This document shows positions 1 to 64,000 of a stretch of 64,000 bases of DNA, in pieces. The number at the start of each line of letters is the position of its first letter. The first letter of the stretch is position 1. The DNA is from Zygnema cylindricum (lineage: Eukaryota; Streptophyta; Zygnematophyceae; Zygnematales; Zygnemataceae), in contig JBBHKE010001485.1 in the NCBI GenBank assembly GCA_037447655.1, positions 62,001-126,000 of the forward strand, written 5' to 3'. The notes under the pieces were generated by a model that was not told the origin of the DNA, made no database searches, and was given only the letters and a program-made list of their open reading frames with translations. Both the position numbers and the translations under genes were made by a program.

Positions 1-168
1 GTGGTACTCCCTCTTTTTTTCTCTCTCCCTTTCTTACTCTTCCCTCTCTCTCCCCATCTCTCCCTCCCTCTCCCTGTCTCTGTCTCCGCCGCATGGTGCC
101 TTCCCCCAATCTTGTTTGTAATTGTGATGGTTGAGTAATCGGGTATCGTGGTATTGGGTTTTTTTCAG
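1..168 (+). other. Intron of the G8/beta-helix gene, pyrimidine-rich at its start
   Basis: The window opens inside an intron. Positions 1-90 are almost pure C/T. A normal acceptor (polypyrimidine tract then CAG) ends at 168, directly before the first recognisable exon. The 5' part of the gene, including any signal peptide, is outside the window. Confidence 0.6.
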
Positions 169-1710
169 GTGGGCGGTCAGGTAGACCTCCACGGAATGCC
201 CGAAAAAAGCGCCACTCCGTCTTGGTGCCAGCTGGCAGCAACCGCTCTGGCACAAGATTTGAACATAGTGGTGGACAATGAGCTTGCCATCGATTGGCCG
301 GTGGGAGGCCAAGTGGACGTGGCAACCACCGCCTACAACTACAATCAAACCGAATCCTTCAAAATCACTTCCGGTAACATTTCAAACCGTGAAAGCATAA
401 CATCAGATCATAACATCAAAATGACACATCGGAACACAACATCAAGCATAACCTCGAAAATTTTCTTAGAAGCATAACTCCACCACATCACTTGTAACAG
501 CAAAGCATACCTGATTTCAAACTATACATAATACAAATAAATACCATTAGAATATGACTATAGGTAGTTACATATACAAAATGCCAACTAGCAACATCTA
601 ATCACTATGCATAAAAAATATAGACATCTACAAAGGAGAAACCGTGAATAACATCAAAAAATACAGAACCTCAAACATACATAACATTAAAAACACCAAA
701 TAACTACTGTCCGCTGGGAAACTTGAAACATTGTATGAAGAAGTCATTTACCTCTTTTTCTTTTTCTGGTCAATTTGGCGAAAATTCCCTTAAAATTTTT
801 AAGGGTTTCTAACTTGTGCTCGTCCTGGGTCGGTGGGAATATTGGTTTTTCAGTCACCGTTTCTTCGGATGGACATGTGGTTATTGGACTCGATAGTCCT
901 TTGGTCTATTCACACAATGGAGTTCAAGTGAGTGATGGAATGGGAGGATGGATTGATCAACGCGGCGAGGTGGCGCTTATTTCCAGAAATATCGTCATTA
1001 CGGGAACAGACGAGGAGGAGCCATACAAACTTGAAGGTTAGTGAAGTTCAACATTTTGAAGTTTTGATGTTTGAAAGTTTTGACGTTTTCCTTCAAGCCT
1101 CTAATGTTTTCTTTCACACAAGCCGATATTTTTGTTAAATTTTGTCAGAAACTTCTAAGAAAGAAAGCCAAGTAAGTGATCGCACCGACACAAATAACTA
1201 CTACCTTGTGAAATTTTACCTACAGCGGGACCTACAAAAGAGATTTCCCACCTAAAAAAAACGAATGAGAACGCCTTACTGTTTCTTTTGCTGTTCTCGT
1301 AACCTGTGGGCCGAAAGAACGAGAAAACAAGATGTGCCTGGAGTCCCCGAAGTGAATTGTGGAAACAATTGTGTACATTGACATCTGACAAATGATTCTG
1401 TTGGTTTATTACCAAAATGAGTAACATGTGTCATGGTCGGTTGTTTAAACAAGTGGAATCACCAATTTTACGAATCTTCACTTTTTTAATGTTACATTTG
1501 TTTTATGTTTTATATTTATAGGTGGACATTTCTTCATTTTTAGGACACCCGACCCGCCACAGTTTATTGAAGGAGTGGAGTTTTACAAAATGGGTCAACA
1601 AGGAAGATTGGGACGTTACAGTATGCATTTCCATGTGATTGGGAATAGTCCCCAAACCATCGCCGTCAAAAATTCCATCAATCAAAGCAAACAGGTGGGT
1701 AATCGATCTG

Positions 1711-1747
<37 letters not shown>

Positions 1748-4700
1748 CCCCTCCCTCCCTCTCATTCTCTCTTTTTCTCTCCCTCCCTCCCTCTCATTCT
1801 CTCTTTTTCTCTCCCTCCCTCCCACTCATTCTCTCTTTTTCTCTCCCTCTTGATTTATTTTTTCACAAACTACATACATAGAAATAATTCCCTGACAATG
1901 GAGAGATTATCTGAATTTAACTGATTTTTCCGCATAATTCGGTATCAAAGTGTTGTCTTTGCTCCCCCCCCCTCCCTGCTACTCTCTTCCTCTCTCTTTC
2001 CGATTCCCTCTATCTCCCGCCCTCTCTCTCTCACATTTCCTCTCTATTTTTCTGTCCCTCTCGTTCTCAGAGATGCCTCGTGGTACATGCCACTCACAAC
2101 ATCACTATAAAAGAGAATGTGGCTTTCAACACCAGCGGCCATTGCTTCTCTCTGGAGGAGGGAGGAGAGCAAAACAATACTTTCGATTCCAATATTGCAA
2201 TTACCGGAAACAGAGGTGAATAGAAAAGCCAACATTTGCTATATACTCAAAACCGAAGTGTTATCTTCCCTTCCTAATATAAGAATAAATAAGTATAATT
2301 TCATTTATGACTTCAGTAAATTGTTTGTTTATGACTTTATGAAGTTGTGTAACCTCAGTTTTATTAAAACGAATTTAAATTTTGTTTGATCGACTTGTCA
2401 AACCTGCCCAGAAAACAAAATGAGTGGAAACGAGAGACAGGCTTGTAACCGAAGATGATTGTTTATTTACAGTTCTTTTATCGTTTATCCTTTTTCTCTT
2501 CCTCTGCGGTTAGCTACAAAATTTATCAACGGAGAAACAGACGTAAACCCGGCATTGTATTGGATTTCGGCTCCGGGAAACATACTTATAAACAATAGAG
2601 CTGTCGGATCCCTGGATTCCGGGTAAGTTTTCCCAATCATATGCATAATCCAGCATTGCTAACCTTTTTTTACCAATTTTCAAAGACAATGACATTTCAA
2701 TAGACGATCAATTCTTCCCGATCGCATCGTAATCATATCATAACATGCTGGTCAACATCACAAATGTATTTTATGTTTATATCATCACATTTCCATTGAA
2801 CAAGTCTTGTTTGCGTGAGGTATTCCAAGAATCACTCCGTTTATGTATCCTTATCGCTTGCGCTTTTCTCTTTTGTGCCCGTCCTGTTTTCAGATTTTGG
2901 TGGGACACCAGGAAAACAGTCAGAGGAAATTCTAAAAACATAGCTTCATTGCGTAAAATCAATCCCGATGAAACTCCAGTTCTTTTGTTTAAAGGAAACG
3001 TCGCACATTCTTGCCATAATGTAGGAATGAAAACTTATCCTGACGGCTTTCGACCTGTCAAGTCGGTGAGTTCTTTTTTTCTAAATTGAGACCTTTTTGT
3101 TTTTGGTCCCTTTTTATGAACACAATGTTCAGCTGCTTCGTCCTCGTTTGATGGGAAAGAAAGAATGTGTTCCGGGTGGTTTTTGCAGACGGTAGTAAAC
3201 AAGTTGGAGGACAATCTTATTTATAAACAAGTATCCCGTGGGTGAGTTATGCGATTTACCTTCGGCCGGTTGTATGGTTCTCATAAAAGCTTTAAATCTT
3301 AAACTTCAAAACGGTTGCTTCTTCAAATTCTTTGTTGCAGTCTAGCAGATGTTGGTCCTTTCAAAGGAATTTGTTATTCGTGGCCAGTACTAACTGCTTA
3401 TGATTCTTTCCTTTCCAGGATGCTTATACATTTAACCCAATCCCTCACTATTAGCGGTACTTTTGCGGACTGCGGAGTCGGAATTCTAATTCTTGAAAGT
3501 CGAGCGATCCATGTGACAAATTCGAGATTTGTTGGTCTAACCACAAACTATGGAAATCCAACCTCATGTACCAAGAAAGATGCAAGAGGCTTCTATTCGA
3601 CATGTATGCCGCGAATCGGCTGCGAGTGAGTATTTTACTTGAAAAGTCTCAATTATATTTTTTAAGTCTTTATTCTCCATCTTTTACTCATTTCGCCTCC
3701 AACTCTATACTCGAACCTCTACACCATACTCCTGAATTTTCTACTGTCTTATCTTCAATCGACATTTTCCCAAGTTTCGTTGCTTAACTTATTTGCCGCG
3801 GAGTCCCAAGAAAGATAGAACATCGACAATTGAAAAGGAAAAAAAAAGACGGAATGAAATGGCGTACACAAGCCTAACGTAAAAGACAGCAACCTGGAGT
3901 AGCCCAATAAGAGGCGAATCAGGAAATAGACAATGCATTGTTTTAACATTCTCTGCTTTTATTCTTTGCAGCATGCCATTGGCCTCCAACGACCTCGGAA
4001 GAACACATTCCGGATATTTGACCGACCCTTACTATGGAGTTCAAATCAGTCAAGAGAGGAGAATCACCGGACACACGTTACCCAACAAAGTTTCTTACTC
4101 AAAGTATGTACGCTTTTGATTCCGTCATGTGTGATTTCAAGGGAAACTATGCCTATTTCACAAAACAACAGTGAAACAAAATTAAAAGAAAAATTGAAAC
4201 ATTCATCCCTGGGAAAGTTTAAACCAGTTTAAAAAGGCACAAAAAGGTGTTTTTTGTAAAAACGGACTGATTGTGGAACCTGTGATTTTATCAGGTTTTC
4301 GAACTACAATTCGTCGTGTACTAAACCCGGAAGGTCTGCCGCTATAATTCCTGTCCGGCCAGCAATTTTGGGATCTTCTTTCAATCCCCAATTCAGTTTG
4401 AGAGTGAGTTCCCTCTCCAATTTTTTCCCCTAAACGTGTCCCTCAAATTCTCTTTATGCTCTTTCCAAATTTTGCATTTTTCCACGAACCCCTTAGTACG
4501 AGGATCCAACATATGGCATTTTTATGAAACTGAAAAGGCAGCATTACTGCATTGTATTTTCATATACAATGCAATTAAATGGTCCTATAAGTCAATAACC
4601 AAGAATTGGGCAGTGAATTCTGTCAATATCAGGGGGCCATTTCTTTTGGTATTCTTTGTGAAACTGGACAGTGGCCTGATGCTTAAGCTAGAAAGTTTAT

Positions 4701-7700
4701 AATTAGCTTTTGACTTTCCCTAAATTGGCTTTTTATGACTGATAAAAAAGTGGATTCGCTGACTTTCCACTTTTGTCCATGTTCCGTTTTTAACTGCAGG
4801 GCCTCCAGTTTTACGACAGCAATTCGTTGTATTTTCCACCTGAAACAGCTTTTTACGAGGTAACACTTACAGTTTTTTCCAGTGCTTTACAGTTTTTACC
4901 CATTTGAGATAGCCTTATTATTGTTACCAATCTCGATTTGTAGTCTCTACCTAATAAATTGTAAATTTATAGATTCTCCGCAAAAGAGAAATTGCGAGCA
5001 TTATACACTTCGAAGCAAAATGGTACAACTTCACCTTTATTTGATGTGGATTCCATAATTGTATTATCAATGCTGATGGACACAATAAAACAAGAATAAA
5101 GACTTTGCTCATGAATAAAATCGACCAAACTTTGGCAATAAACGGTGAACCAGCAAAGAGGAGAAGAAGAACAAGAAAACGTTAGGAAACCAATCACAAG
5201 ATTCGATGCCCAAACACCAATAATTAAAATGCGACACGATCGCATAATTGTTAAAATGTAACAAGATCTTCTGAACAACAGTTTAACAAAGGTAGAAACA
5301 CTCATTGTAGGATTTTTCTGCCGCCTTTATCGGATGTTTGGCAGGCAATAAACGGGACTACTTATCTTGGGGAAGTTGCAAAGTACATTGTGATGAAAGA
5401 CCTCGACGGGAGTGTTATCGGTCATCCGGGAACGATTGTCGCAAACAATGCTGGTCTTATTCCCCAGAATAAATGCACGTTTTTTCAAAATCTGAATGCG
5501 TACGGCTGTACTGGAACCTGTTATCGGACTGTTCGAGTATATTACGGTGAACCGGGCTTTGAGAAAAGCTCTAAGCCAAAAAATCAACCTGGAGACTTCA
5601 GGTGAACTTCGCTGCCATTGTGCTCATTTGTTGCCATTTTTTTATGTTGTTCAAAAAACGGCCAAGATTGTTGGCAGTAGGTTGTGAATCATAAAATCGA
5701 TTCACTTCGTTGAAATTGACATTAGTTGCTTTTGAATATCTAAGCTATCATGATTATGCATATATGTGACGCATTTTTGTTGTTCCCCTAATTATGGATC
5801 TTGAAACATTCCTCAAAAATGTCCTCCAAATCTGTGCCACGTCCCTTCTTTATATTTTTTTTGCAGTTCTTTGCGATTCACTCGACTAAGCGATAACCAA
5901 TCCCTCGTGATCACTGGAAACCTGAATGATGAATTGAGTACAAAAAAATTCGCTTTCCGAGTTTTTTTCTTAACCCTCCTTGTGGGTGAAACATACGATA
6001 TTACGGTGGTACCTCCCGATAACAATAATGCCTTTTTCCCAACTTTCATTCAAGTAAAGTACCTGGATTCGGCGGGTTCTTGCGACGATTCTGTCAGACT
6101 GCGATTTTTGCCTCCTCCCAATCTGGAGTTTCAATACACTCTGAACATGACCACAAACCCGATTTGGTACAGGTACGCTTCACAGACACGTATTAATGCA
6201 ATTCGATGCAGCATCATTGTAATACAAACGATTATTAATGTAGCTTCGCTATATTAACACAAACGTTGCAACTGGCATTACTGGGAAAAAATTGAAGTAA
6301 TCGTACAGAAGGTTGCACAAATCATACAATTTTCTGTACAATTACGAGGATTACATTTCACGGTTGTGTTATCGTTTGTAGACACTTCACTGCCAGTCGC
6401 TATTTTCAAAATTGTGTTCAAAATTCTTACGGCAAAAGCTAAATGCCTTCTGCTGTTCGGAAAATCTTTAGTGTTAATATCCATGGGCATGTTGAGCTGG
6501 CAAAATTCGTCCTCAATTCCACACATCTGCATACGACTTGTTCTGAAACTGGCAAAATTCGTCCTGATTAGTTACAAATCCCCCCTTATGCATACAATAT
6601 GTTTCGCACTAAACCGATGGAACATATGAATGACCATTTCCCACAAATAATGTGGACTAAACTAAGGCGATGGAGGGTTTGAGGAAACGGTTTGCTTGTT
6701 CTTTGTAGTTCGCTGTTCTGATAACCATGGTGGATCTTTCGCAGAGGCTGCGAAGGAACGGGGAATGAATCGGCGGCTGGGACAAAGGCGCAATATACTT
6801 ACACGTGCCAAAACGAGTTATCCTTATTGGATGTGGAATTGCCGCCGCAATTTGACGATAAAGACACTCTCACGATTGTGCCTCAATCCGGCTCGCAAGC
6901 ATGCCAAAGCGACTTGTAAGTTTGGAGACTTAAAAGACATCCGTTTGTTTTCTTTTTTCTTTAAAAGTTTTCAGTTTCGTGTGATTTCCGATGTCCAAGA
7001 TAACACCACTTTTTCCTTACTTGCTCTATTTTCCAGAACCCATAAGATAGACATGATGACTAAAAGCTTGTAGCTTCACAATTGTAAGAGTTATTGAGAG
7101 GGCAGAAATTAGGGCACAATTACCATGAATTGTTTCAAACAGATTGTGCATTGTTCAGCAGGTAAAAACCTATGATCATAGGTCACCGACACCTAATCAT
7201 GAATTGATATTTTTTTTCTTGTTTTTCTGGTTTTCTCTGCAGATCCTGCAGCATTCTTCTGGATCTCCAGAACACGTGGCTGTGGGACGCCTCTGGAGCG
7301 GAGCGGCGTCCGAATTTTTACGACCCTTCAGCTTCTACCGATTATTTCAACTCAAGCGGTTCTGCGGTTTTTGGCTACAATAATAGTAAGAGAACTTGCC
7401 GAGGGTTGGTCGATTTTCAGCCTGTTTAACTTCATTAGAGTGGACAATATTTTTTGTGAATACCTGTGTTTTGTAACAGGCTTTAGGGTCACTTTGAAAG
7501 TAGTAGGAGAAAAGACTTGCTAATACAACCCAGACTAATCATGAATGCGAACTTTTACAAGGCCCATAGCTATCAGATCCGATCACTCTAATCCCAGTTT
7601 GTGCTTATGTGAGCCAAAATAATAAAATGAGTGCTAGTAATACTATTTAGTTAAATGGCCCACAATAATGTTTTATGTGGCAAAACATAATCTAGTGTAG

Positions 7701-8730
7701 TTAATAGTAATGAACTGTCAACAGTAAAAAGTGACTTACTCTTATAGCGATGGGCAGTGGTAATTTGTTGAAAGACATTCGGTAAGGTTGTAATTGAGCA
7801 AGCATTCTCTTTCACTTTACGCTTCATTTTCTTTTTGCAAGCTCCATTGATGGACAAATACTTGGTCTACTTTAGAAGTACTGAGACCTTCTTTTGATTT
7901 TTTGGCTGTCAATTGCAGAAATTAAAGGGCTATCGACCTTCTTGCCCAAACCATCGCAAAACCTCATTACATACTATTTCCGCAACAGCTTTTCTTTGGA
8001 CGACTCAGCTTGCTACACATCCCTTTCCATCGACTTGTATTTTGAGGACGGCATTGTTCTCTATCTCAATGGCAAGGAGATTCTCCGCTCGAATATGCCG
8101 GAAGGCACAGTCAGCTCCACCACTTTGGTATGCAAAAAAACTCTAAACAGCCTTGAAAACGACTCACGAAAATTTAACCATTCTAAGAAAAAAAAAATCC
8201 TTTCCAAAAGTAGATTTTTAACCGATCCCTTTTCTTTCTCCTTTTCTTTTTGTGCAGGCTTTGACTAAAACCCAAGCTTGGATGAAGTGGCAAAGGTTCG
8301 GCTTGACCGTTCCAGGACCGCTGGATGCCTACAGTTTGGTGGACGGGACCAACACTGTCGCAGCCGAGGTCCACGTGTTCAGCAGCAAAGCAAAACGAAT
8401 GCTGTTCGACATGCGAATTGTGGGCGAATATACGTACGTCCCAAGCTGTCACACTCCATTTTTGAGCCTCAATTTGAAAGCTGAATTTCGACTTTTCTAG
8501 CATGCTCAAATATTTGTCTTTACATTATACGATGCAGTATTTGCTTTGCATCACTAGAAGTCATAATTTTTTTTCTTTCGTACAGTAAACTGTCGAATGT
8601 CATTAAGTTCCTCCCTATTGCACGGTCGACTCCTAAACCGCAGAATCCACCCATGTCAGTTAAAAACCGGACCACAGTTGACACCTTCGTTACAAACGTT
8701 ATGCGACCTCCCAGCAGATATGATTATTAG
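169..8730 (+). CDS. G8-domain / right-handed beta-helix protein (CEMIP/PKHD1L1-like), 3' part
   Basis: Eighteen exons in one frame: 169-373, 854-1036, 1522-1694, 2071-2215, 2514-2622, 2894-3065, 3189-3241, 3341-3625, 3972-4103, 4295-4403, 4800-4859, 5345-5601, 5867-6172, 6745-6915, 7243-7385, 7919-8127, 8258-8433, 8586-8730 (TAG). They give 1010 residues; the N-terminus lies upstream of the window. Exons 1-2 look like the end of a G8 domain (VDLHG, WPVGGQVDVATT, EVALISRNIVITG). Exon 3 carries the family-like MGQQGRLGRYSMHFHVIG. Exons 4-12 look like parallel beta-helix turns (VVHATHNITIKENVAF, FKGNVAHS, GILILESRAIHVTNSRF). Exons 16-17 resemble a C-terminal lectin-like module (FEDGIVLYLNGKE, GTNTVAAEVHVFS). 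Relatives are secreted or membrane glycoproteins acting on or binding extracellular polysaccharide; the substrate here is unknown. No C-terminal membrane segment is visible. Family call is good, function is inferred. Exon 8 could instead start at 3419. Confidence 0.8.
1711..1844. repeat. TC-rich simple repeat in an intron
   Basis: A (TC)n run followed by degenerate CTCTCCCTCC units inside intron 3 of the G8/beta-helix gene. Another C/T-rich stretch at 1963-2060 forms the polypyrimidine region before the acceptor at 2070. Confidence 0.85.
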
Positions 8731-9443
8731 CTTAGAGCCGCCTTAGACGACGGGCATGGATTTTCTTTTTACTTGTCTAGGGTATGTAATTTGTATATAA
8801 TCTATATTCGGCATTTTTGTTTTTTAAATAGTTTTTGCAATGTTTTTTGCTTTTGCCTTGCCTGTAGCAACTTCATCTTCACCTCCCATTCTTACAATTG
8901 GCTGCATTGGTTGGGCATCTTACAGGGTTGGTTGTACGGAAGGAGCGGGGGACGTGTAATTTTAAATATGGCGAGGTCTTTCACCAATGTCATCTACTTG
9001 ATGACAAAGAAATCGTACATTTAAACGATTTTGCCACTATGATTTGCACTTTCCTATGGAGAAAGTGTGTAATTCTTTTCTGGTTAGTTTTGAGCGCTTG
9101 GTGTTGCTTCGTTCAAGGATTCAATTCAGGATAATTAGGTCGTTTTGTGCTGCTAGTTGAGGATCTTTTATATTGTAAAGAATTGATTTTCCATGTTGGT
9201 AATGATCTTATTTGCTTTTCAAAGGGTATGCTTTTTAGACTTTGGCAAAGTACAGGCTGTAAAAAATATGCTTTAAAATAGGGTAGACATAGACGGAGAA
9301 TAGACACAAGCCAAAATCTACATTTAGAAAAACGCAATGAGTTAGATCTACAATTTTTTGTAATGTAATATGTTGAACAACATGTTCAACGCCAATTGAG
9401 AAGTTTCTCGGCAAAAAAGCTCATTATTCCAGAAAAAAAATGT
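8731..9443. other. 3' flank of the G8/beta-helix gene, nothing else seen
   Basis: A/T-rich sequence after the stop codon, presumably 3' UTR and spacer. No reading frame with exon-like borders or recognisable protein was found on either strand. Confidence 0.5.
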
Positions 9444-9716
9444 GATCTCTCTCTCCTTCTTCCCCCCCCCCCTTCTTCCCCCCCTCTCCCCTCTCTCTCC
9501 CTCTCTGACTCTCTCCCTCCCTCCGCCTCCCTTCTCTCTCTCCCCAACTATCCCACCTTCTCAACCCTCTTCTCACCATCTCCCCTCACTCTTCCACACT
9601 CTACCCTTGTCTCCCTCACCCTCTGTCCGACTCTCCCCTACTCCCCATCTCCTCTCCTTTGTCCCCCTTCCATTCAACGTCTCACTCCCTTGTCATCCCC
9701 TTCCCATCCCCCAGTC
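9444..9716. repeat. Pyrimidine-only low-complexity tract
   Basis: About 270 bp of almost uninterrupted C and T on the plus strand. Open frames of 90-130 codons here translate to Ser/Pro/Leu runs and are composition artefacts. Confidence 0.85.
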
Positions 9717-9840
9717 TTGTTAAGGTTCCGGAAAACTTGGAGTTTGGCATGTCCCACCCTTGGGAAAATTTTGCTGGCCAGGGTTTGAACTTGGGACCTG
9801 TAGTTGTGAATGCGATAACCACTGTTGCACCAGCCTGATG
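9717..9840 (-). mobile_element. tRNA-derived SINE-like fragment
   Basis: On the minus strand this reads like a degenerate tRNA: ends GGCTGG and CCAGC that can pair, an A-box-like GTGCAACAGTGGTTATCGC and a B-box-like AAGTTCAAACCCTGG. A tail follows, and the neighbouring C/T tract would be a purine-rich tail in this orientation. A shorter sequence resembling the tail lies near 10021-10060 (GGCACGTCCCACACTTAGG against GGCATGTCCCACCCTTGGG). It is too degenerate to be a working tRNA gene. Confidence 0.4.
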
Positions 9841-10302
9841 TCGGATCTCTCGGGTCCTTACTCCTTCACCTTAGAGTGTGTTTTGATTGAGGGCAGACCA
9901 CATCCTGACATTGAAAGTCAACCCTTGATCGATTCAACACCCCCTTCTCTAGAGGTAGCTGATCAATACATCCACAACCTCGATGACTCCGACGCCATGT
10001 CAGCATTCCGCATAAATCGAGATTTGGCACGTCCCACACTTAGGAATATTTCATTGGATCGCACAACAAAATCCGCTCAAAGAACTCAAAAGATCCACCA
10101 ATATAATCACACCACCAACGGAAGCAGAAACATATTCGTCATAATATAACATAGATTCTCAGGCGAAGTAGAAAAAAAAAATCGGCCAGTAGAAAGATGT
10201 TGAACAAACTTTTTTCCACACAGTATTCCCCATCTCTCTTCCTCTTTCTTACTAACTCTACAATAACACAGACTACAAAATAACTGCCTCTAAACAACAA
10301 AG
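9841..10302. other. Spacer without recognised gene
   Basis: A 130-codon frame covers 9760-10149, but its first part translates the SINE-like repeat and the rest has no recognisable motif or splice borders. I see no gene here. Confidence 0.45.
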
Positions 10303-10304
10303 GC

Positions 10305-10390
<86 letters not shown>
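10303..10390. repeat. (TC)n microsatellite ending at an assembly gap
   Basis: About 88 bp of nearly perfect CT dinucleotides, running directly into the N run. Long dinucleotide arrays commonly break assemblies, so the true array is probably longer. Confidence 0.95.
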
Positions 10391-10400
10391 NNNNNNNNNN
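10391..10400. other. Assembly gap (10 N)
   Basis: Ten Ns of probably arbitrary length. The order and orientation of the two sides may not be reliable, and the first base after the gap is also the first base of the left arm of the mirror repeat. Confidence 0.99.
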
Positions 10401-10547
10401 CCTTTACGATACCCTGCTCGCGCTGGACAGGACTAAAACTCTCAAGTTTTGAGTACTATCGTATACGCACCAAGTGTGAACTTTTTCCCCTTTTGCCATA
10501 CCATACTTTTGCCATGGAAAAAAACAGGCGGCACGTGACCGACCACT
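10401..10547. repeat. Left arm of a mirror repeat
   Basis: Read 5' to 3', these 147 bases equal bases 10838 down to 10692 of the same strand read backwards without complementing. I compared them base by base: 145 of 147 agree, with mismatches only at 10517 and 10542 and none in the first 116. This is not an inverted repeat, because the reverse complement of the right arm does not match. Confidence 0.95.
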
Positions 10548-10691
10548 CTATTTTGTACGGTACCTTAATTAACGTCAAGGAAAAATTAAAATCATGTATC
10601 CTATTTGAGGAAAAAAATCAAAATTTTAAGAACCTAAATTAGTGTCGTTGACACTAATAACGATGCGCGGTGTAGTTGACGTAGGCTAGCG
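10548..10691. other. Spacer of the mirror repeat with a foldback-MITE end
   Basis: These 144 bp show no mirror symmetry. Around 10639-10676 it contains a motif (ACACTAATAACGATGCGCGG, then TGTAG) resembling the right ends of the foldback MITEs seen in introns near 18170, 23761 and 28173. No left end is present. Confidence 0.45.
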
Positions 10692-10838
10692 TCACCTGCC
10701 AGTGCACGGCGGACAAAAAAAAGTACCGTTTTCATACCATACCGTTTTCCCCTTTTTCAAGTGTGAACCACGCATATGCTATCATGAGTTTTGAACTCTC
10801 AAAATCAGGACAGGTCGCGCTCGTCCCATAGCATTTCC
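10692..10838. repeat. Right arm of the mirror repeat; upstream region of the IBA57-like gene
   Basis: Mirror partner of 10401-10547. It lies only 14 bp upstream of the ATG at 10853, so it would be promoter or 5' UTR of the COG0354 gene. Because it continues directly into a real gene, it is more likely than the left arm to be genuine sequence. Confidence 0.9.
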
Positions 10839-10852
10839 GCCTCCACATAGCT

Positions 10853-13800
10853 ATGGCTGTGGTCGCTTCTCTATGCTCTCTCACTCTCGGGCAGAAAGAT
10901 ATCTTGTTGACGACCAACTCTCGAAATGTTGCTGGTCGGCATCGGAATGCCGCCTTCATTCAGTTTCTGAAGCAAACTTCTCACACTTTCTCAAGCGCAG
11001 AGAGATGCGGTTCCTGCAAAGCAATGTGGCAGCCAAAAGCATGGGGGAAAGAAAAAAAGCTAGGGAATGAGACTAGGCTTATGCAAAATCCAACATTGGT
11101 GAGGTTTCCCGTTGTTGTTCAAGCTTCTCGAGAACTGGAGCTGGTTCCCCCTCCCATCGACCTTGATTTCCAGGTATTTTTTGTCTATATATTGCTCATT
11201 TTACCATTTTTATAGTGAAACTATCGAGCGTGGTTTGTTAAGTTCTCGTATCTGGTCTTCGGTGACTATACCTTGTCCCTTCCACTTCATGATTTTCTGT
11301 GCAATCTATTGCAGGACGTGTTGAGGGAAGAAGGTGCCGAGCTATCTGATGATGGGGAGGCTTTAACTTACGGAAATGATGACGAGGCAATTGAAGCAGC
11401 TCTTACTAGTGTAGCTGTAAGATTAACTGTAGCTCTGTTCTTCTTCCTTAGCCTTTTTTTGTCGAGATATCACTATTCTGCAGCATTTGTTTTTGATGAT
11501 ATTGCATCGTTTTTTTTACTGATGATATCATTATTTTGCAGTATTTCTAAGTCACTAATTGCATGCTTGCCATTCGGTTCGAGTTTTCCTCTTCTATTGG
11601 AAGGATCAGAACACGTGGTTTATCTTCGATTGTCCTTTTCACTGTTTCAGTCTTCTGTGGAGCATAAGCTTTGATTTAAAACTCCTGTTTTGTCAATTGA
11701 CATACTCATCACTTTTTTCAGCTATTCAAAGTGTGTCTGAGGGAGTTTCTCAGTGTGATGCAGGTTTTTGACATGTCTCATTTTGGTCGAATCAGAGGTG
11801 AGACTTTGACCTTATTTGCAGAATTCAGGTTTGAGAAGTCATCCATTTCTCAAAGGTGCATCAAAGGCAGTTGTAAATTTTGGCAAGGAAAGTACAACCA
11901 CATTATGAAATAGTTAATAGTTGGTCGAATTTGCACAATCTTAGTTGGGTTTGAAAATAAAAAGTATTCAACATGCTTGCAGTGACTGGCAACGATCGCA
12001 TGCGTTTCCTTCACAATCAAAGCACCGCCAATTTTGAAGCACTCAAACCGGGCCAAGTAGGTTTTTTTCCCTCCTTTTGCAAACTAAACTTTCACAAGTA
12101 GTGTCTAAAATGTTCGAAAGTTTTTCAGTTAGTACAAAGGTGATGGTCAAGGTTCCTCATTGATTTTTATATCCCTTGTTCTTTTTCCTAGTTCACTTGA
12201 TCGTCATGATGTCGATCATCATGATCTGTTTTACTACATCTGGGTGTGAATGGGCTGAAGCTTTTATTAGTGTGTAGCTTGGGACCTCTATGGGTCGAAT
12301 TTAGCTATTTTCGTATGATCGAAGAGTGAGCAAATCCCGGTAACATGGGGAAGGATATGAAGGTTTTTGTTTTTTCTGAAACTGTTCTTTGTTTATTCAA
12401 TGTTTGTGGAGTCTCAGGGTTGTGACACAGTGTTTGTTTCCCCTACTGCAAGAACAATAGACCTAGCAACCGCCTTGGTGATGGTGAGAGCCTGAAAATC
12501 TTTTTCCTTCTCTTTGTTTCTCTTCACAATATTGAATAGCTCGTTATATGAGAACCATGAATTATCATCGTGTAAAACACCACCGTATTTGTGTATGCAG
12601 CTCCCTCTAGTTAGACTAAGGAGTACAGCTTAGCAGTCCTTAACAAAGGGCTTCAGAGAAATTGGGAATTTTTTGCACTCAATTACAGGCTGATTATCAT
12701 ATTCTGGAATATCATATTCTGTTGGCATTGACCAGAAAAGAACCCCAGTATCAACCATGAATTTGTGTACCCGAATGTAATCAATCAATGTTATCAAACC
12801 ATCTCTCATGTCACCAATGGTAATTACTCATACTTTTGTGCTACATGTAATATTGCATGTATTCTGTTTCACACAGTCAATCACACATAGAATGACATGA
12901 ACCTCACAACCTTTTTTCAACACCATAATCTGTGGCCAACTGAATTTTTTGAAATGTAGTTTAATAACTTATTGATTGCGTCAATATTCTCAACTTATAT
13001 ACTTGTTATAACCGGATATTTGATATATGTCATGTTCCACAAAATAAAGAGGTTTTAGTTTTCTTTTTCCATCCATTATAAGGTTCACATAAGTTGTGGT
13101 CGTAGGTTTTCATTTTCCATTTTTTGTAAGATTCACACAAAATGTAAGGCTTATATATACCACATTGTTAAGCGTCGTTTGCACCAGCCCTGGTTAGGTT
13201 CCCACTTGAACTAGATCTCTACTTCTAAAGACGTGACGTACACTTGTATCACATATGTTCTTTCTGGTGCAGATACCTTGTTTCATGTCATGCTGATGTG
13301 AAAATATCGCTCATTATGCCAGGATAACGTTTGATGTCAGAGTTGATTCTGTATTATTCTAATAGTGTACACATGTGTTGTAATACGTACCTTGTTGGTC
13401 AGTCTGACGTGTGTTTTTACGTTTATCTTTATGTTACCACATCTCGCCCAAAACAAGTATAGGTCACCCTCGCTCATGTTTGTTCGGTGATGTTCGTTGT
13501 AAAAAGGATTTTGTTTCAGTATTGGATTGATAATTTTAAGGTATTGATCAGTTACAGTGGGATAGTTAATTTGGACAAACAGTTCGTTACTCATTGTTTA
13601 AAGAAGACATCTTGGTAGGACACGAATGTTGATTAGTATCTCCGCAAGTTACAAGAATCTGAAGAGAAATTCATGTTGGGGACATGAATTGAAGATTGAG
13701 TATTTAAGGTCGTCCATTTAAGAGGTATTGACATGCTATGATTGCATGTCCTCAAGCAAAGTTAGGTCTGGATATCTGTTTGAGATTCTTATAATTGTTG

Positions 13801-16800
13801 TAAGTTAAAAAGATAGTGAGGAATTCTTTTTTTATGTTTTTCCAGTATTTGTTATGTCAGCAATGTTTCTCCTCCACGTGAGAATCACTCTGGTTAGCTG
13901 GTTTAACTTGTCCAAAAGGATAGTCCAATACTGAGCTAAATATTTTACTTTAGTATTCGTACCGATGTCCTACAGAATCTCCATCCTCGAGAGCACAAGA
14001 AAGGGGAACACATGTACAAAATACGATTGTTTCCTGTAATACACAGTAGTTTTGATTTTTCACAAGTGTTCACACATGCTAACGCGGTCAGTTTGAAAAA
14101 AAATGCCCTTAATGCATCCAATTCTCAAAATAAAATTTTCCTTTGTAATCCTACATGCATCCTAAGTAGCATTCCAGTTTGGATCCAATTTTACATGAGA
14201 AAGATTTTCAAAGTTCATCGTTGGAAACCGTTTTGCATGCCTTTCTGGTAGTGGTTTACATCTTGTCAAAGTTTAAAGTATATCGTGGTAAAATACAGTT
14301 TTCGCATTGTATGGAGCAGAGCAACATTGCAATATCATGATAATATAACCCGAAACAAGGATAGAGGGGGGGGGAGGGGAGGGGTGCCGAGTTCGGAAGA
14401 AAAAAAGAAGTAAACTATCTTGCATTTAGGGTGCAAATGAAATTCCCCTATCTGATATTAAGCATGTCATGTGATGTCTTGTAAGTGAAATAAATGTGTC
14501 ATTGTTAAAAACTGCCACACTGTCGATATAGCCAATAGTTGTTCCTTATTTTCACACATAATTTTGAAAGACCTTACTTGATAATCCGCAAGTTCAATTC
14601 CTAAGTGGATACCATTATGTCTTGCTGCGCTTTAAAATGGCCAATTAGCATGTGAAGCTCGCGACATACCGATGTCCAAGGTTTAGTGAGTGAAAATTTA
14701 TGAATCTTCTTGTGCCTTTAAACGCAATCAGTTTTGTTGTGTGCCCACAGTCTCAGCTTCTCAATATGTAATCAGCCTGTTTGATATTTGTGTCGAGATT
14801 TCTCCAGTTAATGCATAATTCTGCGGATGCTGGAGAAGTCTGTTTGTACGTGTTAATGGGGTCACCAGAAAATTTGAGGCTTAAGGCGACCAACAAGGTC
14901 GCAACTTCTAAAAGTTATTGCATTTGCTCTTGTTTGTCTGCGTTTCCATGGATCTCCATCCTGTCAGACCTCAAATCACGCAGCAAACTTGTTTCTATGT
15001 GTTCCCCATTGCAAAGCAATGTTGCAAGATTTGGTTTCACAAACAGTTTGTTTCTGTCTCAGCTCGGTCCACAAAGAGGTTATTAGGGTCGGTGAGGGGT
15101 GGATTTAAGAAAACATTTTTCTATTAGAATCCAGTTTCACTCTAACGCTGTTAACATAAAAATGTATGAAATTTTTGTCGACAACCTTACAGCAAACGCT
15201 GGATTTCAGGTGGATGCAGTAACATATTGAAGATATAATCAATAAACATTATTGTTGAAGGTGCCCTGGTCGCGAATCTCTTCTTAAGAATGTATGATAG
15301 CAATATCAGACCTCACCAAACTTCGATGGATCATTTTGTCTGCTGGCTCGCAGGAAACTGCCGTTATACTGACAGTCTCACCATCAAAAAGGCGTGAGCT
15401 CCCTGCTATGCTCGATCGGTAAGTTAATTGGACTGCACATCAACTAATAGCAGTTTGGCATATTCCCGCTTACATTTTTTGGTCATGTTCTGGTCATGTT
15501 TTGGTCATGTTTTGTTCATGTTATCCAAATAAATGACCATAACCTGATCAAAACAATTTAAGTGAGAATGTGCCTAGATTCTCAGATCCTTATTTTAAAG
15601 TATAATGCAAGTTGCACTTCCAAGTTTAGTTTGCTGATCTATTTTCACTCTCGGGACCTTTTCTGCTGTATCTCATACAACTTGTGAACATTTTTCATCT
15701 GCTTGAAATTGAGGCGCCGGTGTTTCTGGGTGTGTTTTCCTAACTGCAGTTATATATTCTTTGCGGATAAAGTGGAGGTTTCGGATATTTCTGAGAGGAC
15801 TTCCCAACTGGCGTTGATAGGACCAGGTGCAGATGAGGTGAGCAGGTCCTTAAGTCATTTTGACAAATCGATTGTTTTCAATTTGTCTCCACCTCAATAA
15901 ACTTCACCCTGACTGTATCACTGAGGCCTCTGGTTTATGACATCTGATATATGTTGTATGGGGGCAGTGCAGATAATGGAAAGCCTTAATGTGGGAGTTA
16001 CGGGGAAGCCTTACGGTTCTCATGCACATTTCAGTGTATTCTCTTCCCCCGTTTAACTGTACAAGGTGCTTTGCCATGTTTGCGTCTACCAAATTAACTT
16101 GTCTCAAGACTGGATGTCAAATCTCTGTAGCATGGCCTTTCAAAACCCTCTAGAAATGAGAGTCGTATCCTGTCATGAGAATCCAAACCATGTACTTTTT
16201 CAGAAGTACTTCTTCCCTTGGAGACAAGCTGACAACGGTTACTTGTAGTCACTGTCTCAAGCATGAAAAGAGTAAAACCTCGGAGATTCCCAACTAGCTT
16301 TTGCACTTTTAGGCGTAAATCCCGTAAATTGCACGCACACTCTCAATCTGCCATGGCATAAAACTGCCGAGGGAGCTGATTTTTTTGCAGTTTTAGGCAC
16401 AAAACCCATAAATAATTAAACCCCAAAAATATATAAATTCCATAAATCACACGCATATTCTGATTTTGCTTTAGCATAAAGCTGTTGAGGTTTCCAGGCG
16501 TTTTTTTTTGCAGTTTTAGGCGTAAATCCTATGAATAACATGCACTTAAATAAATAACATGACTCTGCTACGGCTGCTTTCTTGGAGGGCAGATCCAGGG
16601 CTCTCCAGTGACAGTGGCAGTGGGCAGTGGTGTGGCTGAGAAGGGCTACCAGCTCCTATTGGCCCCTGAGGTCGCAGCAGTCGTCTGGACTCTTCTCGTG
16701 GAAAAGGGAGCAGTCCCCATGGGCAGTCAGGCATGGGAGTCTCTGCGCATCCTGCAAGGTGTGGTGGTCTCCGGTTTCTGGTGAGGGAATAGGACATAGA

Positions 16801-18983
16801 GCGTGTAGTCTGTGAGATGTTCTCTGTTACATTTTTCTGATCATGTTTTGGTCATCTTTTTGGTCATCTATTGGTCATATTATCCAATATTTGATCAAAT
16901 ATTAGGTCAGACCAGAAGATGACCGAATATCGAGTAACAAGATATGCTTAGTGGTTGTTAGTCTTCAAGGGTCGAGCTGGTTAGCCATTAGTCGATGTGT
17001 TTTTTTATTCAACTCGGGTAGGCGAGGTTTCTGGTGGAGTCAACTTGCAAAGTAATCACAAGTTTGGATTACATGGATTATGACGAGTGTTTACGTATAG
17101 CCGCAAGTTTGAATATTCTTTTCCCTGGAATCAAACTGTGAGAAAGAATGCACTGCCACAGTCCTATTCGTGTCGGGAGTAGCTGCACGTTTTGAACCTT
17201 TTTCTGATGACAAAAGTTGGAATTATCTTGTTTCTTTTTTTGACACAAAGGCTTGTTTCTGGTTTTGTAGAATATCCTGGTAGTTTGAATTCTTGTAAAG
17301 TGAGCTTTACTGCACCTTTTTGAATGCCAGAATAAGATGGAAAACCAACGTCATAAATTTAACTGGTTTTAAACATTTGAAAAAGGATGCCATTTTTTTC
17401 TGTGTAGGAAGACCTGCTCCAGGCAAAGAGCTAACAGATAAAATTAACCCACTTGAGGCTGGATTATGGAAAACCATTTCCACAAACAAAGGTCAGTAGT
17501 AACAAACTGGTTAGAACTTGCCAATCAGGTGAATTCATTCATATCCATACCTTTATCCTTCAGAACAAACGAAAGAATGTTTTCTGCATAGTTGGCTTAT
17601 TTGTTGTAATTTCTACCCTTTTGCGTGCATTCAAAAGGACCATAAAGTTGACCAGAAGCTTTCAATGGTTCCATAAGTCGCCATTTATTCATGATCTTTC
17701 AGCTATCTCCTGAAATGTAGGTATCATAAATTTTCTTTTTCTGAAGTCTCTAGGTTAACCTTGTCCCAAGAAGAAAAAAAAATAATGTACAAGGAAAAAT
17801 GAGTCAATGACGTTCCACTTCGATATCTTTACAGGAAACTGTGATGTTGATAATACTTGAATTGAAAATTGGTGGGTTTTTTTCCAAGAAAAGTAGCCAA
17901 TTAACTACATTTGGATGCACTATTTCTCTCAAGTAGGAAATAAGCCTCCAACAGTATACCATGAATCGCTACTAGCCTTAAGAAACAATTAGTATGAGGA
18001 CTGTTTTAGTGTTAATAATTCTGTTTCCGGTCTGAATGACGTGGACGATTGTGAACCCCAAAAAATCTAGTTAAGAAAGAACAGTTAGTATTAATAACGC
18101 TATGTTGTGTTGGCATAAAAACCGGGACAGAATTAGTGTCATTCATGCTAACAGCGATTCCCGGTGTAGCTTTGCAAAATCCCAAGCTTCTTAGCAAAAT
18201 TTCTTACAATGGTGAAAACGTTTGCTTGAAGGGTGTTATATTGGGCAAGAAACAATCGCTCGACTTATCACATATGATGGAGTTAAGCAACATCTTTGGG
18301 GAATGCGCCTAACCGGTCCCGCATCTGTTGGCGACGCAGTAACGGTTGAAGGAAATAAGGTTTGTTTTTTTTAAAAAAAATTGCCTTCGCTTCCTCAATG
18401 TCTCTCTCCTCGAGAATTTACCAGCGTATCCTTGGAGGAAAACCATCGTTTGGTCTTTTATTAGTGGTACTGGTTGGTAATTTGTGGGTGCATACCAGAA
18501 GGTTGATGGAAAGGCCAGGTTGACAAGACACCTTCTGATTAATTTGTTCTTGTTTTTTTTTCGGCCTCTTTTTTTGTTTTTTTCTTACTCCTTTCTGCAT
18601 ACCTTCACAAATTTTACATGAAAGTGCAGCTCCTGTGTGCCTGCTTCCATTCCTTCTCCTTTACCAACGGGTTGACTAGTTTTTGGTCCTTTGCAATTTT
18701 AATGCTGTCCTCATCTCTGAGGTTTCCTTTCTAGGAACCTACATTTGCAAGTTATTTTACGGTTTATCATCATTTTGTTTCTTCATTAACCATATTGACA
18801 TCAAAGGGGAGTGTTACTTTGCAGGTTGGGTTTTTGACAAGCTACACAGTAATAAAGGGCGATCACGTAGGCTTGGGATATATTAAGAAGCAAATAAATG
18901 AGCCTGGAGTCATCGTGGATATCGGGGAAGTACAGGGAGAGCTTGTGACATCGCCTTATCTTACATGGACTTTACCACAGTAA
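10853..18983 (+). CDS. Plastid COG0354/IBA57-like folate-binding protein (GcvT/YgfZ fold)
   Basis: Twelve exons: 10853-11173, 11315-11416, 11764-11797, 11983-12056, 12418-12483, 15354-15418, 15750-15837, 15973-16035, 16593-16758, 17408-17491, 18232-18359, 18825-18983 (TAA). They total 1350 nt, 449 residues, with all phases agreeing. The first ~90 residues are basic and Ser/Thr-rich, like a plastid transit peptide. Then come [65 protein letters not shown] and the COG0354 signature KGCYIGQE (residues ~350-357, across the exon 10/11 join), ending in LGYIKKQ. This matches the plastid plant member of the family (IBA57.2 type) rather than the glycine cleavage T-protein itself. Family members help maintain or mature Fe-S proteins in a folate-dependent way. 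Intron 5 is ~2.9 kb. Its promoter would lie in the mirror-repeat region. Confidence 0.9.
12484..15353 (+). other. Long intron 5 of the IBA57-like gene
   Basis: About 2.9 kb of A/T-rich intron with no supported gene. A G-rich run lies near 14366-14384. Short frames inside (for example 14012-14251 and 14781-15086) show no recognisable protein and no exon structure. Confidence 0.6.
15479..15520 (+). repeat. Short TGGTCATGTT tandem repeat
   Basis: Four imperfect copies of a ~12-bp unit (TGGTCATGTTCT) in intron 6 of the IBA57-like gene. Similar units recur at ~16838-16880 in intron 9. Confidence 0.6.
16298..16545 (+). repeat. Imperfect tandem repeat in intron 8
   Basis: Three blocks each start with TTGCA(C/G)TTTTAGGC and continue with AAA(T/A)CCC(G/A)TAAA-like sequence, at about 16298, 16387 and 16509. 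The first two also share GCATAAA(A/G)CTG(C/T)(C/T)GAGG. Each block end offers a CAG preceded by T-runs, so it also supplies decoy splice acceptors before the real one at 16592. Confidence 0.55.
17955..18170. mobile_element. Foldback MITE in intron 10
   Basis: The left end (ACCATGAATCGCTACTAGCC) and the right end (CTAACAGCGATTCCCGGTG) are imperfect inverted copies. The ends resemble those of elements at 23591-23761 and 27951-28173. No coding capacity. Confidence 0.5.
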
Positions 18984-20367
18984 GAGGTAGCAATTCTAGT
19001 CGATCATGGGGATATATTAGTCACGTTCTTTATGTTTATGTTTATAAAGTGATGTTTGTATTTATTTTGCCCAAATCTGAAGCTTCTTGTGTCTATGCCC
19101 TAACAGTTTTTACTATTTCCACCGTATGTGTCGTCTATGTTTGCCTAAATTAATTGTGGCTGTAAATTCTTTATGAGCTGGCCCCTTTTTTATGCGGACA
19201 ACATGCCCGGTTAGGTTCATCCCTTCTTTTACTGCTCGGCAAACATGTTTATTGCTCATGTCTGGCACCATTTAACAACGTTTCTCTCCTCTCCCATAAA
19301 GTCTGTCAGCTCCCTCCAAAGCTCAGGCTCGGTATCGTCTCTTGGCCAATTGCTGATGCATCTTTCTAATTCGGTAAATTTACATATGGCGAAGATTTTG
19401 CGAACAGCAGTATTCATGGTTCAGCCGGTGTTCAAGCATTATTTTACGATTGCACATGCTTGAGCTTACTGACAGATTTCGTACAGAAAAGCACTGCAAC
19501 AATGAATACAAAAGGGGACTAAAAGCAATTACAGTTCTCAACAGTAGCGTTACTCTTACTTTTAGACTGTAAGAGGAAAAGGGCAGCAACCAGTAACAAA
19601 AGTTATTTTAGCATTATTTCTGTATTTATTTTTTATTTGTGTGTGTCGTACGAATGTCGATGCCCATTGCTTTGGCTACAGACACTCATCACAATATATT
19701 GTCACATACAATTACCCTATAACCTCCCTGTCATTTTTTTTTTAGCTTATCACAGGCTGGACAGATACATAGTGCATACAGCTGGCTTGCGTTGCTTTGT
19801 GCTTCCCATTCGTTTACGACATTTACATTAAGAAAGCATAAAATAAACACCACAAATAAGCAGAATTGAAGTCATTGTGATGCAGCACATGATGTCTAAC
19901 TTTGACGTAGATGTAAACTACGTATGACGCAGCATGTTGGAGTAATCATAGGCTGGGTCATTTTGAGTTCATTGACTTTGACAGAAAGCCCTCCATGAAA
20001 CCAACAGCTGGAGATGATGCAAATTGTTTGTCCATGCAAATTCATCACTTTCGCTTGTAGAATATCTTATTGACATGTCATCCTTCAAATTGTTCATGCA
20101 TCGAGAACAGTCACCAAAATACCTTCAACAAGCTATAATTGAATTCACAAAAAAATGTCACATGTAAATTAAAATCCAAAAACGAATGGGAGTTGCTCTG
20201 ACTTACCAATGCATCAAAAGGACGGCCGTCTCGTCTTCTAGCAGACACCATCTTTCGATTTGAGGACAAAATTGATTATCGGCAAAATTTAGAATCAAGG
20301 ACTGCTCAATCATCAGTTGAATTAATGACTCCTTATCACAACCCGAAAGAAAGTCACAGCATTAACA
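18984..20367. other. Convergent intergenic region between the IBA57-like and TPR genes
   Basis: Holds the 3' ends of two converging genes. Short frames (19245-19463, 19380-19589, 19637-19831) are unremarkable. A 15-codon minus-strand stretch ending at a good donor (20206-20250) was considered and not accepted. Confidence 0.5.
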
Positions 20368-23300
20368 TTAGGAAACGTGACCAGTCCAGCCGCGACATTT
20401 GCAATGTACTGCAGCCAATTTTGCCATATAGTCACCCGACCTGCCATTTAACAATGCACAAATTAGAAAGTGGTCTTGCAATAGTTTGCATAAAACAGAG
20501 AGTCATAAATTACCACAGAGACTGAAACGTGGTGGCAGGAATGAGGATTCATGCACCAATCAAGACTTGAAAATTCAGCTTATGGCCGCCAAGAGCCATT
20601 ACTAAAGACAACAATCGGAGCCGATGATTTGTTCCCTCATACACTCAAAACGCGAGGAACAATTGTTATGGGAGAGTCTCTCAACCACCTTACAATAAGT
20701 GGAAGTCAACGAGGGAGTCAGTAATCACCAGCCGGCTTTGAAACTCTTTCATCAAGAAAAGGGTATGTGAATCGGCTGTCTCAGGATCTTGGTTGTAAAT
20801 TCACTTGTTAAACTTGCGATACAATACTATGCCTGGAGTGAAAACATAATCTACAACTTTCTGTGGATATGGATAACTAATGAAGGTGAATCTGGACCAT
20901 AAAAATAGGAAAATGAACATAGAAGAAACGAAGACAAAAGAATGTCATCAAAACAGCTATGGATCCTAGCATTGCCGACAAGTTCAACAACAAGACAATT
21001 GTTGTAGAAGAAGCAAAAAGCAAATACACCACTCCTTTTCTCCAAGTTTTCCCGTGACTATTGATATTGTAATTAACAGCGATTATCGTTTATAAGCAGA
21101 TTAAAAAGTATGAATTATACGTGTATGAGGTGAACTTTACACATCAAAAATCTGTGTCAAATCTCTATGTTTTTTGGAGTAGTCATATCATCAACAACAA
21201 AGACCGTGTTATTTAATAGATAAATGATCCTGAGTACTTCAGTACTCATCCTTTCTGACAAACATGTGGTTTCTTTAAGAGAATTTAAAAAACCAGTCAA
21301 ATACTTATGACACGAATGACTCTCCCTACATCCAGCCCTTCCTGAAATGACAGGTTTTCGAGATGAACTTTCCTTCGAAATCCTAAACCTCTATGTGAAA
21401 ATGACTAGGGAGTAATAACAGATAAATAAATTTTGGATGAACATGTGAAATAATTGATACATACCTGGAGCCATATGGTGTTTTTACAGCCGCTTCAACG
21501 TATTCTCTGGCCCGTACGTCATCTCCCTGCGAATAATCCCCTCCTCAAAAGATTTCCCATTCAGGTTTTCCCTATACACCCAGTTTTTTGCATTCCATCG
21601 ACAGCCATGGACGGATAAAAAACACAAATTGAGTCACTGACACAGTTCCAGTCATATAATAAGAGATCTTCTTAATTGCAACTAATGAATTGAGAAGAAC
21701 CTCCGTCAGGCTTTACCAGGAGAGAACAGAAAAAAAAAATCTCTCTGAAAGCATACATAATTACGCCTGTGCAAAAAGAGAGAGGATAAAATGACTCTAT
21801 TTTCCCCACCTCAGCCTCATAAAAGAGCCCCAAATAAAGCTTTCCATAGAAGCCGTCGTGTCCTCCGGGGTCCGTCGTGGCTGCGTTTATCAACTGCCCC
21901 TTTTCATTCAATGTCAGATTCATAACTTTTATCTCCTATAATGAGTCATTTTAAAGGATATAAACAACATATGATAGAAAACAAGCATTAGAACAACCAT
22001 TAACCATTATGAAAATACATAATAAACGAATGTACACGTATAAATGAGGGCTAAAAACATACATGCATACATTGATTTCGGTTCTTGTAGTGTGTAACTG
22101 TATGTTATATATGGTAATGCTGTTACATTTATCATAACGGAGACCGTCCTCTACCGGTTTTTGCCCAAAACTCAAACAATTCCACTTCTCCCCATGTTCG
22201 AAAATAAAGCATAAACAACAGTTTTTCATTCAGGCAATTTTCCAAACATGCGAGTTTGGATCGAGCTTTCAACAAACAAAAGCTGACACTGTGTGAAAAA
22301 CTAAACAGAAAGTTAAAAAAAAAAATGATTTTCGATTATCCTGAGATTGCAGCCACTGAAATCCATTGCTAAAGCAAAGTTGTTACCGGACTACAAAAGC
22401 CTCGAAGACAAAAAGGGAGTTTATAAAAACTTAAAGAAGGGCAAAGCAAAAAAAGAAATCACACCTTATCGGGGCTCCCACCCGTCTGAAAGAGCTCATA
22501 GGCGGCCCCCATCACGGGTCGTGGGTCCTTCCCTACCTGTAAATCAAGGCGAGAACTCACTCCAAATAAGAAAAATGCCATTGACATGTGAAATACTCAT
22601 AAAACAGTAACCTACGAAACTAAGGGAGGTACTACCAAGATTGACAAAAAAAAAATAACGATTCTATGCCTCTCCTGAGGTGTGGAAGAGACGCAATGAC
22701 GGTGAAAAGAAGATTAGGAGATCAGAAGATAAAAAGTAGGAAAACAATAAGAAGAAAATAAGATAAAAATGAAATATTTTACCTGCAAGAATCGAGTTCG
22801 TGCTTGTTGAGCAGAAGAGAGCTGAGCCTCACAGAGAAAGCACCAGATAGCCTGTCGGGAAAAAGAGTTGAAGAATGAGAGGGAGGGAGATTCACAGAGA
22901 AAAAGAAGAGGGTTTTTCTAGTTTCTTAGGGGCTATTTAAAGAGAGCCACCTTCTAAACTAACTGCATGCAAAAAGAATACAACTGACCTCTTCCGTGTC
23001 GTTGGGATTAACGGCAACGTCATCACGGAACTGTTCGGCTCCTTCCTCGAACCTGCCATGGACATATGGCCAAAGGTAAGAAGAATGAGAGGCATAAGTG
23101 GGCCGTGAAGTGTCCCAATATGTTCCCCATGATTCGATTAGGGAGAATCATATAATAGTTTTCGCCTTTTTATAGTTAATGGTTTATGCCCTTTTTCTTG
23201 TGGGCCCAAAACATCCTCCAGCATTCAATATTGTGATATCGTTTCTTTAAAACCAAAAAGATAGTCAAACTTGTATTTCCATGAAACAAGAAAAGATACT

Positions 23301-25305
23301 CCTGCATCTCATTTCACAATAGATTAAGCGATTCAATCATGGGGAGGGAAACAATGATTCATCGGATTTAAAAATGTACTTTCATCCATACTCGTCCCTT
23401 ATCCTCCTCTTTATAGCTTCATTTCTTTGTTAGTACTTTTTGGGCCGCAGTACAATTGCTCTTCATTGAAGGCTTCTATATATGACTGAAAGATAAATGA
23501 AAGAAAAATCCAACAACAATAGAATGCCAGAAGCTGATTACTTGCAGATAGACCATTGTCAGCAAACATTGTGAAATGAAACAAAATTGTGGTACACCAC
23601 TCATCGCTATTAGAGTAGTGATTTTTTGATCCCGAAAAAATCATACATTAGTTAACAATATTAATTTAAGTGGCAATAAGCCACGTTGGAAAACAAAATT
23701 TAGCGTAGCTAATTTTAATGTTGATGATTCATTAACTCTAACAATGATGGGTGGTGTAGTTCTTCCAAATGCAACAAGCAAAGGACAGCATCAGAGATAC
23801 CATTTAGCAATTTCCTTAAATCCAAATCTTGAATGTTTTTCTAGATTAAAAAAGCTTCATTGTTCAAATCGACCTGCTTGCTCACCTATTGGCATAGTAG
23901 AGGGAAAGACCTCGTTGCCACAAATCTGCAAAAATGTATAAACAGTTATTCAATTGACAAGAAAGAGTCCTTTGTATCATCAAATTTTGAAAGGACGAAC
24001 AAGAGATATCTGTTCCATTTCATTCAATGAGACATAGACTCATGCAACACACACAGGTTCACACAGAGGATCTTCAGGGATATGCCCATCCTTTCTGTTT
24101 CAAAAAAAAAAAAAAGTTGAACCATATCAACTCAATAAGCACCACTTTCGTGGAACCTTGCACAGATGGAATCTATCTGTGACATCTGTTGTCGCCTTCT
24201 GAGAGAAAAAATAAATGTCTTGAAAAGTTTCTCCTCATGAGCAAAGCTTTCCATCACGACGTGGACATCTCTCAGCCAACAACGTATGGCTTTATGAGCA
24301 ATTATACACTTTGTTAAAATACTTATCAAAAGAGAGAAAAATGTGAAACGCTAGACAGAACAAACAACGCAAACATTGAATGATTCTCTTGGGGATCTCT
24401 CCTGATAGTGATTCTGGACATGAATTTAAGGTGAAATTGTGCAAAACGGATAAGTTGTCAGATATTGTTCATGGTGGGAGGGTGATCATTCTGACCAATA
24501 AATTACCTTGTATAATAGCACAAAGGCAACCAGTACACAATTTCTACAAAAAATAGAAAATGTGGTACCTTTTTCCTCCTTCCCTGACATCATTTCAATT
24601 CCTCCTACCTCATTCATCTGAGCTCTTCTCTTCCCCGACTACCTACACGCGACTCACTGCTCTTTTTTTCTTTGACTTCTCTGCTACATCTCTTCACAGA
24701 AATAGAAGCCAAAAAAAGCCAAAAAAAGGCTAAAAGAAGCCACAACAAATAAATCACGCACACACAAACACAAACACATGCCCTGCAAACTCACATGGCC
24801 GCTGCGAAGCATCAAGCTCCAAGGCTCGGTCAAACTCCTGCAGAGAGCCTGCCACGTCACCCTGCAGATCCCCGCAGCAACCCTCGTCCTCATCAGAAAT
24901 CGGAAACGAGTTTTATTCTTCCAGTCTTTCCAGGAGACGCTCGCTACAGTCCAATCGCACCTTCTTCTTAAGCCGTCCGCTCACCTGTGTAAAGAGCTGC
25001 ATTCCTCGACGCGTGGCCTGCAGAGCCGCCTGTCTGTTTCCCGCGGCCATGGCGCCCATTGCTACCACTCCTACCACAGCAGCCGTTGCAGCCAGACCGA
25101 TCATTGCTCCGGACGCCATGGCTTCTCGCCTCCCTACCTGCGCTCCACCTCGTCCTGCTGCACGTGGCACCAGCTTGCGTGCAAGAACAGTGAGAGAAGC
25201 GGGTGGGCAGAGGGGCCGCAAGACCATGGACATGGCTGTCGGAGAGTGCAGCATTGCGTCAGGGAGACGAGAGAGAGGAGACCAGGTGACAGCGATGGCA
25301 GCCAT
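20368..25305 (-). CDS. Plastid TPR-like protein with a transmembrane anchor
   Basis: Nine minus-strand exons: 25305-24985, 24861-24795, 23925-23886, 23052-22989, 22851-22783, 22536-22465, 21935-21810, 21526-21465, 20440-20368 (TAA). They total 894 nt, 297 residues, all phases agreeing. Residues 1-~65 look like a plastid transit peptide. A hydrophobic, Ala/Val/Gly-rich segment at ~70-92 (MIGLAATAAVVGVVAMGAMA) is a likely membrane span. TPR-like helices follow: GDVAGSLQEFDRALELDA, YLWQRGLSLYYANRFEEGAE, EEAIWCFLCEAQL, VGKDPRPVMGAAYELF, then DGFYGKLYLGLFYEAEGD and SGDYMAKLAAVHCKCRGW. The pattern matches a plant TPR-like plastid family whose role I cannot name. The first in-frame ATG after an upstream TGA is used; Met18 would also give a transit peptide. 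The exon 7 acceptor (TATAG before 21935) is the weakest border. Confidence 0.85.
23591..23761. mobile_element. Foldback MITE in intron 3 of the TPR gene
   Basis: The left end GGTACACCACTCATCGCTAT is the imperfect inverse of the right end near 23733-23761 (CTAACAATGATGGGTGGTGT). No open frame. Same family as 17955-18170 and 27951-28173. Confidence 0.55.
25295..25305. promoter_or_regulatory. Overlapping divergent start codons
   Basis: The 11-bp near-palindrome ATGGCAGCCAT contains the predicted ATG of the thioredoxin-like gene (+, 25295-25297) and that of the TPR gene (-, 25305-25303). Both proteins would begin MAAIA. If both starts are used, each gene's 5' UTR and promoter must lie in the other's transit-peptide exon. 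Downstream in-frame ATGs (TPR Met18; thioredoxin-like Met30) would relax this. Confidence 0.5.
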
Positions 25306-28300
25306 AGCTGCACTGCGGATTCACCCTTCACAATTGCCGTCAGGAAGAGCACCCACCCTTCGCGGGCGTCGGTCCACGTGGATGCGGGGGCCAACGGCTG
25401 TTCTTCGCGAATCACAGCCTCTCTCTCTAGGCACACGCGCTCCTGACTTCCAGGTGCGCCACGTGTTGTCTGAACAATCAGAGGGGCGCCGTTGGCAGAG
25501 ATGCGAGAATGTTCTATGGCGTCATGTGAACATACATGGTTTTTTGACGCAGTTTTCCATGCAAGCTCTGGGAGCCATGTCCATTATGGCCACCTTATTT
25601 ACAGCATGCCGAGGAGCCATGGCGGGCTTCATTGCAGTTGGTGGAACCACTGACTGGCAAATTGTGGAGCTTGGACGACTTCGAAGGCCACTGTGCTCTT
25701 CTTGTCAGTTGGCCACTGCACTCCCTTTGCTAGATAGGCCATTCTTTGCTCCTGTCATATTGTTTTTGAAAGTTGGGAATTGAATGTTCTTGTTTGAACT
25801 TCATTTCTGTCCTTAATGTGGATGTTTGGCCATATTTGACGCTTAATATGACCATCTTTAATTGTTATAGTTGAAATTTATTAACATCATTCTCTAGGCA
25901 CTCCAACGAGACTAATTAAACCCTGACTTTCAGTCACTACAAACTTGAGAGTATCTTACTAGTTCCAAAATGTTAGACACTAAGTCAGACTTCAAAATAG
26001 AGTTTAATTGCATTATGTCTCCTTGTGATTCCCGGTCTGGAGCTCCATAGCAGGAGTAGGGCTAAAGCTGGCTGTTCCCTGGGACTACCTGAGCACAGAA
26101 GCAAAATCAGGAGAAAGAAAAATTTCCATTTTTTTTCTACTGTGCCACACTTTGCGTTGAAGGAAAGTTCTGACATTTGTTTTCTTGAACAAGAACATAA
26201 TGAATTTATTCCAGATGTCACCGGACAGAATCTTGATTTCCTGGAAGTGTATATATGTAATCTACATGTATACACTGGAGGAAAAAGTATTCATGTGCGT
26301 ATTACTATTATTATTATCGTCATTAATGTTCAACTTGGTCCATTGTTTTTTTTTTTTTATGAATTGAAGCTTACTTCAAAGCCCCTAGATGATATGCTGA
26401 ATCGTTTTTTTCCTTTAGGATTCATCTTTGCAAGGAGACCTGTTCATTGTCATCAAATTTAATGATGATTTATTTTAATGACAAACTCATTACATTAATT
26501 TTGTCCATTCTAATGATGGATAAAAATTATTTTGAGTTAACTTTTTTCCACCATTTTGTCTGAAATTCATGATTGGATTATTGGATCCTTCTCCAATTGA
26601 AGCTTGCTTTCTCATGTTCACTCTTATCTGTGTAAGAATGGGTGAGCAGGTGGTTTTTATGTGTAATCACTGCCCCTTCGTGGTCCATATCAAGAAGGAG
26701 CTTTTGGCTGTCACCAGCCAATATATTGATGTATGCACATCATCTCCCTGATTTGCTTTTCTCGAGGGTGTTTAACCAGCATCATTTGAGGAACTATACG
26801 TAGTGTAATTTTACTTAAGCAAACTTAAATGTACTTTTCTTATAGTCTTCCCTGCTAGCTACTCTTGCTCTTTTAAGCCCCGCTCTTCCTATACGGGAGG
26901 ATGATGATTGTTAATGTATGCTATTGAGTACAAGGAATTGTATGTGTAAAACTGCCTTTTGTTGTTGGGATCTCATGTTTTTGAACACAGAAAGGGCTTG
27001 GTGTTGTTGGGATATCTTCCAACTCCATAGAAACTCATCCGAAGGTGAGAAAATTCTGTTCCGGAAGTTAACGGTTCAAGAGACATATGGTGTGATAAAG
27101 GATGTTTCAGTTTTGACGCGGTAGAGTCCGATCGGCCTGTGGAGAGACATATAGCATTTTTTCAAGAAGGATTCTACAAGTTGATGGCAGTCTAATTTGT
27201 AATCATGTTTGTTTGTCGGTGTTCTTTCTGAGTCTTTCATTGTTGCTTTGACAAAAGAATCTGCCACAAGATTGTTCTTTACAAACAATTATTATGTATC
27301 AAAAAAGTTGTTTTCTTCAGCCTCTGAGGTATGTGACATGTGACATGTTGGCAGGATGGGCCTGGGCCTATGGCTGAGGAGGCTCAAAAGTTTGGGTACA
27401 AGTTTCCTTATCTTTATGATGAGGTATGCTTTCTACTGATTTGGTGATTGTATTTAAATTGAAGGATGAAAAATGTGTGAAAAATGCAGGAAAGCTTATG
27501 AAAGATTTCCTTTTTGTTTTGCCGTTTTTTACAAAGCTTTCACCTAGCATGGGTTCCTTTTGGACTATGCGTATTCTAGTAATTATTTCACATTATTCAA
27601 TTCAGTTATGTATCATACTGTTTACGACAGAAAAGGACAAAGCATTTACGGTAGAAAAAGACAAAGTATTTACGGCAGAAAAAGACAAAGCATTTATGGC
27701 TTTTGCCGGCTCTTATTAGTGTTATATGCATTGGAGGCTTGCATGCAGACACAGGAGGTGGCCAAAGCGTATAATGCCGCATGTACACCCGACTTTTACG
27801 TTTTCAATAAGGTTTGTATAATACTTATCTAACACCATTTTTTTCAAATCTTTGAATGACAACACCTTTCATTTCTATTAGAATCAATAACTTGTTTTCA
27901 GTCGCGGGTTTTTTCTGAGCCAAAATCATAAAATAGTTGAATGGTTGGAAAGGTACACTTCTCGTCGTTATTAGTGTTAAAGTTTTTTTCGCCACTTAAA
28001 ACATCTTTTCTCCGTGCACACTTGTCGGATTGTAAACCGGAGACCGCCAATAGGAAGGTGAGGATCTTGCCTTCCAATACCAACCATCGGATCGGCAACC
28101 CGACAAGTGTGCACCAAGAAATATGTTTTATGTGGCGAAAAAAGTTTTAACACTAATGATGATGAGCGGAATTGTTCCCTGTTTACTGATGCTTACATAA
28201 TTGCAGGTTGGGCGAAGGCCATTTGAGCTTGTATACCACGGCCAAATGGATGATTCGCGGCCCGGAAACGGCCGCCCTGTCACTGCCAGGTACCCGAGAA

Positions 28301-30544
28301 TCTCTTCATCGCTTTTTCAATAAGGTTACAGCATATTCGGATTAAACCTTTAAACGCTGTACACTTTTCTGTGCATGATGCAAACAGATTTTTGGTGGAT
28401 TTGAATGAGTAAGCTTGTTAAACGAGGGCTGCAGCTATGAAGCTGGCCAATGTGATAACCAAATGTCACGTAGTGTTATGGCATTTATGATGTCTCTCCT
28501 GTAGTGTAGTTCTATGTGACTCCCAAAGTGTTCCTAAGCTGCGTTTTCTTCCCTTCCAAATTCGACAACATAAAAGTTTTGTTGAATGGACAAAAAGGTC
28601 GACGTACGCAAGTTTGGATCTTCCCGACTCCCTTCCAGAGAGTGGACAAAAGCAGATGATGCATGTCTAAGTATCATTATGTGGACATAGGCATTGCTAA
28701 GCTGTGGCGAGTTATATGACATCCGCAGTTGCCATCACTTCAAGACTAGAAAGCTTTTGTGAGAGTGTTGTGATCCAGTTGTGGGCGCATGGATGTAGTC
28801 TCATGTCACGATGAAGAGTCCCATTCTAGTCAACATTTTTTGGTGTCCGGGCACCAAGATATTCTTGAAGAAGGTTCGAACCTTACATGTATGAATGATC
28901 GGTATACATCAGATTGTTTTATTAATCGTTTCTACACATCTACTATTTTAAGGCTAAGTTAGAAGATTCTATTGGGTTCTGTTGTCTGTATGTGAACCAC
29001 TCTTTAGTCACCTCTTCGTTAATTTTCACATACAATTAACAAATTTCGACAAGTTGAGCCATGTGGTTTAATGGATGCTGGTTTAGGCGTGCCTATTGTT
29101 TTTCTGCTTTTTGAGTTTATATCATGACATACCCATATTACTACATGATGGACACCAGTATTTGTCATGTGTATCTCATCATTTGAAGGAGCTTTTTCAG
29201 CTGCAAATCTGTTCAAGAACCCGGTGAAGCTGCAGATAATGGTCATATTCCCTTATGTAGGCTGTTCATACAGCTCTCTCTGATAAGTGAAAGGAAACTT
29301 AAGGATGTTAAGGTCGTTAGGTGATGCCGGAGATGCATAATGTGACACCCTCCACACTATTTGAGGTAGGAGCAGAGCCTGCAACATTTTTTCAACGTAC
29401 TGCAATAACAAAAGCAGTGTATCATTGAAGAAGGTCTTAATATAAGTATTCTGAAAAGAATCTCTCTGAGGCTCGTGTTTTTTATGTTTCATACTCAGTC
29501 TGAAGTGAAGGAAATTAAGTATCTTTTGGGCTGTGTTTAGTGTTTTTTTCGTTCCTTACTCACTTTGAAGTTCAAGAAATTAAGTACCTTCTGAGCTATG
29601 TTTAATGTTCTTTTTGCCCCTTTAACTTTGGAGCTGTGGTTTTTTTGTTTTATACTCAGTTTGAAGGTAAGGAAACCGAAAAAAACACAGAGCTTCGAGT
29701 CTTGTTATTTCCAATTCCCTTAACACTTCCTTTAGATGCTTTGCAGAGACCTGAGGATAGCTCTCGACTGTGTGCTTTCCGGCCGACCAGTTAGCATTCC
29801 ACAGAAACCAAGGCATGTTCATTCTCCCTTATCTCTGGTTTTGTGGTCGTTTCCTTTTCTGACTGAATAGAAACACCTCCGGCTAACGTCTGTTAATTGA
29901 GTAACGGAGTATGGTCTTGCTGCATTGTCTTTAATGCAGTATTTATGTACCATGTGAAAGTGGCATTGTGGCTAACTGAAGTATCAACTATCATGCATGG
30001 AGATACCATTTTTAGTGTTGTAGTTGTGGTAGATGATGATGCGTAAAGACACCTGGTGGTCATGGATATAATGTCTTGGCTCGGCATCATAAAGACTGCT
30101 TATTCTTTTACAGGACACACAGCTTTCCTTAAGAGCCTGTAAGGAAAATATTACTATATGATATGTGGCTCCTAGTGTTTTCCTATATGCCCGAGAACTG
30201 GCAATTGAGACCTTTCAGATTAATTAACCGCGCAGTTAGAGTTAAGTAAATTATCAGCTTTAACACTTGATTAGAAAAAAAATTACATTTAATTATGTAT
30301 TTGCCACGTGGCTCATAATTGGCCACTTAACTAAACGGTGTTATTAATTCTACCTTTATGATACTGGGTACAAAAAACCTGCACTCTTATTTACTGTAAT
30401 AGAGATCGGCAGTCGGTCGTGGTTGTTTTGCGGTAGTTCTTATTGGTTACAATAGGAGGGTGGGTGAACGTGTGAACTTTTGGGTGTGGCAGTATCGGTT
30501 GCAACATCAAGTGGAAACCTGGAAATGAGCCCGACTATTTCTGA
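25295..30544 (+). CDS. Plastid thioredoxin-fold (AhpC/TSA redoxin-like) protein
   Basis: Ten exons: 25295-25453, 26163-26246, 26419-26448, 26650-26730, 26991-27044, 27355-27423, 27749-27811, 28207-28289, 29747-29812, 30493-30544 (TGA). They total 741 nt, 246 residues, all phases agreeing. The first ~40 residues are basic and Ser/Pro-rich, like a transit peptide, followed by LGTRAPDFQ. Exon 4 carries the redox motif CNHC (VVFMCNHCPFVVHIKKEL). Then come GVVGISSNSIETHP, DGPGPMAEEAQKFGYKFPYL, CTPDFYVF, GRRPFELVYHGQMDDSRP and the C-terminal SIGCNIKWKPGNEPDYF. These blocks are typical of the plant plastid 'thioredoxin superfamily' protein related to bacterial AhpC/TSA-like redoxins. Substrate unknown. 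Exon 2's 5' border and exon 3's donor (ATT/GTCATC) are weak. Intron 9 has a GC donor. The predicted ATG overlaps the start of the divergent TPR gene. Confidence 0.85.
27629..27700 (+). repeat. Three copies of a 24-bp tandem repeat in intron 6
   Basis: Units of the type AGAAAAAGACAAAGCATTTA plus CGGY at 27629, 27653 and 27677. They lie within an intron of the thioredoxin-like gene; the unit length is a multiple of three but the encoded peptide is not part of the protein. Confidence 0.75.
27951..28173. mobile_element. Foldback MITE with ~70-bp inverted ends in intron 7
   Basis: The left arm (TCGTTATTAGTGTTAAAG, TTTTTTTCGCCACTTAAAAC, GTGCACACTTGTCGG) is matched by the inverted right arm (CCGACAAGTGTGCACC, TGTGGCGAAAAAAG, TTTTAACACTAATGATGATG). 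It is the clearest member of a family also seen at 17955-18170 and 23591-23761. Confidence 0.7.
28290..29746 (+). other. Intron 8 of the thioredoxin-like gene with a 65-bp repeat
   Basis: Mostly unremarkable intron. At 29492-29621 two imperfect 65-bp units start TACTCA(G/C)TXTGAAG and contain GAAATTAAGTA; a third partial unit starts at 29653. Confidence 0.55.
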
Positions 30545-32355
30545 TTATTTTTGACTGAATTGAGTTCTTGGGATTTCATGAGTTTCTTGAGATTAAGAGC
30601 TCCATTCTCGTGTTTTCCCTCTTATTAATTCGAGTTGTGGCGTGATTGTTTTTTTTTACGTAACCTACTTAGGAGACGAAGCATTCTTATTATTATATTT
30701 TGAGTTTTTATAATTCGTTTTTGTCCTGTTTAAAGCCCGTGTCGACTCTTTTCTTTTTTTTCTTTTTTTTCCTCTCAGTTCCTTCTTTAAATTTTGACTT
30801 GATCCTAAAATATAATTATGGGTTGCGAAATGTAATGACTTGTACCAGTTTACATTGACTTGAGGTACTTGCAAAACACATGTATTTTGATTACAATAAT
30901 ACTGAAATTTCTCTTATGTTTCTATGGCGTCCTACTAGTCGTGAAATAGTATCTTCTTAAGAAAATGTTTTTTTCTTAAGACCACAGTCTGCTTGTATGG
31001 TAAGACCTGTTGCTTCATGACAGCCTTGACAGCACGGCAAAAAAATACGAAGTTCGGCGCTCCACATTTTCCTAGATGATTCAAGATGGAATGTGCTGTT
31101 GTATATGTTTCTGGTTTTATGACTGTTTTGTTTTATATGTAAGTTGCCTATTACATCCAGCAAGAAGTCAAACTGGAGACTTTTTAGATCGCTTTTCAAC
31201 GATCAAGACAAATTACCGAGAATGGTTGAGGATGGCTGGTTTAGAGACTCAAGAAGAAACAGACTTATACGAACATAACAATATTGAGAATACTAAGCAT
31301 GTTTTTGGAATTTAAGAAAAAATGACTGTATGCATCATATAAACAGCGGCTTTATAAGTAGCAAAAGAGATCATGCAGGAATTCCAGCAGTGTAGCCGCT
31401 GAGAGCGACATTCTGCCAATTTCTGACTTCAACCTACATATTTACCGGGCTGTAAGTTACCAACCAGAGAGGTGAGGGACTACATTATCTTCAACAGCAT
31501 TCATCTTCATGTAGAGCACGGTGACTTCAGTGCCAAACTGTGACATAGTAGTCTCACAGACATGATGGACATGGTAACAAGATGATGGACATGATCATGA
31601 TGGCGATGACCATGTCCATGATGGACATGATAACACATCGAACCTTCAAAGAAAGGTCCCACACACTTAAATAGCAACATATTGTCATGGATAGGCTTCC
31701 ACAGTTCTGTGTCCATTTCTTGTTCACTGAAACCTCAGTAAAAGAGAGAAACAAAAATCCAACTCATGTTGTTTCAACCATTACCGTCACACCTTGCGGA
31801 TACTTTATACAACAGAATAGTTTAGCAGGCAAGTACATCAATTCCTTGTCTTTATTTTAACCAAATTCTTTGTAAAAAATGCACAAATAAAATTACACCC
31901 ATAACAATGTAAAGCCTCTACTGCACATTTGTATGTTACACGAGCGACAAATTTCTCTACTTCCAGTCAACCTGGACTGCCAAAATGACAATATGGAATC
32001 TCCCTAATGGAACTTACATGACCCTACAGATACATTATAAACAATGTGTTTAGATACACTAACTATTATAATCTACCACAAAAAGTTAAAACTTATTCCT
32101 TAGTTGTACATCCCCGTCATCACCGCCCTTTGCCTACCTGTAGTGAGCGAGAAGCTCAAATCCTAAAAAGAACAATTAACACTACCACATACGTTTCCCA
32201 GTCTTCCACCGACATGTTGAGCAGTAGCGAGCAAGATTCCAGAGGCTTCGCCGTAGATGTTCTTACTCAAAAATTGAAGGTTTCTGGTCAGATTTGAAAT
32301 TGACAGCTGGCTTAGTGATTGCTTTCCAAGTCCCATGGCTAAAGAGCACAACAAC
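30545..32355. other. Spacer between thioredoxin-like and BTB genes
   Basis: Convergent 3' flanks. There is a small GATGGACATG-rich stretch at ~31560-31640. A 79-codon frame at 31076-31315 contains no motif I recognise. No gene supported. Confidence 0.5.
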
Positions 32356-34020
32356 CTACGCCCAAGCTGAAAGAGGTTGAAAAGCAATGCTGATCTGGAG
32401 GTGGCCAGAATCGTCAAACAAGTATCCCACAAGTGGATGAATGTAGCGTTGGGTGGCAAGGTCCCATGTGAGTTCATTTAGCTTCGGTCCAAAGCTACTC
32501 ATGTTGGTCTCCTTTGCAAAAGGTCCCCACAGTTTGCTACCCACAGTAAGTTCTCCAATATTAGGGTTAGGATTGAGATTCAGCTTGGAGTCTGCTTTTG
32601 TAGGACTGTTGGACGGGGAAGGAGGCTCTCCAAAGCAGACCAATTGAGACGCGCCCTTGGACACTCGCGATCGCGACGGAGTACCAACTGTACAACTGGC
32701 CTCCACTGCCCTTTTCCCCTTAATGGACATGAATGGATGGCCTGGAGGCCCACAGTCACGTTCTGCTAGACGGATTTGGATTGTGTTATCGAAAAGTGTA
32801 CCGAGTCCTGTCTTACGCAATTCAATGCAGTACCAATTGCCACACACAAAAACTCGCTCAGAGGACTCACGCATTTCCATGCCATTCAGTTCCGTGATGT
32901 CCTTCTCGTGAATTTGCCACATAAGCAGTGCTGGACCCGCCCGCTTCCCTGGGCGAGGAATGTAGGGAGGAGCCGAGCCGTAAAGGAGAGCCACTCCACG
33001 GGGATCCATGGTTTTGATGCGAATGGCCACCTCCACCCTACTGAAGTCCATATAATCTGCCGCATCTGGGAACCTCCTCACTGCCAAAAGGCACTCGGCG
33101 CTCATCTGAGGCAGTCGCAGTAGAGACCACAACCGCCTTAATGCCTCAGCCCTGTAGCCAGTCTGGTCGTTACAATTAGCAACCATTCCCACAGGTTCTC
33201 CAGAGCTATCATCACCATCATTTTGTCCACCTTCCAGTTTAGAGTTCCCCGCGAGAAGACTTGAGACGTTTTTCTGCAGACCCGAAGCTGAACCAACTCC
33301 TCCTCCTCCACCACTACCACCTATCTTGCCCATAGTGCCACTTCGAGGCGGCAAATTTCGTTTGGCCCACTCGAGAATGAAAAAAAACACTGTGTCTTCC
33401 GACTGCACCTTCACTCTGGGAGATGCCAACAGACACTCCATGGCTTGTAAGGGCAACTGCCAGAGCTCTCCCTGCCCAGCGGCTATCTGCGAGTCGAGAC
33501 AGGGCACGGTCTTCTCCACACATCGCCGTGCCTGCACCAGAAGGTTCCTTGCAACTTCACTCTCCTGAATGTGCTGCGGTAGAATCAGCACCTCCACCGC
33601 CAGGGCCAGTGTCATGGTGGCCCTCTGGAGAGCCCTTGCGCAGCTCGCCATGACAGCTGGCGCGCGGTACTCGTCTGCAAGCATGAGCACGCGCAGTAGC
33701 GTGTTCGGGTCTTCACACGTGTGAGGCGGCAGCTGGCCGCCGGCGTATATAGCCCGCAGAAGCAGCAACATGCCGGAACGATCGTCCACGGTGATGCCGC
33801 GTGCGTCCGTGCAGCCGGCAACCTGCCATGTTTCCACAAAACCGCCAGAAAAATACCGTCGGAAGTATTCACTCTCCTTTCCAAGAATAGCAGTGTTTAC
33901 ATAGAGTGTCTCTTCGGCGGGAACACCGCCACGTGTGAAGCGCAGAGTGAGTACACGGTTGGAATGGTCGCGGCAGTCGAATGCAAAGGAAAAATCAGTA
34001 TGCCGCTCGCACTCCGCCAT
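32356..34020 (-). CDS. BTB/POZ-BACK domain protein
   Basis: Intronless frame of 554 codons from ATG at 34020 to TAG at 32356. The N-terminal ~120 residues fit a BTB fold: TLYVNTAILGKESEYFRRYF, ITVDDRSGMLLLLRAIYAGG, LLRVLMLADEYRAPAVMASC. A BACK-like helical region follows (LPLQAMECLLASPRVKVQSE, DTVFFFILEWAKRN), interrupted by a low-complexity Gly/Ser insert (GGSGGGGG, residues ~233-245), then ALRRLWSLLRLPQMSAECLL. The C-terminal ~200 residues form a separate domain as in plant BTB/BACK proteins of the POB1/LRB type. Such proteins usually act as CUL3 E3 ligase adaptors; that role is inferred. GC content is clearly higher than the flanks. The start is the first ATG of the frame and fits the beginning of the BTB fold. 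Confidence 0.85.
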   Translation of the reverse strand: MAECERHTDFSFAFDCRDHSNRVLTLRFTRGGVPAEETLYVNTAILGKESEYFRRYFSGGFVETWQVAGCTDARGITVDDRSGMLLLLRAIYAGGQLPPHTCEDPNTLLRVLMLADEYRAPAVMASCARALQRATMTLALAVEVLILPQHIQESEVARNLLVQARRCVEKTVPCLDSQIAAGQGELWQLPLQAMECLLASPRVKVQSEDTVFFFILEWAKRNLPPRSGTMGKIGGSGGGGGVGSASGLQKNVSSLLAGNSKLEGGQNDGDDSSGEPVGMVANCNDQTGYRAEALRRLWSLLRLPQMSAECLLAVRRFPDAADYMDFSRVEVAIRIKTMDPRGVALLYGSAPPYIPRPGKRAGPALLMWQIHEKDITELNGMEMRESSERVFVCGNWYCIELRKTGLGTLFDNTIQIRLAERDCGPPGHPFMSIKGKRAVEASCTVGTPSRSRVSKGASQLVCFGEPPSPSNSPTKADSKLNLNPNPNIGELTVGSKLWGPFAKETNMSSFGPKLNELTWDLATQRYIHPLVGYLFDDSGHLQISIAFQPLSAWA

Positions 34021-34657
34021 GGCTATGGACTAGTTCAGCTGCTCCTAATGGGACAAATAAGGAATAGGAACAAGGGAGCTCGTTCCTGCATACGATATTG
34101 TATCAGTCTATCTTGTCTACTAAAGAGAACATAAAACTGCCTTTGGGAGTCGGCACGGCAGTACAGTAGGTTGCGAGGTCCATTCAGCTAACGCCCTCCT
34201 TTGTCCATGTGCTGACGTTCATAACTTCATGCTTAAAGGCAGTACAGTAGCATGTTTGTCAAAGTGCGGACATTCCGTACAAACATCGGCCGGAAATGAA
34301 ATTCCGTGTACGGTACAGCACCAGAATTTTCGTCCAATTTCCTTTAAAATCAATTTGATTTTCCCCGGCAATAATTTTCCTGCGACCAACTTCCTGCCGG
34401 CCATATGGCGCACGGCAATCAAAGGACTACACGTGGCGTGAGCCGTGTTTAAAGGATATACAGGAAATTGAACATTTAAACGCAAAAGGTTTATACCAGT
34501 ATGAGAAACGTCCGTACTTATGAGTACAGTACTATAACGTATACTACAGGACAGTACAGTACAGTACACCGTGAATCGTTATTGGCGTAATGGACGCTAT
34601 TTAAGGTACCCTTTTTTTTCCCAAATTCTTAAACAGCATAAATTATTCTGTTTTTTC
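34021..34657. other. Upstream region of the BTB gene with CAGTACAGTA motifs
   Basis: No coding signal. CAGTACAGTA occurs near 34161, 34241 and 34551-34566. A block CAGTACACCGTGAATCGT (34562) recurs as CAGTACACCGCGAATCGT at ~36300, suggesting an older repeat that now surrounds the MITE insertions. Confidence 0.45.
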
Positions 34658-35784
34658 CATAGTTCAAAAGTAGGTGCAAGTACACCCATACAATATGCCT
34701 ATTGTACGAAAATTTTACAATACTACCTTAAGACCCATATTGTATTGGCCTCAAAATGAAATAAAATAGTAACAGGGTTGAGTCATAGTTCAAAAGTAGG
34801 TGACAGTACACCCATACAATATGCCTATTGTACGTAAATTTTACAATACTACCTTAAGACCCATATTGAATTGGCCGCAAAATGAAATAAAATAGTAACA
34901 GGGTTGAGCTGCACATGGTTCGATAGAGAATTAAACGTCATGTCTAAATTTGAAAAAAAAAACGGACAAAAAAATTATGTGAGTTTTGAGCGACTTTTTA
35001 TTTAAACCCTCAAATTTGGACGATCTGACGGTCGTTGATGAAAGTAACGATCTAAGAAGATCACATGAAAAGCCCATAACACAACTTACAAAAGGACTAT
35101 CATCAGATTCGTCCGCGGGTTTTTTTTCCCGAGCAATGTCATCCTACGCCGTGTCAGTTCGCTAAAAAATTTCGTTCGGCGGCGTGCGCTGTACTATGAG
35201 CAAACGTCAGATTCGTACGCTCGTACAGGGGTGTGCACAGCACACACAAATACACTATGCCTACGTTGCGCGAGTTTTGTGCCAAGCTTTGTGCACCTAC
35301 CAAAGGCCTACCATAAAAACGCCTACTTTTGAACTATGGTTGAGTTGCACCTGGATCGATAGAGAATTAAACGTCATGTCTAAATTTGAAAAAAAATCGG
35401 ACACAAAAATCTTTTTATGTGAGTTTTGAGCGACTTTTTATTTAAACCGTCAGATTTGGACGATTTGACGGTCGTTGATCAAAGTAGCGATCTAAGAAGA
35501 TCACATGAAAATCCCATAACACAACTTACAATATGACTTACGTCCGCGTTTTTTTTTTTTCCGGGATTTTTTTCCCGCACAATGTCATCCTACGCCGTGT
35601 CAGTTCGCTAAAAAATTTCGTCCGGCGGCGTGCGCTGTACTATGATGATACGTCATTTTCGTACGTTCGTACAGGGGTGTGCACAACTCACACACATACA
35701 GTATGCTTACGCTACGCGAGTTTTGTGCCAAGTGTTGTGCTCCTACCAAAGGCCTACCATAAAAACGCCTACTTTTGAACTATG
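34658..35784 (+). mobile_element. hAT-like MITE (outer copy) carrying a nested copy
   Basis: The outer element consists of 34658-34783 and 35339-35784. Its terminal inverted repeats are CATAGTTCAAAAGTAGG at the start and the exact inverse CCTACTTTTGAACTATG at the end (17 bp, allowing the next base to differ). It is flanked by a perfect 8-bp duplication GTTTTTTC (34650-34657 and 35785-35792), the size typical of hAT elements. No transposase frame is present, so it is non-autonomous. Confidence 0.85.
34784..35338 (+). mobile_element. hAT-like MITE, inner nested copy
   Basis: A 555-bp full-length copy with the same terminal inverted repeats, inserted into the outer copy. The host-element sequence GTTGAGT is duplicated on both sides (34777-34783 and 35339-35345), 7 bp here; loss of one G at the right junction would explain a shorter-than-8-bp duplication. 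Internal sequence is nearly the same as the outer copy. Confidence 0.85.
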
Positions 35785-37717
35785 GTTTTTTCTATTACGC
35801 CATTTAGGGTATTTTTTTCATTTTTTATCATCTAAATAGAGCGTTGTACGGTTAGTGTCAGACTGTACAAAAATGTACCTTTTTAAGTGAGAAAGTATAA
35901 TTAATGGGTTTTAGTAACCACAGACGCATGAGAATATGCGCTCTAAAAAGGGGATGAAATCGGGTTGTCAAAAATCACGTTCTCACATATTCCTCCGACA
36001 ACCGCATTTCGACCGTGTGAACGTACGATTTGTGTACAGTTTGTCAGATTTTTAACAGAACATATATTAGTGTAAACAAGTTTGGGGCGGTTGTTTATTT
36101 TTTTTTTAATCCAAATTAGTATAAGTAAATATCCAGTATATATGTTTTTTTTGAAAAAGTCCAAATTCTCAATCAGCGTAAATAACAGTAATTATTCCTA
36201 CGCGCACACTTGTATGTAGTGTACAGTAAGTACTTGAGTCGCATCAAAAATTCCAATACGTAGCCTTTTGAATTCGAGTAGAAATTAGAAGCCACTTTCA
36301 GTACACCGCGAATCGTAATTAGAGTAAATTACTCTAATTCGGTCGCTCGAAATTTCGGCTCTATGATATTGAATAGAGTAAACAATTCTAATTTAATCAT
36401 TATTCTATTTTAGGTGTAGTTTAATTAGCGTAAAAAATTGTAATATAGGTTCGCTTTAAATAGTGTGGAGTATGGACGACGTTCGAACGTGCAGAATTGT
36501 ATTTTTTGAAGTAAAAAGGTACAAATAATGATATATTAGAATCGTGCTCGCACGTGAAATCGCACTAAAAAAAACCGGCCAAATTCCAAAAAAAAAAATC
36601 CGTTCGCATATCTTCGTCTGTCAACAGCATGGTCGTCTGTGTGAACATTGATATAAGTTTACATGTGAAAATGTAATTGTTCAACGGCGACAACACGTAT
36701 CTGCCCTAATTCTAATGTTTACTTTATAACTGTTGTTTGGCATTCCGCGTATTCAGTTTAGATAGGGGAACTTGACTCCGCGTATGCAATTTAGAAGTGA
36801 AAATGTACTCTAATTTAGGAGTACGTTTGTTTTAGCGTAAAGATTTATCCTCAAATGACCAAACTTACCAAAATTACCCTTAAAAATAGTAACTTTTAAC
36901 TGTAATAGGGGTGAATGATCACATTGGGACACGAATTAAAGTAATAAACTAAAAAAAAATAGAGTAAATATACAACATTAGGTGTGGGTGATATGTGGCA
37001 TAGGGTAACGCCAAATGCGCACAGACCCCACAAAATAGATTCTTTCCTACACCAATCACAACCACTCTTTGTTTTTTGGTTCAATGATAAGATAACACTG
37101 CCGCCATCCTAAAAATCTGTCCACTTTTTCAACAGGAATGTGGCAAATTCTCTCCTCCTCTTCCACCACCATGGATTTCACCTTGTCCACGTCATCACTT
37201 TCACGCCATTTGCGAACCATTTATGAAGGAGGAGACAAAATTGCTTTATTGTTCGATTCAGATGTGAATTTAAATCCGGAAATTTAATCAGGATTATAAT
37301 CAAAAGCAAATCGAGGATCGATATCGAAAACGGAATTAAAAGCAGAATTGGGATTAAAACTAGATTCAAAACTGGAATCAATTTCGGAATCTAAAATAGA
37401 AGAAACAGGAACAGAATTGAAATTCGAATCAAAATCAAAAAACCCAGAAACACTTTTAGAAAATTCGGAAGCCGAATTGAAAATTGGGTTTTATTCAGAA
37501 AATGATTCGAAAACAGGTTCGAATACAGATTCAGATTTATAATTAGATGACAGCTCAGCAGTACAGGAAAATGGAGAAGAAGAATGGAGTATGGAAAAGG
37601 ATTTAAGTTTTGTTATGAGAGAGGCAATCCGGTTTGGAGAATCATAAAAAAGAGATTCGGCAATAATGAGATTCTTCGACATCTTTGGAGTTGAAGGAGA
37701 GGGAGAAGAGGGAAGAC
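35785..37717. other. A/T-rich spacer with old repeats
   Basis: No gene supported. It contains AGCGTAAA-type motifs (around 36175, 36428) similar to sequence near 34635, plus a low-complexity stretch at 37255-37550 made of degenerate GAATCAAAA/GAATTGAAA units, which yields a Ser/Glu/Lys-rich frame that I do not regard as a gene. Confidence 0.45.
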
Positions 37718-38957
37718 ATGGCGGACATTTTTAAAGAAGCTTCGGATGAGGTCAGTTATTTGGAGGGGGGAAGGGAAAGGAATATCAATTTTTCATTTGG
37801 GTTTTGCATTAAGCTTGTAAATTATATTGAAATTGTGTTTCTGTGTTAAATTTCACATTTCATATGTTGTAATGCTTCTGTATGTTTACGTGATGTTAAC
37901 ATGATGGTAAGCGAGTGAAATATATCATATAAACAAATATATAAACATATAAATAAATGTAAACAAATGTATAGTTTTGGGTTTACTTTAGTATTATTTA
38001 TTCCAATTTAAGCCTTTACAATGTGGAAGATTCTTAACTACTTACCAAATAAAAAAAAACAGTATTTCAACGCTATTTCATGTTCAGGGGCCAAAATAAA
38101 ACCGACACCAAAATTATTGCTATTTACGTTAATAACAATTCAAGGTGAAAGTTCACTACAGTAAAATTATAAATTATTCTAAAGATATACGGTGCAATAA
38201 AAGCTATATGCTACATTATTTTATTTTTTGTTTGAAGTAGAAGTTTAATGTGATATGATTTTAACGCAATCTTTTCAGGGAGAAGTTTTTGATAAAAACA
38301 GTAGTTATGCAAGTAATTGGCAATTCCAGTTTGAAATGATTTTTTTTTCCCTCACAATTTTATTTATTTTACAATTTTCTCGTCACCACTTTTTACCGCT
38401 TTTTAACGGCTTTTCTTTAGAACATTAAGTCTTTAAATCCTGTTTCACATGTATTACAACCACTTGAAATTTGCGATAGATTTATTCCGTTTTAACTATA
38501 TAATATAAATGCTATCAATTTTCAGTCAATTTCTCTATCCCTGTCGATTTCCTATCATTATTTCGTCAAATTGCTATCAATTTTCAGTCAATTTCTCTAT
38601 TCCTGTCGATTTCCTATCATTATTTCGTCAAATTTCTTCTGTCGATTTCTGCCGATTTTCTATTGAATTTAATGTTGACTTTCTGCTAATTTTCAGCCGA
38701 TTTTCAGTTGATTTTAATTTCGAATTTTTACAATTTTTCTCATGTTTTTTCAATTTTTGTCTCAGTGGATAAGGGAACTTCTGGATGATTGTTTCCGATG
38801 CATTCGAGACGCCTTCGAAAGGGTTGAGGGAGCTTTGGTCGGACTCGAAAAATTGAAAGATATGGGAGGTTTTGATCGAATGGACAAAAAAACAAAAACC
38901 GATGTTGTTTCCGGGGCGGAGGAATTTGTCGACCAATTGAAAGTTGCTTATATGCGA
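37718..38957 (+). CDS. Possible small two-exon protein, unrecognised
   Basis: Candidate exon 1 is 37718-37750 (ATG, ends GAG before GTCAGT), encoding MADIFKEASDE. Candidate exon 2 begins after TTTTTGTCTCAG (acceptor ends 38765) and runs in the same phase to the TAG ending near 38960, encoding WIRELLDDCFRCIRDAFERV, then a charged helical stretch ending QLKVAYMR. The ~75-residue product would be acidic, helical and without membrane segment. The second exon reads like a real protein (regular hydrophobic spacing, no low complexity), but I do not recognise a family. An alternative acceptor at ~38280 could add an internal exon. Junction coordinates are approximate by a few bases. Confidence 0.35.
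38511..38634 (+). repeat. 62-bp direct tandem duplication
   Basis: Two adjacent units starting GCTATCAATTTTCAGTCAAT at 38511 and 38573, differing at about one base. They lie in the presumed intron of the small gene. Confidence 0.85.
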
Positions 38958-38960
38958 TAG

Positions 38961-39589
38961 GCTGGTACTACTTCTATGTTAATGCTATTGTACGATACGG
39001 AACTAAGAGATTAAGACTAAGCAATGGAGAGAGTTAAGGTTGAGAATTTGCAAGAAATTGTTGTTTTTATGGAAACTGGTATGAAGTCATTAGCCGGAAT
39101 ATTTTGAAAAAAAATGATGTTTATGAAATAGAACTCATTTTCTTAAATGTTTACGTAAATAGTTGACCAAATATTTTGGTTCGAAACCTAGGTGGTAGAA
39201 AATTATAAGTGAACTTTTTCATTTTTTCTATGATTTCATTCAATTTAGGCACTTTTACGGGAAATCTTTGGAATACTGGAGAGTAAAATTATATATTTTC
39301 TCATGTTTTCCTCCTTTTTTTGACTGCCTCGCTTTTCTATCTTTTTTTTCAAAATTTGAAAGACGTAGATTTGAGAATTTACTTTTTGCAGAATAGTTTG
39401 TGAGATAAAATCAATAACAATTGATAACTCCAAAAAAACTAGGGTGTTTTTGGTACAATTTGGCAAGACGAGAAAGACAGTTGATTCATTGATGTTTTCA
39501 ACAACATGAAGCTCTACTGACGGGCCTGTTGAATAATAGAAGATCGGGTATGTTTTCCGCCATTGTTTTTTTAGGGCCCATTTGTTACA
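38961..39589. other. Spacer before pyrimidine tract, nothing seen
   Basis: A 124-codon minus-strand frame (39245-39619) is Lys/Glu-rich and has no recognisable motif; I do not call it a gene. Confidence 0.4.
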
Positions 39590-40530
39590 CTGCCTCTCCT
39601 TCTCTTTCAACTTCTCCACACTCTATCTTTCTCCCTTTCTTCCTCAAATCCTTTATAATCGGCCCCCATTCTATCTCCTCACTCTCCCCCTCTCACTTTC
39701 CATCCCGCTTTTAACCAGGCTCACCTCTCTCTCTCCCTCTCCACCCCCCCTCTCCCTCTCATTTTTTTCTTTCCTCTCAATTCGTCTCTCTTTCCCTCGT
39801 CCTATCTCTCTTTAAATCCATCTTATTTCTAACACTCTCGCTCCCGGACGCTTTCCTTAATATTCTGTTATAACCCTAAAAACCTTGTTCTTAAATCTCG
39901 TTCTTAGTACTTATCCCTTTCAATTTTTTCTCCATCTTTTACTACCTCTTTCTCCTTTTCCTTTTGAATTTGTCTCCCCCCTCTATCGTCACTATCTCTC
40001 CCACTTCTCGTCCCACTGTCAATTACCCCCTCTTCTCCAGTTTCCGTCGCTTCTATCTATCCATTCTTCCCCTCTCCCTTCCCCCCTTCACTCTCTCACT
40101 CCGAGCCGCTCTTCCTCTCTCTCTCTCTCTAATTGCTCCTCCCTCTTCTATTCTTCTCTCCACAATTCTTTGCCCCTCTCACGCTCACGCCAACTCTCTC
40201 TTCCTCCTTTTTCCCCTTCCTCTCAATCTGTCTCTCTTTCTCGCATCCTCTCGCTGTTTTCCTCCATCTTCTCTCCATCACTCTTGCTAACAGTCCCTCT
40301 CTCTCCCAATCTGTTGTATTTTTTCCCCTATCCCTGTCCTTCTATCTCCCATTTATTCCCCCTCCCTTTCAATCTGTCGCCCCATCTCTTTATACCACTC
40401 TTTCTTTCTTCCATTTTGAATCAGCGCCCCCCCAATTATTGCCTCATCAAATATCCCTCATCCTCTCCCTACCCTGTTATCCCTCCCCCTTCCAATTATA
40501 CTCCCTCTTCTTCTGTCAACCCTTTTCACC
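39590..40530. repeat. ~940-bp pyrimidine-rich low-complexity tract
   Basis: Mostly C and T on the plus strand, with long Ser/Pro/Leu/Phe frames in two registers. It is fused in frame to the copia polyprotein, so the N-terminal ~220 residues of that open frame are composition artefact, not gag. Confidence 0.85.
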
Positions 40531-40531
40531 C

Positions 40532-40552
40532 TTTAACCGAGCTTCGGTTAAA
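40532..40552. repeat. Perfect 9-bp hairpin at the tract/copia junction
   Basis: TTTAACCGA, loop GCT, TCGGTTAAA. It sits exactly where the pyrimidine tract gives way to copia-like coding sequence. Confidence 0.8.
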
Positions 40553-43500
40553 GGAGGGGCAGACCGGTGATACCCCGAGAGGAAAGAAAAAGGCCCTTGT
40601 CACACAGGTACTTGAGGCGGAATCCGAGGATGAGGACGATGAGCTCCTTTTGGATGAGGAGTTGGAGGCGAAAAATGAGGTCGAAATTCCACGAAGGCAG
40701 AAATGTGCTTACGGTGGATTGAAAGGTGAAGCAGGCTGGATCATAGATTCACGTGCCTCCATGCACATGTGTAAGGATAGGCACCTGTTCACTAAGATAA
40801 GAAAGATTCCCACCGTAGAGATGGAGTACGGGGATGGGAGGATAGTCACCACAACTCTTGTAGGATCGGTAGATCTGAAAGTGTTAGAAGAAGGAAAGAC
40901 ATCCATATTAACATTCTCCGATGTATTGTTTATTCCGGAGCTGAACAAAAATCTTATCTCTACATCAGTATTAGATGATAAGGGTTTTTTCACTAGCACT
41001 TGGGAAGGAGTTTTTATTGCTGGTTTTGAGAAGGATGTCTATTTCATTGCTGAGAAAGGTAGCCATGGGATGTTTAGGCTGATCTTAAGTAATGAAACGA
41101 AGAAACTTTATTATGCTGGTGTTCATGATATTATGATGTGGCATAAAAGGCTTAGACATGTGAATCTAGATAAGTTAAGAGAGATGAAAAAGATGGGAGT
41201 GGTGGAAGGGATTCAATTCAGTGAAAGTGATGATATAAGTGATTGTAGTGGATGTGCTCAAGGTAAAGCACACAGATTACCCTTTCCTAAATCAGCCACC
41301 TATAAGGGAGAAAATATTATAGATCTAGTACACACAGATATTTGGGGACCGGCTAAAGTGCCCTCACCGGGGGGGAAGAGATTTATGATGACTAAAACTC
41401 ATGATTGGTCTCGGTATTCCCAGGTGTATTTTTTGAAAAAAAAGTCAGAAGCTCAAGATTGTTTTAGACAATATAAAGCGTGGAGCGAAAAACTCCATGA
41501 AACTCCAATCAAGAGAGTTAGGAGTGACAATGGTGGAGAGTATACTTCTAACCAGTTTGAGGATTTTTTGAGGGAAGATGGGGTCCAACACCAAAAGATA
41601 GTTCCAGAAAATCAAGAATAGAATGGGGTAGCTGAAAGATTAAATAGAACACTAAGTGATAGTGCTAGAAGTATGTTGTCAAATAAAAAGATAGGAAAAA
41701 GGTTTTGGGCAAAAGCAATGAACTGTGTTAAATACCTCAAGAATAGAGTTCTTACTTCACCTATAAAAGATCAAACACTTTATGAGAGATGGACAGGCCG
41801 GAAACCAGACATATCTCACTTAAAGGTTTTCGGCAGTTAAGTATTCAGTCTAGATACTGATCAGTCCAATTGGAAGCTAGATCCTAAAGGAAAACCGCGA
41901 TACTTATTAGGATATGATGAAGATGTTAAAGGATATAGAGTTTATGATCTAAAAAGGGAAGATATAATCTTAGTAAAGCATCTAGTAGTTATGGATGAAG
42001 GAAAGTCTGTGGATCCCTTCAAATATACGAAGTCAGTAAAAATCAGATTTGAGTCAGAAAATTCCGATGGCTTTGAGCTTCCTAACTATCCAGGTTTTAG
42101 AGAAGATGACATTCTTGCAGGAACAAATCAGATCGAAAAGGACTCGGTTGTGGAAACTCCAGTGACAACTCTACTCGAAGCGGAAGACGTGGTTGAAATC
42201 GATTCGGAATCAAAGGATTTGGGAGAAGCCGAGTTTGTTCGAAAGAATCCACGAGAACCATCTATTCCGGCCTCAGATTTTGAGGGGGGGAGGAGAAGTA
42301 GCAAAAGACTGCAAGAAAAACAGGTTAATAACAAGGTAACTAAACTATCTCACCAAGATGAACCTCAAACTTATGGAGAGGCGATGACTTGTCCAGAGAG
42401 AAACCGGTGGAAGAGAGCCATCAATGAGGAGATGGCTTCAATCATGGCAGCTGATACTTGGGAGCTGGTGGACTGTCCACCTAACCGAAAACCAATCGGT
42501 TGTATGTGGGTTTTCAAATTAAAACTGAACCCAGATAACACAATCGAACGCTACAAGGCCAGATTAGTGGCAAAGGGATTTACACAAAAGGAAGGAATTG
42601 ACTACGAGGAAACCTTTGCCCCGGTGGTCAGATTTCCCTCCGTCCGCATACTTCTCTGTTTAGCAGCGGCGGAAGACATGGAAGTGTATCAGATGGACAT
42701 CAAGACAGCCTTTTTGCATGGAGAATTGGAAGAGGAGATCTTCATGCGACAACTTGAAGGTTTTGTGGAGGAAGGAGAGGAGAGTAAGATATGCCGGCTG
42801 ATTAAATCTCTTTATGGTTTGAAACAGACACCTCGACAATGGAATAAGAAGCTTGATGAGTTTCTTACCGGTCTGGGATATATTCGGATCAGCTCAGATC
42901 ACTCAATCTATGTTTTCGAAGATGAGGAAGGTTTTATATTTATTGCAATTTATATTGATGATTTGCTTGTTTTAAGTAAATCAATGGAAAAAATTAACAA
43001 ACTGAAAACCGATCTTAAGGGGAGATTTGAAATGAAGGATATGGGAGAAGCAAGATATATTTTGGGAATTCAAGTAGAGAGAGACCGAAAAAGGAAAATT
43101 ATAAGACTGACTCAAAAGGAAGCAATAGGGAACATGCTTGAAAAATTTAAAATGGATAAAGCTAATAGTTGTACAACTCCAATGGAGTTGAAGAAGGGAA
43201 GTGTGGGGAGTGAGGAAGAAGGAGTCATAGTCTTAGACGAGGAATTATCTCCTGATGAACAGAAGTTCATGCAGAATATTCCTTACAGGCAAGTAGTGGG
43301 AAGTCTAATCTATTTTATGAATTGTACCCGGCCGGATATAGCTGCAGTTGTAGCAGTGCTGAGTAGAAGTCTAAATGCTCCCACTAAGAAGGATTGGGAG
43401 GTAGCTAAGAGAGTCCTTAGATATTTGATAGGAACTAGGGATCTATGGTTGCATTTGGGTGGGGAGAATACTGACATCACTACTTGGAGTGATGCCACTT

Positions 43501-43915
43501 CTGGATATGTATTATATGTGGGTGATGGGGCTTGCTGTTGGAGTAGCAAACAGCAAAAGGTTATTGCTCAGACCACCATGGAGGCTGAGTATATGGCCTC
43601 TTGCTCTGCCGTAAAAAAATTGATGTGGGTCAAGTCTTTGCTTAGTGAGCTTGGTCACCTTAAGAGTGGTGTGCAGAAAATATTTTGTGATAATCGGCAA
43701 CAATCGCTATTTCTGCCAATCCTAAACATCATTTTAAAGCCAAACACATGGACATCAGACTCAGCTTTGTTAGAGAAAAAGTAGAAAACAAAAGAAATCA
43801 GTTTAGAGTACAGACCAGATAGTGAGATGGTAGCAGATATGATGACCAAACCTGTGCCTTCCCCTAAGCTAATTTTTTGCAGGGAGAAGTGTGGTCTGAA
43901 ATTAAAGACTGACTA
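40553..43915 (+). pseudogene. pol: Copia pol polyprotein relic (PR-IN-RT-RH)
   Basis: One register runs from ~40553 to 43784. Protease motif at ~40738 reads WIIDSRAS: the catalytic Asp-Ser/Thr-Gly triad has Arg in place of Gly. Integrase shows an HHCC-like finger (MWHKRLRHVN then CSGCAQGKAH), HTDIWGP and RSDNGGEY. A TAG at 41619 falls beside the third catalytic region and a TAA at 41838 breaks the integrase C-terminus. Reverse transcriptase from ~42380 shows KPIGCMWVFKLKLNPD, YQMDIKTAFLHGELEEEIFM and YIDDLLVLS. RNase H shows TTMEAEYMASCSA. Near 43700 and 43800 the register shifts and returns, so the TAG at 43782 lies in a shifted stretch; the end ADMMTKPVPSP is still readable to a stop near 43915. 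Non-functional. Confidence 0.9.
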
Positions 43916-43929
43916 GAAAATAAGGGGAG

Positions 43930-44976
43930 TGTAGAAACTAATGGTTTTAAAGTATTTTCTAGGTCTGAAAAGAAATAAAGAAGCCGAGGCAGTCTATCTC
44001 TAACTTCTCTCTCCAACTCTCAAACTTGTCGCAGTCACTGAGAAATTGGAGAGGAAGCTAGAGCCATGGCTACCTAGGCTATCCTGAGGTTTACGGGAAA
44101 TTTATATTAGTTTAGGGATTATGTACTAAAAGGTAATCCGGCCACAGGATTTGATCCTGGTACCTGCCGGCCGACAGATAGTAGATAGCCGGTAGCCTTA
44201 GCCGTTAGGTCTAGAAGTAGTCTTACGTAACATATAGTACGATATTAATTTAAACATTAATACGTAGGTTAAATCATTTAACTGTAACTGTGTACGGTAT
44301 ACATAGATCCGGTAATGTATAAGTACGGAATTCGGTACATTCACAAAATCAATATCGCGCATTTTATTTAGTAAGTGAAACGAATACCGCGCATGTATTT
44401 ATTACGGCTACGATTAAATTAGATTCTAATCGGACGGCCGGAATTAGCGCCGAGATCGCGGAGGAAGATTTCGGCGGTTTGTGGTCATCGCCACATCGGA
44501 TGACGCGTGGCGAAATTACGTTGGATCGTGGAATCTCCGGAGATTATGGCACCGAATCCGGATATGACATGTGTCGACATTTGGGACATGTCGTACAATG
44601 TTCGTACATAAAGTACACCGGCAGCTGTACTTTTGCGTACGGAACTGTATTCTGATTGGTTCCGTACATCAGTAGATAGAGTCTGTGAGAGAGATAGGAC
44701 TTAGAAAAATTAGGAGATAGGACCCTCTCTCCCAGAGAGCTTCTGTACAAAAGGTCAACTTTGACCCTTCATAACTTACTGCTCAGGGGAGCAAATTCAG
44801 AGATTCTTTTTGCTATCGACTCAGGGGAGTCTTGCCTTCACGGGGATGCAAGTAGTTAGGGTTTTTGTCTACCAGGGTGGTAGTTATTTTTGCTGAAACA
44901 CAAAGGGGTCAGGATTATCCTAGCGGCTTCTAGGAAGTTGTCTACTGTGAGGACTTATGGAGGTCTCAGTGTTTCA
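43930..44976 (+). repeat. 3' LTR of the copia element
   Basis: Starts TGTAGAAAC right after a purine-rich tract and probably ends GTTTCA at 44976. About 1047 bp. Similar in order and sequence to the solo LTR at 52663-53972: shared blocks include AGTCACTGA, GAGCCATGGCT, GATCCTGGTACCTGCCG, ATTCTTTTTGCT and GGAGTC. It contains no coding frame of note. Confidence 0.8.
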
Positions 44977-45668
44977 TGAAAGAGTCCAAGACCCATCCAA
45001 ATTTTTTTGCCATACATGCACGTGACGGAAAAGGGGAATAATAGCTAGTACTCCCTATCATCCTAAAATTTTCCCATTCGTGTGGCGCGTGTGTGGATCG
45101 TTTGTCTTTCGCTGTTCGGGTGATACTTTAACCAAAATCACCTAGCGAGGTGATTTTAGATAAACTTATTTGACGAGTTGGATTCTTTTGCTTGGGAGCA
45201 AGAAAGAGGAAAACGCCAAAATGAGTTCACAAGATGACAAACATGGATTACATTCAAATGATATAAGTGACGTTCACTGTAATGTGGTAAAATTATTTTT
45301 TTCACAACGGCAAAAGATTTTATTTTTGGAGATTGGATTTTGGGGGGAAACACCATAAAAAAATCGATACTATAATACATGGGGACACCCCCTAAATTGA
45401 TTAATGAATTTTTAAATTTGCTGCCAACAAACAGTAATAACTATGTTCTCGTATCGTAAATTGATATAATTTATCCATGCGGTTAGTAAATATAACTGTA
45501 AAAGTTTCGAGCGGATCAAGGTTGAACAATCCTTTTGTCATTGTTGTAATCACACACTTTCCCCTTTAGCAGGCCCTAAGATTTTATAGGAGAATCAAAG
45601 AAGTGTCACCCTTTGGTGTGACTTGTTGCGTACACGCACCCGTTTGGCACGATGTAAGGCATTTCAAT
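44977..45668. other. Spacer, nothing seen
   Basis: Flank between the copia LTR and the next MITE. Short frames only, no recognisable protein. Confidence 0.45.
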
Positions 45669-46046
45669 CATAGTTCAAAAGTAGGTCATAGTTCAAAAGT
45701 AGGTGAAAGTAGACCCATACAATATGCTTGTTGTATGTAAAACATACAGTATGACATTAAGACCCATATTATATTGGTCGCAAAAAAAGAATAGTAATAG
45801 GGTTGAGTTGCACATTGATCAATAGAGAATAAAACGTCATGTCTACATTTTGAAAAACATTCGGACAAAAAAATATTTTCCTGTGAGTTTTGAAGTGTTT
45901 TTTATTTTAACTGTCTGATTTGGACAATCGAACGGTCGCTGATCAAAGTAGCGATTTACAAAGATCACATGAAAAGCCCATAACGCAATTTACAATAAAG
46001 ACGCCTACAAAAGCCTTTCAATACAAACGCTTACTTTTGAACTATG
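45669..46046 (+). mobile_element. hAT-like MITE with duplicated left terminal repeat
   Basis: Left end CATAGTTCAAAAGTAGGT occurs twice in tandem (45669 and 45687). The right end reads TTACTTTTGAACTATG. Flanks ATTTCAAT (45661-45668) and TTTTCAAT (46047-46054) agree in 7 of 8 bases, placing the true left border at the first copy. Confidence 0.8.
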
Positions 46047-46150
46047 TTTTCAATAGCCTCCTATGCAAGGAATAAAAGTATTCTGTAGCTGGTCACAATC
46101 CTGTTTGTCGATGCGCGCCTAACCCATATACGTGCTACTTGTACACATTT

Positions 46151-46426
46151 CATAGTTTTAAAGTAGGAGTTTTAACGGTAGGCTTTTGGTCGGCGCCTTT
46201 ATGGTTAGTTGTGTTATGGGCTTTTCATATGATCTTCTTAGATCGTTACTTTGATCAGCGACCGTCCAATCGTCTGAATCTGATGGTGCAAATAAAAAAT
46301 TTTGGTCCGAATGTTTTAATTTGTCCGAATAGGTCCGAATACAATATGGGTCTTAGGGTCATGTTGTAAGTTTTGCGTACAATAGGCATGTTGTATGGGC
46401 CTACTTTCAACTACTTTTGAACTATG
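46151..46426 (-). mobile_element. hAT-like MITE in opposite orientation
   Basis: Internal sequence is the reverse complement of the copy at 45669-46046. Ends CATAGTTTTAAAGTAGG and CTACTTTTGAACTATG. Flanks ACACATTT and ACACAATT agree in 7 of 8. It is shorter than the others, by internal deletion. Confidence 0.8.
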
Positions 46427-47875
46427 ACACAATTATATTCAGACGACCGTAGGAGGGATTCTGCATAGATGACGCTGCGAATCTGTCAACAAAGACAACG
46501 ACTTCATTACCAGGATTCACAACTTGTCGGGATCGAGCGAGAGAGTAGAATGTAAAGATCGAAACCAATTAGCGACAACACCCAGTTAGTTTTTGTAGAC
46601 GTCTATCAAATGCCAGTTGTCGTAAGATTCATTTGACGGCCGACAGTTTAGCGAACTGTGCACCAAGCTCGAGAACCACTGACATGTTCCAAAGATTAAT
46701 ACAAATGACCCTACTGTTAGCCAAGTGAAACGCAATTTGTACCTGCAGACCAACAACAAGGGTGCGAGAAACCAATACTCGACACACGTAATTGGCTAGA
46801 GGTATCGGTACTAACTCACTACTCCCTATTCAGTATGCACGAAATTAAAACCTTGCCACGTCAGCATGCTTCGAGTACAAAGTGACATTGACATACTTCA
46901 ACACACGCGGGCTACGTACGGGCGTTCCTTACAACTCTCAGGTGCACCCCGACGATGATCGCTGTTCATGCCGTATCTACCAGAAATTAACCCTTTTGGT
47001 AAATGGAGGACCTACGGTAATATAATCATATTGAGGAAAAATGCTCTAGTCGAAATTTTGTATATACCTGGAAGAGACAATGCAATCAGACAGATATTAA
47101 CAATGTTTGCCAATATTTTTACGAGATTTTTATCGTCAAAGGAAACATTCCACGATGTACTTTATGTTTATTACTTAGATGTTTCACCAACAATTTTTAT
47201 AATACATAGAGATTAAATAATATTGTTAATCACTTAAATATATATATTCCAACCTTTAAATCTAGATTGTATATTGTAAAACATTGTATATAAACACCAG
47301 TGAATCGCAAAGGCTACCCTTGACCCATGATGAAACCAATATGTGGACACATAAACACATTTATTCTCATCACACATTTATTTCAAATGATCGTTGGATT
47401 ATGATAGGAAGAATCCCACTGTAGAAGATAAACTGAAAATAGTCGTGTTCGAAAAACGATGAGGCGCTAGTCACGTTGACTTCTCCTCGAAGCAGCACAA
47501 ACAAACAGATGAACAAAAATGAGACAAATCAACTAAATGGACCGAGATACAAAACCAGCACAATATGAATGCGCGAATTTGTCACACAACAAAATAAACA
47601 AATAAAAAAATTCTCACAACAAAAAACAAAATCATCGGCCAATAACACGACATGAACAAATATTCCCCCTCACAAAAGTCTTCTCACTCTCATACACTCT
47701 CCCCACTACTTGGTCTTTGTACCTCATTAGAAGGAAAGTACACGACGAGTCATAAGCCCACCAACTACACATTGTTTGTCGTGCCCAACCTCGTAAACGC
47801 CTTTATCGAAATGGTTGCAAGTCAAATGAGTTCGCAAACTTATCACTGGCTAATTCCCTACGTGCTCAGAATGTG
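46427..47875. other. Spacer, nothing seen
   Basis: A/T-rich, with short frames such as 46968-47216 that have no recognisable motif. No gene supported. Confidence 0.45.
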
Positions 47876-47880
47876 CTAAC

Positions 47881-49242
47881 TGTTGTTCTTTGGTCTAAAA
47901 TATACCGCAGAAGCTACCCAAACTATCATGCAAAAAGCCAAGCAAAAATAGGTCGACGAACAATCATTTGAAATGCATCCTCCATTTAACATACAACAAC
48001 ATTTAGGGTTTCATGGAATAATCAACATAAATAAACCCTATGACAACATCTAAGGTTTGATGGAATAATCGACATAAACAAACCCTAGGACAAATGCATA
48101 AACAATGCATATCAAACATACATAAAATAACATAAATAAATAATAAAGACAAATGCATACATCATAAACAAAAGTATAATCAAATAATCATTATATCATT
48201 CAAAGTGCATCACTTAATCGACAACCCTAAAATACTACATCTTTGGTCCCCACTTTTCTAACCAGCATTGATTAATTATTCTAATGAAGCTCAAATCTAT
48301 ATATACACTTGTGAGCTGTTAACAAATCACTAAGTGTCAAAATAACCAACGTAAATTACGTAACTGTCATTAAATCAAACTAATCGTAAGCGTACACCTG
48401 AAAGTCAAGCAATCGTAAGCGTACACTTGTCTGCAAATACGACATCGTACACACACAAATTACACTATCGAAAACCCTAATTGATCACTTAAAATAAAAA
48501 TGTCATAATCAATACTAAATTAATAATACACATAAGACAAAATAATGTTGTATCAAATATTTATACCGACGCGTCCGCAAAATACGTGTCATAAGCGACA
48601 ACTTGCTTAGTCACTTGCAGATAAATCCACGTAGTGAACCGACATCGCATATGTACGGTCCACCTAAAAATACGTCATTAAAGATAATGAGATCCCTTGA
48701 AAATATTCGGCGGACGCCGTCCGCCCTCCACGTGTACCTCGAACCACTGCCGAAATTAATCCGTACCATACAAATCTTGTCTGTACCGAAATCACGTACT
48801 TGGTCATAAATGTCGCGTGTCAAATACGACGCTCCGTACCGGCGGCGTCACATTTAATAAATGCGGTCTGTCGCATTATGTTTCATATGGCCGGCGTACT
48901 TTTCAAATCCTTCGAATATTTCAAATCGAATCGCGAAGCAATCCGCCGTCCATTTCCATTTCGTATTCCGTATTTTTCGTACGCTTCTTCGCGTCACTTA
49001 ATTTGTACTTTTTCGTCACCTTAAATTCATATTTCATATCGGATCGCTTCGCGATCCGCCGTACATTTTCAAATGTTTGTTTGCGCCACTCACACGTAAC
49101 TTTAATTTTGCTCGTACACTTACTCCCCCCAATCCACAATCCTTTCGAACCTCCACAGTATATAACGTAAATATATACGCACGAAACGTCGCGTGCGCAT
49201 CAAATTTCACATACGCACGAAACTAAATCTTCAAAAACAACA
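47881..49242 (-). repeat. 3' LTR of the non-autonomous element
   Basis: 1362 bp. In minus orientation a TATA-like GTGTATATATAG occurs near 48295-48310. Contains a hairpin GGATCGC-TTC-GCGATCC at 49041-49057 and a decayed version of it near 48930. Confidence 0.8.
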
Positions 49243-50175
49243 CTCCCCCGAAAAATTTAGTTTTGTGCATCCATTATGCCACGTCATCAGCTGTCACACT
49301 GTCACCTCCATCTGAATCCGCCAAATGCCTCCGCCAAAATTTTCCCACTTGTTCCACCATCGCTTCCGCTGCCTCCACATACCATCGAGATTTCATAGTA
49401 CATAATATATATATTTTCATTTTCTTTTCTCTTTTCTAAACAATATCTTAAATCCGAAAATTTCCGATAAAAATACATAAATAATAAACTATTTTCCGAA
49501 AATCAATTCTACCAATAATAAATAAAATTCCAACAAAAATTACCACATTTTCCTCTAACTACCATAACAATTTCCAAAAATAAAACTTTCGAAGATTTCT
49601 CAATTTCGCAACCCGCGTACTTAATCCCACAAGATAAAACATTAAAAATAAAAGTAAATAAAATTTACATTCTCTATCCCAATTTTAAGCTCCATTAATG
49701 TTACATTTCCCGAAAACTACCAACAATCCGAAAAATAAAATCTCATAACATCCCATAATTATAGATCCACAAATTCGGATCTTTCACCAAATGCCACATC
49801 TCCACCTTTCGGATCTCTCCCCCAAACGTCGAAACTCCTCGTTCCACATCTCTCCACTAAATGTCAAATCTCCACATTTCGAAATGCTTCATCAAAAATA
49901 AACATGTATTTTCCAAAAAAAAAATATCCTTTCTCAAAATAAATCATTTTCATTGAGGGTAGTCATTTCAGCACTGTCAATAAGTTAACCCTTGGGGCGA
50001 TGCAAGATTAAACTCGGCACATACCAACACCATAATAAGGCCGATCTCATGGGTACACAGACACCACTACTGCAATACAACCAGCAAGAACAAAATTAAT
50101 CCGCTACAATGCGTGTGACACAAACCTATCTCGACTTAACCTAACATATGATAGATGGGGTGTGGGCCCATATCC
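49243..50175 (-). other. Internal region of the non-autonomous element
   Basis: 933 bp, A/T-rich, with no frame encoding recognisable gag or pol residues on either strand. Begins (in minus orientation) after the LTR at 50176 and ends with the polypurine tract at 49250-49243. Confidence 0.7.
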
Positions 50176-51601
50176 TGTTATTCTTTGGTCTAAATAGACC
50201 GCAGAAGCAACCCAAACTATCATGCAAGAAGTTAAGCAAAGCTAGGCCAATGAACAATAATTTGAAATGCATCCTCCATATGCGTACACAGACGCAACAA
50301 ACCACATTTAGGGTTTCATGGAATAATCAACATAAATAAACCCTATGACAACATCTAAGGTTTGATGGAATAATCGACATAGACAAACCCTAGGACAAAT
50401 GCATAAACAGTGCATATCAAACATATATAAAATAACATAAATAAATAATAACAAACAAATGGATCACACATAAACAAAAGTATAATCAAAGTATAATTAA
50501 ATAATCATTATATCATTCAAAGTGCATGACCTAATCGGCAACCTAAAAGTCTACATCTTCGGTCCCTACTTTTCATGCTAAGCATTGATTATCATTCCTA
50601 ACAAGGCTCATTCCTATATATACACTTGTGAGCTGTCAACTAATAGATACATGTCAAAATAACCAACGTAACTTCCACTAAGTAGTATTACACCATGAGA
50701 ACATATTACGACAAATAATCCTAACTCTAAGTGTACACCTAAGAGTCCACCAATCATAAGAGTACACTTGTCTGCAAGTACGACACTACATACACACAAA
50801 TTAAACTGCTGAAACCCTAAATGACCACCTAAATAAAAACCGTCATAATCAATACTAATTTATTAATACACATAAGACAAGACAATGTTCTTTCAAATAT
50901 TTACACCGATGCGTCCGCAAAATCCGGTTGCTAAATGACAACTTGCTTAGTCACTTGTGGACAATACCACGTAGTGAACCGACATCACAAAAGTACGGTC
51001 CACTTGATAACACGTCATCAAACAATGCGATCCCTTGAAAATATCGGCGGACGCGGTCCGCCTTCCACCTCTAGCTCGAACCACTGCCGAAATTAAACCG
51101 TACTATCCAAATCATGTCCGTACCAAAACTGCGTACCTCTCTATAAATTCCGCCGGTTAGATTCAAAGTAAGTCCGTCCAAAATTGATTCTACGTACCAG
51201 TGGCGTCCTTTTTCCATAGATGTTGCCTGTCGCATTATGTTGTGTACGGCCGGCGTACACCTTAAATATTTCGTACATTTCACGTTGGATCGCTTCGCGA
51301 TCCGCCGTCCATTTCCATTTCGTATTCCGTATTTTTCGTACGCTTCTTCGCGTCACTTAATTTGTACTTTTTCGTCACCTTAAATTCATATTTCATATCG
51401 GATCGCTTCGCGATCCGCCGTACATTTTCAAATGTTTGTTTGCGCCACTCACACGTAACTTTAATTTTGCTCGTACACTTACTCCCCCAATCCACAAATC
51501 CTTTCGAACCTCCACAGTATATAACGTAAATATATACGCACGAAACGTCGCGTGCGCATCAAATTTCACATACGCACGAAACTAAATCTTCAAAAACAAC
51601 A
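50176..51601 (-). repeat. 5' LTR of the non-autonomous element
   Basis: 1426 bp, clearly related to 47881-49242 over its whole length but with many differences, so the insertion is not recent. It has two intact copies of the hairpin GGATCGC-TTC-GCGATCC (51287-51303 and 51400-51416) where the other LTR has one intact copy. Confidence 0.8.
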
Positions 51602-51606
51602 CTAAC

Positions 51607-52657
51607 AATGTTTTTGTGCGAAGACGTCGTCATCCACAAACTTTCACAAAAAATGTTTATCCCAAAACCAAATTAGTATATTTTACTTTTATAAATTGAG
51701 AATGATTTTGGAGCATTGGATTAAGTTTAAAGGCGAGTTATTTGGAGACTCTTGACTTTGGAACTCTCATATAATGTTTCGAAAAGTCAACAAACCTATT
51801 AGTTGAATCCTTGTAAGTGTGTCCCATCCCACTCTAACAAAATTTTAATGCAAACACTACCGAGGCAAAAACCTCACTAAATACATTGTTGGGGCGACAA
51901 TATCCATGCCCCTCCTCTCGTTCTACTTCCAACCTTTAACTTTAAACAATGGCGGAAAATAATGTCACGCGCGTGCCATAAAAGATTCACAATATGAGCT
52001 AGGTGGGGTGAAGCGTCCCCTATAGTGCGGGTCGAGCCTTATAGTACCTAAACATTTCAAATTTTGTTTGAAACAAGTTTTCCCTAGGTTGTAGTTCGTA
52101 AGATCTAATGTCCACACAAATAATGTTAGCCCACTCACAAGGTGGCAACTATGAACACCAATGAGACGGGATTGCGCAATAGTTTTTCCCTTGATGCGGC
52201 ACCCAATACTTATTAAATGAGTCGTGGTATTAGTATCGCAAAGTTAACCAATATTGTCTCAAAATGTTAACTAATAACCAAAGTATTATATGTCTTCATT
52301 TTTAATGCATTCCCACGACTAAATGCATGTCATTCTTGTCCATTAAGACACATCATGGCATTCTCTGTAAGGAGGTTTGTTGTTAAAGAGAGATGGTTAA
52401 GAGGTCTTCACTTGTGAAATCTTTAGTCTTGCGTACTGTCCCTCTCTTGATTCAACTTATAAAAGGTAAACCGCACGATTTCGTCAATCTCCATCGAAGG
52501 CGTATGTTCAAAGTGAAAAAACTTTTTGATAACCCCACATACACCTAAGATGGTTTTTTACGTTTTATGGTTATCAAACAGTGGAAGGAATTCCATTTCA
52601 CCCAATATGGTGAAAAAGTGTTGTCCTCCAAACGTATTAGAGTTATTGTCAATATAC
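51607..52657. other. Spacer, nothing seen
   Basis: A/T-rich sequence between two LTR insertions. No gene supported. Confidence 0.45.
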
Positions 52658-52662
52658 GAGTA

Positions 52663-53972
52663 TGTTGATATTTGGGTATATTCTAGGTTTTTACTAGATG
52701 GAAAAAGAGTACAGGCAGTCTGCCTCTGACTCCCTTCTCCAAGCCCCCACACTTGTTGTAGTCACTGAAGGCTGGAGAGGGAGCTAGAGCCATGGCTGCC
52801 TAAGCTCTCCAGAGAGACAGGAATTGATAATAGGTATGTTTACCAAAAAGGAATTTGACGGACCCAGGAATTGATCCTGGTACCTGCCGTCCGTCAAACA
52901 TCCCGTAGTCGTCAGCTTTGTCCCTTTAGCATAGGACTAGTGCTAGTACGTATAGGGTTTGATAAATATTTAAATAATTAAAGTTAGGATTTTCCATTTA
53001 ACTAGGTTACGGTATATAGGGCATAGAAACAGTTGCATTTTTAGTACCGGACGAAACAAATAGTACGGACATTTATTTCGACGGTCAGTTTTAATTACGA
53101 TGTAAATCGGACGGCCGTGGTTAGCGCCGACATAGCGGAAAGGAAAATTTGGAAGTTTGCAGACGCCGCCACTCCGGATGACACGTGACAACACCGTACG
53201 GGATTACGGAATTTCCAGAACGGCAGAAAACAAATCCGAGAGTGACAAATGTCGCACTATGACGACATCATACAATGTACGTACAGAAAGTACTCCGGCA
53301 CTTGTAATTTCTTTTACGGTACCATTTTTATGATGCGGCATGACCTGGCGCCACGTGGAGAGATAAGATTTGGAGGCAAGAATTCCGAAGATTATAAGAG
53401 CGAATCCGGTTAGGACATTTGTTGATTTTTTAAGCCATGTCGTACGATGACCGTACAAAAGGTACATCGGCATCTGTACCTTTATGTACTATACAGTAAT
53501 GTGATTGGTCCGTACCTCAGTACTAGAGGGTTTAGAGAGGGGTTTAGGACTTAGAATATTTCGGGTAGATAGCTGACTCTCCCACAGAGCACCTTGTATA
53601 AATGGCAAACTTTGGCCAGCCATAACTATCAATTTACTTGACCATTTTCAGTGATTCTTTTTGCTGCGGACTCACGGGAGTCCAGGCTACACAGGAGTGT
53701 AGTCGGTTAGAGTTTTTATCTGCCAGGGTGACTGTATTTCTAAGGGAAAGTCAAAGTAGGTGAATGTGTCCAAATCTCATATTCTAACTTTGCATTCTGT
53801 GGTGGAACTGAGCACACAGAAAGTGTTATTTCACAGGGGTGAATCTATATTAGGGTTTTGACTGTAAAGGAGTCAGTCATTTGGGTTTATATCAACTTGG
53901 AGTCGGCACTATCTAGATTAGTTTCTTTTGGATCTGCATACTCAGAGGGCCAATGGAGGTCTTAGAGTTTCA
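52663..53972 (+). mobile_element. Solo LTR related to the copia LTR
   Basis: 1310 bp beginning TGTTGAT and ending GTTTCA, flanked by a perfect 5-bp duplication GAGTA (52658-52662 and 53973-53977). Shares ordered blocks with 43930-44976. Absence of an internal region between the duplications indicates loss by LTR-LTR recombination. A TATA-like GTATAAA lies near 53596. Part of the middle (about 53080-53300) seems repeated at 53340-53490, explaining its greater length. Confidence 0.85.
52854..52898. repeat. LTR hairpin with a tRNA T-arm-like core
   Basis: Outer stem TTTGACGGAC/GTCCGTCAAA encloses a 5-bp stem, 7-nt loop hairpin (minus strand CCAGG ATCAATT CCTGG). The equivalent place in the copia LTR (about 44139-44176) keeps the core and forms a different outer stem (CGGCC/GGCCG). 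Confidence 0.55.
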
Positions 53973-56900
53973 GAGTACCTTTGATCCTTTTATCCGTGAA
54001 ATAATAGTAGGTTTTGAAGCCGTCGTTATGCATTAAATTGTTGTATGGTTGTTTTGACAATTCATTATCATCTAAGAGAAGCTTGTCAACTACGAACCCA
54101 TCGTTTAATGAACCTTATTCATTTAATTAATTCTAACATTTGTCCTGGAAAAATGGTGTTGGAGGATACCTGCATATATTATAGAAAGTTTGTATGAGCG
54201 AATCTCCAAACATTCGCAATTTCTAACCAAAGGTGTTAATACCATGACTTACGTGTGATGGTATGGCTTATGCCAACTTGTGCTCTCTCGTACATATCAT
54301 ATCAAGCTCCTAGCTAATATGGTCAAAAAAACAATTGAGCTTTTTTGGTGAGTGTTGAACTTAGAATGGGGAGAAAATGAAATGAGTTTGTTAAGTCATC
54401 GTTAATTAATTACCCACGTTCTCAACAAGTGTCCACAGTGTGTTAGTAATTCCTCCGTAACAACATATACGCTAAAAATATGCATAAAAATGTTGTGTAA
54501 GGGTGAAATCTTAATTTCCTATTGGTGGTATGAGCATTCAAGCAACCTTATAGCTTGGTCTCCTCGATTATTATAAATAAAATTGGTTTTACTTAATATT
54601 GTTTTTTTACTTGTATAAATTATCCTACAAGCATCCTAACGGATGGTTATTTAATATTTGAGCCAAATGTAAGATATGGAGAAGGTAAAATAAATAATTG
54701 GTCGTAACATTACTATGTCATCTACCTTTTGTTATATAAGGTTATATTTGGCTGGACTAAGCTATCTATAAAACATATATTCTCTCTAACTTTTTGAGTG
54801 TTTTTCTTTTTGATATTCTAAATTGTTGTTAGAGGCGTTTATGTATCTGCAAACTTCAAAAATGAGTTGAACACGATGTAACGTATGTAATTGTGGTAAC
54901 ACTATCGAAAGCTGACGAAGTTTCCATATCTCATTAATTTCTAACCATGTCATTGTTTATAAAAACTATCTCAAGTAAATCGTAAATTTAAATAAAAAAT
55001 TCATTGTTAATTTACAGAACAATGAACCACATTTAATCCCTAATCTTTGCTTCTACTGTTTGAGATTTGCTTCCATTGTATGAGAGTTTTGTAGTTTGTA
55101 TCTTGCCCGCCTTCTTTCCTTGCTCCAAAGTGCCGCCTTTATAAATTGAAACTCCCTAAAAAAAACTTGTTTTCTTATCGTACTGGTGTTGCAATTTCCA
55201 AGTGCTTGCAATGCCGATTTTGTTGCCTAAGTAGTACTTGATATCATTAGATTTTGTGCAATTTGATTTGAGTGATAGTTTCAAAGTTTGTACACTTCTG
55301 GCTTGTCATACTTAACAATCACGTATAATTAGGAGAGGGAGCATTGAGGAAAAGGTGATATCCGCCTCCGTATCAAATGGACAAAAATAAAAGACCCATT
55401 GCAGTTTTTCTGCTATTCGCCTCCGCATCACATGGTCAGTAATATAAGACCACTTGAAATGTTTTGCTTTCCATTTACAATATGGGAAATTGCTTTATCT
55501 ACAAATTAGTATTTGCCCCTAATTTTGACCAAGTTTGCATGTCCCTAGTCACTTCGAATTTATTATATTTAAAAACTAAAAATGTTAGTTGGATATGCAC
55601 AAACAACGCGATATCAATTCAAAATGTGACTTATATATTTGAAATTATACTATAAACTAGTTAATTCCCATGATTCGCCGTGCGAAACTCCACTTCACTT
55701 CGCAACACATATCCCGCGTTTCTTACTATGGTGTGAAAGACGGCGTGTAACTCCTCCAACGACACATCTTCATTTGATGGCGAATTTCAGATCCCTCCTG
55801 TTTTTACATATTCATTGATTTATTTCCACACTTCGTTTTTTATTTTGTTCGCAATGGTATTTTGTACCTTTTTTTTGTTTCTCTCGAGATGGTGTTTTGC
55901 ACTTTGACGTCTTCATATCGTTGTTGATTTGGCATAAATTATTTTAATATAAATAGTACATATTTAATTTGGTTGGTGTTTTTTTTAACTTGGAGGTAAT
56001 CGCCTGAAAATAAGTTTATTAAACCCAAATGAATAATGTGGTATTGCATATTTCAAACTTTATGTTACACCGACTGAGCCATATATTTTGATCTCTAACC
56101 ACAACTATTCGATTAAAGATATGCAAAAAATGTCAATGTTGCATGTTTTAAACGTTATATTACACCAAGTGCGTTATCTCTTTTGATCTTTAATTTGAAC
56201 TATTTAAAAGAAGATCCGTGATAAATTTCAACAAAGTTCCGCCATAAAAAAATTTGTTACACTAAGTGAGCCATTTATTTTTTACCTATAATCTAAACTA
56301 TTTAAACATAAATCCGCAAACAATTTCAACAAAGATATGTAATAAAAGGGAAGTTGCTTCATCTTCTCTTTTCTTTAATGGATTCCCCTCGTCAACGTCC
56401 ACCTACGGCGATTGAGGAACAGGAGCCACAAGGGCGAAACGTTTTCTCAATATCTATGTTTTACAAACCACATTCAGTAAAAAAAAAATATGTAAGTTTA
56501 CTTAACTTTGATTAAACCATTTTGTATATGGTTTGATTTGTGTCTCAATTACTTTATTAACGTTTGAAAATAAAACATAATCAATACCTTATTCCACACC
56601 ATTTCTAAAACCACTAAAAAACTACAAACGCTCTTATATTGTTTGATTGATTCAACATCAATTTGGACACTCTACCATCACATGTGAACACATGTCAACT
56701 TTTGAGGCGTTAAATTTTTTGTTAAATCAATAAACCTACAAAAATCATGATAGTCAATGAGAACCCCCATAATGTTTCGACATACCTCCATACTCTCGAG
56801 ATTAATATGCCCGCACAATGTTATGCTCAAAATTTATTCATTTTAGCGGTGGGATTTCCAAATCCCTCGTTTTTTGTTGCAATCATGATAACTACCAATT

Positions 56901-57042
56901 TTTTTCTTAGATACGAATTCTAAGTCGCAAACGCATGACTTGTTTATGATTTGCTTCAAGTTACGTTCGAGTATATGTCAATTGTAAGGGGTTCACAAAC
57001 TATGACATTTCAATTTTGATGCCTAAGGTTAGAGCATTTCTT

Positions 57043-57277
57043 TATAGTCGCCTCTGTACAAACCGACTGCCCATAAAGTCAGTGACTTCCACTAATATAT
57101 TTCACAAGTTTTTATTTGAGCAAAGTGTTAATCATACAATCTCCCATTAAATGTACACTATATAGTCGCCTTTGTACAAACTGACTGCCCATAAAGTCGG
57201 CGACTTCCAATACAATTTTCACAAGTTTTTATTTACGCAAACTGTTAGTCATACAATCGCCCATTAAATGTACACTA
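57043..57277 (+). repeat. 118-bp tandem duplication
   Basis: Two units starting TATAGTCGCC at 57043 and 57161, sharing GACTGCCCATAAAGTC, TTTCACAAGTTTTTATTT and CCCATTAAATGTACACTA, with scattered differences. Confidence 0.8.
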
Positions 57278-59205
57278 TTGCTTTAGATAGAGTGATTTCA
57301 TCAAACGTTAACAAATATATCAACAAATAATGTTGTCCACCAATGTTTGTTGTTTAATCAATGTGAAATTTCGCATGTTGTCAGAAATTATGCCGTTCGT
57401 ACAGATACGATATGAAAAGTCGAAACTAATATTCTTTTTTTCGCGTGGCGGTTGCTGCTTGATAAACCAATGGAAAAATTGAGTAAGGAAAATATTTGAT
57501 TGTCGCCTCTTTCTTTATCACTATCACCCATCAAAATATACATTTCTTCCATTGTGACAAAACTTGCGACCACAACTGCCATCTATACCTTATGGAGCAC
57601 CATTGCAATACTTTTTTGCATGACTCTTCGGACTAATATGTTCCCATTTGTGCTATATTTTACATTGTTTGTCTTTTTTTTAGTAAATAGTTTATAGATG
57701 ATTTAAATTTTTATACAGAAGCATGTGAAGTCATCGAGATCGATTAAATATGTTGAAGAGTACCTATTTGTCTTTTACGTTTATGACTTCTTATTTAACT
57801 TTAAAACCTTTTTCTTCTATCGACCCCTCTCCCACGAAGATAATGGACGTCTACAACTTCATAAGAGAGTTTTGTTTTTTTGGCTCGTCTTTACTTTTCA
57901 GAAATGGTTTAAAACAAAAAAGTTGAGTAATGACGTTTAATCATATAAATTGTACATTCTCCAACTAAAATAGTGTTAGTTTGGTTGATTATTTTGTATT
58001 TTATTGTGTTGTGTTGATCGCCAATGTAGTTACAACATCTTTAGTGTTAAATACACGAGGTCACGGCGTATTTAAATAGTTTACAATTGAAAATATGTCG
58101 GTTTATACGTTATCTTTTTGTTAGTTTGTACAAAAGTACAAAATATGTCGTAAATAATTGCGTGAAATAATTGAGACAATGAGTTTTGTGACAAAAGAGA
58201 ACACAATCAGATTTGATTCATATTAACAAATAGTGTTGTATCCATAGCCTCTTGTTAATGTTATATATTCGCCTTATTTTTACTAATCGAGATACCGACC
58301 CTCTCTATCAATAAAGCCAATATCGCGATAAAATTACGATATCTCTCGATAAGTTATTATGTTGACAACTATCGCGATACCACCACAGGTTGGTTTGTCA
58401 ACCTTTTTTCAGAAGCCCCTCATTTCGGAGGCGATTCCTCCGTGCGTTTTAACGCACTGTAGTTGTACGGACTCCCACCTCCCACCAAAAATATCGCGAT
58501 AAATTTTGTTGGTAATGGAGCGATATACCGGGACCTTTGACTTTTTGATAATCTATAAATCAAATATCGAATTTGTCTCTATAATTTTTTAATTGAGTTT
58601 TTTCTCTCATGTTAAAACAACGATTATGTCATCACTGACTATAATTGGAATGTGTAGAAAAAATAGTGTTGTGTGTTAATAAATGTTAATGTGTTATTGC
58701 CTTTAGGTAATAGATTTAAAAATAACTTTTTTAACACACTTATGTTCCCTATACCTATAATTTTAATCGTAGCGATTCAGGTCTTAGGTATCCAAAAAAC
58801 CTACGAGCGTATTCGGAACACCAAAAAGCTCAATCGAAGATCTCGTCCTCCAAACATGAGGTGAGTTGATGGTATCGCTGTTTCGAAATGCGATATGTTT
58901 CTTTCTTATATATTGCAAATCTACCATGCTGCCTTAGCGATATTGTCGATACGCCATACATGTGCCAACTGCTGTATCGAATCACAGTTTTGTTCTCGCG
59001 AGAGCTGTTAGCCAGCGTGATGAGTGTGTTCCGTACAATGCTGCTGTCTCTCCGTTTCACATGCGAATGCAGTGGCCGTGCCCGCCGGGTCTTGTGGTGG
59101 AGCCTGGCATCAATCTTTGTGTATTATTTTCATGAAGTCAACCCTCCATGCCCTCTGCGTTGGTTCTCTACCATGGTCCGTATCCTTTAATTAGCAGTGG
59201 TAAAT

Positions 59206-59214
59206 TTAGGGTTT
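59206..59214 (-). promoter_or_regulatory. Telobox-like motif upstream of the NOT2-like gene
   Basis: TTAGGGTTT, the complement of the plant telobox AAACCCTAA, found in promoters of many plant housekeeping genes. Position about 850 bp before the predicted ATG, where non-coding 5' exons are likely. A short motif; could be chance. Confidence 0.3.
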
Positions 59215-60060
59215 TTTACAGGCATTTGCGTATTTGGAGTAATTTTAGCTGCGTCGAAGGAAAGCGAACAGGTGTGGAGCTGCAAGGGATTAGGCGTTTG
59301 GATTTTGCTGTTCCTGTTTTCCGAAACTTACACACTCAGGCAGGTTAAAGAGCATTTAATCGTCAAAGGGAATTCTTGGACCGCGAGATTATGAATGGCA
59401 TATGCCTGCTGCTTTAGGGACGTCATGCCGCAGTTGATTGGACTTTGAAATTTTCAGTCACTTATTCTTTTTAAACCTTTTAGTATGATCCGCGATTGTT
59501 CTCGGCCCATGTAGAGCTCAATGTTCTATTGCTACCTATTCTTGCTAATGCATTCGAGGGAGCACTAGGGTTCTGCCTCAGGGAAACACAATTTAGGGTT
59601 GGGCAGCTGTCTTTGTACACAAAGTTATCCTCATTGCAAGCGTTCAGGGTAGCTTATGTTTTGCATTTCGAAGATTATCTTCGTATTTGCTCTTGAAGAT
59701 AGCTATTTCTCTGATATTGTTTCTCTTGTCTACTTAGTCGTCCGTCTTTGAAAAAATTATTCATGTCATTCGTTTTTCTCTCTTGCAGGTCTTTTGGCGT
59801 GTGTGGGCATGCTGAAACATTTCAACAGCAACAAACGAAATGCCAAATAGGTTCCTCACTGTCCTTCGATCATGTTCTTCCCATTTCGTCAGGAGGGTAA
59901 TGTCAAAGAGGTTCGTGTTTCATGGACATCCTCAGGTGACTTAACAATTTTGATGTCAAATGCACAGACCTTGGCTATCTAGTTCTGTATGTGTTGTGCT
60001 TATTCCTCAGTTGTGTGATTGTCACTGCTGAGCTATTTGTTGTTTGTTTGGTTGCAGTCT

Positions 60061-63000
60061 ATGCTTAGCAGTTCGGCAGCAACAGTGCTTGATCCCGGAA
60101 ACAACACAAGGCCGTTTTCGTCCTCTTTTGTTTCAGCTCAGAGTCAAGGAGGAAACCCTGGAGGTTTCCACCATGGAGGTATGATCTCATTTCAGGCGCA
60201 TATAAACGGGTGAATGCTTTGGCTCAAGTTGTATCGCTCCATATTGCAGGGAAAAGTTTGATGACATTCTAAGCTACGCAATCCACTGTAGCTTAATGGA
60301 TTTTCTTGTTTGATTATTCTCTACCCTTCATATTGTTAGGCTCTGTGCTTGAGACCTTCAACTACGCAATGTTGGTTTTGTGTCCAAACTAATGGCCGGG
60401 TTGCTGTGGATTTCAGGAGCTTTGCAATCCCTCCACAATGTGCCGGGAGCTTATAATTTGCAAAACATGCAGACTGCATTGTCCTCAAGAAATGCTCAAA
60501 CAAGTGCAGCACAGCATCCGTCAGGAAGCATTGCTACTGGCCGTTTTTCTACAAGTAATCTTCAAGGCGGCTTGCCACAGGTCAGGATTCCTTAGACATG
60601 GTATTGTTGTTTTCTTGGGCTGCAGACAATGCCTCGTTGACTGTAGTTATCAACTTCGGTGAGACTTTGACTGGCTTCTGACATTTTACAACAGAAATCA
60701 TTTTGGTGTATAACAGGTTGTACTCTCAATAGAGGTATGATAACAGAATTACTTAAGGCACTGGTGACTGTCAATGTGCGGCATCCATGGGTGTGCATAA
60801 TGTTCGTTCCCGTTGAGGACTTTCAAGTTTGCAGAGTCGACTGTATCTTTTTGGCACATACCATAACTTGCATAAGAAAGCAGACGAGCCATGCGTGTCA
60901 CGCATGTTGCTCACTGACTTATCCGTGTTCTTTCTGTGGAGGTAATTGTCTGCAAATTGTATTGGATAGGAGTTCATTGGAAGATGACGGTTTCTTATAT
61001 TTATCTTTTGCATCTGTACAGCAGATGTCACACACAGGCCTTCACGGACACAGCTCTATGGCAACGCGTGGTGGTCTCGGTGTAAACCACCAGTTTGGTA
61101 GCAACATGAATGGGATCGCTCCTGGGCCTGGTAACACTACAACAGGAGCCACTGGGAGTGCTACAAATCCACGGGGCGCTTTAGGCAGTGGGGGAATGGC
61201 TGTTAATCCATCTTTAGGAAGTACTGGAGCAAGATTGGGAACGCCAGGTGTGGGAATGGCAGGTGCAGGAAATGTTCAAAGTATGGGTAGCTCTGGAGCT
61301 GTTGGAACGCTAAACAGAAGTCTGAATACGGGGGCAACACTAAACATGGCAGCTCTGAATGGCTCAAGAGGCATGGCTAATGTTGCTCTTGGCCCTCTTG
61401 GAAGCACTGGAGCCTTGGTGGCTCAAGGTCCAGGGCGGCCTGGTAGTGGTGGGGGAAACTTATTACAGCAACAGGGAGTAAATATGCCGTCTGCAGCGTA
61501 CAGTTCTTCAAGTGATATTCTGGCGATGATAAGTCGAGGTATGTTTGTTTAATAATAACAGCCGCCCAGGGATCTCAAGCGCTTATGTGTCTCTGTAGTG
61601 GACAGATTAACCTAAAGAGTTCAAAGTTTTTTGTTTCATTATCTGGTGGAGAATACCTGGTCTACTGCAAAACTAATTTGTTGGATGTGGTGCAGCAGGC
61701 CAACCTGGTGGAGTTATATTGGGGAACAATTATTCTGCTGCGCCTGGTGGAAGCATACCGGGACAACCTCTAAACGCAAACGGCCAGATTGGAAGCTTAG
61801 GGCTGAACAACTCTGAAACGAATGCAGGTGAAGGCCTCGCGTTTGACATCAATGAATTTCCCTCACTCACAACTCGGCCAAATTCGGCATCGGGTGCCTT
61901 AGGTCCCGCTGGTATGCCATCTTCTCTATAAGCCACCCTCTTTTGTTTTTTTTTTCACCTTTCCTAGGCTGAGCTAATGGTTCCTCCATCCACATCTGCA
62001 GGTTTACGAAAAACTGCCGGGGTGAATTCTATTGTCCAGCAAAATACAGAGTTCAGCATACAAAATGAAGACTTTCCAGCTCTACCAGGATTTAAAGGTG
62101 AGAGGCATTAGAGCATTAGTTTCCTAATACTTGGTGGCTGGATGGGGTAATCAAATATGTTGGCCAGGGGATGCTTGTTTTTTTTGGTCTGAATTCTTTT
62201 TCTGTATGATAACAAGACTGAAGGGAAGAGAACTTTTCAACCTTCTTATCATCAGCCTGGATGAATTAATAGTGTAGCTAAGGTAAAAGTATTGTTCACA
62301 CTACAGCATGTATGGATGAAGTGGGCCTATATCGACTCTTGTAAGCAACATCCATATTCCATAGCTTTAAGTTGGTAAGCACTAGAAAAGGTTAACACTT
62401 TCAGGAATTGGCACCTATACTTAGTGCAATTTAGCTTGTTTTTGGTAAGAGGTGTAATGGATGAAGTCCCAGTCGGGACAGGTATTTTGCTTTTTCACTT
62501 TGTGACACGTTTCTGGTCATTAATTACTGATGTCTAACATTTTTCTCTGCGTAAATATTCATTGGTTAAAACCACTGAGATTTCCTATTCATTTTCTATC
62601 TCCTTTGCAGCGGGCGGAGGCCCTGAGCTAGGAGAGCTGCAAAAAGAGCAGCAGCAGGATGGGGGCATTTCTGTGTTGCAATCTCAACATTTTGCGGTAT
62701 GGATTCTATAATCATTTCCGACAAGCTCTGAGATACTGTTTGTTCTAGGTCTTTCACTTTGTTAGGGAAGAATGGGGAGGGGGAAGAGAGAGAAGGCAGA
62801 AAAGTGTTTATTGGTTTTATTCGTGTTAGAAGAAGCCATACTCAGTTAGTTGCCAAGTATCTAGGTAGTATTTATGTAGTTTCTTGGTTGCATTTATGCA
62901 TTCCACAGAGCCGTTTTTTCCTGAATAGGTAACAAGTTGCTTGCTTTTGTAAAAGCATTCAGTAGGGCTGGCTTAGACTTCTGGTTGAATTCTTCGATTG

Positions 63001-63549
63001 CTTTGCCCTAATAGTTTATGTTGAACGATGGTCGATTGTCTTTGTGGGAATCTGCAGGGACACCTTGGAGGACAGCAGACCACTGAGCAGTCAGTGATGG
63101 CAGGTTTGCGGAATCTGGCGTCAACGGGCTCAAGTTCTGGATTGACTCAGTATGAACAACTTGTGTCTCAACATCAGTTTCAGCAGTCACAGGCACAGCA
63201 ATTACAGCATCGGCAGACACAAGTTCGCTTAGGGGCTCATCAGCAACAGCAAATGGGGGCAACTAGTCATTTGACAGGGAAAGAGGGAGGCTTAAGGCCA
63301 GGACAAATGCTTCAGCAGAGCTCCCATGATCAGTTTGGGTTGTTGGGGCTGCTCAGTGTAATCCGCATGAGCGACGCAGATTTGACCACATTAGCATTGG
63401 GAACAGACTTAACTACGTTAGGGCTCAACTTAAACTCCAGAGAAAATTTATACAAGACATTTGCATCACCGTGGGCGGAAGGTCCAATGAGGGGAGAACC
63501 GGAGTTTACTTTGCCCTCATGCTATGTACAACCTGCTCCTAGTTTGCAG
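60061..63549 (+). CDS. CCR4-NOT complex subunit 2 (NOT2/VIP2-like), 5' part
   Basis: Seven exons in frame: 60061-60178 (exon starts at 60058), 60417-60580, 61022-61538, 61696-61911, 62002-62097, 62611-62696, 63058-63549, giving 563 residues. The conserved NOT2/3/5 box would begin after 64000. The N-terminal half is Gly/Ser/Gln-rich and disordered. Recognisable plant NOT2 blocks: GRFSTSNLQ, FDINEFPSLTTRPNSASG, VQQNTEFSIQNEDFPALPGF, LQSQHF, a Gln-rich stretch, and FGLLGLLSVIRMSDADLTTL followed by ALGTDLTTLGLNLNSRENLY. The protein acts in mRNA deadenylation and transcription; plant relatives are also linked to microRNA biogenesis. The start ATG is the first in the first recognisable coding exon; an earlier exon may supply the true start. 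Non-coding 5' exons (for example ~59788-59849) are possible. Exon 3 could start at 61025. Confidence 0.85.
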
Positions 63550-64000
63550 GTGGGCTTCAGGTTCATCTCTTGTGGTATATGTATATTACAGTTGGTGTCC
63601 ATTTTCTCATGACCTAGCTTTTGATATTGTCTAAATGTAGTCATCATTGGAAGGGCTATGTGTTAGTTATGTATCGAGAAGTGCTGGATGATTAAATCAA
63701 ATTCTTAAACAAATGGAAAAGTCTATGATGTACTTTCACAAGCTCTCGAATGCCCCTCTAATGTCTTTCATTTGAACGGTGAGCTAGTGTGTACTTTATG
63801 CAGTGGTTTAACAATTAAGTTAATTGTTGGAGAGAAAATGCTTATCTAGGTCGTTCTTGAATTAAGACGATTGGATTTTTTGAAATTGTTGAATCACAGT
63901 GGCTGTAGTAATAGTGTACTATTGGACTTGCAGTAGTGCTAGTAAAGAATCACTCACAAAAAGGAATAGTAAACTGTATTTCTTTAGCAGTACAGTAAGG
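63550..64000 (+). other. Intron of the NOT2-like gene, runs off the window
   Basis: Begins with GTGGGC after CAG at 63549. No further exon before the window end; the C-terminal NOT2/3/5 domain must lie beyond. The last bases again carry a CAGTACAGTA motif as upstream of the BTB gene. Confidence 0.6.

Follow-up and report, generated by a model that had tools for sequence, protein, structure and literature searches.

A 147-bp mirror repeat, i.e. a sequence repeated in reversed but uncomplemented form on the same strand, lies directly beside an assembly gap in the 64-kb window (the whole stretch of Zygnema cylindricum DNA that was analyzed). Whichever extent is assigned to the reversed block, the repeat is almost certainly a software artefact of the assembly, and the chance that it is a real biological feature is minute. 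This verdict rests on the position of the repeat, on its anatomy and on the known polarity of DNA synthesis. As to how it arose, we consider it very probable that a gap-filling step wrote a single read in the wrong direction, the left arm being the reversed unit.

Anatomy and position of the mirror repeat

Direct comparison of the left arm (10401-10547, + strand) with the right arm (10692-10838, + strand), read backwards on the same strand from 10838 to 10692, gave agreement at 145 of 147 positions. The unbroken blocks measure 116, 24 and 5 bases and are separated by mismatches at arm position 117 (G at 10517, A at 10722) and arm position 142 (A at 10542, T at 10697). The 144-base spacer between the arms (10548-10691) is devoid of mirror symmetry, as only 19 of its 72 compared positions agree, which is about the level expected by chance. 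The base counts of the left arm (C42 T39 A39 G27) reveal a mixed composition. These results bear out the sequence-only reading, which had described a mirror repeat of 147 bp with an initial 116 bases free of mismatches, composed of something other than a polypurine tract and ending before a 144-bp spacer. H-DNA forms at homopurine-homopyrimidine mirror repeats (PMC13404959). The present sequence shares with these the mirror symmetry within one strand, but its left arm is neither homopurine nor homopyrimidine, and the arms stand 144 bases apart.

The first base of the left arm, 10401, directly follows a run of ten N (10391-10400), the sole N run of the window, just as had been claimed. The gap is abutted on its other side by a (CT)n microsatellite of 43.5 copies (10304-10390, 87 bases, + strand). 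Such tracts commonly break short-read assemblies, and this one is the probable cause of the break. Two features expected of an artefact at a gap are therefore present, namely anomalous sequence bordering the N run and an adjoining tract that accounts for the break.

A mirror scan of the window, in which 14-base seeds were required to pass an entropy filter, revealed a longest other match of 15 bases after the 116- and 24-base blocks of this repeat. In the same filtered scan the longest match to a complement without reversal, which served as a control, was also 15 bases. In ten order-2 Markov surrogates, each 64 kb long and scanned with a slightly laxer complexity filter, the longest mirror match ranged from 15 to 18 bases. 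Chance, already dismissed as a source of such length in the sequence-only reading, is excluded as the origin of the 147-base match. When the window was scanned unfiltered, 1884 mirror seed pairs of 18 bases were recorded; 40 of these comprise 10 self-overlapping mirror words (at five places), 10 pairs belonging to this repeat and 20 belonging to the tract 1713-1732.

In a search for direct and inverted repeats within 9500-12000, the longest direct repeat was the CT tract, at 43 nt, and the only inverted pair measured 12 nt. In blastn comparisons with the window at E up to 1, each arm matches only itself, while the left arm, when reversed, matches the right arm. Gapped alignment to the rest of the window gave scores of 30 and 26 for the left arm in the two orientations (shuffle maximum 33), and of 26 and 27 for the right arm (shuffle maximum 39). 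Since these values do not exceed shuffle levels in either orientation, they are uninformative on which arm is genuine. A DNA search of the plasmid collection yielded no match, and Rfam none at the gathering score.

Orientation of the spacer and the arms

Evidence on the genuine arm comes from the spacer, which contains similarity to a dispersed repeat. Compared with the window by blastn, the spacer as printed gave several matches, the best of them at E 4.6e-5, whereas the best match of the reversed spacer was at E 0.084. A profile constructed from six other copies of the repeat, with the spacer left out, finds 10637-10675 (+ strand) at E 5e-8, against a best match of E 0.82 in the reversed window; the six copies were picked for their resemblance to the spacer, so these E-values are optimistic. 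Independent support for the repeat end is provided by a member that had not been chosen for the profile (23593-23621, found by it at E 3.2e-4) and by the inverted ends of two copies. The motif stands in the normal orientation as printed.

The repeat resembles MITEs, which are recognized by terminal inverted repeats in short dispersed copies. Such ends were found in two copies, 23593-23758 and 27961-28166 (24 nt at 83% and 48 nt at 85%). With the profile's threshold for inclusion, the family occupies six places in the window; the remaining four are ends (10637-10675, 18127-18169, 34565-34604 and 36302-36343), and the termini of 23593-23758 have the form TACACC...GGTGTA. TA is present at both ends of this last element, a length too short to prove a target site duplication.

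In the spacer a single end was found. Judging from the similarity and the profile match, 10637-10675 is probably one end of a MITE-like element in normal orientation. Given the lengths of the other two elements, its partner end would be expected about 40-90 bases to the left of 10548. The profile found no partner in 10401-10636, although a much diverged one could escape it, and the single inverted pair found in 10401-10700 (10472-10488 with 10609-10625) excludes the repeat motif. It thus seems that the left arm breaks into an element, the remainder of which is absent. Because the repeat end is normally oriented and the left arm occupies the place where the remainder belongs, the right side would be the genuine one and the left arm the reversed copy, on the assumption that the spacer and the right arm are contiguous. 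On the right of the gap, the genuine contig would then probably begin with the spacer; the right arm would probably be genuine sequence 5′ of the downstream gene, and the left arm probably a mishandled read. The MITE-like end is a component of the spacer; the mirror symmetry is left unexplained by it.

Direction was also scored with Markov models of orders 1-4, on the premise that a reversed stretch reveals itself through its word bias. The comparison sets consisted of 433 segments of 144 bases (444 minus four overlapping the region and seven with N or of low complexity) and 216 segments of 291 bases (219 minus three overlapping the region). For the arms the score is weak and mixed: at orders 1, 2, 3 and 4 the left arm has -1.03, -0.75, 0.14 and -2.89, and the right arm +1.02, +0.79, 0.00 and +1.55, respectively. 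The spacer scores as reversed-like, with none of the 433 other segments lower at orders 3 and 4, and five and four lower at orders 1 and 2, respectively; in this respect the score disagrees with the spacer being genuine as printed. Most of the signal originates from 10632-10691, where the motif and the following 16 bases both contribute. Among the six other copies of the repeat end, scored at order 1 on the + strand, three are clearly negative, one is near zero and two are positive, and the scores of such short pieces shift by up to 2.3 units (orders 1 to 3) with the strand taken. The behaviour of the other copies and this strand dependence explain part of the spacer's signal, but not all of it. 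We set the spacer score aside because other copies behave alike, the scores depend on the strand, and similarity in normal orientation is more direct evidence. It nevertheless remains a result against the artefact being a single read.

The direction score is an argument for a longer reversed block, in which all of 10401-10691 (291 bases) would be one reversed piece. The true upstream sequence would in that case consist of the spacer in reverse and then the right arm, and a leftward extension into the gap would have been written in the wrong direction. Such a block accounts for the exact end of the symmetry at 10691/10692 with no need for a read end, and its direction score is below those of all 216 other segments at orders 3 and 4 (three of the 216 are lower at orders 1 and 2). 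We nevertheless regard it as unlikely, as 10637-10675 matches the other repeat copies as printed and hardly at all when reversed, and as the alignment score of 10632-10691 is 41 as printed and 30 reversed, compared with a maximum of 34 and a mean of 24.8 in 60 shuffles. As a variant, the reversed block may end inside the spacer; the score of 10548-10631 is 35 as printed and 27 reversed, with a shuffle maximum of 36.

Origin of the reversed copy

Returning to a single read with the left arm as the reversed unit, we propose that the assembly broke at the (CT)n tract, upstream of the gene, and that the gap was then filled in part with a stretch of 147 bases, roughly the length of one read, drawn from 10692-10838 with its strand mishandled. 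Reversing a sequence without complementing it amounts to complementing a minus-strand read without reversing it, so that a minus-strand read starting at 10838, complemented but left unreversed, would yield the left arm. This piece would have been joined to the contig on the right of the gap, at its left end, with ten N left over. The unit is thus presumably one read, a gap filler is the likely agent, and the omitted reversal is the strand step that may have failed. Gap-filling programs collect reads and lengthen the edges of contigs on either strand, and because both strands are handled a strand error would be easy to make in the code. Errors of gap filling and strand handling are, as a kind, similar to the present case, in which an N gap next to a microsatellite is bordered by false sequence that has roughly the length of one read and is copied from nearby. 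However, the known false gap fills are direct or reverse-complement copies, while the plain reversal seen here would need a coding error. No published account of a gap filler making an error of this type appears in the titles and abstract openings of the matches listed.

The distribution of the mismatches is consistent with a read of this polarity. Both fall within the last 31 of the 147 arm bases, at what would be positions 117 and 142 of a minus-strand read, i.e. late in the read, where quality drops. The first (10517) repeats the preceding base at the start of a homopolymer. For two random mismatches the probability that both lie in the last 31 positions is about 0.04, the limit of 31 having been chosen after they were seen. 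In a plus-strand read the errors would instead occupy positions 6 and 31, a less typical placement. The length of 147 is not a standard read length, and its derivation from 150 by trimming is an assumption. The sequence-only reading had leaned towards an error in gap filling or read handling, and it is supported in this by where the gap lies, by the adjoining (CT)n tract and by how the repeat end is oriented. It had also objected to a copy error on the grounds that the arms differ at two sites and that the symmetry stops before the spacer; both would be expected of a copied unit that is one sequencing read, which would carry its own errors and end where the read ends.

Were the repeat a true duplication of 147 bp in the nuclear genome, reversed but not complemented, it would have to have been produced by parallel-strand DNA copying. 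The match is far above chance, and the two mismatches could be explained by later divergence. However, the repeat sits exactly on the assembly gap, is the sole case of such size in the complexity-filtered scan of the 64 kb, seems to interrupt a repeat element, and is a copy that no known enzyme makes. Known polymerases copy antiparallel, and we know of no recombination or repair route that joins strands in parallel. We therefore give a genuine duplication next to no credence. An error at the level of the wet laboratory or the read, such as a chimeric read, rather than of the software, is just as improbable. Chimeric reads do occur, but nothing here indicates one; chimeras are direct or reverse-complement joins, and neither a polymerase nor a ligase can produce a strand that is reversed and uncomplemented.

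Neighbouring genes and significance

Between the right arm and the start codon (ATG, 10853) of a gene with several exons lie 14 bases (10839-10852), in agreement with the distance previously given. The first exon extends over 10853-11173 (+ strand, the edge being judged by eye), and additional matching pieces extend as far as 18980. It belongs to the green-plant relatives of "putative transferase At1g60990, chloroplastic", a name used in several sources; the sequence-only reading had termed it IBA57-like. Protein searches, for this gene as for the 554-residue frame described below, scored only the 8000 candidates sharing most words, and among these 2478 proteins were related to the gene at E 0.001 or better. 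The closest relative among the scored candidates is P0001 (87% over 78% of the query); further relatives among the matches listed are a transcriptome protein at 66% and lycophyte and moss proteins at 60%. The alignment of P0001, which is in pieces, spans 11081 to 18980 and so does not bear on the continuity of 10838-11081. Relatives of the gene carry the GCV_T domain (PF01571), and in the window a single exon-sized frame matches GCV_T, with E 0.021, below the curated cut-off.

Other open frames were distinguished within the window. The frame at 32362-34023 (- strand), of 554 residues, exceeds the cut-off of the BACK domain and falls just short of that of BTB; of the 8000 candidates scored, four are relatives at E 0.001 or better, the best at 86%. 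Two long open frames are located at 39861-43781 (+ strand), and in the second of these (41841-43781) there are matches to RVT_2 and to a retroviral SH3-like domain, as in Copia-type retrotransposons. An open frame at 1449-1850 (+ strand) matches the CEMIP beta-helix (E 3.6e-11) and continues into a serine-leucine stretch.

A plain reversal at a gap edge escapes programs that find direct or reverse-complement repeats, and such a search missed it here. The reversed fill puts false sequence in front of a gene, and the case is of modest importance for the quality control of assemblies. If real, the mirror repeat would overthrow the rule that DNA copying is always antiparallel; as an artefact, it has no importance as biology.
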